Assembly (NCBI RefSeq): GCF_001552375.1
Contig: NZ_BCRB01000005.1
Span: forward strand, 1-64,000
Direction: 5' to 3'
DNA length: 64,000 nucleotides
From: Cellulomonas iranensis NBRC 101100 = JCM 18110
Lineage (GTDB): Bacteria; Actinomycetota; Actinomycetes; Actinomycetales; Cellulomonadaceae
Made by a program: the position numbers and the translations under genes. The notes under the pieces were generated by a model. It was not told the DNA's origin. It was given only the letters and a program-made list of their open reading frames with translations, and did not search any database. Positions 1-64,000 of the stretch are shown piece by piece. Position 1 is the stretch's first letter; the number at the start of each line of letters is the position of its first letter.

Positions 1-390
1 GGCCGCACCCCGGCGCGCGGCCGCGGCGGCACGCGACGCACGGGCCTGCGCCAGCCGGCGCGCGGCCTCGGCGGAGATGCGCTCGGGTGTGGCGTGCGGT
101 CGGTCCACGGTCCTGCCTCCTGTCGCCGTGCCGGCGGACGTCGCCGGCACCCCCGTCCCCGGGGTGAGCAGTGATCTGGTGCTCGGCCCCCACATGCCGG
201 CTGCCGCGGCTCCACGCCCCAGACGGCGACGCGTGCTGCTCGCCACCGCCACGACGCGCAGCCCCGTGGAGAACCGGTCGTCGGCCCGGGCCTCCAGCAG
301 TCGCTGCCGGTGCCGCAGGTGGTGCGGCACCAGGTACGCCGCCCACAGGCCCACGAGCGCGAGCGCTGCGGGGCCTGCGAGATCGTTCAC
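1..390 (-). CDS. SepX/GlpR-like divisome membrane protein, 3' end outside window
   Basis: 130 codons are visible from a GTG start, with no stop before the window edge. The N-terminus holds one hydrophobic segment (about residues 6-22, containing GLWAAYLVPHHLRHRQ), followed by a short motif around DDRFSTGLRVVA and then low-complexity Ala/Arg sequence. This matches the start of the actinobacterial SepX/GlpR family, single-pass membrane proteins tied to FtsZ and septum formation in Streptomyces and corynebacteria. Those genes commonly sit beside rimJ and moeA, as here. There is no clear Shine-Dalgarno sequence before the GTG. The family call rests on the N-terminal pattern and the neighbourhood; the C-terminal half cannot be examined. 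Confidence 0.7.
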   Translation of the reverse strand, partial: MNDLAGPAALALVGLWAAYLVPHHLRHRQRLLEARADDRFSTGLRVVAVASSTRRRLGRGAAAAGMWGPSTRSLLTPGTGVPATSAGTATGGRTVDRPHATPERISAEAARRLAQARASRAAAAARRGAA

Positions 391-483
391 GTCACGACGG
401 TAGGGGGCACGGCGCCCGCGACGTCGCACCGGTGCGGCGTGTCGCGCCGACCCACCCGACCGGGGCGGTGCTAATGGGACGCG

Positions 484-1086
484 TCAGGCGTGCGCGCGCC
501 GCCGGTGCCAGCGGGCCACGAGCCCCTCGGGCACGTCCTCCGTGGTCAGCGCGAACGTCCGGTGGTCGCGCCAGCGACCCTGGATGTGCAGGTAGCGCTC
601 GCGGAGCCCCTCGTCGCGGAACCCGAGCTTCTCGACCACGCGCAGCGACGGCCCGTTCTCGGGCCGGATGTTGACCTCGACGCGGTGCAGGCCCAGGGCG
701 CCGAAGCAGTGGTCGGTCGCGAGCGCGACCGCGGTGGGCGTGATGCCACGCCCGGCGACGTGCCGCGACACCCAGTAGCCGATCGCCGCGGACCGCAGCG
801 ACCCGTACTGGATCGCCGACACCGTGAGCTGCCCGACGAGCGCCCGCTCGTGCTCGACCGCGAACGGCAGCGCCTGCCCGTCGCGCGCCTGCGCGGCGAG
901 CGCGCGCACGAACTGCCCGAACGTGGGCCGCGGGCCGCGCACCGGCTCGGGGCTCGTCGCGTCCCACGGCTCGAGCCAGCCGACGTTCTCGGCGCGCAGG
1001 CGCATCCAGGCGTCGCCGTCGCGGCGCCGCAGCGGCCGCAGCCGCACGTCACCGTCGACCAGCTCCACGGGCCACCCCACGGCCAC
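484..1086 (-). CDS. rimJ: RimJ/RimL-type GNAT N-acetyltransferase
   Basis: A 200-residue GNAT protein that would transfer acetyl from acetyl-CoA to the N-terminus of a protein (RimJ acts on ribosomal protein S5) or to a related amine. The RimJ pattern is clear: an early LRPLRRRD segment, GYWVSRHVAGRGI at about 105-117 (acetyl-CoA loop), HRVEVNIRPENGPSLRVVEKLGF at about 132-154, and a late ERYLHI. The GTG start at 1086 is preceded by an AAGGAG-like ribosome site. It lies between the SepX-like gene and moeA on the same strand, a conserved actinobacterial order. The real substrate is not known from sequence. Confidence 0.85.
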   Translation of the reverse strand: MAVGWPVELVDGDVRLRPLRRRDGDAWMRLRAENVGWLEPWDATSPEPVRGPRPTFGQFVRALAAQARDGQALPFAVEHERALVGQLTVSAIQYGSLRSAAIGYWVSRHVAGRGITPTAVALATDHCFGALGLHRVEVNIRPENGPSLRVVEKLGFRDEGLRERYLHIQGRWRDHRTFALTTEDVPEGLVARWHRRRAHA

Positions 1087-1121
1087 GGCTCACGCTCCTT
1101 CCGCGCGACGACGGGCGCGGC

Positions 1122-2366
1122 TCACCCCTCGAGGACGAGGCAGTGCAGCACGCTCCCCGGGTGCACCGCCACGTCCCCCTCCCCCACGACGGCCAGCGCG
1201 TTGGCGTGCGCGAGCGCCGTGGTCGACGGGGCGGACGGGTCACCGATCGGGGTCGCACGGTACCCCTCGTCGGGGGATCCGAGCACGCTGGCGGGCACGA
1301 ACTGCCGCAGCCCGGGCGGCGACACCCAGCCCTCGGTGGCGACGGCGGCCACCGAGGGGCGGAACAGCTCGGCGTGCCCGGCCATCGCGCGCAGCGCCGG
1401 CCGCACGAACACCTCGAACGACACCTGCGCCGCGACCGGGTGCCCCTGCAGCGCGAACAGCGGCACCGTCCGGCCGCCCGCGTCGACGACGTCGAGGCCG
1501 TGCGCACCGACCGTGCCGAATCCGTGCCGCAGGCCGGGCGTCATCGCGACCTGGTCGAGCCGGACCGTGCCGAGCGGCGCGAGGACGTCCTTCACGGTGT
1601 CGTGCGCGAGCTCGGACAGCCCACCCGTGAGGACCACGAGGTCGGCGCGCACGAGCTGGTCCTCGAGCGCCTCGCGCAGCGCTGCCAGCTCGTCGGGGAC
1701 GGCGCCGACGCGCACGGGCGTCGCGCCCGCGTCCCGCACGGCCGCCTCCAGCGCGTGCCCGTCGGCCTCGAAGACCGTGCCCGGGCGGGCCGCGCTCGTC
1801 GGCTCGATCAGCTCGGACCCCACCGACAGCAGCACGACGCGCGGGCGCGGGTGCACGCGCAGCCGCCCACGCCCCAGGGCCGCCGCGAGCGCGATCTGGC
1901 GGGCCCCGAGCCGCGTGCCCGCCGTCAGCACGGTCTCGCCCGCGCGCACGTCCGCGCCGGCGACCCGCACGTGCTGCCCCGCCGTCGCGACGCGCTGGAA
2001 CGCGACCCGCGCCTGCCCGCGGTCGGTCTCCTCGACGGGGACGACCGCGTCGGCGCCCAGCGGCAGCGGCGCCCCCGACGCGACGCGCACGGCCGTGCCG
2101 CCGACGTGCCGCAGGCCGGCGGGGCTGCCGGCGTGCAGGTCGTGCGCGACCGGCAGCGCGGGGCCCTGCGCCCCCGACGCGTACGTGTCGTGCGCGGCGA
2201 CCGCGTAGCCGTCGCGCGCCGCGACCGCGACGGCCGGGACGTCGACCGACGCGACCACGTCGGCCGCGAGGATGCAGCCGGTCGCGTCGTGCAGCACGAC
2301 GTCGAGCGGCGCCACCGGTGCGGCGGCGGCCAGCACGGCGGCGAGATGGTCCTGGACCGTCCTCAT
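1122..2366 (-). CDS. moeA: MoeA-type molybdopterin molybdenumtransferase
   Basis: A 414-residue MoeA/Glp family protein, the usual length, predicted to insert molybdate into adenylylated molybdopterin in the cytoplasm. Visible family landmarks are DGYAV near residue 50, SGAPLPLGADAVVPVEET near 95-112, LLSVGSEL near 180, and the MoCF-like LTGGLSELAHDTVKDVL. Two signatures differ from E. coli MoeA: the usual AMDGYA reads AARDGYA, and the PGNP loop reads LQGHPVA. It may therefore be a divergent paralog rather than the main MoeA. No other cofactor gene lies nearby. The ATG at 2366 was preferred because the longer upstream reading frame is Arg-rich antisense-like sequence. Confidence 0.85.
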   Translation of the reverse strand: MRTVQDHLAAVLAAAAPVAPLDVVLHDATGCILAADVVASVDVPAVAVAARDGYAVAAHDTYASGAQGPALPVAHDLHAGSPAGLRHVGGTAVRVASGAPLPLGADAVVPVEETDRGQARVAFQRVATAGQHVRVAGADVRAGETVLTAGTRLGARQIALAAALGRGRLRVHPRPRVVLLSVGSELIEPTSAARPGTVFEADGHALEAAVRDAGATPVRVGAVPDELAALREALEDQLVRADLVVLTGGLSELAHDTVKDVLAPLGTVRLDQVAMTPGLRHGFGTVGAHGLDVVDAGGRTVPLFALQGHPVAAQVSFEVFVRPALRAMAGHAELFRPSVAAVATEGWVSPPGLRQFVPASVLGSPDEGYRATPIGDPSAPSTTALAHANALAVVGEGDVAVHPGSVLHCLVLEG

Positions 2367-2500
2367 GCGCGCATTGTGCCTGCCGGGCGGCCGTGCGCCG
2401 CGACCGGCGCGCGCGACCGGGCCTCGCCGGGCACGTGCGCCGCACCACGGGCATGACCTCGGTCCGGGTCGGCGGGGCCGGACTTTGAGACACTGGTGCC

Positions 2501-3160
2501 ATGAGCGCCGTCGCCCAGCCCCCCTCCCCTGCGGACGAGGTGGCGCGACGCGCACGACCCCGCGACCCGTCGGAGGAGAAGGACCGGCTGCGGCGCCGGA
2601 TCCGCGAGCAGCGCGCGCACCGCTCGGCGCGGCAGCGCTCGGAGGTCGCGCAGCGGCTCGCGGACGTCGTGCTGACGATCCCCGAGGTGGCCGACGCGCG
2701 CTGCGTGAGCGTCTACGCGTCCCGCCCGACCGAGCCCGGCACGAGCCCCCTGGTCGAGGTGCTCGCGGCGCGCGGCGTGCGGCTCCTGCTGCCCGTGCTG
2801 GGCACGGGCCTGCAGCGCGACTGGGCCGAGTACGCGGGCCCCGACGACCTGCGCGAGCGCGCCCCCGGCCGCCCGCCCGAGCCGGGCGGCGACCCGCTGG
2901 GCGCCGCCGCGCTGGCCGACGCGGACGTGGTGCTCGTGCCCGCGCTGGCGGTCGACGCGGCGGGCGGCCGCCTGGGGCAGGGCGGCGGCTGGTACGACCG
3001 CGTGCTGGCGCACGTGCGCCCGGGCGTGCCCGTGGTCGCGCTGGTCCACGAGGACGAGGTGCTCGGGTCGGTGCCGCGCGCCCCCCACGACGTGGGTGTC
3101 ACGGCCGTCGCGACGCCGACCGGCTGGCGGCGGCTCGGACCGGGCGCGGCCGACGCCTGA
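2501..3160 (+). CDS. 5-formyltetrahydrofolate cyclo-ligase
   Basis: A 219-residue enzyme that converts 5-formyl-THF plus ATP to 5,10-methenyl-THF, returning stored folate to one-carbon metabolism. It has the basic N-terminal nucleotide/substrate segment KDRLRRRIREQR and the family hallmark GGRLGQGGGWYDR at about 162-174, which holds the ATP phosphate loop. The length fits the family with a short extra N-terminus. It is transcribed divergently from moeA. A GACACT hexamer at 2489-2494 lies six bases before the ATG, as in leaderless actinobacterial promoters. Confidence 0.9.
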   Translation: MSAVAQPPSPADEVARRARPRDPSEEKDRLRRRIREQRAHRSARQRSEVAQRLADVVLTIPEVADARCVSVYASRPTEPGTSPLVEVLAARGVRLLLPVLGTGLQRDWAEYAGPDDLRERAPGRPPEPGGDPLGAAALADADVVLVPALAVDAAGGRLGQGGGWYDRVLAHVRPGVPVVALVHEDEVLGSVPRAPHDVGVTAVATPTGWRRLGPGAADA

Positions 3161-3170
3161 CGGCGACGTC

Positions 3171-3184
3171 CCCTGACGTCAGGG
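3171..3184. terminator. Perfect 14-bp palindrome between convergent genes
   Basis: The sequence CCCTGACGTCAGGG is a perfect palindrome in the 49-bp gap between the convergent cyclo-ligase and penicillin acylase genes. An imperfect outer pairing (CGCCTGACG near 3154 with CGTCAGGGCG) could extend the stem. Its position fits a weak bidirectional terminator, but there is no T-tract and a loop-free palindrome could equally bind a protein. Confidence 0.4.
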
Positions 3185-3209
3185 CGCCGGGCGGGCGTGC
3201 CGTCCGGGG

Positions 3210-5780
3210 TCAGTCGCGCGCGGGCGTGAGCGTCAGGTGGGTGACCGCGTCGGCCTCGACCGCGGCCCCGGAGTAGGGCCACGCGAACTGCTCGCCCCGC
3301 GCCCACGCCTCGAGCTGGTCGGCGTAGTGCACGCTCGCGGGGTGGCCCGACGTGCCCGTGAGGTTCACCCACGTCGAGGAGTCGAGGTCGCCGAGGTCGA
3401 CGACCATGCGCATCGACGGGGCCGCCGTCACGGCGTACGACCCGCTCGCGGCGTCCCAGGCCGTCGCGTCGACGATCGACGACCCGCCGCCGACGCGCTG
3501 CGCACGCGGGTTCACGAGCGCGTGCACGACGCCCGGCACGCCCTCGCCACCGAGCACCGGGTGCTCGGGCGCGGCGACGTGCAGCTTGCCCCAGGCCCAG
3601 TCGTCGGTGCGGCTGCCGAGGTGCGCGGTCAGCTCGTGGCGCGCGTTGACGAGCGCGCGCGCGAGCACGTCGTCGCGGCCCTCCACGACGCCCGACGTCG
3701 TCCGGTCGTCCCACCACGGCGACGTGGGGTCCTCGAGCATGCCGTGCACGACCTCGAGCCACCGCGAGCCGCCGTCGGGGCCGTGCCCGGCGGGCAGGTC
3801 GTCCGTGAACGTCAGCTCGAGGACCTGCGCCCACACGGCCGCGAAGTACATGGCCGCCGCCGAGTCCGGGTCCATCGACCGGTCCCACGTGCGCAGCAGC
3901 TCCTGGCCGCCCGCGTCGAACGCGTCGTCGAGCTCGACCTCGAGCAGCGCCGGCACCAGGACGTCGGCGTAGGGGCTGTGCCGGTCGGTCTGCAGCGCCG
4001 CGGTCGAGGCGACGTCGACCTTGTCGCCCGCGGCGATCTGCTGCGCGAGCAGGTCGCGGATGCGCTGGCTGCGGAAGCCGTAGTCGGTGTCCCGGGCGAG
4101 GAACGGCCCCTCGCCGGCGCGCGTGACGGCCTGGTTGGCGGCCACGACGAAGCCCTCGGCGGGGTCGAGCACGCGCGGCATGTCGGCGGGCTCGACCCAC
4201 CCCTGCCAGTCGTAGCGCGAGTCCCAGCCGGGACGGGGCCAGGTGCCGTCGGACGGCACGGGTCCGTCGACGACGGCCCGCACGGGCACGCGCCCGGGCG
4301 CCTGGTAGCCGATGTGCCCGTCGGTCGTCGCGAAGACGATGTTCTGCGCGGGCACCTCGAACAGGACGGCCGCCGCGGCGACGTCGGCCGCGTCGGACGC
4401 CGTCATCATCGCGAAGACGGCGTCGCCCGTGCGGCCGGGCGTCAGGGCGGTCCACGCGAGCGCGACCTCGAAGCGTGAGCCGGGCGCGTCGTCGGGCACG
4501 GGTCCGCGCGCGACGCCGTCGAGGTCGAGCACGTCGGACACGATCGGGCCGTGCGCCGTGGCCCTGACCTCGAGCTCGACGTCGTCGCCGCCCGCGACGG
4601 AGATCGTCTCGGTGCGCACCTGCAGCGGGCGCCGCTCGCCGTCGACGAGCACGCGGTCCCCGTCGACGCGCTCGAGGAAGAAGTCGGTGACGTCGGCGCC
4701 CATGTTCGTCAGGCCCCACGCGAGGTCGCCGTTGTGGCCGATGATCACGCCGGGCAGGCCCGCGAGCGCGAACCCCGTGACGTCGAACGGGCAGTCCGCC
4801 GCGACGTCGGCGCAGCGCAGCCCGACCTGCGACCAGATGCCGGGGGCCGAGATGCCCAGGTGGGGGTCGTTGGCGAGCAGCGGCTTGCCGGACGCGGTGT
4901 GCTCGCCCGCGACGACCCACGAGTTCGAGCCGACGCCCTCGCCCCGGCCGACGAGCTGCGGCACCGCGGCGAGCGCGCGGTCCGCCGCCGCGAGCGCGTC
5001 CTGCAGCGCGTCGTCGGCGAGCGCGAGGCCGGCGCCGTCGGCGACGGTGGCCGCGCCGTCCGCGACGTCGGTCGCGGTGACGATCGGCAGGTGCTGGTCC
5101 TGCGGGTAGGCGGGGAAGAGCTCCTCGACGCGCGCGACGTCGGGCACCGCGCGGTACGTCATGGCGCGCTCGAGCTCGGCGTCGTAGTTGGAGCGCAGGT
5201 CCCACGCCATGGCCTTGAGCCACGCGAGCGAGTCGACCGGGTCCCACGGCGCGGGCGCGGTCTGCGGCACGCGCAGGCCCAGCACGGTGTACTCGACGGC
5301 GATCGCGCCCGGGTCGCGGTCGGCCAGGTAGGCGTTGACGCCGTCGGCGTACGCCTGCAGGTAGCCGCGCGTGTCGTCGGTGAGCAGGTCCCACTCCTGC
5401 TCGGCGACGCGCCGCCAGCCGAGCGTGCGGATCACCTTGTCCGCCTCGAGGGCCTGCTCGTTCGCGCCGACGAGCTCGGACAGCCGCCCGGCGGTGACGT
5501 GCCGGCGGTAGTCCATCTCGAAGAAGCGGTCCTGCGCGGTGACGTACCCCTGCGCGCGGAACAGGTCGTCGGTCGAGCCCGCGACGATGGTCGGCACGCC
5601 GCGTGCGTCGCGCGTGACCTGCACGTCGGCCGCGAGGCCGGGGACCTCGAGGGTGCCCGAGACCTCGGGCAGGGGGCGGCGCACGAGGAGGGTCGTCACG
5701 AGCGCGGTGGCCAGCAGCGCGAGCACGACGACGACGGCGACGACGACGGACGCGGTCCGCAGACGATGGCGACGGGGCAC
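3210..5780 (-). CDS. Penicillin acylase family (Ntn-hydrolase) membrane-anchored protein
   Basis: 856 residues from a GTG start. Residues 1-12 are basic and about 10-33 form one strong hydrophobic segment, so the enzyme is exported or anchored outside. The precursor has the penicillin/acyl-homoserine-lactone acylase layout: an alpha region with DDLFRAQGYVTAQDRFFEMD at about 71-90, a linker ending GRGEGVG, then the expected autocatalytic cleavage site before Ser285 in GSNSWVV, followed by SGKPLLANDPHL. After cleavage Ser285 would be the N-terminal nucleophile. The substrate (beta-lactam, acyl-homoserine lactone or other amide) cannot be told. An HrcA-type operator lies 44 bp upstream, between it and the FmdB gene. 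Confidence 0.88.
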   Translation of the reverse strand: MPRRHRLRTASVVVAVVVVLALLATALVTTLLVRRPLPEVSGTLEVPGLAADVQVTRDARGVPTIVAGSTDDLFRAQGYVTAQDRFFEMDYRRHVTAGRLSELVGANEQALEADKVIRTLGWRRVAEQEWDLLTDDTRGYLQAYADGVNAYLADRDPGAIAVEYTVLGLRVPQTAPAPWDPVDSLAWLKAMAWDLRSNYDAELERAMTYRAVPDVARVEELFPAYPQDQHLPIVTATDVADGAATVADGAGLALADDALQDALAAADRALAAVPQLVGRGEGVGSNSWVVAGEHTASGKPLLANDPHLGISAPGIWSQVGLRCADVAADCPFDVTGFALAGLPGVIIGHNGDLAWGLTNMGADVTDFFLERVDGDRVLVDGERRPLQVRTETISVAGGDDVELEVRATAHGPIVSDVLDLDGVARGPVPDDAPGSRFEVALAWTALTPGRTGDAVFAMMTASDAADVAAAAVLFEVPAQNIVFATTDGHIGYQAPGRVPVRAVVDGPVPSDGTWPRPGWDSRYDWQGWVEPADMPRVLDPAEGFVVAANQAVTRAGEGPFLARDTDYGFRSQRIRDLLAQQIAAGDKVDVASTAALQTDRHSPYADVLVPALLEVELDDAFDAGGQELLRTWDRSMDPDSAAAMYFAAVWAQVLELTFTDDLPAGHGPDGGSRWLEVVHGMLEDPTSPWWDDRTTSGVVEGRDDVLARALVNARHELTAHLGSRTDDWAWGKLHVAAPEHPVLGGEGVPGVVHALVNPRAQRVGGGSSIVDATAWDAASGSYAVTAAPSMRMVVDLGDLDSSTWVNLTGTSGHPASVHYADQLEAWARGEQFAWPYSGAAVEADAVTHLTLTPARD

Positions 5781-5805
5781 CTTCGCAGGGTACCCGCGAG
5801 GCCGC

Positions 5806-5850
5806 TTGACGGGAGGCGTACAGTTGGCACTCGGACCCCGAGAGTGCCAA
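5806..5850. promoter_or_regulatory. CIRCE-like HrcA operator (arms 5824-5832 and 5842-5850)
   Basis: Nine-base arms TTGGCACTC and GAGTGCCAA are perfectly inverted around a nine-base spacer. CIRCE is TTAGCACTC-N9-GAGTGCTAA, so spacing is exact and each arm differs by one symmetric base. A TTGACG hexamer at 5806-5811 may be a -35 element. HrcA is the heat-shock repressor of groESL. Here the site lies between divergent penicillin acylase (44 bp) and FmdB (110 bp) genes, so either or both could be heat-regulated. Confidence 0.75.
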
Positions 5851-5960
5851 GCCGCAGGACCCGCGAGGAGTGCTCCGGCAGCACGCCGCAGCGCACTGCG
5901 CAGCCCCGGGGATCGGATCGAGGACCGTCGGGGACGCCCGGCGACGACGAGGGAGAACCA

Positions 5961-6311
5961 GTGCCCACCTACGCCTACCGCTGCACGGCCTGCGAGCACG
6001 CCTTCGAGGTCCAGCAGTCCTTCACCGACGACTCGCTCACGGTCTGCCCCGAGTGCGCCGGACGCCTGCGCAAGGTGTTCTCGTCCGTCGGCGTCGTGTT
6101 CAAGGGCTCGGGCTTCTACCGCAACGACGCCCGCGCGGGCGGGTCGACGAGCGCCTCGAGCACCACGTCGTCGAGCACGTCGTCCAGCGGCGGCACGTCG
6201 TCGGGCGGCAGCACGTCGTCCGGCACGACGTCGGGCTCGTCGACGTCGACGACGGCCGGCACGACCTCCGCGGCGCCGGCGACCTCCGCGGCACCGGCCG
6301 CGTCCGCCTGA
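5961..6311 (+). CDS. FmdB family zinc-ribbon regulatory protein
   Basis: A 116-residue protein starting MPTYAYRCTACEHAFEV, with cysteine pairs C8-x2-C11 and C29-x2-C32 that would hold one zinc ion, then GVVFKGSGFYRNDAR near 44-58. This is the FmdB/CxxC_CXXC_SSSS family, named for a putative regulator of formamidase but mostly of unknown role. From about residue 61 the tail is almost entirely Ser, Thr, Gly and Ala, as is usual for actinobacterial members. The GTG at 5961 follows GGGAGAA. It heads a run with the SAF and mscL genes and lies downstream of the CIRCE-like operator. Confidence 0.85.
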   Translation: MPTYAYRCTACEHAFEVQQSFTDDSLTVCPECAGRLRKVFSSVGVVFKGSGFYRNDARAGGSTSASSTTSSSTSSSGGTSSGGSTSSGTTSGSSTSTTAGTTSAAPATSAAPAASA

Positions 6312-6416
6312 CCCCCGGACGCCGCGAGCCGCCCACAGGCCTCGCTGCGTCGCCCCGGTCCCCGGTGGCGCGTCCTGCGCCACGCGGCGCACCCGACGGG
6401 TCCTAGCGTCCCGCAG

Positions 6417-7139
6417 GTGAGCCTCCTGCCGACGCCACCCGGCCCGGACCCCGCCGCCCGGTCCGCGTCGGGCGCGCCCCCGCCCCTGCCGGTCGCGCGC
6501 CCGACGCCGGCACGACGGTGGCGCCTGCTGCTGTGGCGGTCGCGCGCGCTCGTCGCCGCGCTGTGCCTCGGCGCGACCGCCGCGGCGGTCGTGCACGCGG
6601 TGCGCCCACCCCCGCCGGCCACGGTCCCCGTGGTCGTGCTGACCCGCGACGTGCCCGCCGGCACGACACTGACGCCGGACGACGTCACCGTGGCCCGGGT
6701 CGCGCCCGGCGCCGCACCGCAGCGCGTGGTCACCACCGTGCCGGACGCGGTCGGCGGGGTCACGGCCGTCGCGCTGCCGGCGAGCATGCCGCTCGCGCCG
6801 GCACTCCTGGTGGACGCCGCGCTGACCGGGCCGCCCGGCACCGTGGTGACGGCGGTGCGCCTCGACGACCCCGCGGTGGCCGCGCTGCTCACCCCGGGCC
6901 TGCGGGTGGACCTCGTCGCGGCGCGACCCGAGGGCGGCCACGGCCGTACCGTCGCGCGGCGCGCGCTCGTGCTCCCCGCCCCCGCCGACGGCCCGGCCGG
7001 CGCGGGCGGCGGCCTGCTCGGGGGCGTCGCCGCACCCGACGAGGCGCCGCCCGTCGTCGTCGCGCTGACGCCGGACGAGGCCCTCGCCGTGGCCGAGTCG
7101 TCCGCCTCGTCCCGACTGGTGGCGGTCGTCGTGCCATGA
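6417..7139 (+). CDS. SAF-domain (CpaB/RcpC-like) membrane protein
   Basis: A 240-residue protein with a Pro-rich cytoplasmic start, one hydrophobic segment at about 42-62 (ALVAALCLGATAAAVVHAV), and an SAF domain beginning VPVVVLTRDVPAGTTLTPDDV at about 71-91. SAF domains occur in Flp pilus assembly protein CpaB and antifreeze-like proteins. No other pilus gene is nearby, so a pilus role is unproven. A TAGCGT hexamer seven bases before the GTG at 6417, and the lack of a Shine-Dalgarno sequence, suggest a leaderless transcript. mscL follows 43 bp downstream. Confidence 0.75.
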   Translation: MSLLPTPPGPDPAARSASGAPPPLPVARPTPARRWRLLLWRSRALVAALCLGATAAAVVHAVRPPPPATVPVVVLTRDVPAGTTLTPDDVTVARVAPGAAPQRVVTTVPDAVGGVTAVALPASMPLAPALLVDAALTGPPGTVVTAVRLDDPAVAALLTPGLRVDLVAARPEGGHGRTVARRALVLPAPADGPAGAGGGLLGGVAAPDEAPPVVVALTPDEALAVAESSASSRLVAVVVP

Positions 7140-7182
7140 TCGGCAGGAACCAGTCGGTGAGGGCGACCAGCGGGAGGACCCG

Positions 7183-7830
7183 GTGTCGGACAGCATGCGC
7201 GAAGGGCTGCGGGGGGCGGGCGACCGGCTCCGCGCCGTGGGCGGCAGCTCCCAGGTCAAGGGCATGGCCAAGGTCTTCCAGGGCTTCAAGGACTTCATCT
7301 CGCGCGGCAACGCGATCGAGCTCGCGGTCGGCGTGGTCGTCGGCGCCGCGTTCACCGCGGTGGTCGGTGCGCTGCAGGACGGGTTCATCAGCCCGCTCAT
7401 CGGCTGGGTGTTCGGCAAGCCGAACCTCGCGGGCCTGTGGGACATCGGCCCCTACACGTGGCGCACCCCCGGCCCGGGCGAGGACCCGATCGCTCCCATC
7501 CAGGTGGGCGTGATCCTCAACGCGCTGCTCCAGTTCCTCATCACGGCCGCGGCGATCTACTTCCTCATCGTCGTGCCGCTCAACGCGCTCGCCGCGCGCC
7601 GCAAGAAGGGCGTCGAGGACGAGCCCGCGGCGCCGGCCGAGGACATCCTGCTGCTGCAGGAGATCCGCGACCTGCTGTCGCAGCGTCTGACGCCCGCGAT
7701 CGTCAACGACACGACCACGACGCCGGGCGACCCCGCGGCCGGCACGCCACCGGTCGCACCGCCGCCCGCACCGGGCACTCCCCCGGCGCCCGGCGCACCG
7801 CCGAGCATCCCGCCGGGCACGCACCCCTGA
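7183..7830 (+). CDS. mscL: Large-conductance mechanosensitive channel MscL
   Basis: A 215-residue MscL that would open under membrane tension to release solutes during hypo-osmotic shock. It has the N-terminal helix FQGFKDFISRGN, TM1 ELAVGVVVGAAFTAVVGAL, a periplasmic loop, TM2 ILNALLQFLITAAAIYFLIV, and the cytoplasmic helix with LLLQEIRDLL. It is longer than the usual 130-150 residues because of an extra N-terminal stretch of about 27 residues and a Pro/Ala/Thr-rich tail of about 45. The GTG at 7183 is preceded by GGGAGGAC; an internal ATG at MAKVFQGFK is an alternative start. Confidence 0.95.
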   Translation: MSDSMREGLRGAGDRLRAVGGSSQVKGMAKVFQGFKDFISRGNAIELAVGVVVGAAFTAVVGALQDGFISPLIGWVFGKPNLAGLWDIGPYTWRTPGPGEDPIAPIQVGVILNALLQFLITAAAIYFLIVVPLNALAARRKKGVEDEPAAPAEDILLLQEIRDLLSQRLTPAIVNDTTTTPGDPAAGTPPVAPPPAPGTPPAPGAPPSIPPGTHP

Positions 7831-7880
7831 CCCGGGCGCGCCGGCCCGTCGCAGCACCAGGACGGGCGGTGCCACCTGGA

Positions 7881-7941
7881 CGACACCGGAGCCGTCGGAG
7901 CCCCGGCGGTGGGCGACACCGGAGCCGCCGGAGCCCCGGCG
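7881..7941. repeat. Two 28-bp direct repeats, period 33 bp
   Basis: Copies at 7881-7908 and 7914-7941 start CGACACCGGAGCC and differ at one base. They lie between the convergent mscL gene and the small disordered-protein gene. No hairpin or T-tract is obvious, so they look like intergenic tandem-repeat growth. Confidence 0.6.
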
Positions 7942-7952
7942 CCCTGACGGGC

Positions 7953-8360
7953 TCACCAGTGGGGCGGCTTCTCCCGACGCAGCCGGTCGTCGTTCGACGA
8001 CGGCTCCTCGCGCCCCCAGCCCCGGTCCGAGTCGTCCGCCGAGCGGGTCGCCCGCCACGGGTCGTCCACCGGGTCGGCGGGGGCGGACCCGCCCCCGCCC
8101 GGGCGGCCGGTCGCCACGTCGGCGGCGGACCCGGTGGACGGCGTCCCAGCCGACGGCGCTGCGCGGACGCCCGACGGCTCCGACACGCGACCGGACGGAC
8201 CTGGCACGGACGGCGCCGACACCGCGGGAGCGGACGGCGCGGGCACCGACGCCGCGGGAGCGGGCGGCGCTGCGTGCACTGAGCGGAGGACGGACTCGTC
8301 CGTGCCGACCGTCCCCGACGGTCGCACGGCCCGGCGGGGGCGACGCGGTGCAGCACTCAC
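7953..8360 (-). CDS. Hypothetical disordered protein with conserved-looking C-terminus
   Basis: A 135-residue protein from a GTG start, rich in Ala, Pro, Ser and Gly through the middle and without a membrane segment. Only the C-terminal third looks structured or conserved: VDDPWRATRSADDSDRGWGR and the end DDRLRREKPPHW. Short RPPHW-like ends recur in uncharacterised actinobacterial proteins, which supports this being real, but no function is known to me. High G/C at third positions in this frame also favours coding. It lies convergent to mscL, with a long hairpin upstream. Confidence 0.55.
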   Translation of the reverse strand: MSAAPRRPRRAVRPSGTVGTDESVLRSVHAAPPAPAASVPAPSAPAVSAPSVPGPSGRVSEPSGVRAAPSAGTPSTGSAADVATGRPGGGGSAPADPVDDPWRATRSADDSDRGWGREEPSSNDDRLRREKPPHW

Positions 8361-8438
8361 CCCCCGATCCTCCCACCGCACGAGCGCACCCGGCCGGCCG
8401 CCACCCCTCCCCGGGAGCCACGCCCCGTCCCGCACGCG

Positions 8439-8494
8439 CGAACGCGGGGTTCGGCCGCTTCTCGGACACCACGAGCGGCCGAACCCCGCGTTCG
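8439..8494. repeat. Perfect 21-bp inverted repeat with 14-nt loop
   Basis: Arms 8439-8459 (starting CGAACGCGGGGTT) and 8474-8494 are exactly complementary around TCTCGGACACCACG. It lies in the 301-bp gap (8361-8661) downstream of the helicase-like gene and upstream of the small gene, both on the minus strand. It could terminate the large gene's transcript, or be a dispersed intergenic repeat. No T-run follows on either side. Confidence 0.8.
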
Positions 8495-8573
8495 TCGCGG
8501 GTTCGATGCCGTGGGGACCGGGCGGACCTCGATGACGGTCGGGGATGACGGGCAGCGCCCGTCGAGCGGGCTG

Positions 8574-8665
8574 GCGACGGCAGCCGTCGGACTGGCCGGT
8601 GACGGCAGCCGTCGGACGGGTCCGTGACCGCGGCCGTCGGACGGGCCGGTGACCGCGGCTGTCAG
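8574..8665. repeat. 25-bp tandem repeat, about 3.7 copies
   Basis: Units begin at 8574, 8599, 8624 and 8649 and share the core GACSGCRGCCGTCGGAC. The array runs into the stop codon region of the large minus-strand gene ending at 8662, so its copy number could alter that gene's 3' end. Confidence 0.75.
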
Positions 8666-11600
8666 GTGAAGGCGCGGGTGACCGCCGCGCGGACCGCCGT
8701 GTCGACGCGGTGGCTGCGGCGCGTGATGCCGAGCTCGGCCCGCAGCGCGTCCGCCAGCTGGTCGCGCGTGCGCTCCACGCCGTCGGACCGCAGCCAGCGG
8801 GCCAGGTCGTCGAGCTGGTCGTCGCTGTAGGCGTTGATCGGCAGCCCGGCACGGACGTCGGGGCGCGGGGTCGTGCGCAGCGGCAGCACGAGCTGCTCGC
8901 CCGCGGGCGGCGTGTGCACGAACGCCTCCGTCTGCACCGGACCCGCGGGGCCCAGGTCGGTCGCGCGGCGCACGGCTGACCCGCCCGCGGCGTCGACCGC
9001 GGGGTCCGCGCCCGTGACCGACCGCGGACCGACCGTCGGCGTCACGCCGGTGGGCGTCCGCACCACGGGGACCGCACCGGTCGGGTTCGTGCCGGTCGGG
9101 TTCGCACCGGTCGGGTTCGCGCCGGTCGGCTCGCCGGTCGTGGCGGCGGCCCGGGACGCGGGCGTCGCACCGTCACGCGGCGGGGCGGGCACCGTGGGCG
9201 TCGCACCCGTCGCGGGCGCGACCACGGGGACCGCACCCGTCGCGGCGGGCGCGACCACGGGGACCGCACCCGTCGCGGCGGGCGCGACCACGGGCACAGC
9301 ACCCGTCGCGGCGGGCGCGACCACGGGCTGGGCACCGGTCGCGGTGCGCACCACCGGCACGGCACCGGTCGCCGGGGCGACCACCGGCTGGGCACCCGTG
9401 GCCGATCGTCCGTCGACGTACGGCCGCACGGGCGCGTGGTCCTCGTCCTCGACCGGCACCGGCACCGCCCGCACGGGCGCGGACACCGGGGCCGCGAGCT
9501 CGGGCCGGCGCGCGACCAGCGCGGTGTGGACGGCACGCCGGATGCGGTCGACCTCGGCCTGCGGGTCGAGGAACGCGGCGGCGGACCACACGCGCACGAC
9601 CGACCACCCGAGGCGCTCGAGCCGGTCCGGCACGAGGCGGTCGCGCACGCGCACGCTCGGCTCGCTCACGTACTCGTCGTCGTCGGTCAGGACCGCGACG
9701 AGCATCTCGTCGGGCAGGTCCGGGTGACCCACCACCAGCGGGATCCGCACCCCGCCGGGCACGCCGTGGTCGACGTCGACGACGAGGCCGTGCTGCCACA
9801 GCCGCTCGGCCAGGTCGAGCACGAGCCGGTCGGGGTCGGGCCCGCCCGTGGGCCGCTCCGACGCGTCCGCGCCGGGCGCCTGCGCGCCGCGCTCGACGGC
9901 GAACCGCAGCACGTCGGCGAGGAGCTGCGGGCCGGGGCCGCGCAGCCGCTCGGGGTCCAGGTCGTCACCCGTGAAGCACGCGACCACGGTCAGCCGGTGC
10001 CGCGTCGAGCCCAGCGCGTCGAGCAGCAGCGCGTCGCCGCCCGGGCGGCTCACGGGGCCGAACGTGTGCAGCACGCGGCGGTGCGGGGTGCGGCCGAGGC
10101 CGAGCGACAGGATCACGGCGTCGCGCTGCAGGCCCGCGACGTTCGCGACGTCGACGACGAGGAACGGGTCGACGCGCCCGGCGTCGAAGAACGCGCCGAG
10201 CGCGGGGTTGCCGCGGACCTCGGCCATGACGACCTCGCGCACCGCGTCGGCGTGCCGGGGCGTGAGCGTCACGACCGCGAGCGACTCGTCGGGGTGCTGG
10301 AGCACGTGCTCGACGACGAACTCGAGGACACGCTCGACCTCGGCGCGCGTCGAGTCGACCATGCTCGTGGCGGGGTCCGGCATGCCGGTGCCGTCGACGG
10401 GCTCGAACGTCACGAGCGGCGCCGAGCAGGGCAGCGGCGTCGGGACCAGGACGCCCTCGTACCCGTGCTCGGCGAGGAACCGCGTGAGGTGCGGGTCGCG
10501 GCGCGACGCGTCGGCGTGCAGCGCGACGGTCGGCAGCACGGCGGCGAGCTCGCGCACCGCGGAGCCCGACGCGCACCGGGCGTCGCCCACGACGACGACC
10601 TGCCGGCCGCGCGCGATCGCGGGCAGCGCCGCCTCGACGGGCAGGTGCGCCGCGGCGTCCACGACGACCAGGTCGACCGTGCGCGACGCGGGCAGGACCT
10701 GCGCGACGAGCATGGGCCCGGCGACGAGCACGGGTCGCAGACGACGCGCGAGGTCGGGGTACCGCGCGACGGTGTCGCGCAGCGACGTCATGCGCTCGTC
10801 GACCAGCTCCGCGAACAGCCCCTCCGCCTGGTCGCGGTGGGTGCGGACGGCCGAGGCCACGCGACCCAGCGCCGCCGCGAGGACGGGCGCGGCGCGGCTG
10901 ACGACGTGCCGCCGGTCGAGCTCGGCGTACCGCGCGGACAGCGCGCCGAGCGCCGCGCCGTCGTAGCCCGCGAGGGCCGGGTCGGCGCCGAGGACCTGCT
11001 CGAACACCGTGCTCCACCACGCGAGGTCGAGCTCGGCCGCCGCGAGCGCGGGTGCCACGCGGCGGTGGGCGAGGTCGTCGACGAGGTCGCCGAGCCCCGC
11101 CGCGCGCAGCCCGTGCAGCAGCTGCGTGCGCTCGGGCAGCGTGTCGAGCGCGGACGCGCCGTCGCGCAGCCGCACGAGCCGGTCGCGCAGCTCGTCGAAC
11201 GGCGTGGTGGTCAGCAGCCCGCCGCCGGGCGTCGTCGTGAGCACCAGGGCGAGCGCCTCGACGTCCTGCCGGACCGCGAGGTGCTCGGCCTCGATGACCT
11301 CGAGGCCCTCGGGCAGCCGCGGCCAGCCGCCCGCCGGGCAGTGCGCCTGCCACAGCTCGCGGCGGGCCTGCACCTCGATGAGCGCACCGTGCAGGTCGGC
11401 GACGGGGCGCCCGGGGCGCAGCATGTCCTTGGCCTGCTTGCGCAGGCGGCGACGCACCCAGAACCCCATCGGGACGCCGTGCTCCTCGCGCCACTCCTTG
11501 GTCGCGGTCGCGGCGACCAGGTCGGCGGCGGTGCGCTCGAACACGAGCGGCTGGAACACGTCGAGCGAGTCCCGCACGCCGTCGAGCATGCGCAGCTGCT

Positions 11601-13356
11601 CGGCCCACTGGTCGAGGGTCGTCGCGCGCGTGAGCCCCGTCTCGGCGGCCACCTGCGCCGCGCGCTCGACGAGCTGCGGGAGCGTGACGTCGAGGAGCCG
11701 GTCGAGGCGGTGCCGCACGACCTGCGCGTCGGCCGCGGTGCGCAGGTCGGCGCCGTACCAGGGGGTGTCCTGCGGGCGCAGGCGGAACGCGCCGAGCTCG
11801 CCGGCGCGCACGAGGTCGCGCGCCACGTGCGCGCGCCGCTCGGCGTCGAGAGGCCGCGCGACGTCCGTCGACAGCCGCACGGTCGTCGCGGGCGTCGGGC
11901 GTGCGGCCGTGAGCCGCGCGAGCTCCTGCAGCGCGTCGTACGCGGAGACGCCCCACGGCTCGCGCGTCGCGTGCAGCGCGTCCACGTAGGCGCGCAGCCG
12001 CTCGCGCTGCTCGACGAGCGGCACGCGGACGGCCTGCACGGCGTCGGTGTCGACGACGGGCGGCTCGAGGGTCATCGCGCCGAGCAGCCGGCGCGCGGCG
12101 GCGGTGCGCCACCCGGCGTGCGGCTCGACGTCGAGCACGATCTCGCCGACGCCGAGGCGCTGGAGCCGCTCGACGAGCGACACCGCGGCCCGCCGGTGGC
12201 CCGGGACGTACAGGACGGTGCGCCCCTCGGCGGCCGCGTCGGCGACGATCGCGGCGAGCGTGCCGGTGACGTCGGAGCCGGTGGGCGCGTCGACGAAGAC
12301 GTGGGAGCCCGTCGCGACGACGTCGAGCACGTGCTGCTGCGCGGGGTCGAGGTCGCCGATGCCGCGCTCGAGCGCGGGGTCGCGGTCCCCGGGGACGGGC
12401 GCGGGCAGCGGCACGTCGAGCGCCGCGCGCGCCTCGTCGAGCCCCGCGAGCGCACGCACGACGTCGTGCCGGTCGAGCGTGCCCGCGAGCTGGTCCAGGT
12501 CGTCGACGATGATCTGCCCCGGGTGCACGAACGTGCCCACGACGACGCGCTCGACGAGCCGGAAGTCCTCGAGCACGGCCTCGCCGAGGGACGACAGCCG
12601 CTGCAGCGCGCCCCGCGGGTCGAACCCGGCACCGGTAAACGTGCCGCGCGCGACCGCACCGGGGTCGAGCAGCGCGCCGTGGCTGCGCAGCGCGCGCGCC
12701 AGGACGGGGTTGACCTCGATGGAGGGCTCGAGCTCGATCTCGTGGTCGCCCTCGCCCGTGCCGCGGGCGCGCAGCGCGACGGGGCGCAGCAGCACCGGGG
12801 CGCGCACGGTGCGCACGGGCACGTCGGGGCCGTCGTCGCCGGCTCCCCGTCCGCTGGGCGTGCGCGGGTGCCGCGTGACGTGCGCGAGCGCACCGACGTC
12901 GTCCGACGCGAGGTCGGCGGTCGACCGGTCCGTCCACGTCGCGACGCCGATCGCGAGCGACGTCGACGCGATGCCGTAGCGCTGCGTGTAGGCCGCCGCG
13001 CGCGCCGCGACGGCGCGCGCGCGGCGGCGCGCGGCGGACTGCGCCCCGGGCTCGCGCACGAGGTTGGACAGCCGCGTGGGCCGCCCGGCGAAGAGCTGCG
13101 CCATGCCGGAGGGGTGCGCGCTCGACAGGTCGAGCGCGGCCTCGCCGAGCTGGTCGACGTCGGCGAGCGTCGACGCGCCCGCCGCCTCGACGAGCGCCGC
13201 GCGCCACGTCGCGACGGCACCCTCGAGGACCTCGGCGGGTGACGGCGGCTCGACGAGCGCGACCGGCGGGCCGTCCGCGGCCTCGGGCGCCGCGGACGCG
13301 GCGACGTCGGCGTCGGGCCGGTCGCCCGGGCCGGGTGTGCGTGCGGGAGCGGTCAC
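8662..13356 (-). CDS. Large SF1-helicase-derived protein with Vsr-like nuclease domain, ATPase motifs degenerate
   Basis: 1,564 residues from a GTG at 13356. The body resembles the long AAA/DUF4011-type helicase-like proteins of actinobacteria. The segments aligning with helicase motifs are altered: the Walker A region reads DAPTGSDVTGT (no Lys), Walker B reads VVVDAAAHL (DA instead of DE), and the motif III region reads VVVGDARCAS (no Gln). Near residues 1160-1260 is a Vsr/DUF559-like segment with RVRDRLVPDRLERLGWSVVR and VWSAAAF. A repeat-built linker of TGAxP/VVAPAATGA units and a conserved C-terminal helical segment (DDLARWLRSDGVERTRDQLA) follow. It probably binds nucleic acid, but ATP-driven unwinding looks unlikely. 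There is no partner gene beside it. Confidence 0.75.
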   Translation of the reverse strand: MTAPARTPGPGDRPDADVAASAAPEAADGPPVALVEPPSPAEVLEGAVATWRAALVEAAGASTLADVDQLGEAALDLSSAHPSGMAQLFAGRPTRLSNLVREPGAQSAARRRARAVAARAAAYTQRYGIASTSLAIGVATWTDRSTADLASDDVGALAHVTRHPRTPSGRGAGDDGPDVPVRTVRAPVLLRPVALRARGTGEGDHEIELEPSIEVNPVLARALRSHGALLDPGAVARGTFTGAGFDPRGALQRLSSLGEAVLEDFRLVERVVVGTFVHPGQIIVDDLDQLAGTLDRHDVVRALAGLDEARAALDVPLPAPVPGDRDPALERGIGDLDPAQQHVLDVVATGSHVFVDAPTGSDVTGTLAAIVADAAAEGRTVLYVPGHRRAAVSLVERLQRLGVGEIVLDVEPHAGWRTAAARRLLGAMTLEPPVVDTDAVQAVRVPLVEQRERLRAYVDALHATREPWGVSAYDALQELARLTAARPTPATTVRLSTDVARPLDAERRAHVARDLVRAGELGAFRLRPQDTPWYGADLRTAADAQVVRHRLDRLLDVTLPQLVERAAQVAAETGLTRATTLDQWAEQLRMLDGVRDSLDVFQPLVFERTAADLVAATATKEWREEHGVPMGFWVRRRLRKQAKDMLRPGRPVADLHGALIEVQARRELWQAHCPAGGWPRLPEGLEVIEAEHLAVRQDVEALALVLTTTPGGGLLTTTPFDELRDRLVRLRDGASALDTLPERTQLLHGLRAAGLGDLVDDLAHRRVAPALAAAELDLAWWSTVFEQVLGADPALAGYDGAALGALSARYAELDRRHVVSRAAPVLAAALGRVASAVRTHRDQAEGLFAELVDERMTSLRDTVARYPDLARRLRPVLVAGPMLVAQVLPASRTVDLVVVDAAAHLPVEAALPAIARGRQVVVVGDARCASGSAVRELAAVLPTVALHADASRRDPHLTRFLAEHGYEGVLVPTPLPCSAPLVTFEPVDGTGMPDPATSMVDSTRAEVERVLEFVVEHVLQHPDESLAVVTLTPRHADAVREVVMAEVRGNPALGAFFDAGRVDPFLVVDVANVAGLQRDAVILSLGLGRTPHRRVLHTFGPVSRPGGDALLLDALGSTRHRLTVVACFTGDDLDPERLRGPGPQLLADVLRFAVERGAQAPGADASERPTGGPDPDRLVLDLAERLWQHGLVVDVDHGVPGGVRIPLVVGHPDLPDEMLVAVLTDDDEYVSEPSVRVRDRLVPDRLERLGWSVVRVWSAAAFLDPQAEVDRIRRAVHTALVARRPELAAPVSAPVRAVPVPVEDEDHAPVRPYVDGRSATGAQPVVAPATGAVPVVRTATGAQPVVAPAATGAVPVVAPAATGAVPVVAPAATGAVPVVAPATGATPTVPAPPRDGATPASRAAATTGEPTGANPTGANPTGTNPTGAVPVVRTPTGVTPTVGPRSVTGADPAVDAAGGSAVRRATDLGPAGPVQTEAFVHTPPAGEQLVLPLRTTPRPDVRAGLPINAYSDDQLDDLARWLRSDGVERTRDQLADALRAELGITRRSHRVDTAVRAAVTRAFT
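9079..9345. repeat. In-frame tandem repeats in the helicase-like gene
   Basis: At 9079-9135 a 15-bp unit (GGTCGGGTTCGCRCC) repeats about 3.7 times and encodes TGANP. At about 9211-9340 a 33-bp unit encodes VVAPAATGAVP, about four copies. Both periods are multiples of three, so length changes would keep the frame. The product is a Pro/Ala/Thr linker between the nuclease-like and C-terminal segments. Confidence 0.85.
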
Positions 13357-13517
13357 CCTGGCACGGTAACCGCGCGGCACGCGGATCCCGGGGCGGCCAC
13401 GCCGTGCCCGCCCGGGTTGCGCGGATCCCGGGGTGCGGGCGGTGGACGGCGGGTCCGCGACCCGCGGGCGGCGGGTCGTTGCCCGGGGCGCCGCCGGCAC
13501 ACCCCCGGAAACGACCA

Positions 13518-13599
13518 ACGGGACGAGCCGTGTGGCTCGTCCCGTCGGTGCGAAGCTGAAACGGTGCGCACCGCGCAGGGGGCAGGCGATGCGCACCGT
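13518..13599. other. Two hairpins in a divergent intergenic region
   Basis: The first, 13518-13545, is a perfect 12-bp stem (ACGGGACGAGCC) with the tetraloop GTGT. The second pairs 13561-13569 (ACGGTGCGC) with 13591-13599 across 21 nt; its left part also lies in a 12-bp self-palindrome CGGTGCGCACCG (13562-13573), so two folds compete. Neighbouring genes start outward at 13356 and 13823, so ordinary terminators are not expected. I see no coding sequence in 13357-13822. Confidence 0.6.
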
Positions 13600-13670
13600 C
13601 GGGATCAATGGTGCCCCTCGCGAGCCTCTCGGTCAAACGTCCAGACCCGCCCGACCCGGTGAAAAATCAA

Positions 13671-13684
13671 TGACTCTGGAGTCA
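13671..13684. promoter_or_regulatory. Dyad TGACTC-TG-GAGTCA, possible operator
   Basis: A 14-bp dyad in the most A/T-rich part of the 13357-13822 gap, about 140 bp before the MFS transporter start. The shape suits a dimeric repressor site. A possible -10 hexamer TACGCT lies nearer the gene at about 13790. The regulator is unknown. Confidence 0.35.
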
Positions 13685-13822
13685 TCCATGACACCGCCTC
13701 GGCGTGTCGCGGCGACGCACCACGTCAGGGGACCGGCGGGGGGCTCCACGGCCGGCCGGGCCCACGGCGGCGACGCGCCGGAGGCCTACGCTGGGCCGGG
13801 ACGAGAGAGACGGAGGACGTGG

Positions 13823-15124
13823 GTGCGCACGCGTCGCAGCCCCACCGTGGTGTGGGCGGTCGCGGCAGCCGCGTACCTGGTGGCCGTCGTCCACCGCACG
13901 GCGCTCGGCGTCGCGGGCGTGGACGCCGTCCAGCGGTTCGGGCTCAGCGCGACCGGGCTCGCGATGTTCTCGGTGCTCCAGCTCGGCGTGTACGCCGCGC
14001 TGCAGATCCCCGCGGGCCGGGCGCTCGACCGGTTCGGCGCCCGCGTGCTGATCACGACCGGCTCGGCGGTCATGGCCGTGGGGCAGGGCCTGCTCGCCCT
14101 GGCCGACGACGTGCCGCTGGCCCTGGCGGCGCGCGTGCTCATCGGCGCGGGCGACGCCGCGATCTTCATCAGCGCGTGCCGGCTCATCGCCGAGTGGTTC
14201 CCGGCCCGTCGCGTGCCGGTCATGGTGCAGGTCACCGGGCTGGTCGGGCAGTCGGGTCAGATCGTCTCGGCCGTGGTCGTGGCGTGGGTGCTGCACGCCC
14301 GCGGCTGGGGCGTGACGTTCGGGGCCCTCGCGGCCGTCGGCGCGGCCGTCACCGTCGTCGCGGCGACCGGGCTCGCGCGCCGGCCCGACCCCGCGCCGTC
14401 GGCCGTCGAGACCGCCGCCCGCGAGCGCTTCGTGCACGCCGTGCGTGCCGCCGTGCTGCCCGCCGGCACGCGGCTGGGGTTCTGGTCCCACTTCCTCACG
14501 CCGTTCTCGTTCAACGTCGTCGCGATGCTGTGGGGCGTGCCGTTCTTCGTCACCGCGCAGGGCCGCACGCCCGCCGAGGCGAGCGTGCTGCTCACGACCA
14601 TGACCGCGTCGGCCATGACCGCGGGCCCGCTGGTCGGCCGGTGGACGTCGCGGCACCCGCTGCGACGGTCGTGGGTCGTGCTCGCGTCCGCGGGCGCGAC
14701 GTTCGCCGTGTGGGCGTGGCTGCTGCTGCCCGCCACGCCGCGCCCGTTCGCCCAGCTCGTGGTGTTCGCCGTGGTCATCGGCGCGGGCGGGCCCGTGTCG
14801 CTCGTGGGCATCGACTTCGCGCGGACCTTCACGACCGGCGACCGGCTCGGCACCGCGACCGGGTTCGTCAACACCGGCGGGTTCGTCTCGACGATCACGG
14901 GCGTCCTCGCGGTCGGGGTCGTGCTGCAGCTCGTCTCCCCCGCGGGCGCGACGACGTACCCCCTGGACGCGTGGCGGCTCGCGTTCGCGGTGCTGCTCGT
15001 GCCGTGGGTCGTCGGCGTGGTCGGCGTGCTGCACCACCGGCGCCGTGCGCGCGCCGACCTCAGCGCGGCCGGCACCCCCGTGCCGCCGCTGCGCGAGGCG
15101 CTGCGCCGGCGGCGCGCGTCATGA
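13823..15124 (+). CDS. MFS transporter
   Basis: A 433-residue inner-membrane permease of the major facilitator superfamily. It has about twelve hydrophobic segments and the loop signature GRALDRFGARVL between TM2 and TM3 (about residues 66-77). The central region near residue 190-215 is a hydrophilic cytoplasmic loop, as expected. The GTG at 13823 follows GGAGGA with suitable spacing. Substrate cannot be inferred; the overall look is closer to nitrate/sugar-phosphate-like MFS proteins than to drug pumps, but this is weak. It may be co-transcribed with the SLC13-like permease 114 bp downstream. Confidence 0.85.
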   Translation: MRTRRSPTVVWAVAAAAYLVAVVHRTALGVAGVDAVQRFGLSATGLAMFSVLQLGVYAALQIPAGRALDRFGARVLITTGSAVMAVGQGLLALADDVPLALAARVLIGAGDAAIFISACRLIAEWFPARRVPVMVQVTGLVGQSGQIVSAVVVAWVLHARGWGVTFGALAAVGAAVTVVAATGLARRPDPAPSAVETAARERFVHAVRAAVLPAGTRLGFWSHFLTPFSFNVVAMLWGVPFFVTAQGRTPAEASVLLTTMTASAMTAGPLVGRWTSRHPLRRSWVVLASAGATFAVWAWLLLPATPRPFAQLVVFAVVIGAGGPVSLVGIDFARTFTTGDRLGTATGFVNTGGFVSTITGVLAVGVVLQLVSPAGATTYPLDAWRLAFAVLLVPWVVGVVGVLHHRRRARADLSAAGTPVPPLREALRRRRAS

Positions 15125-15238
15125 CGCACCACGGAGCGCGGGGGTGCACGCTGTGCACGTGACCGTGAACGCCGCACCGGGGACGCCCCGCGCCCCGCGC
15201 CGCTCCCCGTCGTTCGCGCACGTGGCGGGGGCCGCCCG

Positions 15239-16381
15239 GTGAGGACCCTCGTCATCGGCACCGTGCTGCTCGGCGCCGGCCTCGTCGCGCTGGCCACGGG
15301 CGTGCTGCCCGGCGAGGCGGCGCTCGCGCTGGTCGACCGGGTCTGGCCCGTGCTGACGTTCGTCGTGGCGGTCACGGTCGTGACCGAGCTGGCCGCCGGG
15401 GCCGGCCTGTTCCGCGCGGTGGGGGCGGGCGTCGCGCGCCGCGCGCGCGGTCGCACGCTCCTGCTGTGGGGCGGGGTCGTGGCCCTCGCGGTCGTGTGCA
15501 CGGTGTTCCTGTCGCTCGACACGACGGCCGTGCTGCTGACGCCGGTCGTGCTGGCCGTCGCGCTGCACGCCGGGCTCGACGCGCGGCCGTTCGCGCTGGT
15601 CACGGTGTGGCTCGCGAACGCCGCGTCGATGCTCCTGCCCGTCTCCAACCTCACCAACCTGCTGGCCGAGCACCACGTCGGCGGCATCCGCGAGTTCGTC
15701 GCGCTCACGTGGGCGCCCGCGCTCGCGTGCGTCGTCGTGCCGGTCGCGGCCGTGGCGCTGCTGCACCGCCGCGAGCTGCGGGGCCGCTACACGGTCGCGG
15801 ACGACGAGCCGCCCGCCGAGGACCCGGTGCTGCTGCGCTGGAGCGCGGGCGTGGTCGTCGCGCTGCTGGTCGGGCTCGTGAGCGGCGCACCCGTGTGGAT
15901 CCCGGCGACGGTCGCGGCCGTCGTCCTGCTGGTCGTCACCGCGTGGCGCCGGCCCCGCGCGCTCACGCCCGGCCTGGTGCCCTGGCCGCTCGTCGTGTTC
16001 GCCTCGGGTCTCTTCCTGGCGGCCGAGGCGCTGCAGGAGGCGGGCCTGCGGGCCCTGCTGCAGCAGGACCTCGCCGGCGGCGGCCCCTGGACCGTCGCGG
16101 CGGCGGGGGCCCTCGGCGCGAACCTCGTGAACAACCTGCCCGCATACCTCGTGCTCGAGCCGACCGCGGCGCACGACCCGCTGCTGCTGGTCGCGCTGCT
16201 GGTCGGCGTCAACGCGGGCCCGCTGGTCACGCCGTGGGCGTCGCTCGCGACGCTGCTGTGGCACCGCGCGCTCGTGCGCGCGGGCGTCGACGTGTCGTGG
16301 CGCCGGTACGTGCTGCTGGGGCTGGTCGTCGCGCCGCTGACCGTCGCCGCCGGCGTCGGAGCGCTGGTCCTGACGTCCTGA
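15239..16381 (+). CDS. SLC13/ArsB-type ion permease
   Basis: A 380-residue polytopic membrane protein of the ArsB/NhaD (ion transporter) superfamily. Two similar halves are visible, with VFLSLDTTAVLLTPVVLA at about 94-111 and LANAASMLLPVSNLTNLLAEHH at about 125-146 in the first half, and LGANLVNNLPAYLVLEP near 290-306 in the second. The SNLTN and NNLP elements are the re-entrant loop motifs of the family. Likely substrates are arsenite, dicarboxylate or Na+/H+. No arsenic operon genes flank it, so arsenite export is not favoured. The GTG start overlaps no other gene. Confidence 0.8.
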   Translation: MRTLVIGTVLLGAGLVALATGVLPGEAALALVDRVWPVLTFVVAVTVVTELAAGAGLFRAVGAGVARRARGRTLLLWGGVVALAVVCTVFLSLDTTAVLLTPVVLAVALHAGLDARPFALVTVWLANAASMLLPVSNLTNLLAEHHVGGIREFVALTWAPALACVVVPVAAVALLHRRELRGRYTVADDEPPAEDPVLLRWSAGVVVALLVGLVSGAPVWIPATVAAVVLLVVTAWRRPRALTPGLVPWPLVVFASGLFLAAEALQEAGLRALLQQDLAGGGPWTVAAAGALGANLVNNLPAYLVLEPTAAHDPLLLVALLVGVNAGPLVTPWASLATLLWHRALVRAGVDVSWRRYVLLGLVVAPLTVAAGVGALVLTS

Positions 16382-16510
16382 CCTGCAGGACCGCGCGGCG
16401 GACGCGGGGGTCGCGCGCGCGTGAGGGCGCGGCCCTGCGTCGCCGCCCCGGGGCCGGCGTGGTCGCCCCGGAGCGGCGTCGCAGGTGTCGTCACCGTGGG
16501 AGCGCGTCCG

Positions 16511-16657
16511 TCACATCACCTTGCAGCACGGCGAGAGGATCGTGACGGTCGTGCCGGGCGCACCCGGCGTGACCGGCGTGCCCGACGCGACGGTGGCACC
16601 GGCCACGCCGGAGAACGCGGCGAGGGCGACGACGAGAGCGAGCGAGAGCTTCTTCAT
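16511..16657 (-). CDS. Small secreted peptide (48 residues)
   Basis: The ATG at 16657 is preceded by AAGGGG at good spacing. The product begins MKKLSLALVVALAAFSG, a textbook signal peptide, with likely cleavage near Ala-Gly-Ala (residues 19-21). The mature part is only about 28 residues, rich in Gly, Pro and Thr, and ends ILSPCCKVM with adjacent cysteines. I do not recognise a family. It stands alone between the SLC13-like permease and the XRE regulator. The signal peptide and ribosome site argue for a real gene. Confidence 0.6.
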   Translation of the reverse strand: MKKLSLALVVALAAFSGVAGATVASGTPVTPGAPGTTVTILSPCCKVM

Positions 16658-16874
16658 GAGGGGACCCCTTCGAACGACGCACCGGACGATCCGGTACCTC
16701 GGCATGGTCCCCACGGCGGTGTCTAGACCGCAATGACCCGCGGCCGACCGGGGTAGACGCTCCCGGCTCGGCCGTCACCCGGGCGTGTCGCGGCCGCCGC
16801 GCCGAGGCGGGGCCTCGCCCGTCGGGACGGCGTGCCCGTCACGGGCCGCCTCACCCGTCGGGGTGACGTGCTCG

Positions 16875-18161
16875 TCAGGCGCGGACGACGCCGACCCCCG
16901 CGGCGTCGATGGCCCGCCGGTACGCCTCGGCGACGTGCGCGCGGTCGTCGCCCGCGACGCGCAGCCGGTCGCCGATCCGGCGCCACGCGCGTGCGGTCGG
17001 CCGCCCGGCGGGTGCCAGGTCGAGCCGGTCGGCCGCCTGCCGGTAGGCCTTGATCGCGGCGGGCCGCTCGCCCGAGGCGAGCAGCGCGTCGCCGAGCGCC
17101 TCGTGCGCGGCGGCGGCGTCGCGCCGCTCACCCGTCGCGAGCATCTCGACCGCGCGCGCGGCGTGCGCGAGGGCGGCGCGGTGCTGACCGAGCAGCAGCG
17201 TGGCGCGTGACCGCGTGGTCGCCGCGCGCGCGAGCTCGACCTGCGACTCGCCGACCTCCAGCGCGGTCGCGGCCGCGTCGAGCTCCGCGAGCGCCTCGCG
17301 GGGCCGCGGCGGGTCCACCGTGAGCAGCAGCTGCGCGAGGTCGAGCCGCAGGCGGGGCACGTCACGCTCGACCTCGTCGCCCCCGGCGATCGCGAGGGCC
17401 GAGCGCAGGTGCGACAGCGCGTCGTCGTGGTCGCCGAGCGCGTCGTCGACGAACGCGAGGTTCCAGTGGACGGACCAGACGGCGCGCGCCGAACCGTGCA
17501 CCAGGGCCCGCCCCAGCAGGTCCTGGCCGCGCACGCGCGCGTAGGTCACGTCCCCGCGCGCGACGTACGCCCACACGAGCGTCGACTCGAGGCGGAAGAT
17601 CTCGTCGGTGCCGGCGGCGGGCTCGCGCAGCGTCGCGAGGTGCTCCTCGCCCGCGCGCACGGCGCCGTGCAGGTCGCCGGCCTCGGTGAGCGCCATGACG
17701 AGGCGGGTCGCGGCGTACGTCGCGCGTTCGGGACGGTGGCCGACGACGAGCCGGTGCGTCACGTCCGCGAGCAGCTGCGAGGAGGTCTCCAGGTCACCCG
17801 CGAGGTCGAGCGCCTCGGCGCGCGCCAGCAGCACCTTCGCCGCCTGGTCGACGTCGAGCGCCGCGAGCTCGACCTGCTCGAGCTCACGCGCCGCGTCCGG
17901 GGCCCGCCCCGCGCGCATGAGCTGCCGCGCACGGACGAGCGCGGCCTCCGACTCGAGGTACTCGGGCGAGCGGTCACCCTGTTCGAGGTACTGCGCCGTG
18001 ACTCCGAGGGCACGCGCGAGCCGCTCGAGGGCCGCGTCGCCGGGACCGCGCACGCCGCGCTCGAGGTGGGACACGTAGCTGGGGTGCATCATCGCCGCAC
18101 GCGCGAGGTCGGCCTGCGACAGGCCGCTGCGCTCGCGGGCGTCACGGATGCGTTCACTCAC
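16875..18161 (-). CDS. XRE-family regulator with TPR-like C-terminal region
   Basis: 428 residues. The first 60 form an XRE helix-turn-helix: RERSGLSQADLARAAMMHPSYVSHLERG is followed by a second helix pair ending ALGVTAQYLEQGD. The remaining 360 are Ala/Leu/Arg-rich paired helices resembling tetratricopeptide repeats (for example AHAARAVEMLATGERRDAAA). This layout matches transcription factors whose TPR part senses a peptide or partner. I chose the GTG at 18161; two in-frame GTGs lie up to 18 bases upstream and no strong ribosome site separates them. The target is unknown; the upstream gap to the CPBP gene is 130 bp. Confidence 0.8.
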   Translation of the reverse strand: MSERIRDARERSGLSQADLARAAMMHPSYVSHLERGVRGPGDAALERLARALGVTAQYLEQGDRSPEYLESEAALVRARQLMRAGRAPDAARELEQVELAALDVDQAAKVLLARAEALDLAGDLETSSQLLADVTHRLVVGHRPERATYAATRLVMALTEAGDLHGAVRAGEEHLATLREPAAGTDEIFRLESTLVWAYVARGDVTYARVRGQDLLGRALVHGSARAVWSVHWNLAFVDDALGDHDDALSHLRSALAIAGGDEVERDVPRLRLDLAQLLLTVDPPRPREALAELDAAATALEVGESQVELARAATTRSRATLLLGQHRAALAHAARAVEMLATGERRDAAAAHEALGDALLASGERPAAIKAYRQAADRLDLAPAGRPTARAWRRIGDRLRVAGDDRAHVAEAYRRAIDAAGVGVVRA

Positions 18162-18291
18162 GGGGTGCACGGATCTCACGATAGGGACCGACCCCGCCGC
18201 ACGGAAGAGGGGCCGGGGCGACTCGTGTCACGGCACGACTGACCGATACGGACGCAACGTACGCGGATACGACGAATCGCCACGGGACGTG

Positions 18292-19287
18292 TCAGATCTC
18301 ACCCTCGGCAGGCGCGGCCACGACGCGCTCCCGGGCGACGCCCGCGCGCCGCGCGAGCACCTCGACGAGTCCGACGAAGACGAGGGTCTGGACCGTGGAC
18401 ACCGTGAGCGCGACCGGCCCGACGTCCACGAGGTCGAGGTCGGCCAGGCCCACCGCGCCGAGCGTGAACACCGCGACGTTGTTGACGACGTGCGCGGCCG
18501 CGGCGGCCTCGAGGCCGCCGGTGCGCCACGTGACCCAGCCCATCGCGAGCGCCCACAGCGCGATGTCGAGCATCGCGAGGTTCACGTACTCGTGGCCGAG
18601 CACGAACAGCGGCACGGGCAGGGCGATCGCGAACGCCGGGTGCCGCAGCCACGTGCCGACGGTCTGCAGGAGGTACCCGCGGAACACGACCTCCTCGGCG
18701 ACGCACTGCGCGGGCACCAGCAGCAGGGCCAGGCCGATCAGCAGCCACGCACCCGCGTCCACGTCGGGCTGCCAGGGCCGTCCGGACGCGGCCGCCACGA
18801 CCGCGTCACCCGTGTGGACCACGAGCGCGAGACCCGCCGCGAGCGCGAGGCAGCGCAGCGCCCACCCCCACCGCACGCGCCCCGTGACGGACGCGAGCAG
18901 GCCGACGGGCCGCGCGCCGAGCAGCCGGGTCGCGACGAGCACGGCGGGCAGCATCGCGATGATCGAGAGCATCGCGAGCGTGAACGCGAGGGGGTCGAGG
19001 AGGTCGGTGACGTCCAGGCCGGTGAGCGCGTCCCACGACGCCGGGCCGCCCGCGAACGCGGCGACGAGGAGCGCGCCGCCGCCGAGCGCGAGCAGCGCGA
19101 CGTACAGCGCGAGCGCGACGAGCCCGACGAGCAGCGGCCGCCACCACCGGGCTCCGGGACGGGTCCGCTGGAGCCGGTGGTACGCGTAGGTCCCGGGCAC
19201 CTCGCGCGCGCGCACCGCCCGGGGGGCGGACACGGTCGGGGGCGCGGCGACGGTCGGGGGCGGGGGCACGACGTGCGGGCTGCTCAC
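18292..19287 (-). CDS. CPBP-family intramembrane metalloprotease
   Basis: A 331-residue membrane protein with a Pro/Val-rich cytoplasmic start and about eight hydrophobic segments. It carries the three CPBP (CaaX protease/bacteriocin-processing) motifs in order: EEVVFRGYLLQ (EExxxR), FVLGHEY (FxxxH) and HVVNN (HxxxN), which supply the metal site inside the membrane. Bacterial members process prenylated-type or peptide substrates or anti-sigma factors, or give bacteriocin immunity. The neighbouring radical SAM gene is divergent, so a shared peptide-maturation role is possible but not shown. Confidence 0.88.
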   Translation of the reverse strand: MSSPHVVPPPPTVAAPPTVSAPRAVRAREVPGTYAYHRLQRTRPGARWWRPLLVGLVALALYVALLALGGGALLVAAFAGGPASWDALTGLDVTDLLDPLAFTLAMLSIIAMLPAVLVATRLLGARPVGLLASVTGRVRWGWALRCLALAAGLALVVHTGDAVVAAASGRPWQPDVDAGAWLLIGLALLLVPAQCVAEEVVFRGYLLQTVGTWLRHPAFAIALPVPLFVLGHEYVNLAMLDIALWALAMGWVTWRTGGLEAAAAAHVVNNVAVFTLGAVGLADLDLVDVGPVALTVSTVQTLVFVGLVEVLARRAGVARERVVAAPAEGEI

Positions 19288-19409
19288 CCGACCATCGTCA
19301 CGGCGGTCCCGGCACGACGCATCGGCCGCGCGACCGACCACGCGGGCGTGGGCGTCGTCCGCGCGGAAGGGACGCTCGTCCCGGACCCCGGGCCGGCGGC
19401 GGGTGTCTG

Positions 19410-20609
19410 ATGCTCGGCATGCGCCCGCACGGCCCCGTCGTCCGCACCGTCCGCCACGACCCGGCCGACCGGCCGCTGCTCGTCATCTGGGAGGCGACGC
19501 GCGCGTGCGCGCTGTCGTGCGTGCACTGCCGCGCCGAGGCGCAGCCGCGCCGGCACCCGCGCGAGCTCGACACCGACGCCGCAACCGAGCTCATGCGCCA
19601 GGTCGCGGCGTTCGGCCGGCCCTCCCCCATCTTCGTCATCACCGGCGGGGACTGCTTCGAGCGCGAGGACCTCACCGAGCTCGTGCGGCGCGGGCGCGCG
19701 CTGGGGCTCGCGGTGGCGGTCTCGCCGTCGGGTACCGAGAAGCTCGACCGGAAGGCGCTGCGCGCGCTGCAGGACGCGGGCGTGACGGCGCTGTCGTTGT
19801 CGCTGGACGGCGCGACGGCCGCCGTGCACGACGGGTTCCGGCGCGTGCCGGGCACGTTCGACCGCACCGTCGAGGCGTGGGCGACAGCCCGCGACCTCGG
19901 CATGAAGGTGCAGGTGAACTCCACGATGTCGAGCCGCACGGTGCACGAGCTGCCGGACCTCGCGGCCCTCGTGCGGGCGCAGGGCGCGATGACGTGGAGC
20001 GCGTTCATGCTGGTGCCGATCGGCCGCGGCGTCGACCTGGGGGCGCTCACGCCGCAGCAGGCCGAGGACGTCATGAACTACCTGTACGACCTGGGCCCGC
20101 ACGTGCCGGTGAAGACGACCGAGGGCCACCACTTCCGGCGCGTGTCGCTGCAGCGCGCGGTGCTCGCCGCGCGCGGCGAGGACCACGTGGCCGCGCTGGG
20201 CCTGGGCGAGCTGTACGCCGAGCTGACCGAGCGCACGGCCGCGTTCGGCTGGGGCGACGGCGCGCGCGTGCGACGCCCGCCGGTCAACGTCAACGCCGGG
20301 TACGGGTTCGTGTTCGTGTCGCACGTCGGCACGGTGCACCCGTCCGGGTTCCTGCCGGTGTCGGCGGGCGACGTGCGCGAGCAGCCGCTGACCGAGATCT
20401 ACCGGACGTCGGAGCTGTTCACGGGGCTGCGGGACCCCGCCCGGCTGACCGGGCGGTGCGGCGCGTGCGAGTTCGGCCGGGTGTGCGGCGGGTCGCGCTC
20501 GCGCGCGTACGCCGCGACGGGCGACCCGTTCGCGTCGGACCCGCTGTGCGGGTACGTCCCCGGGTCGTTCCCGCACCCCGAGGACGTCGCGGCGCTGCTC
20601 GCGTCCTGA
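19410..20609 (+). CDS. Radical SAM/SPASM domain protein (NirJ/AhbD-like)
   Basis: 399 residues. The N-terminal radical SAM core has the cluster motif C33-x3-C37-x2-C40 (CALSCVHCRA) for a 4Fe-4S cluster that cleaves S-adenosylmethionine, followed by FVITGGDCF. The C-terminal SPASM region has CGACEFGRVCGGSRSRAYA and a further Cys in DPLCGY, positions for auxiliary clusters. The overall look matches the TIGR04053-type subfamily related to haem-maturing NirJ/AhbD and peptide-modifying enzymes. No haem or precursor-peptide gene is adjacent, so the substrate is open. The start at 19410 is the first ATG. Confidence 0.85.
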   Translation: MLGMRPHGPVVRTVRHDPADRPLLVIWEATRACALSCVHCRAEAQPRRHPRELDTDAATELMRQVAAFGRPSPIFVITGGDCFEREDLTELVRRGRALGLAVAVSPSGTEKLDRKALRALQDAGVTALSLSLDGATAAVHDGFRRVPGTFDRTVEAWATARDLGMKVQVNSTMSSRTVHELPDLAALVRAQGAMTWSAFMLVPIGRGVDLGALTPQQAEDVMNYLYDLGPHVPVKTTEGHHFRRVSLQRAVLAARGEDHVAALGLGELYAELTERTAAFGWGDGARVRRPPVNVNAGYGFVFVSHVGTVHPSGFLPVSAGDVREQPLTEIYRTSELFTGLRDPARLTGRCGACEFGRVCGGSRSRAYAATGDPFASDPLCGYVPGSFPHPEDVAALLAS

Positions 20610-20726
20610 CACGGGCCCGCGCGGTCGCACGCAGGTCCGCGCGGGACGGCGTCGTCGTCCGGGCGGCCGACCCGGTCGTCCGCGCGACCGATCCGGGCGG
20701 GCCCGCGGGGCGCCTAGCATCACGGC

Positions 20727-21971
20727 GTGTCCCTGACGCCCGCCCCGCCGAGCCGCGCCCGCCGCGCGTGGTCCCACACGTGGCGGCTCATGCTCGCGCT
20801 GCCGCTGGGGTTCTTCTCGGGCACGGCGGTGTACGGCGCGGGCATCGCGCGCGCCGAGATGACGGGCAGGACGAACCTCCTCGCCGAGGTGTGGATCGCG
20901 GTCGACCTGGGCGTGCTCGTGGTGGCCGCGGTCCTGTACGTGCTGCGGCACCGTGCGCCGCTGCCGATCACGGGCGTGCTCGTCGTGCTCGGGTCGTTCT
21001 CGGTGTTCTCGGCGGGCATCGCGTCGCTCGCGGTCGTGTCGCTGGCGACGCGGCGCCGCTGGGCGGAGATCCTGTCGGTCTGCGCGCTGTGGTTCGGCGC
21101 CGGCCTGGTGGCCGACCGCGCGCTGCAGAACGTCTTCCTGCCGGACGACCTGCCCTACCCGCCGCGGTGGGTGCTGCTGCTGTCGGTGCTGGTCGGCATG
21201 GCCCTGCCCGTGGTGACGGGGCTGTTCATCGGGGGTCGGCGCGCGCTCGTCGCGTCGCTGCGCGAGCAGGCCGCGATCGCGCGCCGCGAGGCCGACGCGC
21301 GCGGCGACACGGCCCGCGCCGCCGAGCGCAACCGCATCGCGCGCGAGATGCACGACGTGCTGGCGCACCGGCTGTCGCTGGTCGCGCTGCACGCCGGCGC
21401 GCTGGAGTACCGCGCCGGGCTGGACCCCGAGCAGGTGCGCGACACCGCGGCGATCGTCCGCGAGAACGCGCACGAGGCCCTCGGCGAGCTGCGCGAGGTG
21501 CTCGGGCTGCTGCGCGACCCCGCGGCGGCCGACGAGCAGTCGCGCCCGCAGCCGACGCTCGCGCAGGTCGACGAGCTCGTCGACGGCACGCGCGCCGCCG
21601 GGTCGCCCGTGTCGTACGTGCTCGACCACGTGGCCGAGGACGACCTGGCGCGGCTGCCGCTGTCGACGAGCCGGCACCTGTACCGCGTCGTGCAGGAGAC
21701 CCTGACGAACGCGCGCAAGCACGCGCCGGGCGCGCCCGTGAAGGTCCGGCTGCACGGCACGCCGGGCGACCGCGTGGGCGTCGAGGTGACCAACCGGATG
21801 CCCGACCACCCGCCGGCGACGCCGCTGCCGTCGTCCGGGTGGGGGCTCACGGGGCTCGCCGAGCGGCTGCGGCTCACGGGTGGCGAGCTCGACGTGCAAC
21901 GACGCCCGGACGGCACGTTCGCGGTGCAGGCGTGGCTGCCGTGGGCGGCCGGGACGGAGGGACAGGCATGA
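20727..21971 (+). CDS. Two-component sensor histidine kinase, NarL-partner type
   Basis: 414 residues with about five or six hydrophobic segments in the first 180, then a HisKA_3 dimerisation domain (AERNRIAREMHDVLAHRLS, phospho-acceptor His209) and a compact HATPase_c domain (NARKHAPG near 330 and SGWGLTGLAERLRLTGG near 372). It would sense an unknown membrane signal and phosphorylate the response regulator encoded next, whose start codon overlaps its stop. A TAGCAT hexamer sits six bases before the GTG start, pointing to a leaderless transcript. Confidence 0.92.
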   Translation: MSLTPAPPSRARRAWSHTWRLMLALPLGFFSGTAVYGAGIARAEMTGRTNLLAEVWIAVDLGVLVVAAVLYVLRHRAPLPITGVLVVLGSFSVFSAGIASLAVVSLATRRRWAEILSVCALWFGAGLVADRALQNVFLPDDLPYPPRWVLLLSVLVGMALPVVTGLFIGGRRALVASLREQAAIARREADARGDTARAAERNRIAREMHDVLAHRLSLVALHAGALEYRAGLDPEQVRDTAAIVRENAHEALGELREVLGLLRDPAAADEQSRPQPTLAQVDELVDGTRAAGSPVSYVLDHVAEDDLARLPLSTSRHLYRVVQETLTNARKHAPGAPVKVRLHGTPGDRVGVEVTNRMPDHPPATPLPSSGWGLTGLAERLRLTGGELDVQRRPDGTFAVQAWLPWAAGTEGQA

Positions 21972-22651
21972 CGGGCACCACCACGGCCGACGGCCGGCCG
22001 GCGACGCGGGTCGTGCTGGTCGACGACGAGACGCTCGTGCGGGTCGGGCTGCGGCTCATCCTCGGCGCGGACCCGACCATCGAGGTCGTCGGCGAGGCGG
22101 GCGACGGGCTCGAGGCGCTCGACGTGGTGCGCGCGACGTCGCCCGACGTCGTGCTCATGGACATCCGCATGCCGCGGCTGGACGGCCTGCAGGCCACGCG
22201 GCGGCTGCTGGCCGAGCAGGCCGACGCGCGCGTCGTGATCCTCACGACGTTCGACACCGACGAGATGGTGCTGGGCGCGCTGCGCCTGGGCGCCGCGGGG
22301 TTCCTGCTGAAGGACACGCCGCCGGCCGAGATCGTGCGGCACGTGCACGACGCGGGCGCGGGCCGCACGACCCTGTCCCCGTCGGTCACCGACCGGCTCA
22401 TCGCGTCGGTCACCGACCAGCCGCGCGACGAACGACGCGCGGCCGCGCGCCAGAAGCTCGACGCGCTCACCGAGCGCGAGCGCGACGTGGCCCGTGCGAT
22501 CGGGCGCGGGCTGTCGAACACCGAGATCGCGTCCGAGCTGTTCATCACGGTCGCGACGGTGAAGACGCACATCAGCCGGATCCTGGAGAAGCTGCCGGCG
22601 GACAACCGCACGCACATCGCGATCTGCGTGCACGAGGCGGGCGACGTCTGA
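21968..22651 (+). CDS. NarL/FixJ-type response regulator
   Basis: 227 residues. The receiver domain has VVLVDDETLVR near the start, the phosphorylation site Asp65 in VVLMDIRMP, and the switch Thr in LTTFD and Lys in LKDTPP. The C-terminal LuxR-type helix-turn-helix is clear (LTERERDVARAIGRGLSNTEIA through ATVKTHISRIL). The ATG overlaps the kinase stop (ATGA), so the pair is translationally coupled. Targets are not visible. Confidence 0.95.
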   Translation: MTGTTTADGRPATRVVLVDDETLVRVGLRLILGADPTIEVVGEAGDGLEALDVVRATSPDVVLMDIRMPRLDGLQATRRLLAEQADARVVILTTFDTDEMVLGALRLGAAGFLLKDTPPAEIVRHVHDAGAGRTTLSPSVTDRLIASVTDQPRDERRAAARQKLDALTERERDVARAIGRGLSNTEIASELFITVATVKTHISRILEKLPADNRTHIAICVHEAGDV

Positions 22652-22660
22652 CGCACCGCG

Positions 22661-23407
22661 TCACCGGCCGGAGCCGGCGCCGTCCGTCCGCTCGCGGCGC
22701 GCGGCGGTCGCCCTCTGCACCACGTCCCGCGCGACCTCGCGCAGCTTGACGTTGCGGTGCTGGCTCATGGCCGACAGGTGGTCGAACGCGTCGTCGGGCG
22801 TGCCGCCGCGGTGCGCCATGATCACGCCCTTGGCCTGGTCGATCGTCGCGCGCGACTCGAGGGCCTCACCGAGCTGCGCGACGAGCGCCCGCAGCTCGTC
22901 GCGCTGCCGCGACCCGGTGAGCACGGCGGCGACCGTCCCGGCCACGAGCTCGACGGCCTCGACCTGGTCGGCGGTGTGGACCTGGTCGCCGTAGCACGTC
23001 AGCACGCCCCACCGCCGGTCGCCGTACTGCACGGGGACGGCGGTGGCGGGTCCGCCCGTGGCGGTCTCGGAGTGCCGGGCCACGCGCGGCCAGCGCGGGT
23101 CGGCCGTCCACCGCGCGCTCGTGACCGTGGCCCCGTCGCGGTACGCGTCGAACGACGGCCCCTCGCCCGCCATGACCTGCCAGCCGTCGGCCCGTGCGGC
23201 GCCCGGGCTCGTGGTCGTGACGTGCGTCGGGGCGTCCGGCTCGCCCAGCGTGAGCGAGACGTCCTCGACGCCGGGCAGCGTGCGCCGCACCACGAGCAGG
23301 AGCTCGTGCAGCGACGCGAGCGAGCCGGAGTCGACGGGCTGCATGCGGGCCAGCTCGGCGAACGCCTCGGTCCGCGCCGCCTCCGCGTCGTCCTGCCCTG
23401 GCCGCAC
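22661..23407 (-). CDS. GAF-ANTAR transcription antitermination regulator
   Basis: 248 residues: a GAF-like sensor (about residues 25-160, including GPATAVPVQYGDRRWGVL) and a C-terminal ANTAR RNA-binding domain (about 172-232) with LGEALESRATIDQAKGVIMA and the conserved Ala/Gly and Asp positions of the three-helix bundle. ANTAR proteins bind paired hairpins in nascent RNA and prevent termination; their sensor modules detect small ligands or light. It ends ten bases from the convergent response regulator. The GTG start follows AAGGGG. Confidence 0.88.
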   Translation of the reverse strand: MRPGQDDAEAARTEAFAELARMQPVDSGSLASLHELLLVVRRTLPGVEDVSLTLGEPDAPTHVTTTSPGAARADGWQVMAGEGPSFDAYRDGATVTSARWTADPRWPRVARHSETATGGPATAVPVQYGDRRWGVLTCYGDQVHTADQVEAVELVAGTVAAVLTGSRQRDELRALVAQLGEALESRATIDQAKGVIMAHRGGTPDDAFDHLSAMSQHRNVKLREVARDVVQRATAARRERTDGAGSGR

Positions 23408-23562
23408 CGGGTGCCCCTTCCGCCGCGTCGCGCCGCCCCTGCGAGGCGCGCGTGGGGATGCCCCTGGGTCGACGGGGGCGGGTGCGCGCCTGCGACGTCC
23501 TCACCTTGGCACGCGTCTCGGGGCCGCTCAAGGGGACCGGCCCGGGCGGGCGCCGCACCCCC

Positions 23563-25188
23563 TCACCGCAGCGGCGGCAGCACCTGGTGCGCGTCGAGCA
23601 CGCCGCGGAACGGGTCGCCGACGTCGGCGAGCCGGTCGAGGACCGTGCGCACCGTGAACGCGTCGGGGCGCAGCCAGTCGGCGTCGAGCTCGTCCCACGT
23701 GATCGGTGCCGACACGGGCGCGCCCGGGGCGGCGCGCGGGCTGTACGGCGCGACGAGGGTCTTGTTGACGGCGTTCTGCGTGTAGTCGAGCCGCGCGTGG
23801 CCGCCGCGCTCGCGCACCTCCCACCGCCAGCTCACGAGGTCGGGCACGACCTGGCCGACCGTCCGCGAGAGCCGCTCGACCCACGCGCGCGTGTCGTCGA
23901 ACGACGGCCCCGGGGCCACCGGGACCCAGATCTGGATGCCGCGCTTCCCGGTGAGCTTGGGGTACGCGCGGACGCCCAGGTGCTCGAACGCGTCGCGGTG
24001 CAGGCGGGCCAGCAGCACGAGGTCGTCCCACGTGGTCGACGTCCCGGGGTCGAGGTCCACCAGGGCGTAGGTCGGCAGGTCGGGCGCGTCGGTGCGCGAC
24101 GTCCACGCGTGCCACTCGAGCGCGCCGAAGTTCGCGGCCCACACGAGCGCCGCGGGCTCGTCGACCACGAGGTAGGTGGTGGTGTCGCCCGGGTCGACGT
24201 CGGGGCGGTCCCACCGCGGCACCCAGTCGGGTGCGTGGTCGGGGAGCTGCTTGTGCCAGAACCCCGCGGTGCCGGCGCCCTGCGGGAACCGGTGCATGTT
24301 GAGCGCGCGCCCCGCGAGGTACGGGAGCACGACGGGCCCGACGCGCGCCGCGTACCGCAGCAGGTCGCGCTTGGTGACGGGCGGCTCGCCGTCGCGGCCG
24401 CCGAACAGCTCCTTGTCGAGGTTGGTGACGCGCAGGCGTCGGCCGTGGACCTCCCACGTGCCCGACGCCCCCAGGTCGTCGAGGGCCGCGAGCGCGTCGT
24501 CGTCGGCGGGCAGGGGTGCGGGTGGTGGCGGCGACGCGTCCCGCAGGTCCACCTCGGCCTCGGCCGCGGGCACGCCCGAGCGCCACAACCGGTCCGGGTC
24601 GGCCGCGACCTCGTCGTTGGTGCGCCCCGACACGACCGACGTCGGGTGGTCCTCGGCGTCCCAGCCGTCGACCGCGTGCTCGTCGTGCTTGTGGATCAGC
24701 AGCCACTGCTCCTTGCCGTCGCCGCCGTCCCGCCCGCGCCGGTCGCTGCGCACCAGCAGGAACTTGCCGCGCAGCCGCTCGCCGTGCAGCTCGGCGTGCA
24801 GCTGGCCGTCGCGCAGCTCCGCGGCCGGGTCGTCGCTCTTGTACGGCACCCACGTGCCGCGGTCCCACACGATCACGTCGCCACCGCCGTACTCGCCGCG
24901 CGGGATCACGCCCTCGAAGCCCGCGTACTCCAGCGGGTGGTCCTCGACGTGCACGGCCATGCGCCGCACGCCCGGGTCGAGCGTCGGGCCCTTGGGCACG
25001 GCCCAGCTCAGCAGCACGCCGTCGAGCTCGAGGCGGACGTCGTAGTGCAGCCGGCGCGCGCGGTGCCGCTGCACCACGAACCGGCGCTCGACCGCGCCGT
25101 CCGTGGCGGGCGGCGCCCCGGACGGCTCGGGCGTGCGCGTGAAGTCGCGCATCGCGCGGTACGTGCCGAGCGCGTCCGATCCGCTCAC
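23563..25188 (-). CDS. LigD-like phosphoesterase-polymerase protein without ligase domain
   Basis: 541 residues. An N-terminal 3'-phosphoesterase domain (about 20-180) has FVVQRHRARRLHYDVRLE, VEDHPLEYAGFEG and IPRGEYGGG. A C-terminal primase-polymerase domain (about 250-541) has YALVDLDPG with the metal-binding Asp pair, HARLDYTQN and TWDEL. These are two of the three LigD modules of bacterial non-homologous end joining; the ATP-dependent ligase domain is absent, and no ku gene lies in the window. The order PE-Pol differs from mycobacterial Pol-PE-Lig. The GTG start follows GGGAGG. Confidence 0.92.
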   Translation of the reverse strand: MSGSDALGTYRAMRDFTRTPEPSGAPPATDGAVERRFVVQRHRARRLHYDVRLELDGVLLSWAVPKGPTLDPGVRRMAVHVEDHPLEYAGFEGVIPRGEYGGGDVIVWDRGTWVPYKSDDPAAELRDGQLHAELHGERLRGKFLLVRSDRRGRDGGDGKEQWLLIHKHDEHAVDGWDAEDHPTSVVSGRTNDEVAADPDRLWRSGVPAAEAEVDLRDASPPPPAPLPADDDALAALDDLGASGTWEVHGRRLRVTNLDKELFGGRDGEPPVTKRDLLRYAARVGPVVLPYLAGRALNMHRFPQGAGTAGFWHKQLPDHAPDWVPRWDRPDVDPGDTTTYLVVDEPAALVWAANFGALEWHAWTSRTDAPDLPTYALVDLDPGTSTTWDDLVLLARLHRDAFEHLGVRAYPKLTGKRGIQIWVPVAPGPSFDDTRAWVERLSRTVGQVVPDLVSWRWEVRERGGHARLDYTQNAVNKTLVAPYSPRAAPGAPVSAPITWDELDADWLRPDAFTVRTVLDRLADVGDPFRGVLDAHQVLPPLR

Positions 25189-25322
25189 GCCACCTCCCGG
25201 CCCGTCGTACCGACAGCGTGCGTCGCGTCGGGAGGGCCCGCAACCGTGCACGTCCGTCCACCAGGGTGCGGATCGTCCGGGGCGACGCGACGATCGGGGG
25301 ACGGCGAGCGAAGGAGCACCCG

Positions 25323-25517
25323 ATGAGCGAGAACCCCGGCCCCGCGGACCCCGGCGGGCACACCCACGACCACACGCACGAGCACGACCACCCGCACGAC
25401 CACGACCACGCGCACGACGCCGACCAGACGCAGCCGCCGGTCGACACGGGCCCCGGCCCGGACGAGGCGGACGTCAACCACGGGCGGCGCGAGAGCGGCC
25501 GGCACGTCGCCGACTGA
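25323..25517 (+). CDS. Small His-rich protein
   Basis: 64 residues with ATG 25323 preceded by GAAGGAG. Residues 13-31 alternate His with Asp, Glu, Thr, Pro or Ala (HTHDHTHEHDHPHDHDHAH); the remainder is acidic and Pro-rich, without a membrane segment or signal peptide. The pattern suggests binding of Zn, Ni or Cu, perhaps as a metal store, but I know no named family. It is divergent from the LigD-like gene and followed by a hairpin. Confidence 0.6.
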   Translation: MSENPGPADPGGHTHDHTHEHDHPHDHDHAHDADQTQPPVDTGPGPDEADVNHGRRESGRHVAD

Positions 25518-25570
25518 CCCGACCGCCGAGTCCGCGCGGTGCGAGTCGGCCGCCCGGACCCGGGCGAAAC

Positions 25571-25600
25571 CGGACGCCCGTCCTGCGGGGCGGGCGTCCG
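25571..25600. terminator. 10-bp stem hairpin after the His-rich gene
   Basis: CGGACGCCCG (25571-25580) and CGGGCGTCCG (25591-25600) pair around a 10-nt loop, 54 bp beyond the small gene's stop. No T-tract follows, which is common for GC-rich actinobacterial terminators. It also lies just before the GH15 gene and could sit in its leader. Confidence 0.55.
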
Positions 25601-25618
25601 CACCGTAGAAAGGACGAG

Positions 25619-27487
25619 GTGAGCACGCACCTCGAGGACTACGCCCTCCTGTCCGACCTGCGCACCGGCCCGCTCGTGTCCCGCGACGGCAGCATCGACT
25701 GGCTGTGCCTGCCGCGCTTCGACTCCCCCGCGGCGTTCTCCGCGATCCTCGGCGGACCCGACGACGGGCGCTGGAAGCTGTCGGCGGTCGACGGCGAGGT
25801 CATCGAGCGGCGGTACCTGCCGCAGACGTTCGTGCTCGAGACGACGTGGCGCACGCCCACGGGCACGGCGCGCGTGACGGACTTCCTGCCCCTGACGTCG
25901 GGGCGCGACGACCTCGTGCGGCAGGTCGAGTGCCTCGAGGGCACGGTCGAGGTCGAGCACGACCTGCGCCTGCGGTTCGACTACGCGCGCGCCACGCCGT
26001 GGGTGCGGGTGGTCGACCACCACGGGCGCGAGGCGCTGCAGTCGCTCGCGGGCCCCGAGGGGATCCTCGTCACGGGTCCGCTGCTGACGCGCGTCGACGG
26101 CGACGACGGCGTCGCGCAGGACGGGACGTCCGCCGAGCCGGGCGCGTTCTCCGCGGCGGGCGGCGCGCGCACGCCGCGGCTCGGCGGCCGGTTCCGGCTC
26201 GAGGAGGGCGACGTGCTCGACTGGGACCTCGTGTGGTTCCCGTCGTACGCGGACCCGCCCGAGCCGATCGACGCCGACCAGGCGCTCGCGGCGGCCGTGA
26301 GCTTCTGGACGGACTGGTCGTCGAAGCTCGAGGTCCGCACGACGCACGACCCGCTCGTGCTGCGCTCGCTGCTGGTCCTGCGCGCGCTCACGCACGGAGA
26401 GACGGGCGGGATCGTCGCGGCGCCGACCGCGTCGCTGCCCGAGGAGCTGGGCGGCGTGCGCAACTGGGACTACCGGTTCGTGTGGCTGCGGGACGCGGCG
26501 CTGACCATCGAGGTCGCGGTCGCGCACGGCCTCACCGAGGGGGCGTGCCTGTGGCGCGACTGGCTGCTGCGCGCGGTCGCGGGCGACGCCGACGACGTCA
26601 AGATCATGTACGGCGTGGGCGGCGAGCGGGAGCTCGACGAGAAGGAGCTCGACCACCTCGACGGCTACGAGGGCTCGCGGCCCGTGCGGATCGGCAACGG
26701 CGCGGCCGACCAGTACCAGGCCGACGTCGTGGGCGAGGTGATGATCGCGCTGGGCATGCTGCGCGACGCGGGCGTCGGCGAGGACGAGTACACCTGGGGC
26801 CTGCAGAAGAGCCTGCTGCGGTACACCGAGACGCACTACGACCGGCCCGACCACGGCATCTGGGAGATGCGCGGCGACCTGCACCACTTCACGCACGGGC
26901 GCGCCATGATGTGGGCCGCGTTCGACCAGGGCGTGCGCGCGGTCGAGGAGCACGGGCTCGACGGGCCGGTCGAGCGGTGGCGCGAGCTGCGCGACCGGTT
27001 GCGCGCCGAGATCGACGAGCGCGGCTACGACCCCGAGATCGAGAGCTTCACGCAGACGTACGACAACGCCGAGGTCGACGCGTCGCTGCTGCAGCTGCCG
27101 CACACGGGGTTCCTCGCGTACGACGACCCGCGCATGCTCGGCACGGTCGCGCGCATCGAGCAGGAGCTGACCGACGAGCACGGCCTGGTGCACCGGTACC
27201 GCACCGACACGGGCATGGACGGGCTCGAGGGCGACGAGCACCCGTTCCTCATCTGCTGCTTCTGGCTGGTCGAGCAGCACGCGAACAGCGGCCGGCTGGA
27301 GGACGCCGAGAAGCTCATGGCGCAGCTCGTGGGCTACGCGAACGACCTCGGGCTGCTGAGTGAGGAGTACGACCCGGACGCCGGGCGGCTGATCGGCAAC
27401 TTCCCGCAGGCGTTCAGCCACATCGGGCTGATCCGCGCGGCGGACGCGATCGCCGCGGTGCGGGCGCGCGAGGGCGGCGCGGGGTGA
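25619..27487 (+). CDS. GH15 family glycoside hydrolase (glucoamylase/trehalase-like)
   Basis: 622 residues without a signal peptide, hence cytoplasmic. It starts with the typical LEDYALLSDLRTGPLVSRDG and SIDWLCLPRFDSPAAF, an N-terminal beta-sandwich, and continues in an (alpha/alpha)6 barrel with GGVRNWDYRFVWLRDAALT at about 278-296 and a late FLICCFWLVEQHANSGR near 544. In this actinobacterial subgroup enzymes hydrolyse trehalose or alpha-glucans to glucose. The GTG at 25619 follows AAAGGACGAG. It stands alone, convergent to an L,D-transpeptidase. Confidence 0.9.
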   Translation: MSTHLEDYALLSDLRTGPLVSRDGSIDWLCLPRFDSPAAFSAILGGPDDGRWKLSAVDGEVIERRYLPQTFVLETTWRTPTGTARVTDFLPLTSGRDDLVRQVECLEGTVEVEHDLRLRFDYARATPWVRVVDHHGREALQSLAGPEGILVTGPLLTRVDGDDGVAQDGTSAEPGAFSAAGGARTPRLGGRFRLEEGDVLDWDLVWFPSYADPPEPIDADQALAAAVSFWTDWSSKLEVRTTHDPLVLRSLLVLRALTHGETGGIVAAPTASLPEELGGVRNWDYRFVWLRDAALTIEVAVAHGLTEGACLWRDWLLRAVAGDADDVKIMYGVGGERELDEKELDHLDGYEGSRPVRIGNGAADQYQADVVGEVMIALGMLRDAGVGEDEYTWGLQKSLLRYTETHYDRPDHGIWEMRGDLHHFTHGRAMMWAAFDQGVRAVEEHGLDGPVERWRELRDRLRAEIDERGYDPEIESFTQTYDNAEVDASLLQLPHTGFLAYDDPRMLGTVARIEQELTDEHGLVHRYRTDTGMDGLEGDEHPFLICCFWLVEQHANSGRLEDAEKLMAQLVGYANDLGLLSEEYDPDAGRLIGNFPQAFSHIGLIRAADAIAAVRAREGGAG

Positions 27488-27540
27488 GGGCGGACTGAGG
27501 GCGGGGTGAGAGCGGACTGAGGCCGGACCGAGGTCGGGCC
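27486..27540. repeat. 11-bp tandem repeat, five copies
   Basis: Units at 27486, 27497, 27508, 27519 and 27530 follow the pattern GAGRSCGGRCY. The first unit starts inside the GH15 stop codon region, and the array fills the gap to the convergent transpeptidase gene. Confidence 0.7.
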
Positions 27541-27552
27541 GGCCGGCCCGGC

Positions 27553-28437
27553 TCAGGAGACCGTCAGCACCGTGCCGGGCGGCACCTTGCCCCACAGCAG
27601 GTCGAGCACGTCGGCGGTGACGCGCACGCACCCGTTGGAGATCGCACCCGTCGCGGTGAACGGCGACGTATGGATCGCGGTCGCGGACGTGCCGGTGCGT
27701 CGGTCGTAGGCGTCCATGGTCTCGCTCTGGCTCGACAGCAGCAGGCTGCGCGGCGTGTACGTGCCGGGCTGGTCCCACTGCGACCCGGTGAGGAACTGCG
27801 CGGCCGCGGGCGTCGGGGTGCCGGGCGCACCGACCGCGAGCACGGGCACCGTGCGGGGCGTCGTGCCGTCGTCGATCGTGAGCGTGAGCGCCGCGCGGTC
27901 CAGGTGCAGGCGCCAGCTCGTGCCGCTCGCCACGGTGTCCTCCTCGCGGATCCACGCGGTGCGGCCGTTGACCTGCGCCGGGTCCTGGCTGGGCAGCGCG
28001 CTGCGGGTCGCGACCATGACACGCAGCCACCCGGCGCGGCGCTCCACCACGGGCAGCACGGTCGGCACGTCGAGCGTCGCCGTCGGCACGGTGCCGCGCG
28101 GCGTGCCGGACGGCGCGTCGTACGCGGCGGTGTCCCGCACGACCGTCGCGGTGCGCCACGTGCCGAGCGCCGGGTCGTCGGAGCGCAGCTGCTCGAGCCC
28201 GTCGTCGCCGGGCAGGCCCGGCACGACCACGCGCGGCTCGACGACCGGCAGGGCCGTGAGGTCCACGGGCGCGAGCACGGGCGGCGGCGGCACGGCCGCC
28301 TTGGCCGCGACGACGGGCGCGCGCACGACCACCGTCTCGGGCGTCGCGGCGGGTGACGACGGTGCGCACGCGGTCGCGAGCGTCACGACGGCCGCCACGA
28401 GGGCGGCGGCCGGACCGGGGCGCGGCGGGGTGCTCAC
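27553..28437 (-). CDS. L,D-transpeptidase lipoprotein (YkuD domain)
   Basis: 294 residues with a lipoprotein-type signal (VVTLATAC, Cys near residue 24), so it would be anchored outside the membrane. The C-terminal YkuD catalytic domain has His256 and the SxGC motif Ser267-Asn-Gly-Cys270-Val-Arg; Cys270 is the nucleophile that forms 3,3 cross-links in peptidoglycan or attaches proteins to it. The N-terminal half looks like an SH3-type or Ig-like extension (TAAYDAPSGTPRGTV). The GTG at 28437 is the first start before the hydrophobic run. Confidence 0.9.
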   Translation of the reverse strand: MSTPPRPGPAAALVAAVVTLATACAPSSPAATPETVVVRAPVVAAKAAVPPPPVLAPVDLTALPVVEPRVVVPGLPGDDGLEQLRSDDPALGTWRTATVVRDTAAYDAPSGTPRGTVPTATLDVPTVLPVVERRAGWLRVMVATRSALPSQDPAQVNGRTAWIREEDTVASGTSWRLHLDRAALTLTIDDGTTPRTVPVLAVGAPGTPTPAAAQFLTGSQWDQPGTYTPRSLLLSSQSETMDAYDRRTGTSATAIHTSPFTATGAISNGCVRVTADVLDLLWGKVPPGTVLTVS

Positions 28438-28601
28438 ACGTCCATGGTGCGCCCGGCCGGGCGAGGGCACCAGGGCGCCGGCGCCCTGGCCTTCCCGGCT
28501 CGCGGCGAGGCCGTCCCGGCGCGGGGCGGAGGCCGTCCCTGCGCGGGGCGGGCGCCGACCCGACGCGGTCCACGGCCGACGGGCGCCGCGCCCGGCAGCG
28601 G

Positions 28602-29426
28602 TCAGCGGGTGTCCGCGGGCACGACGAGCGGCGCACCCGTCACCGGGTCGGGCACGACCGTGGCGTCGAGCCCGAACACGTCGTGCACCCGGTCGGCCGT
28701 CACGACCTCGGCGGGGTCGCCCTGCGCGACGACGCGCCCGTCCTTCATCGCGACGAGGTGGGTCGCGTAGCGAGCCGCGTGGTGCAGGTCGTGCAGCACG
28801 GCGACGACGGTGCGGCCCTGCACGTGCAGGTGGTGCAGCAGCGTGAGCACCTCGAGCTGGTGCGTGACGTCGAGGTAGGTGGTCGGCTCGTCGAGCAGCA
28901 CGAGCGGCGTGTCCTGCGCGAGGACCATCGCGATCCAGGCGCGCTGCCGCTGCCCGCCGGACAGCTCGTCGAGGCGGCGGTCGGCGATGTCGGTCGTACC
29001 GGTCGCGGCGAGCGCGCGCTCGACCGCGTCGACGTCGGCCGCCGAGTAGCGGCGCAGCACGCGCTGGTGCGCGAACCGGCCGCGCGCGGCGAGCTCGGCG
29101 ACCGTGATGCCCTCGGGCGCGGTCATGGTCTGCGGCAGGAACGCCAGGCGCCGGGCCCGCTCGCGCGCCGCGTAGGAGGTCAGCGGTGCGTCGTCGAGCA
29201 GCACGCGCCCCGCGGCGGGCGTGAGCAGCCCCGACAGCGCGCGCAGCAGCGTGGACTTGCCGCACGCGTTGGGGCCGATGATCACGGTGAACGAGCCGTC
29301 GGGCACCGCGAACGTGAGGTCCTCGCTGACCGTGCGGGCGTCGTAGCGCAGCGTGACGCCCTCGGCGCGCAGCCGCGACGCGGTGCCGAGGTGGTCCGGC
29401 GACGTGGTGGCGGTCTCGGCGGTCAT
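28602..29426 (-). CDS. Iron-siderophore ABC transporter ATP-binding protein
   Basis: 274 residues of the FepC/FecE type. It has Walker A GPNACGKST (Gly to Ala in the usual GPNGCGKS), Q-loop FLPQ, signature LSGGQRQRAWIA, Walker B LVLLDEPTTYLD and the switch His in AVLHDLHHA. It would energise import of ferric siderophore through the two permeases encoded upstream. Its ATG overlaps the preceding permease stop by four bases, a sign of translational coupling in one operon. Confidence 0.93.
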   Translation of the reverse strand: MTAETATTSPDHLGTASRLRAEGVTLRYDARTVSEDLTFAVPDGSFTVIIGPNACGKSTLLRALSGLLTPAAGRVLLDDAPLTSYAARERARRLAFLPQTMTAPEGITVAELAARGRFAHQRVLRRYSAADVDAVERALAATGTTDIADRRLDELSGGQRQRAWIAMVLAQDTPLVLLDEPTTYLDVTHQLEVLTLLHHLHVQGRTVVAVLHDLHHAARYATHLVAMKDGRVVAQGDPAEVVTADRVHDVFGLDATVVPDPVTGAPLVVPADTR

Positions 29427-30547
29427 CGGGTCCTCGCCTCTCGGAGCAGCAGCCACAGCAGGTAGGCGCCGCCGATCACGACGGTGACGACGCCGACGGG
29501 CACGGTCAGGGGCAGCACGTGCTGCGCGACGAGGTCGGCGCCGAGCAGCACGACCGCGCCGACGCCCGCGCTCGCGGCGAGCGGGATGCCGGGCGACCCG
29601 GCGGCGCGGCGCGCGATCTGCGGGGCCGCGAGCGCGACGAACGCGACGGGCCCGGCGACGGCGGTGACGGCGCTGACGAGCCCGACCGCGGCGACCAGCA
29701 GCACGGTGCGGTCGCGGCCCGCGGCGACGCCGGTGGTCGCGGCGACGTCCTCGCCCAGCTCGAGCTGCGCGAGCGCACCGGCGCGGGTCGCGACGACCGC
29801 GAGCAGCACGACGACGCACACCGCGACGGGCCGCACGAGCTCGGCGGTCGCGGTCGTGAGCGTGCCCGCGCCCCAGGCCGACGCGAGCAGCGCGGTCTCG
29901 AGGTCGGCGCGCAGCAGCACCCACGTGTTGAACGCGCCGAGCATCGACGACACCCCGATGCCGACGACGATGAGCCGGAACCCCTGCAGGCCGCCGCGGT
30001 GCGCGAGCAGGTGCACGACCACGGCCGTGAGGACCCCGCCCACCAGGGCGCCGACCGTGCGGGACGCCCAGCCGCCGCCCAGCGACACGAGCGCGATCAG
30101 CATGCCCGTGAACGCGCCGTTCGACAGGCCGACGACGTCGGGGCTCGCGAGCGGGTTGCGCGTCACGGCCTGGAACACGCCGCCCGCGACGGCGAGCGCG
30201 GCCCCGAACAGCACGGCCGCCGCGACGCGCGGCAGCCGCCACTCGAGCACGACGGTCGCCGCGAGGCCCTGCGTGCGGCCCGTGAACGCGCCCACGACGT
30301 CGGGCCACGGCACGGGGAAGTCGCCGACCGCGAGCCCGACGACCGCGAGGACGAGCAGCACGGCGGCCAGCACGACGCACAGCACGCCCTCGCGCACGCC
30401 GACGCCCACGTGCAGCCGGTCGGTGCCGACGAGCACGCGCGGGCGCGGTCCGCGCAGCAGCCGCACGGGTGCGGCACGGCGCGCGGGTGCGGCCGCGGGG
30501 GCGGCGGTGCCGGCGGCGTCGCGCACGTCCGGGCGCGTGGCGGTCAC
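29423..30547 (-). CDS. FecCD-family iron-siderophore permease (second)
   Basis: 374 residues from a GTG. After a Pro/Ala-rich cytoplasmic start of about 50 residues there are about nine to ten hydrophobic segments. FecCD landmarks are visible: WRLPRVAAAVLFGAALAVAG, FQAVTRNPLASPDVVGLSNG, and VAGPVAFVALAAPQIAR, the cytoplasmic loop that contacts the ATPase. It pairs with the upstream FecCD permease to form the channel. Start and stop codons overlap both neighbours by four bases. Confidence 0.92.
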   Translation of the reverse strand: MTATRPDVRDAAGTAAPAAAPARRAAPVRLLRGPRPRVLVGTDRLHVGVGVREGVLCVVLAAVLLVLAVVGLAVGDFPVPWPDVVGAFTGRTQGLAATVVLEWRLPRVAAAVLFGAALAVAGGVFQAVTRNPLASPDVVGLSNGAFTGMLIALVSLGGGWASRTVGALVGGVLTAVVVHLLAHRGGLQGFRLIVVGIGVSSMLGAFNTWVLLRADLETALLASAWGAGTLTTATAELVRPVAVCVVVLLAVVATRAGALAQLELGEDVAATTGVAAGRDRTVLLVAAVGLVSAVTAVAGPVAFVALAAPQIARRAAGSPGIPLAASAGVGAVVLLGADLVAQHVLPLTVPVGVVTVVIGGAYLLWLLLREARTR

Positions 30548-31602
30548 AGCGCCGTGGCCCGTCGGCGGCGCGCGAGCGCGATCATCACGGGCGCACCGAC
30601 GAACGCGGTGACGACGCCCACGGGCATCTCGCCGGGCGGCACGGCGACGCGCCCCACGACGTCGGACGCGACGACCAGCACGCACCCGCCCAGCAGCGAC
30701 CCCGCGAGCACGCGGCGCTGGTCGGTGCCCAGCGTCCACCGCACGACGTGCGGGACCATCAGCCCGACGAACGCGACGGGCCCGGCGATCGCCGTCGCCC
30801 CGCCCGTGAGGACCGTGACCGCGGCGAGCACGAGCACGCGCGTGCGACGCACGTCGACGCCCTGCGCCTGCGCGACGTCGGGCCCGAGCGCGACCGCGTT
30901 GAGGCTGCGCGCCGTGAGGGCCGCGACCAGCAGGCCCAGCACGACGAGCGGCAGCACCGGAAGCACGACCTGGGGGCCGCGCTCGAGCAGGCTGCCGGCG
31001 GCCCAGCCGCGCATGCGGTCGAACGTGTCGGGGTGCGTGAGCGTGAGCCCGCTCGTGAGGCCCGCGAGCACGGCGCCGACCGCGACGCCCGTGACGACGA
31101 GCCGCGCGGGGCTCGCGCGCAGGTCAGCCGCACCGCCCAGCACGTGCACGCCGACGGCCACGACCAGCGCGCCGAGGCACGCGAGCCACATGTACCCCGC
31201 GGGCGTGGTGACGCGCAGGAACGTGATGCCCAGGGCCACCGCGAACGCCGCGCCCGCGTTGACGCCGAGCAGGCCCGGGTCGGCGAGCGGGTTGCGTGTG
31301 AAGGCCTGCATGAGCGCGCCAGCGACGCCGAGCGCGCCGCCGACCACGAGGCCCGCGAGCGTGCGCGGCAGCCGCTGGTCCCACACGACGAACCGCGCGG
31401 TGTCGGTGCCGCGGCCCAGCAGCGCGTCCAGCACGTCGCCCGGCGGCACGGGGTTGGCCCCGACCAGCACCGACAGCGCGACGGCCCCGAGCAGCACCGC
31501 GAGCGCGCCGACCACCCAGCCGGCGGCGTGCCGGCGCGGCGGGCGCGCCCGGCCCGGCGACCGGAGGGTCGCCGGGCGGGCGGTCGGTGCTGCGGTGCTC
31601 AC
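30544..31602 (-). CDS. FecCD-family iron-siderophore permease (first)
   Basis: 352 residues, about ten hydrophobic segments, with RLPRTLAGLVVGGALGVAG, MQAFTRNPLADPGLLGVNAG and IAGPVAFVGLMVPHVVR. These are the FecCD/BtuC family motifs, including the EAA-like coupling loop. It overlaps the second permease by four bases and follows the binding-protein gene by 25 bp, all within one operon. Confidence 0.93.
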   Translation of the reverse strand: MSTAAPTARPATLRSPGRARPPRRHAAGWVVGALAVLLGAVALSVLVGANPVPPGDVLDALLGRGTDTARFVVWDQRLPRTLAGLVVGGALGVAGALMQAFTRNPLADPGLLGVNAGAAFAVALGITFLRVTTPAGYMWLACLGALVVAVGVHVLGGAADLRASPARLVVTGVAVGAVLAGLTSGLTLTHPDTFDRMRGWAAGSLLERGPQVVLPVLPLVVLGLLVAALTARSLNAVALGPDVAQAQGVDVRRTRVLVLAAVTVLTGGATAIAGPVAFVGLMVPHVVRWTLGTDQRRVLAGSLLGGCVLVVASDVVGRVAVPPGEMPVGVVTAFVGAPVMIALARRRRATAL

Positions 31603-31627
31603 GGGTGCGCGGGTCGGCGGGTGGGGG

Positions 31628-32590
31628 TCAGGACGCCGCGGAGAGGATCTTCTCGATGTCGTCGAGCACGGCCTGCCCGCCGAGCGGGCCGACGCCCGTG
31701 ATCCACCACGCCTGGTCGACCAGGTGCAGCTGCGGGAACGCCGCGGCGTTGGCGCGCACGGCCTCGGGGACGCTGGACTCGTCGGTCACGTCGGTCGTCG
31801 TGACGAACACGTGGTCGGCCTTCGCGTCGAGCACGTTCTCGGGCGAGACGTCGACGGAGATCGAGTTCTCCCAGTCGCGCTCGGGGGTCGTGAAGCCGAC
31901 GCACTCGAGCGTGCTGCCCGCGAACGACGTGGGCCCGTAGAGCGTGAGGATGCCGTCGCGCGGGCGGATGAGCTGCGCGGTCTGCCCGGCGGTGCCGAAC
32001 TCGTCGGCGATCTCCTGGCAGCGCGCGTCGTACGCGTCGAGGAGCTTCTGCGCGTCGGCCTCGTCGCCCAGGGCGGTCGCGGTGAAGCGCACGTTGTCCT
32101 GCCACGGGTCGGTCTGCGTGGCCATGAAGACGGTGGGCGCGACGTCCGAGAGCTGGTCGTACAGCGCGGAGTGGCGCGACTCGGTGCCGATGATGAGGTC
32201 GGGCTGCAGGGCCGCGATCTTCTGCACGTTCGGCTCCTGCACGGTGCCGACGGTCTGCACGTCGGCGGCGGCGTCGCCGAGGTAGGCGGGCACGCCGAGG
32301 GCCTCGTTGAGCACGGCGGCGCCGACGGGCTCGACGCCCAGCGCGACGGCGGTGTCGAGCTGCACGGGCTCGAGGACGACGACGCGCTGCGGGTGCGCGG
32401 GGACCTCGGTCTCGCCGCGTGCGTGCTCGACGACGCGGGGCGCGTCGGACGCGTCGGCGGAGGCGGACGGCGTGGGGTCGGCGGTGCCGGCGTCCGCGTC
32501 GGCGGCGCACGCCGAGAGGCCGAGACCGAGGGCCGTGACGGCCGCGAGCACCGCGACCCGCGACCGCACCGTGGAGACTGCTGAACGCAC
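31628..32590 (-). CDS. Ferric-siderophore substrate-binding lipoprotein
   Basis: 320 residues with signal sequence and lipobox LGLGLSACAAD (lipidated Cys near residue 23), then the periplasmic-binding type III fold of FepB/FhuD proteins: RVVVLEPVQLDTAVALGV, NVQKIAALQPDLIIG and a late AFPQLHLVD. It would capture ferric siderophore at the cell surface and deliver it to the two permeases downstream. The GTG at 32590 follows GAAGGAG. An iron-box-like site lies 51-69 bp upstream of the start. Confidence 0.92.
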   Translation of the reverse strand: MRSAVSTVRSRVAVLAAVTALGLGLSACAADADAGTADPTPSASADASDAPRVVEHARGETEVPAHPQRVVVLEPVQLDTAVALGVEPVGAAVLNEALGVPAYLGDAAADVQTVGTVQEPNVQKIAALQPDLIIGTESRHSALYDQLSDVAPTVFMATQTDPWQDNVRFTATALGDEADAQKLLDAYDARCQEIADEFGTAGQTAQLIRPRDGILTLYGPTSFAGSTLECVGFTTPERDWENSISVDVSPENVLDAKADHVFVTTTDVTDESSVPEAVRANAAAFPQLHLVDQAWWITGVGPLGGQAVLDDIEKILSAAS

Positions 32591-32640
32591 GCCAACTCCT
32601 TCGTCCGTGACGGTCCGCCCGTCGCGAACCGGGGGTGACG

Positions 32641-32659
32641 TTAGCAAAGCCTTACCTCA
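32641..32659 (-). promoter_or_regulatory. DtxR/IdeR iron-box-like operator before binding-protein gene
   Basis: Read on the minus strand the 19 bases are TGAGGTAAGGCTTTGCTAA, matching the DtxR/IdeR consensus TTAGGTTAGGCTAACCTAA at 14 positions by direct comparison. It lies between the siderophore-interacting protein gene and the binding-protein gene, where Fe(II)-DtxR would repress uptake genes in iron-rich cells. Confidence 0.6.
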
Positions 32660-32677
32660 CCGCGTACGTGCGGTCCG

Positions 32678-33562
32678 TCACACGGCGACCGCGTAGCCAG
32701 CGGGTTCGGGTGCGGGGACGCCGCGCGGGCGGTCGTGCCAGTACCCCTGCGCGTGCACGCGGTCGGGCGCGAGGCCCGCACCGGCGAGCGCGGCGCGCGC
32801 CCCGGCCAGGCGCGTGCTCTCGGTCGCGACCCACGCGTAGAACGCGTCGCCCGCGGCCGCGGCGGCGGGCCCGTGCGCGGCGGCCCACGCCTCGACGGCA
32901 GCGACGAGCGCCTGCCCCCCGCGCCGTCCGTCGCGCAGCAGCACGTGCACGTCGTGCCCGGCCGTGACGTCGTCGAGCGTCGCGGCGTCGGCCGCGTGGC
33001 CCGCCTCCAGCAGGACCGTCGCGCGCACGCCCGCGGGCAGCGCCGCGAGGATCCCTCGCACGGCGGGGTACGCGGTCTCGTCGGCCGCGAGCAGCACCCG
33101 CTCGGTCGCGCCGCCGGGACACCACTGCACGCCGTGGTCGGGCGCGCCCGCGCGCACGTCGGGGCCCGAGACCAGCAGCGGGTCGCCGGGGCGCGCGGCG
33201 AGGGCCCACTCGCTCGCGGGGCCCGCGGGGTCGTGCACGTAGAAGTCGAGGTCGAGCTCGCGCGCGTCGGGCCGCACCTCGTAGGCGGTGTAGCTGCGCA
33301 GCACGGGCCGCCGGTGCTCGGGGACCGCGCGCCACACGCGCCGCCACTCGCGCTCGGGCAGCCCGGGCAGCAGGCCGTCGCACGGCTCGCCCAGCAGGAT
33401 CTTGATGCGCTGGTCGAGCCCGTAGGGCGCGAACACGCCCAGGTCGGGCCCGGTGAGCGTCGCGCGCACGAACCCGGGCGAGAGCCGCACGACGCGCGTC
33501 ACGACCGTCGCGAACAGCACGTTCGGCGACGTGCGGAAGCGGGGCTCGACGGCGGGAGGCAC
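32678..33562 (-). CDS. Siderophore-interacting protein (ferric-siderophore reductase)
   Basis: 294 residues of the ViuB/SIP family. The N-terminal FAD-binding barrel has LDQRIKILLG and the flavin motif RSYTAYEVRPDARELDLDFYVH; the C-terminal NAD(P)H-binding half has VLLAADETAYPAVRGILAALP and AWVATEST. Such enzymes reduce imported ferric siderophore in the cytoplasm to release iron. It lies upstream of, and on the same strand as, the uptake operon, with an iron-box-like site directly before its GTG start. Confidence 0.9.
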   Translation of the reverse strand: MPPAVEPRFRTSPNVLFATVVTRVVRLSPGFVRATLTGPDLGVFAPYGLDQRIKILLGEPCDGLLPGLPEREWRRVWRAVPEHRRPVLRSYTAYEVRPDARELDLDFYVHDPAGPASEWALAARPGDPLLVSGPDVRAGAPDHGVQWCPGGATERVLLAADETAYPAVRGILAALPAGVRATVLLEAGHAADAATLDDVTAGHDVHVLLRDGRRGGQALVAAVEAWAAAHGPAAAAAGDAFYAWVATESTRLAGARAALAGAGLAPDRVHAQGYWHDRPRGVPAPEPAGYAVAV

Positions 33563-33566
33563 GGGA

Positions 33567-33585
33567 TAAGGGTTGCCATACCTCA
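33567..33585 (-). promoter_or_regulatory. Second DtxR/IdeR iron-box-like site
   Basis: The minus-strand sequence TGAGGTATGGCAACCCTTA matches the DtxR/IdeR consensus at 13 of 19 positions. It ends five bases from the start codon of the siderophore-interacting protein gene, so binding would block transcription or the ribosome site of a short-leader mRNA. Confidence 0.5.
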
Positions 33586-33711
33586 GCCCTCACGTCCAGT
33601 CCGCGCGGGCGCGCCCAGGAGGGAGACCGACCGCGACGACGCTTCCGGCCGGCACAGGCGGAGTGAAGGGTATGGCCGTAGGCTTCAACTCGTGACGAAC
33701 CGGGGAGAAGG

Positions 33712-34905
33712 ATGACCACCGACCACCCGTGGCCGGCGGTCGACCACGAGACGCTGCCCTGGGCGGCGACCAGCCCCTACCTCGACGCGTTCCAGCGACG
33801 GCGCGTCGCGCGGCCCTACGAGGCCGCCGTGCCACCGTCGATCGCGGCGGCGCACCCTCGCGTCAGCGCCCGGGTGGCGGCGCTCACCGAGGAGGCGACG
33901 CTCGACGTCGCACGCTTCGACAGCGCGATGGCGTCGCTCCCCGTCCCCATGCCGACGGTGCTCCTGCGGACCGAGTCGGCGTCGAGCTCGCAGATCGAGC
34001 ACCTCACCACGAACGCGCGCAACCTCGCGCTCGCGTCGCTCGGCGTGCCGTCCCGGCAGAACGCCGACCTCGTCGCAGCCAACGTCCGAGCCATGACGGG
34101 CGCCCTCGCCGCGGGCGACGACGTCACCGCGGCGGGCATCCTCGCCGTCCACCGCGCGCTCCTGGCGGAGTCGGAGCCCGAGACCGCGGGACGCTGGCGC
34201 TCCGAGCAGGTGTGGGTGGGCGCTTCGCCGATCAGTCCGCACGGCGCCGACTTCGTCCCGCCGCACCACGACCGCGTTCCCCTGCTCGTCGACGACCTCG
34301 TCGCGTTCGCCGCACGGGACGACGTGCCGGCGCTCGTCCTGGCGGCCGTCGTCCACGCCCAGTTCGAGACCGTCCATCCGTTCACCGACGGCAACGGGCG
34401 CACCGGGCGCGTCCTGGTCCACACGGTCCTGCGTCGACGCGGTCTCGCGCTGCACACGACGGTCCCGGTGTCCGCCGGGCTGCTGCGCGACCCGGAGTCG
34501 TACTTCCGCGCGCTCGGCGCCTACCGGGACGGCGACCTCGACCCGATCGTCGAGCAGATCGCGTCGGCCGCGGTCGCCGCGACCGCGAACGGCCGCCAGC
34601 TCGCCGCCGAGGTCGTCGCCGCCCGCGCGCGCTGGCGCGACACGATCACGGCACGGTCGGACTCGGCAGCGTGGCCGTTGTCGGACCTGCTGTTCTCCCA
34701 ACCCGTCGTGACGGCCGAGTACGCGGCCCGCGCGCTCGGGGTGTCCGACCGGGCGGCACGGAACGCGATCGAGGTGCTCCAGGAGGCCGGGGTGCTCCAC
34801 TCGCCGTCGACGGGCCACCGTGCGCGGGTGTGGCAGGCCGCCGAGGTGCTCGCCGCGATGGACGCCTTCTCGGCACGGGCGGGGCGGCGACGCGCGGGAC
34901 GGTGA
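33712..34905 (+). CDS. Fic family protein (predicted AMP-transferase)
   Basis: 397 residues with the complete Fic motif HPFTDGNGRTGR starting at His222; these proteins move AMP or other groups from nucleotides onto Ser, Thr or Tyr of target proteins. An inhibitory-helix-like element (SSSQIE) sits near residue 90, as in class II Fic proteins that keep themselves off. The C-terminal 80 residues resemble a winged helix (TAEYAARALGVSDRAARNAIEVL). ATG 33712 follows GGGAGAAGG. It is convergent to a Phd/PIN module, so this is a small toxin-like cluster. Confidence 0.92.
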   Translation: MTTDHPWPAVDHETLPWAATSPYLDAFQRRRVARPYEAAVPPSIAAAHPRVSARVAALTEEATLDVARFDSAMASLPVPMPTVLLRTESASSSQIEHLTTNARNLALASLGVPSRQNADLVAANVRAMTGALAAGDDVTAAGILAVHRALLAESEPETAGRWRSEQVWVGASPISPHGADFVPPHHDRVPLLVDDLVAFAARDDVPALVLAAVVHAQFETVHPFTDGNGRTGRVLVHTVLRRRGLALHTTVPVSAGLLRDPESYFRALGAYRDGDLDPIVEQIASAAVAATANGRQLAAEVVAARARWRDTITARSDSAAWPLSDLLFSQPVVTAEYAARALGVSDRAARNAIEVLQEAGVLHSPSTGHRARVWQAAEVLAAMDAFSARAGRRRAGR

Positions 34906-34952
34906 GCCGGGCGCCGCACACTCGGGCCCGGCCCGCGCCGATTCGCCGACTC

Positions 34953-35360
34953 TCAGCGCCGCGGGACGAGGACCACCCGGACCTCGGGGAGGTCGCCGAA
35001 CCGCGCGCGGGCGTCGCACGACGCGACCGTGCGACCGTGCTCGGCGGCGTGCGCCGCGATGATCAGGTCGTGCGCCCCCCGCGGCTGGCCCGCGCGGCGG
35101 ACGTGCGCGATCAGACGCGCGTGCTCGGCGGCGGTGCGCTCGGTGTAGTCGAGCACGGTGATCGCCGACGTGATCGCGGCGAGCACCCGCGCGCGGTCGG
35201 CCGCCCGTCGCGCGGTGTCGGCGAGCTCGATGCCCGTGCGGAACTCCGCGACCGTCACCGCGGCGATCGCGAGGTCGTCGTCGTCGAACAGGTCGCGGTC
35301 GACGGTGCCGCGCTCGTAGGCGATGAGCGTCGTGGTGTCGAGGATCAGCCGGCGTGCCAC
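34953..35360 (-). CDS. PIN-domain (VapC-type) toxin ribonuclease
   Basis: 135 residues with acidic PIN residues in order: LILDTTTLIAYERG (first Asp), VTVAEFRTGIE (Glu), GAHDLIIAAHA (Asp) and SCDARAR (Asp). These hold Mg2+ for RNA cleavage, often of tRNA. The GTG start lies 16 bases inside the 3' end of the antitoxin gene, the usual coupled arrangement. Its RNA target is unknown. Confidence 0.9.
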   Translation of the reverse strand: MARRLILDTTTLIAYERGTVDRDLFDDDDLAIAAVTVAEFRTGIELADTARRAADRARVLAAITSAITVLDYTERTAAEHARLIAHVRRAGQPRGAHDLIIAAHAAEHGRTVASCDARARFGDLPEVRVVLVPRR

Positions 35361-35602
35361 GGGTCGCTCTCGTCGGTCGTGAGCAGCGCGGTCGCGCCGG
35401 CGACGTCGCCCTCGAGGTCGTCGTCGAGCGTGGGGACCCCCGCCAGCGCCGCGCGGAGCGCGCTGCCGGTCGTGGAGACCGCGGGCGCGATCTGGGCGAC
35501 GACGCGCCCGCCACGCGTGATCGCGATCGTGTCGCCGTGCTCGACGGCGTCCAGCAGGTCGGAGAACCCGCGCGAGGCGCGCGTGGCGGTGACGGTGCGC
35601 AT
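35345..35602 (-). CDS. Phd/YefM-type antitoxin
   Basis: 85 residues beginning MRTVTATRASRGFSDLLDAVEHGDTI, then AITRGGRVVAQIAP: the Phd/YefM DNA-binding fold. The C-terminal part (about 48-85) is acidic and would wrap the PIN toxin. The longer upstream reading frame was rejected because the Phd fold begins at this ATG. On the minus strand a direct repeat TCAGAT-TC-TCAGAT lies just upstream (about 35621-35635) and may be part of an autoregulatory site. Confidence 0.88.
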   Translation of the reverse strand: MRTVTATRASRGFSDLLDAVEHGDTIAITRGGRVVAQIAPAVSTTGSALRAALAGVPTLDDDLEGDVAGATALLTTDESDPWHAG

Positions 35603-35696
35603 GACAGGATCGTACGCGCACATCTGAGAATCTGATAGGAGTGACCCCGTAGTTGCCGCGGGTGCGCGCCGTCGGCCCGCGGGCGACAGTGGGGCA

Positions 35697-36242
35697 ATGA
35701 CGTCGGACACCTGGCACCCGCGTACTCCCCCGCCCGGCGGTCGCGCCGCCGCCCCGCCCGGGCCCGGGCAGGAGTCGGTGTGGGACTACCCGCGCCCGCC
35801 CGCGGTCGTGCCGAGCGACGAGCACGTCGTCGTGCGGCTCGGGGACACGGTCGTCGTCGACACGCGCCGCGCGCTGCGCGTGCTGGAGACGTCGCACCCG
35901 CCGACGTACTACCTGCCGCTGGCCGACGTCGCACCGGGCGCACTCGTGCCGGTCGCAGGCGCCTCGACCGTGTGCGAGTTCAAGGGCCGTGCGACGTACT
36001 TCGACGTCGTCGGCACCGACGCGGGTACGCGCGTCGTCCGTCCGCGCGCCGCGTGGGGCTACCCCGACCCGCGGCCCGGGTACGAGGCCCTGCTCGACCA
36101 CGTCGCGCTCTACCCGGCCGGGCTGGTCTGCACGGTCGACGGCGAGGTCGTCGAGGCGCAGGAGGGCGACTTCTACGGCGGGTGGCGCACGCGCCGCGTC
36201 GTCGGCCCGTTCAAGGGCGGCGCGGGCACCTGGGGCTGGTGA
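35697..36242 (+). CDS. DUF427 domain protein
   Basis: 181 residues. The core (about 35-170) is a DUF427 beta-fold: VRLGDTVVVDTRRALRVLETSHPPTYYLP, then STVCEFKGRATYFDVV, AWGYPDP and an end WRTRRVVGPFKG. The family is widespread in actinobacteria and of unknown biochemical role, without a known ligand. ATG 35697 is preceded by a GACAGT hexamer at leaderless spacing. It ends three bases from the convergent SNF2 gene. Confidence 0.88.
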   Translation: MTSDTWHPRTPPPGGRAAAPPGPGQESVWDYPRPPAVVPSDEHVVVRLGDTVVVDTRRALRVLETSHPPTYYLPLADVAPGALVPVAGASTVCEFKGRATYFDVVGTDAGTRVVRPRAAWGYPDPRPGYEALLDHVALYPAGLVCTVDGEVVEAQEGDFYGGWRTRRVVGPFKGGAGTWGW

Positions 36243-36245
36243 CGC

Positions 36246-38393
36246 TCAGGCGGCGACGCCCTCGGCGCGCAGCGCGTCGGTGAGCAAACCGACCAGGGCG
36301 TCGAGCTGCACGTCCGTCGACGCGGCGTCCTCGTCGAGCGCGACGCCGTCGAGCGCCGCAGCCGCGAGCCCCGACTTGGCGTCGATGAGCTCGGCGATGC
36401 GTGCGTCGATGGTCTGCGCCGCGATCACGCGCCACGCCGTGACGGGCTGGTCCTGGCCGATGCGGTGCACGCGGTCGATGGCCTGCGTCTGCTCGGCGTC
36501 GGTCCACGGCAGCTCGGCGAGCACGAGGTTCGACGCGACCTGCAGGTTCAGCCCGACGCCCGCCGCCATGAGCGAGCACACGACGACCTGCACCTCGGGG
36601 TCCTCGACGAACGCCGTGACGTTCTTCTCGCGCTGGCGCGGGGTCTGGTCGCCGCGGATCGACGCGTGCTTGAGGCCGCGCTCGGTGAACAGCTGCTCGG
36701 CGGCGTCCATGACGTCGACGTGCTTGGCGAAGAACACGACCTTGCCGACGTTCCGCGCGAGCTGCGCCGCGTAGTCCGCCGCGAGCCCGGCCTTCGCCTG
36801 GCCGATGCGGCGGACCATCGTGAAGACGTTCTCGCCCTTCTTCTTCGACGACGCGTCCTTGAGCTCGGCGGCCGCGACGCGGCGCGCGAGGTCGAGGTCC
36901 ACGCGGTCGACGATCTCGCCGCGGGCCGCGACGGCCGAGCGGTAGTGCTCGACCAGGCGCTGCGCGAGCGCGGCCTCGGCCGCGCGGATCGAGCGGCCGA
37001 CCGCGCCGTCGAGCTCGACGGGCAGGTCCGCGACGCGGCGCGCCGGGATGTCCGCGGCCACGTCGACCTTGCGGCGCCGCACGATGCCCATGTCGATGAC
37101 CGCGGACCGCGCGGCGGCGGAGAACCCGGGGTCGGCGGGCGTCAGGCCCGTCTCCTCGAGCGCCGACATGAGCGGTGCGAGCGGCTTGTCGTCGTCGATC
37201 CAGCCGAGGAACTGCCAGATCGCGCGGAAGTCCTCGATGTCGTTGATGAGGGGCGTGCCCGTCAGCGCCATGAGCAGCGGACGGGTCGCGCGCAGCCGGA
37301 TCCTGTCGGCGATGCCCAGCACGTGCTGCGAGCGCAGCGACGACTTGTTCTTGATGAAGTGCGCCTCGTCGACGACCATGCCGCGGAACCCGTGCGTGCC
37401 GAGCCACCCGGCGTGCCGGTCAAGGATGTCGTAGTTGACGACCACGACGTCGGCGAACCCGTCGACGTCCTCGCCGTCGCCGTGCACCACGGTGACGTTG
37501 CGCAGCGGCAGCCACATGCCGACCTCGTGCGCCCAGTTGGTCTTGACGACGTTGGGGACGACGACGAGCAGCGGGAACGCGTCGGCGGCCTGCGCGGCGA
37601 GCAGCGCCTGCGCGGTCTTGCCGAGGCCCGGCTCGTCGGCCAGCAGGAACGTGCGGTGCCCACGCGCGGCGGCGGCCACGAGCCGCGCCTGGTGCGGCAT
37701 GAGCTCGCGCCCGTGCAGGCCCGGCAGGGTGCGGACGTCGGGCAGCTCCATGCACGCGGGCGAGCCGTTGGCGGCACGCTCGAACGACCGGAACAGCGGC
37801 TCGAGCAGCTCCCACCCGTCCAGGCGGTGCGTGCGGGGCGCGGCGCGCAGGGCCGCGGCGGCCTCGAAGTCGGGTGCGAGGAACGGGTTGGCCAGGCGCG
37901 CGGCGATGACCGACTGCGGCACGACCCGCTTGTCGGCGCCCGCGGTCGGCGCGGGGGCCGGCGTGGGCTCGGGCTCGTCGGGGACGTCGAGCCCCCCGGC
38001 ACGCATCACGGTCTCCTTGTAGGAGCGCGCGGCGTCGGACAGCTTCGCGTCGTCGGTGAGCAGCGTCAGCAGGGTCGTGTCGCGCGCGGCGATGCGCGCG
38101 AGCTGCGTCGCGACGCCGTCGAGCCGCTTGAGCTGCTGCGCCTTCTTCGCCTCCGACAGGTCGGCGTCGCCCATGACGCGGGCGCGCTCCTCGCGCACGA
38201 GCAGCGCGACGACCTGGAACTTGGTCCGCACGCCGGAGCGCGTGGGCGTGCGCTGCACGGCGTCGTCGACCTCACGGGCGATCCCGGCGAGGACGGGGAT
38301 GATCCCCTCCTGGTCGGGGTGCGCGGCGCGACGGCGCTGGCCGCCCGCGTCGGGGCGGGCACGCCCGGGGCGTCGCTGGCCGGCTCGGGCCAC
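36246..38393 (-). CDS. SNF2-family DEAD/DEAH helicase, probable 5' frameshift
   Basis: About 715 residues in this frame. Helicase motifs are intact: Walker A LADEPGLGKTAQALLA, motif Ia VVVPNVVKTNWAHEV, DEAH box VVDEAHFIKN, motif III LTGTPLIND, and C-terminal motifs GDQTPRQREKNV, SLMAAGVGLNLQVAS and DRVHRIGQDQPV. It is a DNA-stimulated ATPase or remodeller of SMARCAL1 type. From about 38310 upstream this frame turns Arg/Gly-rich, while the next frame reads a sensible VQASQLEEDLWPEPASD from a GTG at 38422. The true N-terminus therefore likely lies across a frameshift, from an error or a real lesion. The start given is the nearest in-frame GTG. Confidence 0.85.
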   Translation of the reverse strand: MARAGQRRPGRARPDAGGQRRRAAHPDQEGIIPVLAGIAREVDDAVQRTPTRSGVRTKFQVVALLVREERARVMGDADLSEAKKAQQLKRLDGVATQLARIAARDTTLLTLLTDDAKLSDAARSYKETVMRAGGLDVPDEPEPTPAPAPTAGADKRVVPQSVIAARLANPFLAPDFEAAAALRAAPRTHRLDGWELLEPLFRSFERAANGSPACMELPDVRTLPGLHGRELMPHQARLVAAAARGHRTFLLADEPGLGKTAQALLAAQAADAFPLLVVVPNVVKTNWAHEVGMWLPLRNVTVVHGDGEDVDGFADVVVVNYDILDRHAGWLGTHGFRGMVVDEAHFIKNKSSLRSQHVLGIADRIRLRATRPLLMALTGTPLINDIEDFRAIWQFLGWIDDDKPLAPLMSALEETGLTPADPGFSAAARSAVIDMGIVRRRKVDVAADIPARRVADLPVELDGAVGRSIRAAEAALAQRLVEHYRSAVAARGEIVDRVDLDLARRVAAAELKDASSKKKGENVFTMVRRIGQAKAGLAADYAAQLARNVGKVVFFAKHVDVMDAAEQLFTERGLKHASIRGDQTPRQREKNVTAFVEDPEVQVVVCSLMAAGVGLNLQVASNLVLAELPWTDAEQTQAIDRVHRIGQDQPVTAWRVIAAQTIDARIAELIDAKSGLAAAALDGVALDEDAASTDVQLDALVGLLTDALRAEGVAA

Positions 38394-38730
38394 AGGTCCT
38401 CCTCCAACTGCGATGCCTGCACCGCGAGCACGGTGCAGCACGACGGGCCGCGGCCCACGGCGGGGCCGCTCACGCCCGGCGGCGCACCCGAGCGGTGCGT
38501 GCGCCGACGGCGGCACGGGCCGTCCGCCCGTCGGGGGCGGGCCACGGACCTCGAGGTCCGCTCCCAGCTCTCCCGGCGCGTCGACGACGCGAGGACCCCA
38601 TCTGATCACACGTGGGGCCCGATCCACGAGCGCCGGGCCGCGCGCGAGGCCGACGTCACGCGGGTGGCGGCACGTCGGGCGCAGCGCGGGGCCGCGCGGC
38701 GCGCCCGTCGACGGCCGGGGGCGGACACGG

Positions 38731-38777
38731 CAGACGGCAGCAGGGCGAGGCGTCGCGCCCCGCCCTGCTGCCGTCTG
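38731..38777. terminator. 17-bp stem terminator after first xylanase
   Basis: CAGACGGCAGCAGGGCG (38731-38747) pairs perfectly with 38761-38777 around a 13-nt loop. It begins 19 bp beyond the xylanase stop and is a convincing GC-type terminator without a T-tract. The rest of the 364-bp gap 38432-38795 shows no gene I can support. Confidence 0.8.
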
Positions 38778-38795
38778 GACCCGCCGGCGCCGCCG

Positions 38796-40682
38796 CTACC
38801 GCCGCTCGAGCGCGGCGACCGCCTCGTGCAGCGCGGCCGTGGCGGCGTTGACCTTGCCCTGCGCGCCGGGCGTCGCGAGCACCGCGATCACGCGGCCCAG
38901 CACGGCCTTGACGCGCGCGATGCTCAGGCCCGTGAAGTCCTTGGCGCTGAGCTTGAGCGCCTTGACCTCGGCGATCGCGGCCTCGAGCTTCGAGGTGTCG
39001 ACGACCGGGTGCCGCTGCCCGAGCCAGCGCTCGGGGTTCGCGGACGCGGCGGCGCCGAGCTTCTCGGAGAAGTCGCTGTTGAAGATCAGCGGGTTGTGCG
39101 TGAACCGCCACGACGCCTGGTCGGTCATGCCCCAGAACGTCACGCGGTTGATGTCGGTCGAGTACTTCTTGTAGACCGCGAAGTACTCGGCGAACCGCTG
39201 CGCCTGGATCTTCTCGAGCTCGGCGCGGTTGCTGATCTTGCCGACCCAGTAGTCGAACTCGCCGCGCGAGATGCGGTCGGCGACGGTCGGGTCGGTGAGG
39301 TCGCGGTACGCGGCGCGGTCCTCGCCCTCGGGCTGCCCGTTCCACGCCTCCCACACCTGCAGGTCGAGCTCGCTGATGCTGGCGGTGAAGCCGGCCTCGG
39401 TGATGAGCTGCAGCGACCGCTCGACCGACGCCTCGTTCGAGCAGGCGCCGGGCTGCCACTCGGCCGCCGCGTCCTTGACGAGCGAGCGCAGGCGCGTGCG
39501 GTCCGAGCACGCGAACGCGGGGGTCTGGTTGATGTAGTTGTGCGACTGCAGGCCGATCGACTCGACCAGCCGGCGCGGGTCCTCGGGGTGCTCGGCGGCG
39601 TACCGGGCGTTGAGGTCGGTGGCCATCGCGAGGATCGCCTGCGCCTTGCCCTCGGACTGGAAGACGTTGAAGTCGTTGTACTCCAGGCGCGCCTCGGGCC
39701 CGTACTGGCGGGCGTAGACGAACGCGTCGTACAGGAAGTCGGCGGGGTGCTCGCCGGCGGCCGTGTCGGCGCCGTTCGCGTACGCGCTGTACCAGCGGGA
39801 CTGCCCGCCGTTGGGGCCGCCGCGCAGGTAGTCGCGCCAGTCCTGCGTCGCGGGGTCGAACTCCGCGAGCCCGTCGACGAACGCCTCGTTGACGACGTCC
39901 CACGACTCGGCCTTGCCGCGGTAGTGCGTGAGCACCTCGCGGATGTACTCCTCCATGTTGGCCTTGGCCTGCGCGCGCGTGCCGCCGGTGGCGCCGCTGT
40001 TGATGCGCGCGGGCGACTGCCCGTGCCACACCAGCACGTGGCCGTGGACCTTCATGCCGCGCGCGAGCGTCTGGTCGACGAACGCGTCGGCCGGCCCGAA
40101 GGTGAACGTGAACTCGCCCGTCACCGGGTCGATGTTGTTGTTGGGCAGCAGCTGGTCGGGCTTCATGTTGTTCTCGGCGGTCATCACCGAGTAGTGCCGC
40201 GCGATCGTCGACGACGCCTGCGAGCCGTCCGCGTAGGTGCCGGCGTTGGAGTAGATGTTCCCGACGTCGAAGTAGTCGCGGTACACCTCCTTGAGCGGTG
40301 CGATCTGCGGCCGGAACGACGTCTCGAGCGTGACGTCGCCCTCGGGCATCGTGAACGACAGGGCGCGCGCGCCGATCCACGCGAGGTCGGCGGACGTCCA
40401 GCCGGCCCACACCTGCCCCGCCCCGGGTGTCGCGGTGAGCTCGACGGTGTCGCCGGGCGCGTACGTGCCGCCGCCGGTGACCGTGCCAGCGCCGGTCGCG
40501 CGGATCGTGACGTCGTACGTGGCGGCGTCGACCGCGGCGTGCGCGGGTGCCACGAAGCCGACGGTCGCGAGCGCGACCGCGAGGCCCGCTCCGGCCCAAC
40601 GCGCCGGGCGCTTGGCAGCGCGCCGCCGAGCGTCGTGCCGTGCCGTCTCCTCGGTCCCGCCACCTCTGGTCCGTCGGATCAT
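38796..40682 (-). CDS. Secreted GH10 endo-1,4-beta-xylanase with InlB-like repeat domain
   Basis: 628 residues. A long signal peptide ends near AHA-A (residue 49). Residues 55-125 form a divergent InlB B-repeat-like domain (TGAGTVTGGGTYAPGDTVELTAT pattern, as in cell-wall proteins). The GH10 barrel spans about 127-530, with HGHVLVWHGQSP, acid/base Glu266 in WDVVNEAF and nucleophile Glu438 in SISELDLQVW. The final 80 residues are a helical extension found in some cell-surface enzymes. It would cut xylan outside the cell. ATG follows GGAGGAG. It diverges from a second GH10 gene. Confidence 0.95.
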   Translation of the reverse strand: MIRRTRGGGTEETARHDARRRAAKRPARWAGAGLAVALATVGFVAPAHAAVDAATYDVTIRATGAGTVTGGGTYAPGDTVELTATPGAGQVWAGWTSADLAWIGARALSFTMPEGDVTLETSFRPQIAPLKEVYRDYFDVGNIYSNAGTYADGSQASSTIARHYSVMTAENNMKPDQLLPNNNIDPVTGEFTFTFGPADAFVDQTLARGMKVHGHVLVWHGQSPARINSGATGGTRAQAKANMEEYIREVLTHYRGKAESWDVVNEAFVDGLAEFDPATQDWRDYLRGGPNGGQSRWYSAYANGADTAAGEHPADFLYDAFVYARQYGPEARLEYNDFNVFQSEGKAQAILAMATDLNARYAAEHPEDPRRLVESIGLQSHNYINQTPAFACSDRTRLRSLVKDAAAEWQPGACSNEASVERSLQLITEAGFTASISELDLQVWEAWNGQPEGEDRAAYRDLTDPTVADRISRGEFDYWVGKISNRAELEKIQAQRFAEYFAVYKKYSTDINRVTFWGMTDQASWRFTHNPLIFNSDFSEKLGAAASANPERWLGQRHPVVDTSKLEAAIAEVKALKLSAKDFTGLSIARVKAVLGRVIAVLATPGAQGKVNAATAALHEAVAALERR

Positions 40683-40845
40683 CGACTGCTCCTCCCCAAG
40701 GGCTGACCCCGGGCAGGCGGGCGCCGCGGGACCACGCCGTCCCGCACGTCCGCGCTGCTCAGGGGTTCGACGCGCGGGCGACGACCGCCCGCGGCGACGC
40801 GGGTGGACCCGGCGTCGGGTCCCGGGCGGCGCCACCGTCGTCGTC

Positions 40846-40862
40846 GACGGCAAACGCTCGCC
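40846..40862 (-). promoter_or_regulatory. Operator-like motif, first copy
   Basis: On the minus strand the site reads GGCGAGCGTTTGCCGTC. It matches the second copy (plus strand, 40983-40999) at 14 of 17 bases, and the two face opposite ways, each toward one of the two xylanase genes. CGTTTGCC-type cores are common in LacI-family sites that control glycan use. Confidence 0.45.
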
Positions 40863-40982
40863 ACACCGCGTGGGGTCAACGTAGGCGGCGGCGGAAACGG
40901 ACGTCAAGACCCGACCAACCGGACGTGGCGGACTCTTGACAACCCCGGAGCGTCGCGGGCTAGGTTCGACGGCATCACGGGT

Positions 40983-40999
40983 GGAGAACGTTTGCCATC
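40983..40999 (+). promoter_or_regulatory. Operator-like motif, second copy
   Basis: The plus-strand site GGAGAACGTTTGCCATC lies 62 bp before the second xylanase start and repeats the motif found near the first xylanase. A TTGACA hexamer at 40937-40942 and TAGGTT at 40961-40966 upstream form a plausible promoter (18-bp spacing), so a repressor here would block it. Confidence 0.5.
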
Positions 41000-41060
41000 G
41001 TTCGCCACCATCGCCGAGCCCCGCGCAGCGTCGCGCCGGGGAGCGCCCCTGGAGGCACCC

Positions 41061-43448
41061 ATGCCGGGTCCGGACGTCACCGCACCCCTGCGCACGCTCG
41101 TCCCCCGTCGTCGTCGTGCGGGCCGCACCGCCGCGCGCGTCGGCGCACCGCTGCTGGCCGCGGTGCTCGCGGTCGGTGCGCTCGGGCCCGCCGGCCCCGC
41201 GGCGGCCGCGCCCGAGCCGGCCGCGCTGCCGGAGCCCGGGCAGACGTTCGAGCACTACCCGCCCATGAAGGACCAGCACGCCGACCGGTTCTCGATGGGG
41301 ATCTTCGGGGCGGGCGAGATCGAGGGACTGCTGTACAACTACGCGTCGTACACGCCGGGCAACGAGATGAAGCCCGAGAGCACGCAGCGCGACAAGGGCG
41401 TGTTCACGTACGACGCGGCCGAGGCGGCGTTCGCGCGGTACACGTCGCGCAACCCCGACCTGGCGCTGTACGGGCACACGCTCGCGTGGCACTCGCAGTC
41501 CCCGACGTGGATGTGGGACGCGCCGCCCGCGCGGTTCGACCAGCCGGGCACGTTCGACCGCGACACCGCGCTGGCGAACCTCAACACGCACGTCGAGAAC
41601 GTGCTCGGGCACTTCGGGGACCGGCTCGTGGCCGTCGACGTGGTCAACGAGGCCGTCGGCACCGCGAACCCCGCGGACTGGCGCGGCTCGCTCGCCAAGG
41701 GCGAGGGCTGGTACCAGGCGCTGGGCGCCGACTGGGTGGAGCTCGCGTTCGTCAAGGCCGCCGAGGTGGTCGACGCGCACGGCTGGGACGTCAAGCTCAC
41801 GTACAACGACTTCGGCCTGGACTCCCCCGCCAAGGCGCGCGTGGTCTACGAGATGGTCAAGGACATCAACGCGCGGCACGCGGGCGAGCGGCCGGGCGGT
41901 CGCCCGCTCATCGAGGTCATCGGCATGCAGGGCCACTACAACCTGGCCACCGACGTCACGGCCGTCGAGCAGAACATCCGGCTGTTCGCGTCGCTGGGGG
42001 ACGTCGAGGTGCACGTCACCGAGATGGACGTCGCGCTGCCGCCGGGTGAGCTGACGCCCGAGGCCGAGAACAACCAGGGCATGAAGTACGCCGAGCTGTT
42101 CAAGATCTACCGGGACTACGGCGCGGGGCCCGGCAACACGACCGGCAACCCGAAGGTCGTGCACGCCGTGAAGCTCGCGGGCGTGCGTGACGTGCGGCAG
42201 GGCTGGAAGGGCGGCGAGTTCGCCATGCCGTACGACTACGACGGCAACGCCAAGCTCGCGCTGCTGGGCATCCTGTACCCCGAGGAGTTCCTGGCGACGC
42301 ACGAGTACGTGGACCTGCCGGGTGGTGGCGACCGCGAGCCGGTGCCGGGCGTGCACGTGTACGACACGTCGCTGGGCGACGCGTGGAGCGGCGCGAACGT
42401 CGTGCTGGGCGACGACGCGGCGGTGTGGCCGTGGTCGACGACCGACGACGGCGAGGTCGCGTTCCGCCCCGAGGCCGGCACGACGTACCGGCTGACGGTG
42501 AACTACACCGCGAAGGGCACGACGGCGATCCGGGTGCGCTGGCTGCGGGACAACACCAACGGCGGGTACACCACGGGCGACGGCGCGGTCATCAACGACC
42601 ACCAGTACGCCGCCGGGCAGGTGGCCACCCACATCCCCGCGTACTTCAACAGCGGCATGGTCAACATGGGCAGCTACGACCTGGTCACCGAGATCACGCT
42701 CGACGGCGACCAGCCCGCGGACGGCCTGATCGGCAACATCGGCATCCGCGGCGGCGGGGGCGGCAACGCGTTCTCGATCAACGCGCTGCGCGTCGAGAAG
42801 CTCGGCGCCGGTGGCGCCGCGCAGACCGTCGCGCAGTGGCCGGGTGAGGTCGCGCAGCCGCCGGCCACCGCGCCAGCCGCGCCGACGGCCGTCACCGCGA
42901 CCGCGGGCAACGGCACCGCGGACGTGTCGTGGACCGCGCCGGCCGACGACGGCGGGAGCGCCGTGACGTCCTCGACCGTGACCGCGCAGCCGGGTGGGGC
43001 CACGTGCACGACGGACGCCACCGGGTGCACGGTCACGGGGCTGTCGAACGGCACGGCGTACACGTTCACGGTGACCGCGACGAACGCGGCCGGGGCCTCG
43101 GAGGCGTCGGCTCCATCGGCTCCCGTGACGCCGTTCGGGGCACCCGGGACGCGCGGGTCCGTCGCGCTGGCCGTGTCCGCCGAGGCGGTGTGCGTCGACG
43201 GCACGCCGCGCGTGACCGTGCACGTGCGGAACGCCGAGCGGGTGCCCGTGCTGGTCGCCGCGACGTCCCCGTGGCGCGGGGTCGGTGGGTGGCTGGTGTG
43301 GCCGGGGTCGACCGTGCAGAAGACGTGGACCGTGCCCGGTGCGAGCGTCGACGCCGGGGCCGTGCGGGTCACCGGGACGGGGATCGTCGCGTGGGGCGCC
43401 GGGCTCAGCGGGTACGACGCCGGGTACGCGGGGGTGAGCTGCGGGTGA
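41061..43448 (+). CDS. Secreted multidomain GH10 xylanase with CBM-like and FnIII domains
   Basis: 795 residues. Signal peptide to about residue 50 (AAAA-P). GH10 barrel at about 60-415 with [10 protein letters not shown], acid/base Glu197 in VDVVNEAVG and nucleophile Glu321 in [10 protein letters not shown]. Residues about 432-585 form a beta-rich domain ([12 protein letters not shown] to [10 protein letters not shown]) that looks like a carbohydrate-binding module. A fibronectin type III domain spans about 608-691. A C-terminal beta domain with two cysteines follows (704-795). It would degrade xylan outside the cell, complementing the divergent GH10 enzyme. ATG follows GGAGG. Confidence 0.95.
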
Positions 43449-43449
43449 C

Positions 43450-43480
43450 GCTGTCGGCGGCGCCGCCCGCCGCCGACAGC
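43450..43480 (+). terminator. 13-bp stem terminator after second xylanase
   Basis: GCTGTCGGCGGCG (43450-43462) pairs with 43468-43480 around the loop CCGCC, starting two bases after the stop codon. It is a strong GC hairpin without a T-run. Confidence 0.85.
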
Positions 43481-43562
43481 CCTGCCGTCCGCCTCTCGGG
43501 TGGTGAGGGAAGACCAGACCCAGCGCCTGGTGATCGCCGGTCGCGCGTTGGCCGCAGACGCC

Positions 43563-43982
43563 TCATCTTCTGCGCGTGTCGACGTCCCCGGCGGCCGGCG
43601 GGCGGAGCACCGACAGCTCGACGTAGTCGCGGCACCGGATGGGCCAGCGCAGCAGCGCACGCTGGGGTTGCGGGATGCGGGTCATCGCCTCGGCGGGGTC
43701 CAGAACGCGCGGCGCTCCGAGCCTGAGAATCTCCCGACCCATCCGCATACGGCACCCGCCCGCGTGTCGGACGTTCGCCAACCACTGGACGTCCGAGCCG
43801 TAGGTCAGCGCGATCGTCACCACGTCGCCGCGGCGGAACGCCATGAGCGGGGTGTGCCGCACGGTCCCGGTCTTCCGGCCGACGTGCTCGAGGTCGACGA
43901 CCGACCCAATCCCCGCGAGCCGCAGCATGACCGGGTTGGTGAACCGCTTGTTGAGGCGGATGATCCCGCGGGCCAACGGCAT
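43563..43982 (-). CDS. Deazaflavin (F420)-dependent nitroreductase-family protein
   Basis: 139 residues of the Ddn-like family of split-barrel proteins that use F420 (or FMN) to reduce small molecules. Visible family pieces: NKRFTNPVMLRLAGIG, then LEHVGRKTGTVRHTPLMAFRRGD, ALTYGSDVQWLANV and the GxRxxxG-like turn. It is close to the family's usual 130-150 residues. ATG 43982 follows GGGAGGA. It is the last ordinary chromosomal gene before the accessory island. The substrate is unknown. Confidence 0.85.
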   Translation of the reverse strand: MPLARGIIRLNKRFTNPVMLRLAGIGSVVDLEHVGRKTGTVRHTPLMAFRRGDVVTIALTYGSDVQWLANVRHAGGCRMRMGREILRLGAPRVLDPAEAMTRIPQPQRALLRWPIRCRDYVELSVLRPPAAGDVDTRRR

Positions 43983-44148
43983 GACGTCCTCCCGGGTGCA
44001 GTGCTTCCAGTCTGCACGCCTGCGACACGCCGGGAGGGTCCGCGACAGGCGGTCCACGTCAAGTAGCCGGTCGCTCGCCCAGGACCAGCCGACTCGACGC
44101 GGGCGCGACCTCGACGACCACCCATCTCTGACCAGCGAAGACAACTCT

Positions 44149-44190
44149 GTGCGCCTGGGCAGATCCGAACTGCCGACACCCGCCTTAGGA
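44149..44190. other. Att-like remnant: copy of the 3' half of tRNA-Arg
   Basis: These 42 bases repeat 51480-51521 with two T-to-C differences. The copy covers the tRNA 3' end through the T-arm and anticodon arm and stops just past the anticodon, then diverges. This is the displaced target half left when an integrative element inserts at a tRNA 3' end. Confidence 0.88.
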
Positions 44191-44515
44191 TCCGATCTTG
44201 GACTGTGGACAACGCGCTGACCAGCGGAACGACGCCCACGTAGTTGGGATCGTGACCGCGTTACGGGTTCCTGCTGACCACGCGCTGACCCCGGGGCGCC
44301 CGCTTCCCCTCTACCAGGCGGGCCGCGAGACGCGATGCAGCCACGGCCGGAGGGCAATGACGGGTGGGCGAGCGGCGGCGCTGCGCCACCCGGCTACCGG
44401 TTGACGACTTGAGCGCGACTAGGCGATCTTGGAGCGGTCAGCCGTGCCCCGGCACACTCAGTCCGCGCATAGCCGGGCGCGCGCACGCGAGTTGGTTCCA
44501 GACGAGCGGAAACCC
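44191..44515. other. Left end of island 1, non-coding, with GCTGACC repeats
   Basis: No gene is supported. GCTGACC motifs occur at 44216-44222, 44273-44279 and 44284-44290. The double unit at 44273-44290 (GCTGACCACGCGCTGACC) matches 51390-51407 near the other island end at 17 of 18 bases. Such repeats inside both element ends resemble integrase or excisionase arm sites. Confidence 0.5.
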
Positions 44516-47500
44516 ATGTGGATCACCAGTGAGGTGGAACTGCCGCAGGCGGTCATCGACGCGCATTCCGCGGGGCACCTGGTCTTTTTCGTTGGTGCCG
44601 GTGCATCAATGGGTCCCCCATCCAGCCTTCCATCGTTCACCGGCCTGGCTCGCGAGTTGGCGAGCATGGCGCGGATTTCTTTCGCGGACACCACAAACCT
44701 CGACACTTTCCTTGGAGAACTACCGGCCGGATTCGCCACCCACGCACATACGCGCGCTCTGATCGGCCGAGCGGGTTCGTTGCCCAACGCGACGCACACG
44801 GCGCTCGTGCGACTGGCATCTTCCACCGGGGATTTGCGCATCGTTACCACGAATTTCGACGATCACTTACTTTCCGCGGCGACCGGTGCGGGGGTGGAGG
44901 TGCGCGACACGTGGTTCGGACCCTCACTTCCCCTCGGTGACGAATTCATCGGCCTCGTCCACCTACACGGCTCGGTGCGCCGAGATCCGCGCGAGCTTGT
45001 GCTCACCGATACCGATTTTGGACGAGCGTACTTGACTCGCGGCTGGGCCACACGGTTCTTGTTGCCAATGTTCCAGGAGTACACCGTAGTATTTGTAGGA
45101 TACAGCCACGACGACCCGATCATGCGCTACCTTGCGCTCGGACTTCCGCCGCGGACGCTGCGCTTCGCCTTCACACCGCTACACCATGCGGCAGACCCAA
45201 AATGGGAGCGACTGGGCGTCGGCACGATTGGTTATCCAGTAGTTGGCGACGATCATGCCGCGCTCGTCGCGGCACTTCAGGCGTGGGACGTACGCGCCCG
45301 GATGGGTCAGACGGACCACAGATCGCGCATGAACGAAATAATCGACGCTGGCCCGGAGATGACTCCAGTCGATCGTGATTATCTTGCTGACCGGATCGCG
45401 ACTACAGATGGCGCTCGCCACTTCGCCGCGGCGGTCGAAAACGCCATCCTCGCCCACAAGTTGGCCTGGCTTCGATGGGCAGAGGACCTCTCTGGGTTTA
45501 GGTCGATCTTCACCGGTGGGCGCGGTGGCGAAGCGGAGCCAACACTTGTCAACTGGTTCTGCAGCGTCTTCATCACATCGCCCGAACTACATGGTGCGGC
45601 CTTACAGACCGTGCAGCGCCTAGGACAAGCGTTCTCGGACGCACTCTTCCGGGATGCCTGCTGGGCAGCGGACCAGCTAGGCAAGAAGGACACCGACGCC
45701 GGGCGACGCTGGAAGATGCTTCTTGCGAGCTCCATCCACGGTCACTCGGCTCCAGTGGAAACGGACTGGTTGCTGGCATATTTCTCCGGAGATCACACGG
45801 AGCACGTCTCCGTGTTGAGATCTGCGCTGCGGCCACGCTTAGCGTTGAAGCGCCGGTGGTTCCTCAGCGATGCGGAATCAGCGACCGCACTTCCGGATGC
45901 CGAAGCCCGATGGAGCACCGCGGCGGAAATCCTAGCCAGCCATGTTTTGAAATTTATCGAGGCTACTGAGCCTGGCGATCCCGCGCTCGAGAGCCTTCTT
46001 GAAGACGCCCTTAGCGCCGCATACGACTTGCTTGACGCATACTTTGGACCGAGGGAGTGGGACAGCCTGAGCTTCGGGCGTTCAGCAATTGAACCGCACC
46101 CACAGGACGAGTTCCGCGACCCTGTCGACGCCGTGATTGACGGACTGCGAGCATACGGCGAGAAGGCACTGCCCGTCCTCGCCGACTTGCCCGAGCGGTG
46201 GTGGTCACTCGGTCGGGAGCTCTTCCAGCGTCTCGCACTCCACCTCCTGGCCCGAGACCAGTCTCGCGCCCCCGATGAGAAGATTTCCTGGTTGCTGGAC
46301 AGGTCGCTGATCTACAAGATCGGCTTGAAGCATGAGGTATACCAAGTAATGCAGGCCGCCATCCCGTCGGCCTCTGCCTCAGCCCGCGATCGACTCCTGG
46401 CAGCCGTCCTTGCGGGCCCGTCGGCGTCCGAGGACATACCCGATCTCGACCGCTACGTCGCGTACGCGAAGTATAACGCCCTAGTCTGGCTCACCGGCGT
46501 CGCGCCGGAATGGCGGGATGCGGCCAGCGAGCTTGAGGCCACGCAAGAGGCAAACCCTGATTTTGCGCCTCGAGAGCATCCGGACTTCGACCGCTGGATG
46601 TCAAGCGGAACCTGGGGTGGGAAGTTCCCCATGGAGCCGGACGACTTTGTGCAGTCGTTCGAGAATGACCCGGCACATGCACTCGAAGACCTCGTTGGCC
46701 GCGAATACTCGGAGAGAGCCTTTGATCAGCCGAGATGGGAGGACGCTCTTTCTCTCATCAGCCGGGTAGCAGAGGCCCGTCCCGATGTGGGCGAACAGAT
46801 GTGGCGTCTGATCGCTGAGCGGGCCGATAAGCAAGCGCCTGACATTCGGCGAGCCCTGGCCGGGGGCTGGGCAAAAGCGGACTTGGCTACCTACGCCGAA
46901 CCGGCGGTGGCGCGAGTATCGCAGCTTGTAGGAGATGTAGATTCCGCACGCACGATCAGCCGGTTCCTCCTCGAGCAGGTGCGATCGCAGGCCGATGCCG
47001 ATGAGACACCCGCGCTCGCCGCGATGCGCGACATCGCGCTCGCGCTGTGGCATGAGCACAGCACGTCCTTCACCCACGCGCAGGATCTTGATCCCGTCTC
47101 TTTTGCGCCCCTATACCTTAACTCGTGGCCGGGGGAACTCGCGCAGTATTGGATAGGCGAGATCGACCGCCGTTGGCGGCACAACCGAGACGATTGGTCG
47201 GGCCTCAACGAACAGGAACGCGCCGCTCTTGGGCTTTTGCTTGAAGGGACCGACGATGCACTCGACGCCACGCAACCGGCCGTTGCGAGCGGGCTCTTTT
47301 TCCTGTTCGCCGCCGACCCTGATTTCGCAATCGAACGCGTCATCCCCTTGTTCTTGGAAGACGCAACGGCGAGGCGCGCTTGGTCTCCGTATCTACACCA
47401 CCCTCGATACAACGATAAGTTGCTGGGCGCCGGGCTGCTCGAGGGCGTGATTGCGGAATGGGATCGCCTTGGGGATCTTGACGACCGATTGCGAGATCAG

Positions 47501-48055
47501 TTCCTCGAGCTTGTCGCATCGATAGTCGCCGTCGCCGGGATCAGCGTCGAAGAGCGACAGGCCCTCCTAGACGGCAGCGTCCTGGCCAACGACGGCGCAC
47601 ACGCCGCAGACTTCGCGGAAGCAGCTGTTCGCCTGCTGCAGTCCGACCGCTTCGACGGAGCAGCAGTATGGGAACGTTGGCTCGGTGATCACGTGAGGGC
47701 CCGCCTCGCCGGGATTCCGCGAACAGCAGAACTGGAGGAACTCGCTCGTTGGGCTGACGCATTGCCGCATCTAGGGTCGGCAATACCGGAAGCGTCAGGC
47801 ATGCTGGGTGGACGGGGAATTGGCTTGGGCGACCGGTTCTTCGATCCCGACTTTCCCGATGGGGTGCTGCTCGAGCACGGACCGACCCTCGTCGAGCACT
47901 ACGTTGAACGAATCCGGAACTCTTCACCCACCGGCCATCTCGTTCCCCATCAGGTGCGGGATCTGATCGGCAATATGCGAGAAGTGCTCGGAAACGCCGC
48001 GGTCCAGCCCCTCGTCGCCGCGGCGACCGAGAGCGGGTTCGACAAGGACTACTGA
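44516..48055 (+). CDS. SIR2-like defence protein with long C-terminal region (DUF4020-like)
   Basis: 1,179 residues. The N-terminal 270 are a SIR2-like NAD-binding domain: FFVGAGASMG at 24-33, VTTNFDDHLL near 130, LVHLHGSV near 166 and VFVGYSHDDPIM near 208. In defence proteins such domains deplete NAD+ to stop infected cells. The remaining 900 residues are helical and resemble the SIR2_2-plus-DUF4020 architecture (for example AWSPYLHHPRYNDKLLG); they probably sense the trigger. Codon use is clearly less GC-biased than flanking genes, a sign of transfer. I start at ATG 44516 because upstream in-frame sequence is Arg-rich and unlike the fold. Confidence 0.82.
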   Translation: MWITSEVELPQAVIDAHSAGHLVFFVGAGASMGPPSSLPSFTGLARELASMARISFADTTNLDTFLGELPAGFATHAHTRALIGRAGSLPNATHTALVRLASSTGDLRIVTTNFDDHLLSAATGAGVEVRDTWFGPSLPLGDEFIGLVHLHGSVRRDPRELVLTDTDFGRAYLTRGWATRFLLPMFQEYTVVFVGYSHDDPIMRYLALGLPPRTLRFAFTPLHHAADPKWERLGVGTIGYPVVGDDHAALVAALQAWDVRARMGQTDHRSRMNEIIDAGPEMTPVDRDYLADRIATTDGARHFAAAVENAILAHKLAWLRWAEDLSGFRSIFTGGRGGEAEPTLVNWFCSVFITSPELHGAALQTVQRLGQAFSDALFRDACWAADQLGKKDTDAGRRWKMLLASSIHGHSAPVETDWLLAYFSGDHTEHVSVLRSALRPRLALKRRWFLSDAESATALPDAEARWSTAAEILASHVLKFIEATEPGDPALESLLEDALSAAYDLLDAYFGPREWDSLSFGRSAIEPHPQDEFRDPVDAVIDGLRAYGEKALPVLADLPERWWSLGRELFQRLALHLLARDQSRAPDEKISWLLDRSLIYKIGLKHEVYQVMQAAIPSASASARDRLLAAVLAGPSASEDIPDLDRYVAYAKYNALVWLTGVAPEWRDAASELEATQEANPDFAPREHPDFDRWMSSGTWGGKFPMEPDDFVQSFENDPAHALEDLVGREYSERAFDQPRWEDALSLISRVAEARPDVGEQMWRLIAERADKQAPDIRRALAGGWAKADLATYAEPAVARVSQLVGDVDSARTISRFLLEQVRSQADADETPALAAMRDIALALWHEHSTSFTHAQDLDPVSFAPLYLNSWPGELAQYWIGEIDRRWRHNRDDWSGLNEQERAALGLLLEGTDDALDATQPAVASGLFFLFAADPDFAIERVIPLFLEDATARRAWSPYLHHPRYNDKLLGAGLLEGVIAEWDRLGDLDDRLRDQFLELVASIVAVAGISVEERQALLDGSVLANDGAHAADFAEAAVRLLQSDRFDGAAVWERWLGDHVRARLAGIPRTAELEELARWADALPHLGSAIPEASGMLGGRGIGLGDRFFDPDFPDGVLLEHGPTLVEHYVERIRNSSPTGHLVPHQVRDLIGNMREVLGNAAVQPLVAAATESGFDKDY

Positions 48056-48397
48056 CCAAGGGGCACGTTCGTCGTCCTCTGGCACGGTGCGGACGTACGA
48101 GGTGGGCAACCGATTGAAACGAGCGGGGTACCCATGCAACCGGTGTCGCTTGCCCAGCTTCTGAGGAGTCGTGGTCATCCGGGGCATCTTCTACTCAGGG
48201 GATCGAGGTTGCGCCGCAGACCCTCGGAGCGCCCCGGCACCACCAACAGCGCATCGATGCAAGAAGAGTCAGGGTCCGTTATCGGCTCTGGAGGTGCCGA
48301 GGAGGGCGTCGCACGGTCAACAAGGTGGCACCGCGGCATCAGGCCGTCCGCCGCGGGCCGATCTTGAGACTCAGTGCCTTGCCGCCGATAGATAGGC
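48056..48397. other. 342-bp gap between SIR2 and NERD genes
   Basis: No supported gene, hairpin terminator or RNA. Short open frames here lack ribosome sites. TAGATA at 48390-48395 just before the NERD ATG may be a leaderless -10. Confidence 0.5.
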
Positions 48398-49282
48398 ATG
48401 ACGACCACGTCCGGCAGGGACGCCGTCAACGCGGCCAAGGTGATGCGTCTGCGCTACGCGGGCACCTGCGCAGGGTGCGGCGCAGAACTCGAGTCCGGAA
48501 CCCGCGCGGCGTACTGCAAGGCCACGAAGACCGTCCGCTGTCTCGCATGCACTGAGCCGGACGAACCAGTGCCTTCGGTGGCGCAGCCTGTGGACTCGAC
48601 GCCGGCACCCACCCTGGCTGACATCGAGACGGGGACAGCGGGCTCCTCCGCCCGACGCGAGTACGAACGTCGGTCCGCCAAGCGCGAGGCTCGCATCCGC
48701 GAGGCGCACCCTCGGCTTGGTGGCCTCATCCTCGCGCTCTCCGAGGAGCCTCAGAGCACGACAGCCTGGGCCCGCGGCGCCCGCGGCGAGGAGCTGCTGG
48801 GCGCGCGGCTGGCCGATCTGACGGGGAACGGCGTCCGTCTTCTCCACGACCGACGCATCCCGGGGACGAGGGCAAACATCGACCACATCGCCGTGGGCCC
48901 CACAGGCGCTCACGTCATTGACGCCAAGCGCTACAAGGGCCGGCCGTCACTTCGCGTCGAGGGTGGGCTGCTCCGGCCGCGCGTGGAGAAGCTCCTCGTC
49001 GGCTCCCGCGACTGCACCCGCTTGGTCGAAGGCGTCCAGGAGCAGGTCGGTCTCGTCCGGTCCGCGCTCGACGCAGCGTCGCTCACGGACGTGCCCGCAC
49101 ACGGTGCGCTGTGCTTCATCGAGGCCGACTGGCCCCTCATCGGTGGATCGTTCGTCATCGCCGACGTCGCCGTCGTGTGGCCCAACAAGCTCGCCGAGCG
49201 ACTCGTTGCACCGGGCCCGATGAGCGAGGCGGAGGTCGAGAGAACCCACCGTGCGCTGGGAAGGGCATTTCCGGCCGCATGA
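48398..49282 (+). CDS. NERD-domain nuclease-like protein with N-terminal zinc-ribbon
   Basis: 294 residues. CAGCG near residue 25 and CLAC near 48 could form a zinc ribbon. The NERD domain (about 120-260) has GARGEELLGARL, the catalytic-type stretch RIPGTRANIDHIAVGPTGAHVIDAK and RLVEGVQEQVGLVRSAL, the PD-(D/E)xK-like pattern D...D-x-K. NERD proteins are predicted DNA-processing enzymes often found in mobile or defence regions. It is inside island 1, but its GC-rich codon use is closer to the chromosome than the SIR2 gene's, so the cargo may have mixed origins. Confidence 0.85.
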   Translation: MTTTSGRDAVNAAKVMRLRYAGTCAGCGAELESGTRAAYCKATKTVRCLACTEPDEPVPSVAQPVDSTPAPTLADIETGTAGSSARREYERRSAKREARIREAHPRLGGLILALSEEPQSTTAWARGARGEELLGARLADLTGNGVRLLHDRRIPGTRANIDHIAVGPTGAHVIDAKRYKGRPSLRVEGGLLRPRVEKLLVGSRDCTRLVEGVQEQVGLVRSALDAASLTDVPAHGALCFIEADWPLIGGSFVIADVAVVWPNKLAERLVAPGPMSEAEVERTHRALGRAFPAA

Positions 49283-49313
49283 GCCGAGCGAGGCTCGTGC
49301 TACGACCGCTTCT

Positions 49314-50096
49314 CTAGCAGCCGCGGCGAACGAGTTCCGTCCACCGCGCGTGTAGAACGTCGAAGTAGGGACCGGCATCGAGCCCGTGATGGCCGAGAGA
49401 GAACCCGTCGTTCGCTTCGATCAGGACCACTCGGTCGGGTGCGACGACGCCGACGTCGAGCGCACAGCCGGCCGGAAGGTGCCCGCGCACCTCGTCGACG
49501 ACTACCTGCACCCCACTGAGGCCGGGAGCTTTACTCGGGTCGCCGTCGTAGTGCCGGACCCCGAGGATCTCTCCGTGCCGAAGGAAGACCCTGTGCTCGC
49601 TGACGATCTCGATCACGTCGGAGCACCAGACTGGGGTGGCTGAGCTGCTGACAGGCAGCGCCCGAAGGTCCAGCGGTTGTGCAACCACGCGCCCGGCGAA
49701 CCGCTTGGCGACGCCTCGGGGCTTGATGAAGACGGGCTCGCCCCGGTGCTCGAGCCCGGCGGCGACCGCGCCGAGTGTGCTCGGCCAGATCGCTCTACCG
49801 AGGGCCGTGACGGGAGCGTCGAGGTAGTCAAGCGGCTCGGGCATCGCCAGGCCGTTTCGATGCAACGCCGCCCTGATGAACGGCAACCCCCCAACGACCA
49901 GTCCCGAGCCTTCGACGGGCGCACGCCCACGCACGACCTGCCGAAGAAGCGTCTGGCGAGGCTCGAGGCCTCGCGCCATCAGGGCGTCCTCCAGACCGAC
50001 GAGGTCCTCCTCAAGCCGATTCGGGGCCGTGAGCTCGAGGACTGCGTGCGCCGCAGCATCCAGCGACGTCGAACGCTCTGCCGTGGCCTCCAGCAC
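49314..50096 (-). CDS. ATP-grasp domain protein (DUF4343-like)
   Basis: 260 residues. The ATP-grasp core is visible as GEPVFIKPRGVAKRFAGRVV (ATP-binding Lys), WCSDVIEIVSEHRVFLRHGEILG and a metal-binding end VLIEANDGFSLGHHGLD. Such proteins join a carboxylate to an amine or tag peptides using ATP; the DUF4343-type group is uncharacterised. It is convergent to the NERD gene in island 1. The start could be any of several codons near 50096. Confidence 0.75.
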   Translation of the reverse strand: MLEATAERSTSLDAAAHAVLELTAPNRLEEDLVGLEDALMARGLEPRQTLLRQVVRGRAPVEGSGLVVGGLPFIRAALHRNGLAMPEPLDYLDAPVTALGRAIWPSTLGAVAAGLEHRGEPVFIKPRGVAKRFAGRVVAQPLDLRALPVSSSATPVWCSDVIEIVSEHRVFLRHGEILGVRHYDGDPSKAPGLSGVQVVVDEVRGHLPAGCALDVGVVAPDRVVLIEANDGFSLGHHGLDAGPYFDVLHARWTELVRRGC

Positions 50097-50320
50097 GCCC
50101 GGAACTTAGCGTCCCGCCGGCCTCCAAGTGAGTCCGGGTGCCCGTGCGCGCTGAAGCTGTTGTCCGCCGCCGACTGTCACCCGCCCCGCGACCAGCGAGA
50201 TCGCACGTTGGTAGGCCGGCTGGCACACCTCTCCCGGAAAACTGTCGCGGCGGCAGGCATCTTCTCCTCCCTGCCGCACACCTGCACGTAGCGACGGGTT
50301 CGCGAAGGGAGGTGATGCGC

Positions 50321-50755
50321 GTGATGTCGATGGCAACGGCGACCAGGCACCGGGCCCTCCTTGTCATGCACGCGCTCGCGGATTGGGGCGCCCCGGAGAT
50401 TGCGGACTACGACGTGTTCCTCGAGAACTTGTCTCGGGATCTGCATCACGAGAGAGAACTCCGCCTGTGGGAAGCCCTCGCGTGCAGCTACTCAGTGGTA
50501 TGCACCTCACACGAGTTGAGTACCGAACAGAAGCGCAGTCTCCTGCGACTACTACTCGCCGCGACCTTCGGACGAGCAGAGCACACAGCCGCGGAAGCAC
50601 TCGGGGCAGAGGTGGCCGCGCGGGCGATTGATCACTTCGGCGACTGTCTGAGGCTCGCCCGCGGTGAAGTGGTGATCGGCGAGGGAGTGCTTCGGGGGCT
50701 CGTGTCGCGAGACAGCGAGGCGCCCGACCAAGCGGACGGCCAGCTCGGCGACTAG
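50321..50755 (+). CDS. Unknown helical protein in island 1
   Basis: 144 residues, mostly amphipathic helix, acidic and Leu/Ala-rich (LRLWEALACSYSVVC, RSLLRLLLAATFGRAEHTAAEAL), without signal or membrane segment. The GTG at 50321 lies eight bases after AAGGGAGG; GTG 50312 and ATG 50315 or 50324 are alternatives. I recognise no family. Confidence 0.65.
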   Translation: MMSMATATRHRALLVMHALADWGAPEIADYDVFLENLSRDLHHERELRLWEALACSYSVVCTSHELSTEQKRSLLRLLLAATFGRAEHTAAEALGAEVAARAIDHFGDCLRLARGEVVIGEGVLRGLVSRDSEAPDQADGQLGD

Positions 50756-50781
50756 CACCTCGCTTCCCCCTGCCTCATTCC

Positions 50782-51282
50782 TCACTCACGGGGCAGGGAC
50801 AAGCGGGCTCGAAGCGCAGAAAGGAAGTCGTCGTATGCGGCCTGCCAACGAGCCTCTGCGGCCTCCTGCCGCCCTGGGTCACTGACTGGGGCGGGTGGCG
50901 ACAAGAGAGCACCGGCGAGTCGGGCAAGATCGGGGGCAAGGAGCTCTATCCGCACGCGCTCAACGAGGGCGCGTGCCCGCTCCTCCTCTCGCCGGGCGAT
51001 GGACTCAACCCTTCTATCCCACGAAATCGCGGCCGCCTCCGTGTGACCCGCCTCGCGAGACGCCCTCCAGTTCTCGATCCAGTCCAGGGTGTCGGCAGCG
51101 TGACGGCGATACTCGGCAACCGCCCCGAGGTACGCGTTCGCGGTGTCAAGGAGGCGATGCTGGAGGGCCTCTCCTCGGCGTCGCGCGGCGTCCACGCGCG
51201 CGAGCTGCATACCGACGAGGTACGTGACGCCGCCGCCGACGACCACACCAAGCAGCGACGCCAGCAGCGTTCCCCAATCCAT
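50782..51282 (-). CDS. Small single-pass membrane coiled-coil protein
   Basis: 166 residues. A transmembrane segment at about 5-24 (LLASLLGVVVGGGVTYLVGM) is followed by a charged helical tail (ARVDAARRRGEALQHRLLD, VESIARREEERARALVERVRIELL) likely to be coiled coil. This shape is common in phage- or island-borne accessory proteins. It is the last gene before the tRNA att site. No function is known. Confidence 0.7.
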   Translation of the reverse strand: MDWGTLLASLLGVVVGGGVTYLVGMQLARVDAARRRGEALQHRLLDTANAYLGAVAEYRRHAADTLDWIENWRASREAGHTEAAAISWDRRVESIARREEERARALVERVRIELLAPDLARLAGALLSPPAPVSDPGRQEAAEARWQAAYDDFLSALRARLSLPRE

Positions 51283-51389
51283 GTCAACACCGTAGGGCCT
51301 CAGCACTTGGGAGCCTCGGTCGCTCGGCTCCGCCGTCCGCCAGGGTTCGTCCACGTCGTTGACAGGTCGTCCACTCCCTGAGACCAGTC

Positions 51390-51407
51390 GCTGACCACAC
51401 GCTGACC
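51390..51407. repeat. GCTGACC double unit at right end of island 1
   Basis: GCTGACCACACGCTGACC matches the left-end copy at 44273-44290 with one difference and in the same orientation. It lies 73 bp inside the right att site; the left copy lies 83 bp inside the left one. Confidence 0.7.
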
Positions 51408-51479
51408 AATGGCGGACAAATCGAACCCGTCCACCGCAGTCGGGGCGCCGACACCGCCTCTGGCCTGCGTAACACCTCG

Positions 51480-51521
51480 GTGCGCCTGGGCAGATTCGAA
51501 CTGCCGACACCCGCTTTAGGA
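51480..51521. other. Att-like site in the intact tRNA-Arg
   Basis: The 42-bp partner of 44149-44190, overlapping the 3' 40 nt of the functional tRNA gene up to the anticodon. Together the two sites define a 7.3-kb integrated element. Confidence 0.88.
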
Positions 51522-51553
51522 GAGCGGTGCTCTATCCCCTGAGCTACAGGCGC
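51482..51553 (-). tRNA. tRNA-Arg(CCU)
   Basis: 72 nt without encoded CCA. A full cloverleaf can be drawn: acceptor GCGCCTG/CAGGCGC, D-arm GCTC/GAGC, anticodon arm CCGCT-CTCCTAA-AGCGG with anticodon CCU, five-base variable loop GTGTC, T-arm GGCAG-TTCGAAT-CTGCC. It reads AGG codons. It is the integration site of island 1. Confidence 0.95.
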
Positions 51554-51941
51554 GCGGGGCCTGCGAGAAACGTGGTCGGAAACCCGGCGAGGATCGCGAC
51601 CGGCACGTCTGGGAGTGTTCTCGATGGACCCGTGCTGCGCCGGTCGGGCCGTGCGGTCCGATCGGCGCGGGTTCAGCCTACCGGTGCACGGCTCCGGGAT
51701 GCGCCGATAGCCCCTCGAGGGGGCTGGTGTCGGACGGTGTGGTTCGGGGGTGTCAGGCGGCGGGCGTTAGCGCCTGGTCGCGTTGACGCCGGCGGTGATG
51801 CCAGTCAGCGACGGCGTTGTGCGTGACCGCGAAGGACAGCATGACGAGCGCTTGGCGTTCGGCTGTGAGGGCGACCATGCGTCCTCGGTAGAGCCAGTCG
51901 TCGAGCTGGGAGTGGGATGACTCGGCGTCGTTGCGCCACCC
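51547..51941. repeat. Copy A of the tRNA 5'-flank repeat
   Basis: 395 bp, recognisably homologous to 60109-60504 in the same orientation but diverged. Positions 51648-51686 are identical to 60211-60249 over 39 bp, including TAGGCT on the minus strand (51675-51680), a possible -10. Both copies stop matching after TTGCGCCACCC; here the match is cut by an IS3-type end. Confidence 0.82.
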
Positions 51942-51945
51942 GGGG
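51753..51945 (-). pseudogene. C-terminal fragment of transposase-like gene, copy A
   Basis: About 63 codons remain, starting GWRNDAESSHSQLDDWLYRG and ending at a stop, with upstream coding sequence replaced by the IS3-type element. The NDAES-type end resembles actinobacterial transposase C-termini with a catalytic Glu, a family call from memory and therefore modest. Confidence 0.5.
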
Positions 51946-52011
51946 ACTGCCCCCGGTTCGGTTGACTCCTGGCCTGCGAGGGACGTGTTCCTCGCTGGAA
52001 GGATCAGCATC

Positions 52012-52311
52012 GTGCCTGTCGCATACCCGCCGGAGTTCCGGCGAGACGTGATCGCTGTCGCCCGGCGCGGCGAGCAGTCCCGGGCGCAGGTCGCCCGCAG
52101 CTTCGGGATCTCCGAGTCCTGCCTGGCGCGCTGGTTGGCGATCGCCGACCGGGAAGACGCCCGTGCCTCAGGCCGCCGCGAGCCCGACCCGGTGCCCGGC
52201 GGCGAGGACGAGGTCCGCGAGTTGCGTCGCCGGCTCAAGCAGGTCGAGCAGGAGAACGAGATCCTACGCCGTGCAACGGCCTACTTCGCCCGCGACATCA
52301 TCCCAAAATGA
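52012..52311 (+). CDS. IS3-family OrfA (helix-turn-helix transposase subunit)
   Basis: 99 residues: YPPEFRRDVIAVARRGEQS and VARSFGISESCLARW form the DNA-binding helix-turn-helix, and LRRRLKQVEQENEILRRA is the leucine-zipper segment. It is intact and ends AAATGA, overlapping the orfB start, as in IS3 elements. Without a working OrfB it cannot transpose alone. Confidence 0.88.
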   Translation: MPVAYPPEFRRDVIAVARRGEQSRAQVARSFGISESCLARWLAIADREDARASGRREPDPVPGGEDEVRELRRRLKQVEQENEILRRATAYFARDIIPK

Positions 52312-53160
52312 TGTACCCGCTGGTCGGTGACCTGGCCGCGGACGGCATCCCCGTCGCGGTGACCTGCCGGGTGCTCGGGTTCTCCAAGCAGGCGTACTAC
52401 GCCTGGCGTTCGCGGCCTGTGACCGACCGGGACTGGGACGACGCGCACCTGATCAACGCCGCGATCGACATCCATCACGACGACCCGGAGTTCGGGTACC
52501 GGTTCATCGCCGACGAGCTGCCCGCTCACGGCATCCGCGCCGGGCGCAACCGGGTGCACCGCCTATGCAGCACGGCATGGCTGTTGTCAGCCCACGCCAA
52601 GAAGCGCGGGAACGCCCGGCGGCCCGGCCCGCCGGTCCACGACGACCTCGTCGAGCGGGACTTCACCGCCGAGCGGCCCAACCAGCTGTGGCTCACGGAC
52701 ATCACCGAGCACCCCACCGCCGAGGGCAAGCTCTACCTCTGCGCGATCAAGGACGCGTGCACCAACCGGATCGTCTGATACTCGATCGACTCCCGGATGA
52801 CCTCGCAGCTGGCTGTCAACGCGCTGGCCAACGCCGTCGCGCTGCGCCGACCGGCCGGCACCGTGGTCCACCCAGTTCCGCTCCCATGCCTACGTCCACG
52901 CCCTGCGCGCCGCCGGGCTGACCGGGTCCATGGGCCGGGTTGGAGCCTGCGCCGACAACGCCGCGATGGAGTCGTTCTTCGCGCTGCTGCAGAAGACCGT
53001 CCTGAACCGCCGCCGCTCGTGGGCCACCCGCCAGGACCTGCGCCTGGCGATCGTCACCTGAATCGAGAAGACTTACCACCGCCGACGCCGCCAAGACCGC
53101 CTCGGACGCCTGACGCCCATCGAGTACGAGACACTGCTCCAAGCCGCTTACGCGGCATGA
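52308..53160 (+). pseudogene. IS3-family OrfB transposase, inactivated
   Basis: The N-terminal half reads well to ACTNRIV, then hits an in-frame TGA at 52776-52778 where Gly is expected. At about 52869 a small deletion removes the conserved SDRGSQ (second catalytic Asp) and shifts frame; the last part (DNAAMESFFALLQK, third catalytic Glu) continues in another frame and holds a further TGA at 53059-53061 where Trp is expected. The first catalytic Asp is present in LWLTDITEH. It is clearly dead. Confidence 0.9.
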
Positions 53161-53203
53161 ACGCCCCTACCGAAACGGGTCAACCGGAGTCGGGGCAGTC
53201 CCC

Positions 53204-53493
53204 AGCGCCCCTTGAAGGTGAGCCCTCCCGACGGCGCTGTCGAACGGGCTTCGCTGTCGCATCTCAGGTCGATGTTGGGGCAGCGGGCTGGGGTCTCGAA
53301 CCCAACCCTTGTAGAGCTCGCCCCCTCACCGACGACTTCGCGTGTGTTGAGCCAGCACCGGCGCTCCAGGGCGGGGCGTCGCGACAGCGCACCGTGTCCA
53401 TAGCGCAGTGACCACCGGAGCCACGAGCGGGTCGGGGGTCCTCCCTTCCCGCGTTCGCGGAACGCCTGCGAACGGGACCGCCGCCCTGGCACC
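53204..53493. other. 290-bp gap between IS element and FRG gene
   Basis: I see no supported gene or RNA. The sequence is ordinary GC-rich island DNA; open frames on the minus strand have no ribosome site or recognisable domain. Confidence 0.4.
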
Positions 53494-54417
53494 ATGGCGG
53501 TCATGACGACGCCAGTCCCGACGCCAGTCCCGACGTCGCCGTGGCCCTCGCACGTGGTCTTCGAGTCGGACTCCAGTTCCATCTGCCGGACGAGCACCAA
53601 CCCCGGGCCGAAGCGTCTGCAGCAAGCAGCGCTCGAGATCGTCAACGCGATCAGCAGCATCTCGATCTCCGGGCCTAGCGACGGGATCGTCTGGCGAGGT
53701 CAGGCCGACGAGGCATGGAGAGTCGAGTCGAAGGCGACGCGCCAGAAGAAGAGCTCGGCTCAGATCCGCGATCACGAGACGAACATGCTCCAGACGATCC
53801 GGACTATCGGCGCAGACCGCGCCCAGTACACCGGCGATTGGGAGCTGCTCGCCCGCCTGCGCCACCACGCCGCGGCCACGCGCCTCATCGACGTCACGAC
53901 CGACCCGTTCGTCGCGCTGTGGTTCCTCTGCGACGACGACTCGACCGCGGGCGGGGTCAACGTTCGGACGCGGCCTGGACTCCTCCTCGCGTTTCAGCGG
54001 AGGGCATTTACGACGATCCGCAACCCTCACGCGGTCGACTCGTACGACCAGCTCCACTCGAGGAAGCCCGCCCGACTGATCTACTCGACGCCCACGATCG
54101 ACCCCCGCATCGCAGCGCAGCGAGGACTCTTCGTGCTGCACAGCGACCCGGATACCACTGCCGGCTCGACGGTCTCCGAGCTCGGCGACTTCACGGCACC
54201 CGCCTCGTGGAACTCAACACAGATGAAGGACCTCGGGATGGCGCACGGCACGGTGGGTCGTGGGCGCAGACGGACCAACTTCCCTGAGGCGCTTGGGATC
54301 GTCGTGCCGGCCGCGGTCAAGCCCGTGCTACTGGACCGTCTTGAGACGAACTTCGGCTTCACGAGAGCGACCATCTACCCGGACTTCAGCGGGGTCGGGC
54401 AGATGTTCGCATCCTGA
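53494..54417 (+). CDS. FRG-domain protein
   Basis: 307 residues. The FRG domain is recognised from IVWRGQADEAWRVESKATR at about 65-83 and LLARLRHHAAATRLIDVTTD followed by PFVALWFLCDDD at about 120-152; these Arg/Gly/His blocks are its conserved core. FRG proteins are frequent in mobile and defence regions but their biochemistry is unsettled. The C-terminal third is unassigned. ATG 53494 or 53503 may start it. It heads the plus-strand cargo of island 2, 104 bp before the possible nuclease gene. Confidence 0.8.
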   Translation: MAVMTTPVPTPVPTSPWPSHVVFESDSSSICRTSTNPGPKRLQQAALEIVNAISSISISGPSDGIVWRGQADEAWRVESKATRQKKSSAQIRDHETNMLQTIRTIGADRAQYTGDWELLARLRHHAAATRLIDVTTDPFVALWFLCDDDSTAGGVNVRTRPGLLLAFQRRAFTTIRNPHAVDSYDQLHSRKPARLIYSTPTIDPRIAAQRGLFVLHSDPDTTAGSTVSELGDFTAPASWNSTQMKDLGMAHGTVGRGRRRTNFPEALGIVVPAAVKPVLLDRLETNFGFTRATIYPDFSGVGQMFAS

Positions 54418-54521
54418 GCCGCGAGGAACGGGAGCCGAATGGGTGACCTGCCGCCGATCTGAGCGTCACTGCGCACGCGAAGGTGACACAGTGCAGTCAT
54501 CGAGACCTTCGCGCTTGGAAA

Positions 54522-55433
54522 GTGGTGCCGCACGTGCGTTCGATCCCTGAGAAGACCCTTGAGCACTGGACTTCGCTCTACGCGACGTACCGGTACCGGT
54601 CGCACGCGGCGTTGTGGTGGCCAACTCGCGGCGAGGATGTTCGAGTCGGTGATATCGCCCCGGGCTTGTTCGGGAAGATGTTCAACCTCGAGATCAAGAC
54701 CACGGAGGCGTCGGGAACAGACCACCACGCGTACGTCGATGTCGCACAGCTACGCAGGTATCTCGCGAGTCCGGTGCCGACCTACTACGTGTTCCCGCTA
54801 CCCGGATGGGTGGGACCGATTCATCTGGCCGCGGCCGGACCGTGGCGAGGCGGTGTGCCCAAGACGGAGTTCGGGTTCATGAGGTCGCACGGCCGTTGGT
54901 TTGGGAACTGGACGATTGTGATTCCGGACTACGCGCTGTACGCGCCGATCGCTTACGCAGACGCGCACGGCGACCCCGTCAAAGACCACGAGCGGGTCTT
55001 CACGGTAGACACGACCAGCGCGGGCGCCCCGCGGCGGCAGCGAGGTCTGTACGCCGCACCGTCCTCGAGCAAGCTGACCTCGTGGAGTTGGCGCGAGTTC
55101 TGGGAACTGATGGAGGTGTGCGGCGGTTCGAGTGCGATGCCGGCGATGTTCGCCGTGTCTGGAGGGGGCGGCGACGGCCCGGTTCACCGTTCGGCGCTGG
55201 TCGCGAAGATTGCGGCGGTGGCTCGGCTCGAAGAAGCCACATCCCCGGTGTTCTACGCGCCCGCTGATCGACAAGCAGTGCCGACCCTCGACCAGGAGTA
55301 CGCGCCGATCGCTGCGACAAGCGTCGCGGTGTCCGGGGAGCGGGTGAGGGACGGGGCCGACGACCGCCACGACTCGCACCTGACGTCGGTGTACTTGTCC
55401 GCAGCACAGATCGCCTCAGCCCGAGCGAGCTGA
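54522..55433 (+). CDS. Unknown protein, possible PD-(D/E)xK nuclease fold
   Basis: About 303 residues. The first 100 include ALWWPTRGEDVRVGDIAPGL and FNLEIKTTE, an acidic-x-Lys pair resembling the D...ExK site of restriction-type nucleases, then YVDVAQLRRYL and YYVFPLPGW. The rest is low in recognisable motifs. GTGs at 54483, 54522, 54525 and 54534 are all possible starts; I took 54522 after GGAAAG without strong preference. The nuclease idea is inference from one motif. It sits between the FRG gene and a small ORF. Confidence 0.6.
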   Translation: MVPHVRSIPEKTLEHWTSLYATYRYRSHAALWWPTRGEDVRVGDIAPGLFGKMFNLEIKTTEASGTDHHAYVDVAQLRRYLASPVPTYYVFPLPGWVGPIHLAAAGPWRGGVPKTEFGFMRSHGRWFGNWTIVIPDYALYAPIAYADAHGDPVKDHERVFTVDTTSAGAPRRQRGLYAAPSSSKLTSWSWREFWELMEVCGGSSAMPAMFAVSGGGGDGPVHRSALVAKIAAVARLEEATSPVFYAPADRQAVPTLDQEYAPIAATSVAVSGERVRDGADDRHDSHLTSVYLSAAQIASARAS

Positions 55434-55506
55434 CAGCGACCAACACATCGGCCTCGAGAACAGCACGAGCGCTCCAAACTCGCCACAGATGGATCAAGGA
55501 GAGCAG

Positions 55507-55770
55507 ATGACACCCCTCGAAGCGCTGTGGGACGCCGACGTGAACACCGCGGGCTACATCGTCGAAGCCGCCGCCGGCGATGGCTGGACCGTCTCCGCCC
55601 GTGAACACGTCGAGATGCTTGCCCGGGCGAGCTTCACACCGGCACCGAAGACGCAAGAGATCCTCGACGTCCTGCGGAACGCTCAGTTCACCTTCCGCCC
55701 TGTGTGGTTCCCCACGGCCGGCGAAGTCATGCAAGGGAAGGCGCTTCAGGCAGTCGAAGTGTCGGGGTGA
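55507..55770 (+). CDS. Small unknown protein of island 2
   Basis: 87 residues from ATG 55507, ten bases after AAGGAG. It is acidic, soluble and compact (MTPLEALWDADVNTAGYIVE, GDGWTVSAREHVEMLARASF). No family recognised. Its size and strand would suit an accessory or antitoxin-like subunit of the nearby genes. Confidence 0.6.
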   Translation: MTPLEALWDADVNTAGYIVEAAAGDGWTVSAREHVEMLARASFTPAPKTQEILDVLRNAQFTFRPVWFPTAGEVMQGKALQAVEVSG

Positions 55771-56098
55771 AGGCGGGTGATGGGTCTGCCGCGCGGACAG
55801 GTGAAAGCTGTCACCCACTCCTGCAGCAGACCCTGCGGCCGAAACGTCCGGCGGCGTGCGCTGTGGCGGGCGGTCCGAGTGCGGTGTGTGCGCGTGCGGT
55901 CGCGGCGGCGATGGCGCTGCGGGCGGGGGCGTGGCTGATCATGACGAGCTGCTGGTCGGCGAGCTTGCCGACGATCATGCGGTTGCGGTAAACGCCGGTG
56001 TGGAGGACGTCGCTGATAACGAGGACGCCTCGGCCAGTCAGGACGACTATGTCGTTTTCTGCTTCACCAAGGTTGACCAGCACTGCCAGGAGAGGGCT
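55771..56098. other. 328-bp gap before the DUF6414/AAA+ pair
   Basis: No gene can be supported. A minus-strand open frame over it (containing LADQQLVMISHAPARSAI) has protein-like composition but I know no family for it; it may be a decayed fragment. The 3' end holds the ribosome site GGAGAGG of the next gene. Confidence 0.4.
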
Positions 56099-56866
56099 AT
56101 GAGCAAAGAATCCGGTGAGGAAACCCGAAAGCCGATGATCAAGGTCGTGTACTTTGACGAGCAGAGCGCGTCGGACTATCTCGACATCACCGCGGGCGGA
56201 AAAGCCGAGACCACCAGCGGGGAGGTGCGCGAACGCACGCGTGACATGCACTCGAAGGTGGAGACGCAGCTCGCCGCGAAGTTTAGCTGGCTGCCGTTCG
56301 TGGGCGCGTCAGCCCAGGTGGGCGCCGGCATCGACGTGGCGAGCGTCGGGCAGAGCATCCTGAGCAAGACGCTGTCGAACACGATCTTGACCGACTACCT
56401 CGCGGAGGTGTCCAGCGACAGCCGCGTCCGCGTCCTGGAGGGCTTGAGCGTGACCGCACCGAAGGACTCGGCGGCCTACGTGAAGATGTACACGCCCTAC
56501 ATGATCATCGCTCGCACCGAAGACTCCGGTCTCGACATCGCACGGATGGACGAAGCGTTCGAACGAGCTAAGGGCTACTACGATCTTCTCGGCACGGACA
56601 ACGAAGGTCACAAGTGTGTGCTGCGTTTCAACATCCGCGCGTTCCGCAACAACTACGGTCTGGCGGACCTCCGGCGGATGCGCCTGGTCTACCACGGTGT
56701 GCGCGTCGGCGAGACGACCGAGGCAGATCTCGCCATGAGGGCCGAGATGTCCGGGGACCACGACCCCGAGCCGACATCCGCGGTGGATATCCTGGACGGC
56801 GATTCGCCTGCGGCTCCGCCTCTGGACGTGTTTGACGTCATCCTGGCGGGTGTCTCCGGTGAGTGA
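56099..56866 (+). CDS. DUF6414-like protein
   Basis: 255 residues from ATG 56099 after GGAGAGG. The start KPMIKVVYFDEQSASDYLDI is the pattern I associate with DUF6414. A Gly/Ala-rich, partly hydrophobic stretch follows at about 60-85 (WLPFVGASAQVGAGIDVAS), then a mixed alpha/beta region and an acidic tail. The family has no known function. Its stop overlaps the AAA+ gene's GTG by eight bases, so the two proteins are probably made together and act as a pair. Confidence 0.65.
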   Translation: MSKESGEETRKPMIKVVYFDEQSASDYLDITAGGKAETTSGEVRERTRDMHSKVETQLAAKFSWLPFVGASAQVGAGIDVASVGQSILSKTLSNTILTDYLAEVSSDSRVRVLEGLSVTAPKDSAAYVKMYTPYMIIARTEDSGLDIARMDEAFERAKGYYDLLGTDNEGHKCVLRFNIRAFRNNYGLADLRRMRLVYHGVRVGETTEADLAMRAEMSGDHDPEPTSAVDILDGDSPAAPPLDVFDVILAGVSGE

Positions 56867-58001
56867 CCCGACCGTAACCATCTATTACGGGCCGCTCACC
56901 TGGTTCACGGACGAGATCGGTGCGACTCCTCACGAACGCCTAATGGATTTGGTGTTCGCACGCGAGGAAGATCGCCGCACAGTTCTTCACCGGCTCGAGG
57001 GCGCCCCCGATCCGGGGGAGGACCCCGAGGATGCTGAGGCTGCGCGACCGCACCGGGTGGTGGCGGAGTCCGGTGACTACGCGAGCCTGCAAGAGCACGT
57101 GATCACGAACTTTGCCGGTCTCGTCCGGCAGCTGCGCCCGCACGAGCTCCACCTTCAGAACCCGCCGGCGGCGGTCCGTGCGCAGTTGGAGCGGGTCGCG
57201 GACGTAGAGATCAAGACGTACCCATATCCGCGGGTGACGAAAGAGGTCGTGAGGGCGGTCCGTGACGGGTTCGCCGATCACCTCGTGGGCCAGGCGCACG
57301 TGAAGGAGTCCCTGCTGGCAGCACTGTACCCATTGACCCGCGAGAACCGCTCCGCACCGATCGTCCTGATGTTCTTCGGCCCATCCGGTGTGGGCAAGAC
57401 CGAGACCGCCCAGTTCGTCAACGGCCTGCTGGGTGGCAGGCTGCTGCGCAAGCAGTTCTCGATGTTTCACAGTGACAAGTTCGCTTCCTATCTTTTCGGC
57501 GGTACGCACTCGGAGGCATCGCTAGCGCGGGACCTGCTCGACCGGGAGTCCGGGGTGATCCTGATCGACGAGTTCGACAAGGCCAACCCGGTCTTCCACA
57601 GCGCGTTCTACCAGTTGTTCGACGGTGGCGAGTTCGAGGACAAGAACTACAGCGTGACTGTGGGTCCGTCGTTGATCATCTGCACGTCGAACTACGAGTC
57701 GGTCACCCAAGTCCGAGATGCCCTTGGCGACGCCTTGTACTCCCGGTTCGACGCGATGATCGAATTCAAGAGCCTGTCGGCCGAGCAAATCGACGTGGTG
57801 ATCGACCGGCTCGTCGCGGACCGCTTCACCAAACTCGATGCGGACGAATCGGCGCGAATCGATCCGGCGGAGGTCACGGCGCTCCTCAAGGCAGGCGCGA
57901 GCCGCACCGGCAACGTCCGGAGGCTTGGGAAGTTTGTCGACGAACTCATCTCGCTGATGCTCGTTCGCTCGTGGACGCACGAGGAGGGGTCACCCATCTA
58001 G
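56859..58001 (+). CDS. AAA+ ATPase of ClpA/ClpB type
   Basis: 380 residues. N-terminal 135 residues are unassigned. The AAA+ module has GQAHVKESLLAALY, Walker A GPSGVGKT at 174-181, Walker B VILIDEFD at 233-240, sensor-1-like LIICTSNYES and a candidate Arg finger in YSRFD. Among AAA+ groups this is nearest the second ATPase domain of ClpB/torsin, used to thread or remodel proteins; no protease partner is encoded nearby. It overlaps the DUF6414-like gene by eight bases and ends before a hairpin at 58231. Confidence 0.88.
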   Translation: MSDPTVTIYYGPLTWFTDEIGATPHERLMDLVFAREEDRRTVLHRLEGAPDPGEDPEDAEAARPHRVVAESGDYASLQEHVITNFAGLVRQLRPHELHLQNPPAAVRAQLERVADVEIKTYPYPRVTKEVVRAVRDGFADHLVGQAHVKESLLAALYPLTRENRSAPIVLMFFGPSGVGKTETAQFVNGLLGGRLLRKQFSMFHSDKFASYLFGGTHSEASLARDLLDRESGVILIDEFDKANPVFHSAFYQLFDGGEFEDKNYSVTVGPSLIICTSNYESVTQVRDALGDALYSRFDAMIEFKSLSAEQIDVVIDRLVADRFTKLDADESARIDPAEVTALLKAGASRTGNVRRLGKFVDELISLMLVRSWTHEEGSPI

Positions 58002-58230
58002 CCATCTCGCGCCGGCCTGAGGGTCAGCCGTCGAAGCTGCGGTCGCAGATCGTCCAACCGTGCGTCAGTTCCACCGAGCACTCGGTGGCATGACGGTACC
58101 TGACTGGGAGCCGGGATCCTGCAGGCCAGCAAGAGGACCCGTTTCCGATCTGGGAATGTCCACCTTCGGCTTAGCGACTCTATGCCAGTTGACCAGCGAC
58201 GACGGGTTATTTGACAAGTGCCATATCCGA

Positions 58231-58260
58231 GGTGGCTGGGCTCGTCGAAACCCAGCCACC
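58231..58260. terminator. 10-bp stem hairpin after the AAA+ gene
   Basis: GGTGGCTGGG and CCCAGCCACC pair around CTCGTCGAAA. It lies in the 383-bp gap 58002-58384 between the convergent AAA+ and AlbA_2-like genes and could end both transcripts. The rest of the gap shows no gene. Confidence 0.6.
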
Positions 58261-58384
58261 GGGTTCAAGGTCGAGCCGACAAGCACCGAGTTGCAGCTTG
58301 CCTCGAGCACGAACTACGCGGCAGGGGCCCGGACCGTTCGCGCCAATGCCTTGGACGCACCGACCTCGGCGCGCCTGGGTTCCC

Positions 58385-59818
58385 CTACCCCAGGTTATCG
58401 AGATGAGTCTCGATAACCTCCGAAACGTCTGGTGCCTCGTCGATCGCCAGGGTCATCTCACCCTCGTATACTCTGTGGTGCCCCCTTGACGTTAGGGTCC
58501 ACGTCCCGCGAACGGTCGCCATACCGGGGTCGCGGACAACGACGACGAATGTCTCATCCGGGAACGCCTCGACCTCTTCTCGGGGCCGCAGGTCTCCGAT
58601 CGACCACGTGCCGTTGATGGATCCGCCGTTACTCCAGGAGAAATCGGGGGGCGTGTACGCAGAGGGCAGCGACGGTACGTACATGGACGGCCCGGGCATC
58701 GTTGCCCAAGGGCTTGGTTCGGGTCGAGGTCCCCACGCACGCGGAGGTCGAGGTGGCCAGTCGCTCCGAGAGATTGCCGCCTCGCGCGGTTCCAGACCTT
58801 CGACGTCACCTTCGAGGTGGATAGAGAGCTCCACGTCCTCGAGAAAGGTGTCCGCACGGTTCGCAACTCGAACGATCACGGGCTCAGCCGCGCGCGCGAG
58901 AAGCGCATCAAGGAAGTTCGAGATAGCGTCCTGTGCTTTCACCTCCCAGGCGCGCACGGATGCCACGTAATCCTCACGGGCGCGGTCCTCAGGGATTGCC
59001 CTGCCTACGAGAGGGTTCATCAACGGCACGTTTGAGCGGAGAGCCTCCCGCAGCGAGGAAACGGCAGCAAGCTCCGTCAGCGAGTGAACTGGTCGCTCGA
59101 CGGGCGGTTCCTCGTCAGGCAGCTTGCGTAGGAGTGCCGCAGCCACCTTGGTTACATGCGCGCCCAAGAAGCCCGGGTCGACGGCTGGCCGCACTGCCGT
59201 TCCAACGAGGGTGACCTCGATGTCGACGCTTGGATGGCTGGTCTTGCCGCGCTGGATCAGAGCGGCAATCTCCTCAGCGGTCGCCGGACGTGTCGACCCT
59301 TCGGCGCGAATGTACAGCCCACCGTTACGCAACGAGTACTTCTGCTCGCTTTTCTCACTCGGCGAGAAGTCGCGCCAGCAGAGAAACGGGTCTTGTCCTG
59401 CGACGGGCGGGTCAACGAGAACCAGCAGCACGTCGCGATCCGAGGAGACAGGGACTCGGACAACATCCCACCCGGGACCGGAAGCGGTGACGAACGGGCG
59501 AACCCGTTCTTCGATCTCACCGATCTCGATGGCAGGGATTCCCGGTGCGACACCCGGAGCGACGCCGATAACCATGACGCCATAGCCGCCGAACGCCCGG
59601 TTCGCAAGTTCTACGGAACGGTTCGCAGCCCCGAGAATGAACTTTGCGACCTTGGCCGCGCCTAGCGTCCGCGTGAGGTCGATGTCCGACTTCACCTCGA
59701 GGTAGTGCCGCTCCGCCCGGTCGTCCGTGCGAACGAGCGCCTCCACCAGCCGACGGGCGGCGAGCTCGCCTGTCGGAGGGCGGGTCGTATCGATGGGCGG
59801 CGCGTCCTTATCGGCCAT
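58385..59818 (-). CDS. AlbA_2/Schlafen-like putative DNA-binding protein
   Basis: 477 residues. The N-terminal 190 match the AlbA_2 (divergent AAA_4/Schlafen-type) layout: ERHYLEVKSDIDLTRTLGAAK, then AKFILGAANRS, GGYGVMVIGVAP and GGLYIRAEGSTRPAT. Such domains bind nucleic acid or nucleotides and some are nucleases. The C-terminal half includes a Pro-rich linker (about 340-395) and a beta-rich end. It is the only minus-strand cargo gene of island 2. Its 3' end holds an 11-bp inverted repeat (58393-58418). Confidence 0.75.
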   Translation of the reverse strand: MADKDAPPIDTTRPPTGELAARRLVEALVRTDDRAERHYLEVKSDIDLTRTLGAAKVAKFILGAANRSVELANRAFGGYGVMVIGVAPGVAPGIPAIEIGEIEERVRPFVTASGPGWDVVRVPVSSDRDVLLVLVDPPVAGQDPFLCWRDFSPSEKSEQKYSLRNGGLYIRAEGSTRPATAEEIAALIQRGKTSHPSVDIEVTLVGTAVRPAVDPGFLGAHVTKVAAALLRKLPDEEPPVERPVHSLTELAAVSSLREALRSNVPLMNPLVGRAIPEDRAREDYVASVRAWEVKAQDAISNFLDALLARAAEPVIVRVANRADTFLEDVELSIHLEGDVEGLEPREAAISRSDWPPRPPRAWGPRPEPSPWATMPGPSMYVPSLPSAYTPPDFSWSNGGSINGTWSIGDLRPREEVEAFPDETFVVVVRDPGMATVRGTWTLTSRGHHRVYEGEMTLAIDEAPDVSEVIETHLDNLG

Positions 59819-60108
59819 GTCCGGGACAGTACAGGCTCCCCACGCCGCGCGGACGACTCGAATTCCTGGGTCTCCTCATCGCCGGCGAGCCTGAAGAACG
59901 CGCGCTGTGCTGACCGTGCTGCCAGCCCCCGCTCGAGCCGCCCGGCCGGTCGCACCAGCAGCACCAGCGCACGAGTTCACTTGGGCAGAGCCACCCGTGG
60001 ACACCCAGGTCAGACGCTCGCAGCGTTCCGACTTCCGTCGATGTCCGTTCTGTCCCTCAAGGTATGCCACACACCTGACGAGGCACTACGGAGTTTCCTA
60101 CTGGTCCC
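59819..60108. other. 290-bp gap at the right end of island 2
   Basis: No supported gene. It ends at CAGGCGCGCGGG (60109-60120), where the tRNA-flank repeat begins. Confidence 0.4.
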
Positions 60109-60504
60109 CAGGCGCGCGGGACAGGCGAGAAACGTGGTCAAGAACCCGTCGGCGGTCTCGACCGGCACTGCTGAGCGTGGTCTCGCTGGTCCCGTGCTGC
60201 GCCGGCCGGGGCCGTGCGGTCCGATCGGCGCGGGTTCAGCCTACCGGTGCCGCGACTCGGGGTGCGCCGATCACCTCAAGGGCTGGTGTCGTCGTAGTTC
60301 AGTTGGGGGGTGGCTTCAGGCAGCGGGAGCGAGTGCCTGCGTGCGCTGCCGTTGGCGGTGATGCTAGTCGGCCACGGCGTCGTGCGTCACCGCGAAGGAG
60401 AGCATGACCAACGCTTGCCGTTCGCCTGTGAGCGCGACCATGCGACCGCGGTCGAGCCAGGCGTCGGGCTGGGAGTGGGACGACTCGGCGTCGTTGCGCC
60501 ACCC
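60109..60504. repeat. Copy B of the tRNA 5'-flank repeat
   Basis: Homologous to 51547-51941. It begins with CAGGCGC, the complement of the first seven tRNA bases, but the rest of the tRNA is missing, so it looks like a tRNA-Arg locus that lost its gene body. It includes the second transposase-like fragment. Confidence 0.8.
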
Positions 60505-60560
60505 GTGCGTCGACGTGTCGACGGGCGCGCACCGGTGGGTGCATGCGGAGGCGCTCAGGG
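60364..60560 (-). pseudogene. C-terminal fragment of transposase-like gene, copy B
   Basis: Reads APVDTSTHGWRNDAESSHSQ and on to LVMLSFAVTHDAVAD, then a TAG where copy A has Trp. The reading frame extends somewhat further upstream than in copy A, because copy A is cut by the IS element. No start codon or complete domain remains. Confidence 0.5.
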
Positions 60561-60584
60561 CGGCTCCAGGGTCGGATTGACCGA

Positions 60585-60968
60585 CTACAGCACGTCACCC
60601 CGGGCCGCGAGCAGATCTCGTGCCGTCGTCCCGGGGCGCAGCTCGACGAGCGTGTCCGCCCAGTCGGTCAGGACGACCGAGGAGTCACCGGCGAAGCCCG
60701 GGAGGCTGGTGATGACCGAGACGACCTGCGCGAGCGTCTCTGGCGTCCGCCAGTCGACGTCGAGCGCCTCCCCCGCCACGTCCACCTCGACGAGCGCGAC
60801 CAGCTCCTCACCGTCCAGCACGGTGATCTGTCCCGCGGACACCTCCGACAGGCGACCACTCACCCCGGCGAACGTGCTGCGCGGCCAGGCCGCGCGCACG
60901 ACGTCGAAGACGGCCGACGGGTCGAACCGGAAGTCACCGTCCGCGACGGCGACGACGGAGTTGGGCAT
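60585..60968 (-). CDS. Probable immunity protein for the PrsW-linked toxin
   Basis: 127 residues, ATG 60968 after GGAGAG, 12 bp downstream of the toxin gene. It is acidic and looks like one alpha/beta domain (FRFDPSAVFDVVRAAWPRS, GQITVLDGEELVALVEVDV, SVVLTDWADTLVELRP). Small acidic genes directly after a polymorphic toxin usually encode the cognate inhibitor; I infer this from position and charge, not from a recognised family. Confidence 0.65.
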   Translation of the reverse strand: MPNSVVAVADGDFRFDPSAVFDVVRAAWPRSTFAGVSGRLSEVSAGQITVLDGEELVALVEVDVAGEALDVDWRTPETLAQVVSVITSLPGFAGDSSVVLTDWADTLVELRPGTTARDLLAARGDVL

Positions 60969-60980
60969 CTCTCCAACCTC

Positions 60981-63368
60981 TCACGGGACTAGTCGGACGT
61001 AGCCGCGGAGTCCCAGAGCGATCATCCGATCCTCGAAGAACTTCGCCGCGGCTGGGCTGTTGGTGACGTACTCAATCACTCCTGTGTCTCCTAGTCGGCT
61101 CGCTGCCTCTGCCAGGCGAAGGAGCCGCTTGTCCATGACGCGTGTCGCGACCTCTTCGAGCTTGCTTCCCACGGCCGGTTCGTAGAACGAGCTCCCCGAT
61201 CCCGGTGCGACGTACTTGGCATCTCCCACGGCGCCGTAGGTCGAAGTGAAACCGTCGGGAAGTGTGCGGCCCTCAGCAAGCTCGACGACACGCTCGTTGT
61301 CGCCGTAAACCCTCAACTGGTACTGCAGCTCGTCACCCTTCGCTGAGAGAGGAACGTGCGGGAGCGCCTCGTACCGTGCCACCGCCGCAGCTTCCTCAGC
61401 GGCCGACAGGGCCGGTTGCACGGTCCCGTCAGCCAGCGGCACCGGCCTCCTTCCGAAGAACCAGTCGAGGTCGATCACCCCAGCGTCGGACCCATCCGTG
61501 AGTAGCGCGCGACGCGTCGCGAGCCAGGCGGCGGGGTCCGCGGCGACGTCTTTCGCGGTGGTCCGCACGCTGCGGCCGATCGTGGCGCCGGCGAAGTTCG
61601 CTGGTGCGAAGGTGAGCGCGACACCGAGGGTGTCGGCGGCGACCTGGGCGGGGGTGGCGGTCAGGACGTAGTCGCGCGTGGCCCGCTGCGGGTCGCGCAT
61701 GAACGTCGCGATGCCGCCGGACTTGTCCAGGCCCCAGGTCAGGACCCCGGAGATTCCGAACGCGAAAGCGAGGGAGCCCCCGGACAGCGTCACGAGCGCG
61801 GCGATGCCGAGTCCGATGAGCAGCTGCGTGCTCATCGGTTGGTCGTGCCACCAACGACCGAGGTCCTCGATCAGCCCGGCCAGCCAGCTCGCACCGTAGG
61901 TCTCGTGGTACCGCTGCAGGTCCCACGGGTAAGGGCCGAACCGTGCAGCGGCCGCCGGGGCCACCCCGAGCGCGAGGACGAGCAGCAACCCGAGGGCGGT
62001 CCCGGCGAGTGCCTGTGCGCGGAGGACTGCGCTTCGAGTCGGGGTGCCCGCCAGGGTGTCGTAGGCGAGCTCGCGGGCCGCACGCTGGGCCGCCGCGGCG
62101 TCCTGCCCGCGCAGCACGGCGACCCGTCGCGGCTCGTCCGGCTGCCGGGCGAACGCCGCCACCGTCTGCGTGACGTCGCGGACCACGACCCAGACCCACC
62201 ACGTCACCACGGCGGCGATGCCCTCGAAAAGACGCGCTGCCCGCCCTCGGCCGCCTGCCTTCCAGCCCCGCCCCGCCCATGAAGGCGCCACGTCGTGGAC
62301 CAAGCCGGGTGCACGCAGCGACCGCAACCGATGCGCGTCGAGGAGCGTGCACATGACGGCAACGAGCACGACGAGCGCCACCCGGCCGTGGCCGTGGCCG
62401 AGCACCGACCAGGGCACCCGGACCCACCACGGCACCGACGTCACCGCCGGGTCCAGCCACCGCGGTGTGCCGTCCGGTGACAACGCGCCCGCGTCGACCT
62501 GGACGTTCAGACCTCCGTGGTCCGCGATCGCCACCCACAACGCCAGCAACGGCGCGAGCAGTGCCACCGCACGAGCGATCGCGCCACCTGCGTCCCCTTG
62601 CCGACGGCTCCACCGCCATACCCCGACGCCGACTCCGACCGCGCCCGTGACCGTCGCAGTGAGCACACCGTGACCGCCGTACGCGGCGATCTCTCCATGC
62701 AGGGCGTTCGGCACCGGGACCCACCCCAGCTGCACCCAGTCCGGGGGCACCCCCTCACCGCCGGACCAGAAGCGAGTCATCATCCCCGACGTCGTGACCA
62801 TCAACGCCGTGCGACGCGCGGCCTCCTCGACGGCCACGAACGCCGTGCCTGCGGCCCACCCCAGCAGCAGCCAGTCCACCGCAGCGAACCGTCGCGCACG
62901 CCGCGGCGCGAGCAAGGCGACCACGGCTACCGGGACCAGCTTCAGAGCCTCCTCGCTCAGCGAGGCGATCATCACCGTCGGTCCAGAACCGCCCGCCGTC
63001 GACGCGACACGGAGCGCCAAGACGGTGCACACAGCCGCGACCACGAACGACCACGTCACGCACCCAGCGAAGTAGCGCATGCACCCGGCCCACGTGAGGG
63101 TCCTGGTCCGTGCCAGGACCCACCAGGCGACAACCAACCACACGGCACCCACGTACCCGCGCACCGCCAACCGCAGATCTGGCACCACCACCAGCAGCGC
63201 CAGCACCCACGCCAACGTGACCCACAATCCGATCGCACGCACCCGCGCCCACCGCGCCGCCAGCACCGGACGAGCCACCCACCACTGCGCGCGACGCTGC
63301 GCCCAGACCTGCCACCACTCCCGCGGCAGCGCAGCACCCACCGGACTCTCCACGGCGGTCGCCGACAC
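60981..63368 (-). CDS. PrsW-family membrane protease fused to a C-terminal nuclease-like toxin domain
   Basis: 795 residues from a GTG at 63368. The N-terminal 330 are polytopic and carry PrsW glutamic-protease motifs: IASLSEEALKLVPV, FVAVEEAARR and ALHGEIAAYGGHG. More membrane segments follow near 425-445 and 490-535. From about 640 the protein becomes soluble. The C-terminal 120 residues hold TYGAVGDAKYVAPGSGSSFY (D-x-K) and a helical end, matching restriction-nuclease-fold toxins. Likely a polymorphic toxin delivered or released via the protease part; the partner gene downstream would protect the cell. Confidence 0.82.
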   Translation of the reverse strand: MSATAVESPVGAALPREWWQVWAQRRAQWWVARPVLAARWARVRAIGLWVTLAWVLALLVVVPDLRLAVRGYVGAVWLVVAWWVLARTRTLTWAGCMRYFAGCVTWSFVVAAVCTVLALRVASTAGGSGPTVMIASLSEEALKLVPVAVVALLAPRRARRFAAVDWLLLGWAAGTAFVAVEEAARRTALMVTTSGMMTRFWSGGEGVPPDWVQLGWVPVPNALHGEIAAYGGHGVLTATVTGAVGVGVGVWRWSRRQGDAGGAIARAVALLAPLLALWVAIADHGGLNVQVDAGALSPDGTPRWLDPAVTSVPWWVRVPWSVLGHGHGRVALVVLVAVMCTLLDAHRLRSLRAPGLVHDVAPSWAGRGWKAGGRGRAARLFEGIAAVVTWWVWVVVRDVTQTVAAFARQPDEPRRVAVLRGQDAAAAQRAARELAYDTLAGTPTRSAVLRAQALAGTALGLLLVLALGVAPAAAARFGPYPWDLQRYHETYGASWLAGLIEDLGRWWHDQPMSTQLLIGLGIAALVTLSGGSLAFAFGISGVLTWGLDKSGGIATFMRDPQRATRDYVLTATPAQVAADTLGVALTFAPANFAGATIGRSVRTTAKDVAADPAAWLATRRALLTDGSDAGVIDLDWFFGRRPVPLADGTVQPALSAAEEAAAVARYEALPHVPLSAKGDELQYQLRVYGDNERVVELAEGRTLPDGFTSTYGAVGDAKYVAPGSGSSFYEPAVGSKLEEVATRVMDKRLLRLAEAASRLGDTGVIEYVTNSPAAAKFFEDRMIALGLRGYVRLVP

Positions 63369-63691
63369 CCTGCCCCCCTGCAAATCGGACCTCACGGCCG
63401 CGCAGCACCGTAGCGGGTCACGAGTCGCCCACCGGCCGATCCTGCGCCGAGCCACCCATACGGATCAGCGACGTCCCAGCACGATCACCCCGTGAGCAAA
63501 CGTCCGATCACCGGCGAGCCGCGCAACGAGCCGGCGCTGCGCCCCCGACGACGCGACCGTTGAGGTGATCGCGCCAGACGGCCCGGACTCGATAGTGGCG
63601 CTCCACGCATCCGGCGCTGCGCTGCGTCAGGCAGGTCGCTACGCGTCTTCGCTTCCTTGCCATGGTGGAGGGAAGCGTGGAGCCCCCCACC
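63369..63691. other. 323-bp gap upstream of the PrsW-toxin gene
   Basis: No gene, RNA or repeat that I can support. It should contain the promoter of the toxin-immunity pair; no clear hexamers stand out. Confidence 0.4.
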
Positions 63692-64000
63692 TCACCCCAC
63701 CGGCGGCTCGACCACCACGGGCACGCCCCAGTCGGTGAACTGCTGCACGGTCGTCGTCTGCACGCCCCCGAACGTGCCGGTCCCCTGCGTCCCGACGACC
63801 ACGTGCCCGTCGGCGAGCCACACGATGAGCTCCTGCATGTCGACGCCGGCCATGCTGAACGGTGCGTCGGACTGCAGGCGCCACGCGTGCACCTCGCCGC
63901 CGTTGACGAGGTCGATGACGTCCTGGTCGGGCTGCACCGTGTACGTGGGTGACATGGCGATCATGCCGGCGCTGACGGCCGGGTCGGCGAGCGTGCGGTA
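63692..64000 (-). CDS. Unknown protein, 5' end outside window
   Basis: The last 102 codons plus stop are visible and open to the window edge. The sequence is a compact alpha/beta end with MSPTYTVQPDQDVIDLVNGG, ELIVWLADGHVVVG and VPVVVEPPVG; no membrane segment. I recognise no family. Nearness to the PrsW-toxin locus suggests it may belong to the same toxin cluster, but that is only position. Confidence 0.6.
   Translation of the reverse strand, partial: YRTLADPAVSAGMIAMSPTYTVQPDQDVIDLVNGGEVHAWRLQSDAPFSMAGVDMQELIVWLADGHVVVGTQGTGTFGGVQTTTVQQFTDWGVPVVVEPPVG

Follow-up and report, generated by a model that had tools for sequence, protein, structure and literature searches.

The closest described system to the locus analysed here is Dodola, a two-gene (dolA-dolB) anti-phage operon that was reportedly first named in a paper from 2022. 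We know of no activity for any actinobacterial Dodola, and our literature search returned no paper with DUF6414, the Pfam family of DolA. In the available text of one study, broad protection against phages was measured for Dodola and all tested streptococcal phages were blocked; placing the system in the chromosome caused a growth delay, expression from one vector had no effect, and the mechanism is listed as Unknown, with an account possible elsewhere in the Dodola-phage literature (PMC12322248). The available part of another paper cites activity of Dodola against phage SPP1; in that paper's own tests, effects were minimal for a set of systems with Dodola among them (PMC11514479).

The window is the whole 64,000-nucleotide stretch of DNA that was analysed, and its segment 53494-59818 is low in G+C. 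An ORF check returned the gene layout of the original prediction (six ORFs, five on the plus strand and one facing them), and a promoter and terminator scan of the locus gave nothing useful. The features of the locus and its surroundings are as follows.

51479-51553, minus strand: tRNA-Arg (CCT), found by ARAGORN and Rfam
51548-51943, no strand: left copy of a repeat of the tRNA-Arg 5' flank, ending where the IS begins (82% identity to the right copy, 80% to the flank in genome G066)
51931-52778, plus strand: IS remains, orfA and truncated orfB (HTH_Tnp_1, HTH_21, partial rve)
53494-54417, plus strand: FRG-domain protein, PADLOC candidate PDC-S15 (Pfam FRG, PADLOC PDC-S15, phrog_4962)
54522-55433, plus strand: predicted PD-(D/E)xK-like nuclease; its family has no name and is mainly actinobacterial (invariant D39, E57 and K59; structure comparison)
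55507-55770, plus strand: orphan small ORF, 87 aa (start previously placed at 55489; no family match; GGAGAG before the ATG)
56099-56866, plus strand: assigned as DolA (DUF6414) of Dodola (PADLOC DolA, Pfam DUF6414)
56859-58001, plus strand: assigned as DolB (ClpB-type AAA+ ATPase) of Dodola (PADLOC DolB, AAA+ motifs)
58385-59818, minus strand: AlbA_2 (Schlafen)-like protein, pointing towards the Dodola genes (a relative with 43% identity in locus L078 matches SLFN_AlbA_2)
60109-60505, no strand: right copy of the repeat of the tRNA-Arg 5' flank, with no tRNA gene beside it (repeat comparison; no second tRNA found)

An actinobacterial copy of Dodola

Judging from its sequence, the 56099-58001 region is very probably an intact Dodola operon in an actinobacterial genome, with unrelated cargo beside a tRNA-Arg hotspot. 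The original prediction had rightly picked the overlapping pair as the likeliest core but had read the locus as an undescribed system. That reading fails because PADLOC identifies the pair as Dodola, a named system already present in PADLOC-DB 2.0.0 of 2023; detection under an existing name was the outcome the prediction itself had listed as counting against it. Our reasoning for the assignment is that: (i) both proteins match the PADLOC models over nearly their full length, DolA (PDLC03837) at 2.5e-75 with residues 11-252 on model positions 3-257 of 258, and DolB (PDLC03838) at 6.4e-130 with residues 15-383 of the 389-aa longer ORF on model positions 4-373 of 375; (ii) the DUF6414-like and ClpB-like AAA+ labels given earlier are backed by Pfam (DUF6414 at 6.3e-28 and AAA_2 at 2.2e-12, respectively); (iii) dolA precedes dolB, and their frames overlap by 8 bp when translation of DolB begins at the GTG at 56859, a position that matches Met-1 in the six other DolB proteins aligned; and (iv) four other Dodola pairs score comparably against the same models (DolA 1.2e-57 to 1e-76, DolB 3.6e-105 to 2.8e-123).

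Consistent with this assignment, the two ends of DolA are invariant in 10 aligned sequences (N-terminal K-x-x-Y-F-D-E and C-terminal D-x-x-L-A-G), and the AAA+ motifs of DolB are invariant in an alignment of 7 sequences that omits the shorter AAA+ gene of L104. The window DolB has the complete set of Walker A and B, sensor 1, Arg finger and sensor 2 (Walker A 174, Walker B 233, TSN 276, SRFD 295, GNVRR 351); the tripeptide [LIVM]G[FLY] was sought in DolB and is absent. The window copy differs from the others in its actinobacterial host and high-G+C codons, and its DolA is only 25-33% identical to the plasmid copies, all of which are in Bacillota genera. It adds a divergent actinobacterial member to a system with a mechanism given as Unknown in 2025 (available text of PMC12322248), and naming the core removes one candidate "new system" from the list. 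By analogy with the published work on other copies, the window Dodola may protect against phages.

Distribution of Dodola and the specificity of the DolB profile

With regard to the wider occurrence of the pair, DolA matched 17 plasmid records, and in all seven of the regions opened an AAA+ gene lies directly 3' of DolA (shorter, at 873 nt, in one of them). This is the co-occurrence of DUF6414 with ClpB-type AAA+ genes that the original prediction had proposed to look for. DolB also directly follows DolA in 3/3 IMG/VR contigs; one has the identical 8-bp overlap, one has DolB split into two ORFs, and in contig L109 an AlbA_2-domain gene comes directly after DolB. A phage record with DolA ends shortly 3' of that gene. 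The neighbours of the plasmid copies vary between the seven regions and include genes annotated TIR, Abi, Fic, nuclease-related or methyltransferase.

These contexts bear on whether the pair could instead be a housekeeping protein-quality-control unit, as the relatedness of DolB to ClpA, ClpB and ClpC might suggest. However, of the 394 genomes sampled from the class only the window's own has DolA, the plasmid copies lie near the genes just listed, and other Dodola copies block phages (available text of PMC12322248). We regard a housekeeping role as highly improbable and favor Dodola as a defence system.

The DolB profile matched 193/198 genomes at 1e-20, the window's own included. Among the matches listed, those other than the window's own are partial and mostly within open frames of ~700-1,500 aa; the best match in another genome (2e-30) is likewise partial and in a larger protein. 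We take these large proteins to be ClpA/B/C. The profile is therefore uninformative for finding relatives, and DolA was used instead; DolB as a single-sequence query gave no confirmed match in the viral scan. Used on its own, this profile picks up large Clp-like proteins in almost all of the genomes tested, so solitary "dolB" calls may need dolA as a check. The same may apply to incomplete Dodola genes of the kind mentioned in the available part of PMC10924106, whose data lie outside the present analysis.

Genes surrounding the Dodola pair

The FRG label given to the first gene is upheld by Pfam (FRG at 7e-18, 65.8 bits against a cut-off of 25). The protein also matches PADLOC PDC-S15 (3.3e-29), which is itself a candidate from sequence only, and phrog_4962 (9.8e-19), a family of unknown function. 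In the available text of PMC9503650, the FRG domain is placed in the ART superfamily and FRG proteins are suggested to be immune effectors or NADases (NAD+ consumption). Relatives were found in 4/117 other genomes, at 25-32% identity, and on one plasmid.

The second gene had been called a possible nuclease with an ExK-like motif, and its product does look like a PD-(D/E)xK-like nuclease, as predicted from sequence and model. In an alignment of 11 sequences that contains the window protein, D39, E57 and K59 (the E-x-K motif) do not vary and a Q is near-invariant (the alignment omits L045, which has a broken frame, and includes L043 as a fragment). In a structure comparison the first eleven rows are PD-(D/E)xK nucleases, led by Hjc, RecU, SPARDA, PvuII and DpnI, with Z no higher than 7.8 and a model pLDDT of 55.5. 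Although the motif residues are shared with Hjc, RecU, the SPARDA nuclease, DpnI and PvuII, the window protein has no match in Pfam, PADLOC, NCBIfam or PHROGs, its weak model gave nothing in Foldseek at E<=0.001, and the family profile drew only two chance-level matches (E about 0.5) among PDB chains. The viral scan confirmed no member of the family. Relatives are present in 11 genomes, with neighbour genes that differ from locus to locus; no relative of DolA, DolB, the small ORF or the facing gene was seen near them in other genomes. In G009, of the same genus, the relative lies ~7.4 kb from the same tRNA-Arg.

The FRG and nuclease-like genes lie on the same strand, 104 bp apart, and could be imagined as a second, separate two-gene defence system (53494-55433), in which an ART-type sensor or toxin works with a DNA-cutting effector. 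The suggested roles of FRG proteins (PMC9503650, in the text available) and the PD-(D/E)xK features of the partner would fit such a system. We nevertheless consider it very unlikely, and rejected it, since no FRG gene was found in the 11 genomes with nuclease relatives. A test with a single FRG sequence risked overlooking divergent FRG proteins, and the search was redone genome-wide with the Pfam model; it gave 0/18 (the 11 nuclease-family genomes and the 7 opened Dodola plasmids). The 14 named control genomes of this search also gave no match, but the window genome, taken as positive control, gave one (2.5e-18). G009 is among those without FRG, the neighbours of the nuclease change among loci, and the FRG relatives are few and distant.

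For the small ORF, the ATG at 55507 is a likelier start than 55489, and there was no Pfam, PADLOC, NCBIfam or PHROG match and no relative in 117 other genomes. The AlbA_2-like label of the facing gene is suggested by a relative: the window protein has no Pfam match above the cut-off, whereas the L078 relative scores 27.3 bits to SLFN_AlbA_2 (cut-off 25.3) and is positioned after HsdR of type I restriction, which recalls the Schlafen AlbA_2 proteins of restriction loci. Two other relatives scanned had no SLFN_AlbA_2 match.

It is extremely unlikely that all six genes make up one multi-gene system. The locus is compact, with five genes on one strand, low G+C and a repeat on either side, and L109 has its own AlbA_2-domain gene after DolB. 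Relatives of the parts nevertheless occur apart: those of the nuclease at 11 places without other members, those of the facing gene in 3 loci without Dodola, and Dodola itself in seven plasmid regions with varied neighbours; the small ORF has none in 117 other genomes. The wider set was not seen recurring together in other genomes and was rejected as a system; the four genes around Dodola look like separate cargo, not parts of one new system.

As for Dodola itself, we tentatively, and with considerable doubt, propose the following mechanism. DolB would assemble into an AAA+ ring of the Clp-D2 type that lacks the loop for docking ClpP; it would therefore remodel rather than degrade, and would act on DolA via the latter's conserved N- and C-terminal ends. 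An OB-like half of DolA would sense nucleic acid produced as phages replicate, and remodelling of DolA at the expense of ATP would turn on a growth-stopping or DNA-blocking activity. In the structure comparison, 23 of 50 rows for the DolA model are titled single-stranded-DNA-binding proteins, at Z of only 5.1-6.6 and with unrelated proteins among the rows; the model is weak (pLDDT 61.3, 4 sequences), Foldseek gave nothing at E<=0.001, and a search of PDB chains with DolA gave matches at E 0.09 or worse only. A joint reading, possible but rather doubtful, is that the gene at 54522-55433 is the founding member of a nuclease family not described before, single-gene and mainly actinobacterial (PEKTLEHW ... 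E-x-K ... Q), spread by mobile elements and acting as a lone defence or an element-encoded effector, and that, separately, DolA senses nucleic acids through an OB fold and is operated by a Clp-type ring. If true, the latter would be the first mechanism for Dodola; the unnamed nuclease-like family offers a modest lead that can be tested.

The tRNA-Arg site

Defence-type genes in a mobile-looking context had been anticipated, and the analysis bears this out. The two repeats are real (82% over 403 columns, E 8.7e-109) and correspond to the 5' flank of the tRNA-Arg. The IS, which we read as IS3-type, is dead as described: orfB is cut short after 156 aa and ~35 residues match rve, below the Pfam cut-off. 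Comparing flanks and tRNA with G086, G074, G066, G101, G064 and G009 did not define the exact insertion site. G086 and G074, which have the right flank in common with the window, have no island gene in the stretches examined, but G074 says little on an empty site because only 168 bp of its contig remain past the matching flank; G066, G101 and G064 have no island gene within 19-19.5 kb at the tRNA-Arg. A literature search on tRNA-Arg genomic islands in Cellulomonas found no paper. At least 26 of 81 genomes of the genus, among them the window's own, carry partial copies of the tRNA-Arg 3' end at a distance of 3-15 kb, and the gene looks like a genus-wide insertion hotspot.

The overlapping pair and its identity

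The region is defence-type cargo. The six open reading frames of the original prediction were confirmed in position:

53494-54417, plus strand, FRG protein
54522-55433, plus strand, nuclease-like protein
55507-55770, plus strand, small ORF (likelier start; 55489 as first predicted)
56099-56866, plus strand, DUF6414 protein, DolA
56859-58001, plus strand, AAA+ protein, DolB
58385-59818, minus strand, facing gene

Pfam searches bore out the labels FRG (7e-18), DUF6414 (6.3e-28) and AAA+ (AAA_2, 2.2e-12); the nuclease-like protein, the small ORF and the facing-gene protein had nothing above the Pfam cut-off and nothing in NCBIfam or PADLOC. The 8-bp overlap between the DUF6414 and AAA+ genes holds given a GTG start at 56859, which aligns with Met-1 of six other DolB proteins.

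This overlapping pair had been proposed as the core of an undescribed system. It is the core, but PADLOC names it as Dodola (DolA, 2.5e-75; DolB, 6.4e-130), and the case for identifying 56099-58001 as Dodola is strong. Dodola was reportedly first described in 2022. It consists of two genes, dolA and dolB, is active against phage SPP1 and has a ClpB domain in DolB, as described in the part of PMC11514479 that deals with it. What remains novel is the unnamed nuclease-like family together with a divergent actinobacterial Dodola copy. With tblastn, DolA was found in 17 of 72,556 plasmid records, at 25-33% identity and in seven genera of Bacillota. Co-occurrence with an AAA+ gene was seen in all seven plasmid regions opened from these 17 records, the AAA+ gene directly following dolA in each and being shorter in one. 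DolA is also followed by DolB in three of three IMG/VR contigs, one with DolB split into two ORFs and one with the identical 8-bp overlap, and four other pairs run against the PADLOC models scored as DolA and DolB. Annotated neighbours of Dodola vary (Abi, NERD, TIR, toxin-antitoxin, Fic, methyltransferase, ImmA/IrrE and several hypothetical proteins). Among 394 sampled genomes of the class, DolA was present only in the window's own.

Separately, the DolB profile PDLC03838 matches 193 of 198 genomes at 1e-20 or better; of 14 control genomes, 10 also gave a match. Most matches fall within large proteins, which we take to be ClpA/B/C; solitary dolB calls may therefore be inflated.

Possible working of DolA and DolB

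The mechanism given here is one that we infer. Since DolB retains Walker A, Walker B, sensor 1, the arginine finger and sensor 2, and the ClpP-docking tripeptide is absent from it, DolB is probably a remodeller rather than an unfoldase for ClpP. In alignment, both ends of DolA hold invariant residues (K15 and Y18-F19-D20-E21; D246 and L249-A250-G251). In structural comparison of a weak DolA model (pLDDT 61.3), the later half (about residues 106-255) often aligned with OB-fold proteins; single-stranded-DNA-binding proteins supplied the titles of 23 of 50 rows and ExoVII the top row. This resemblance can be due to chance, because Z was only 5.1-6.6 and unrelated proteins were also among the rows. 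A passage of PMC11514479 likewise reports weak DNA/RNA-binding matches for one Dodola subunit, although the subunit labels there appear to be swapped. The relevant entry in PMC12322248 listed the mechanism as Unknown in 2025, and the portions consulted of PMC11514479, PMC12322248 and PMC10924106 give none.

The tRNA-Arg(CCT) site

The predicted tRNA-flank repeats are real: 51548-51943 and 60109-60505 match at 82% and correspond to the 5' flank of tRNA-Arg 51479-51553, and the broken IS starts where the left copy stops. G+C is 0.649 over 53.4-60.1 kb vs 0.732 for the whole window. Of 81 genomes of the genus, at least 26, this one included, carry an incomplete second copy of the tRNA 3' end 3-15 kb away on the same contig and strand (counted by hand among the matches listed, leaving out one further opposite-strand case), which suggests that tRNA-Arg(CCT) is a hotspot, a common integration site in the genus. 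In the window this copy is 44126-44190 (about 65 nt, 88%). The block 44126-51553 between it and the full tRNA is low in G+C (0.654). It encodes a NERD protein, an R2K ATP-grasp protein and a SIR2 protein of 1208 aa that matches Dsr1 models at 5.4e-47 and 4.6e-39, best over residues 31-294; no integrase was seen by eye among its ORFs of at least 180 aa. With a SIR2/Dsr1-type gene on one side and the island on the other, defence-type genes therefore flank the tRNA on both sides. The regions fetched at this site in three other genomes held no island genes. Just outside the island, 60981-63455 encodes an 824-aa protein with Tox-REase-2 near its C-terminus (Pfam, 5.8e-09), perhaps a polymorphic toxin.

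The accompanying genes

A single pattern scan over 84,980 species genomes placed the nuclease-like family at 11 sites, of which ten are in actinobacterial genera and the eleventh is in a contig that carries the label Melainabacteria; the family also occurs on one plasmid (Tsukamurella), and the single relative among 57 other relatives' genomes is at one of the same 11 places. D39, E57 and K59 are invariant in 11 aligned sequences, and Q76 nearly so. PD-(D/E)xK nucleases filled the first eleven rows of a structure comparison based on a poor model (pLDDT 55.5), among them Hjc (Z 7.8 and 7.2), RecU (6.8), SPARDA, PvuII and DpnI. The suggested FRG-nuclease pairing was not borne out, as no FRG domain was found in 11 whole genomes with the nuclease-like gene; the same search recovered FRG from the window's own genome, used as positive control, and found none in seven Dodola plasmids. 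Relatives of the other five island proteins were absent at E<=0.1 near nuclease-like genes at twelve loci (two under 4 kb), and among ten selected neighbours are a resolvase, a TrwC relaxase, HsdM, a transposase, helicases, a RES protein and a housekeeping enzyme that binds pterin. The nuclease-like gene thus seems to be a solitary one, found in diverse and often mobile surroundings.

The FRG protein corresponds to the PADLOC candidate PDC-S15 and also matches phage family phrog_4962 (9.8e-19), of unknown function. In the section of PMC9503650 concerned, FRG is assigned to the ADP-ribosyltransferase superfamily and suggested to be an NADase.

Among 117 other genomes, the small ORF had no relatives and the facing gene had relatives in four. 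One relative of the facing gene scores SLFN_AlbA_2 and sits directly after HsdR; the window protein itself is without a match above the Pfam cut-off. An IMG/VR contig (L109:2079-5545) has DolA, DolB and a third gene, AlbA_2/RecG-like, in head-to-tail overlap, whereas in the window an AlbA_2-like gene faces Dodola.
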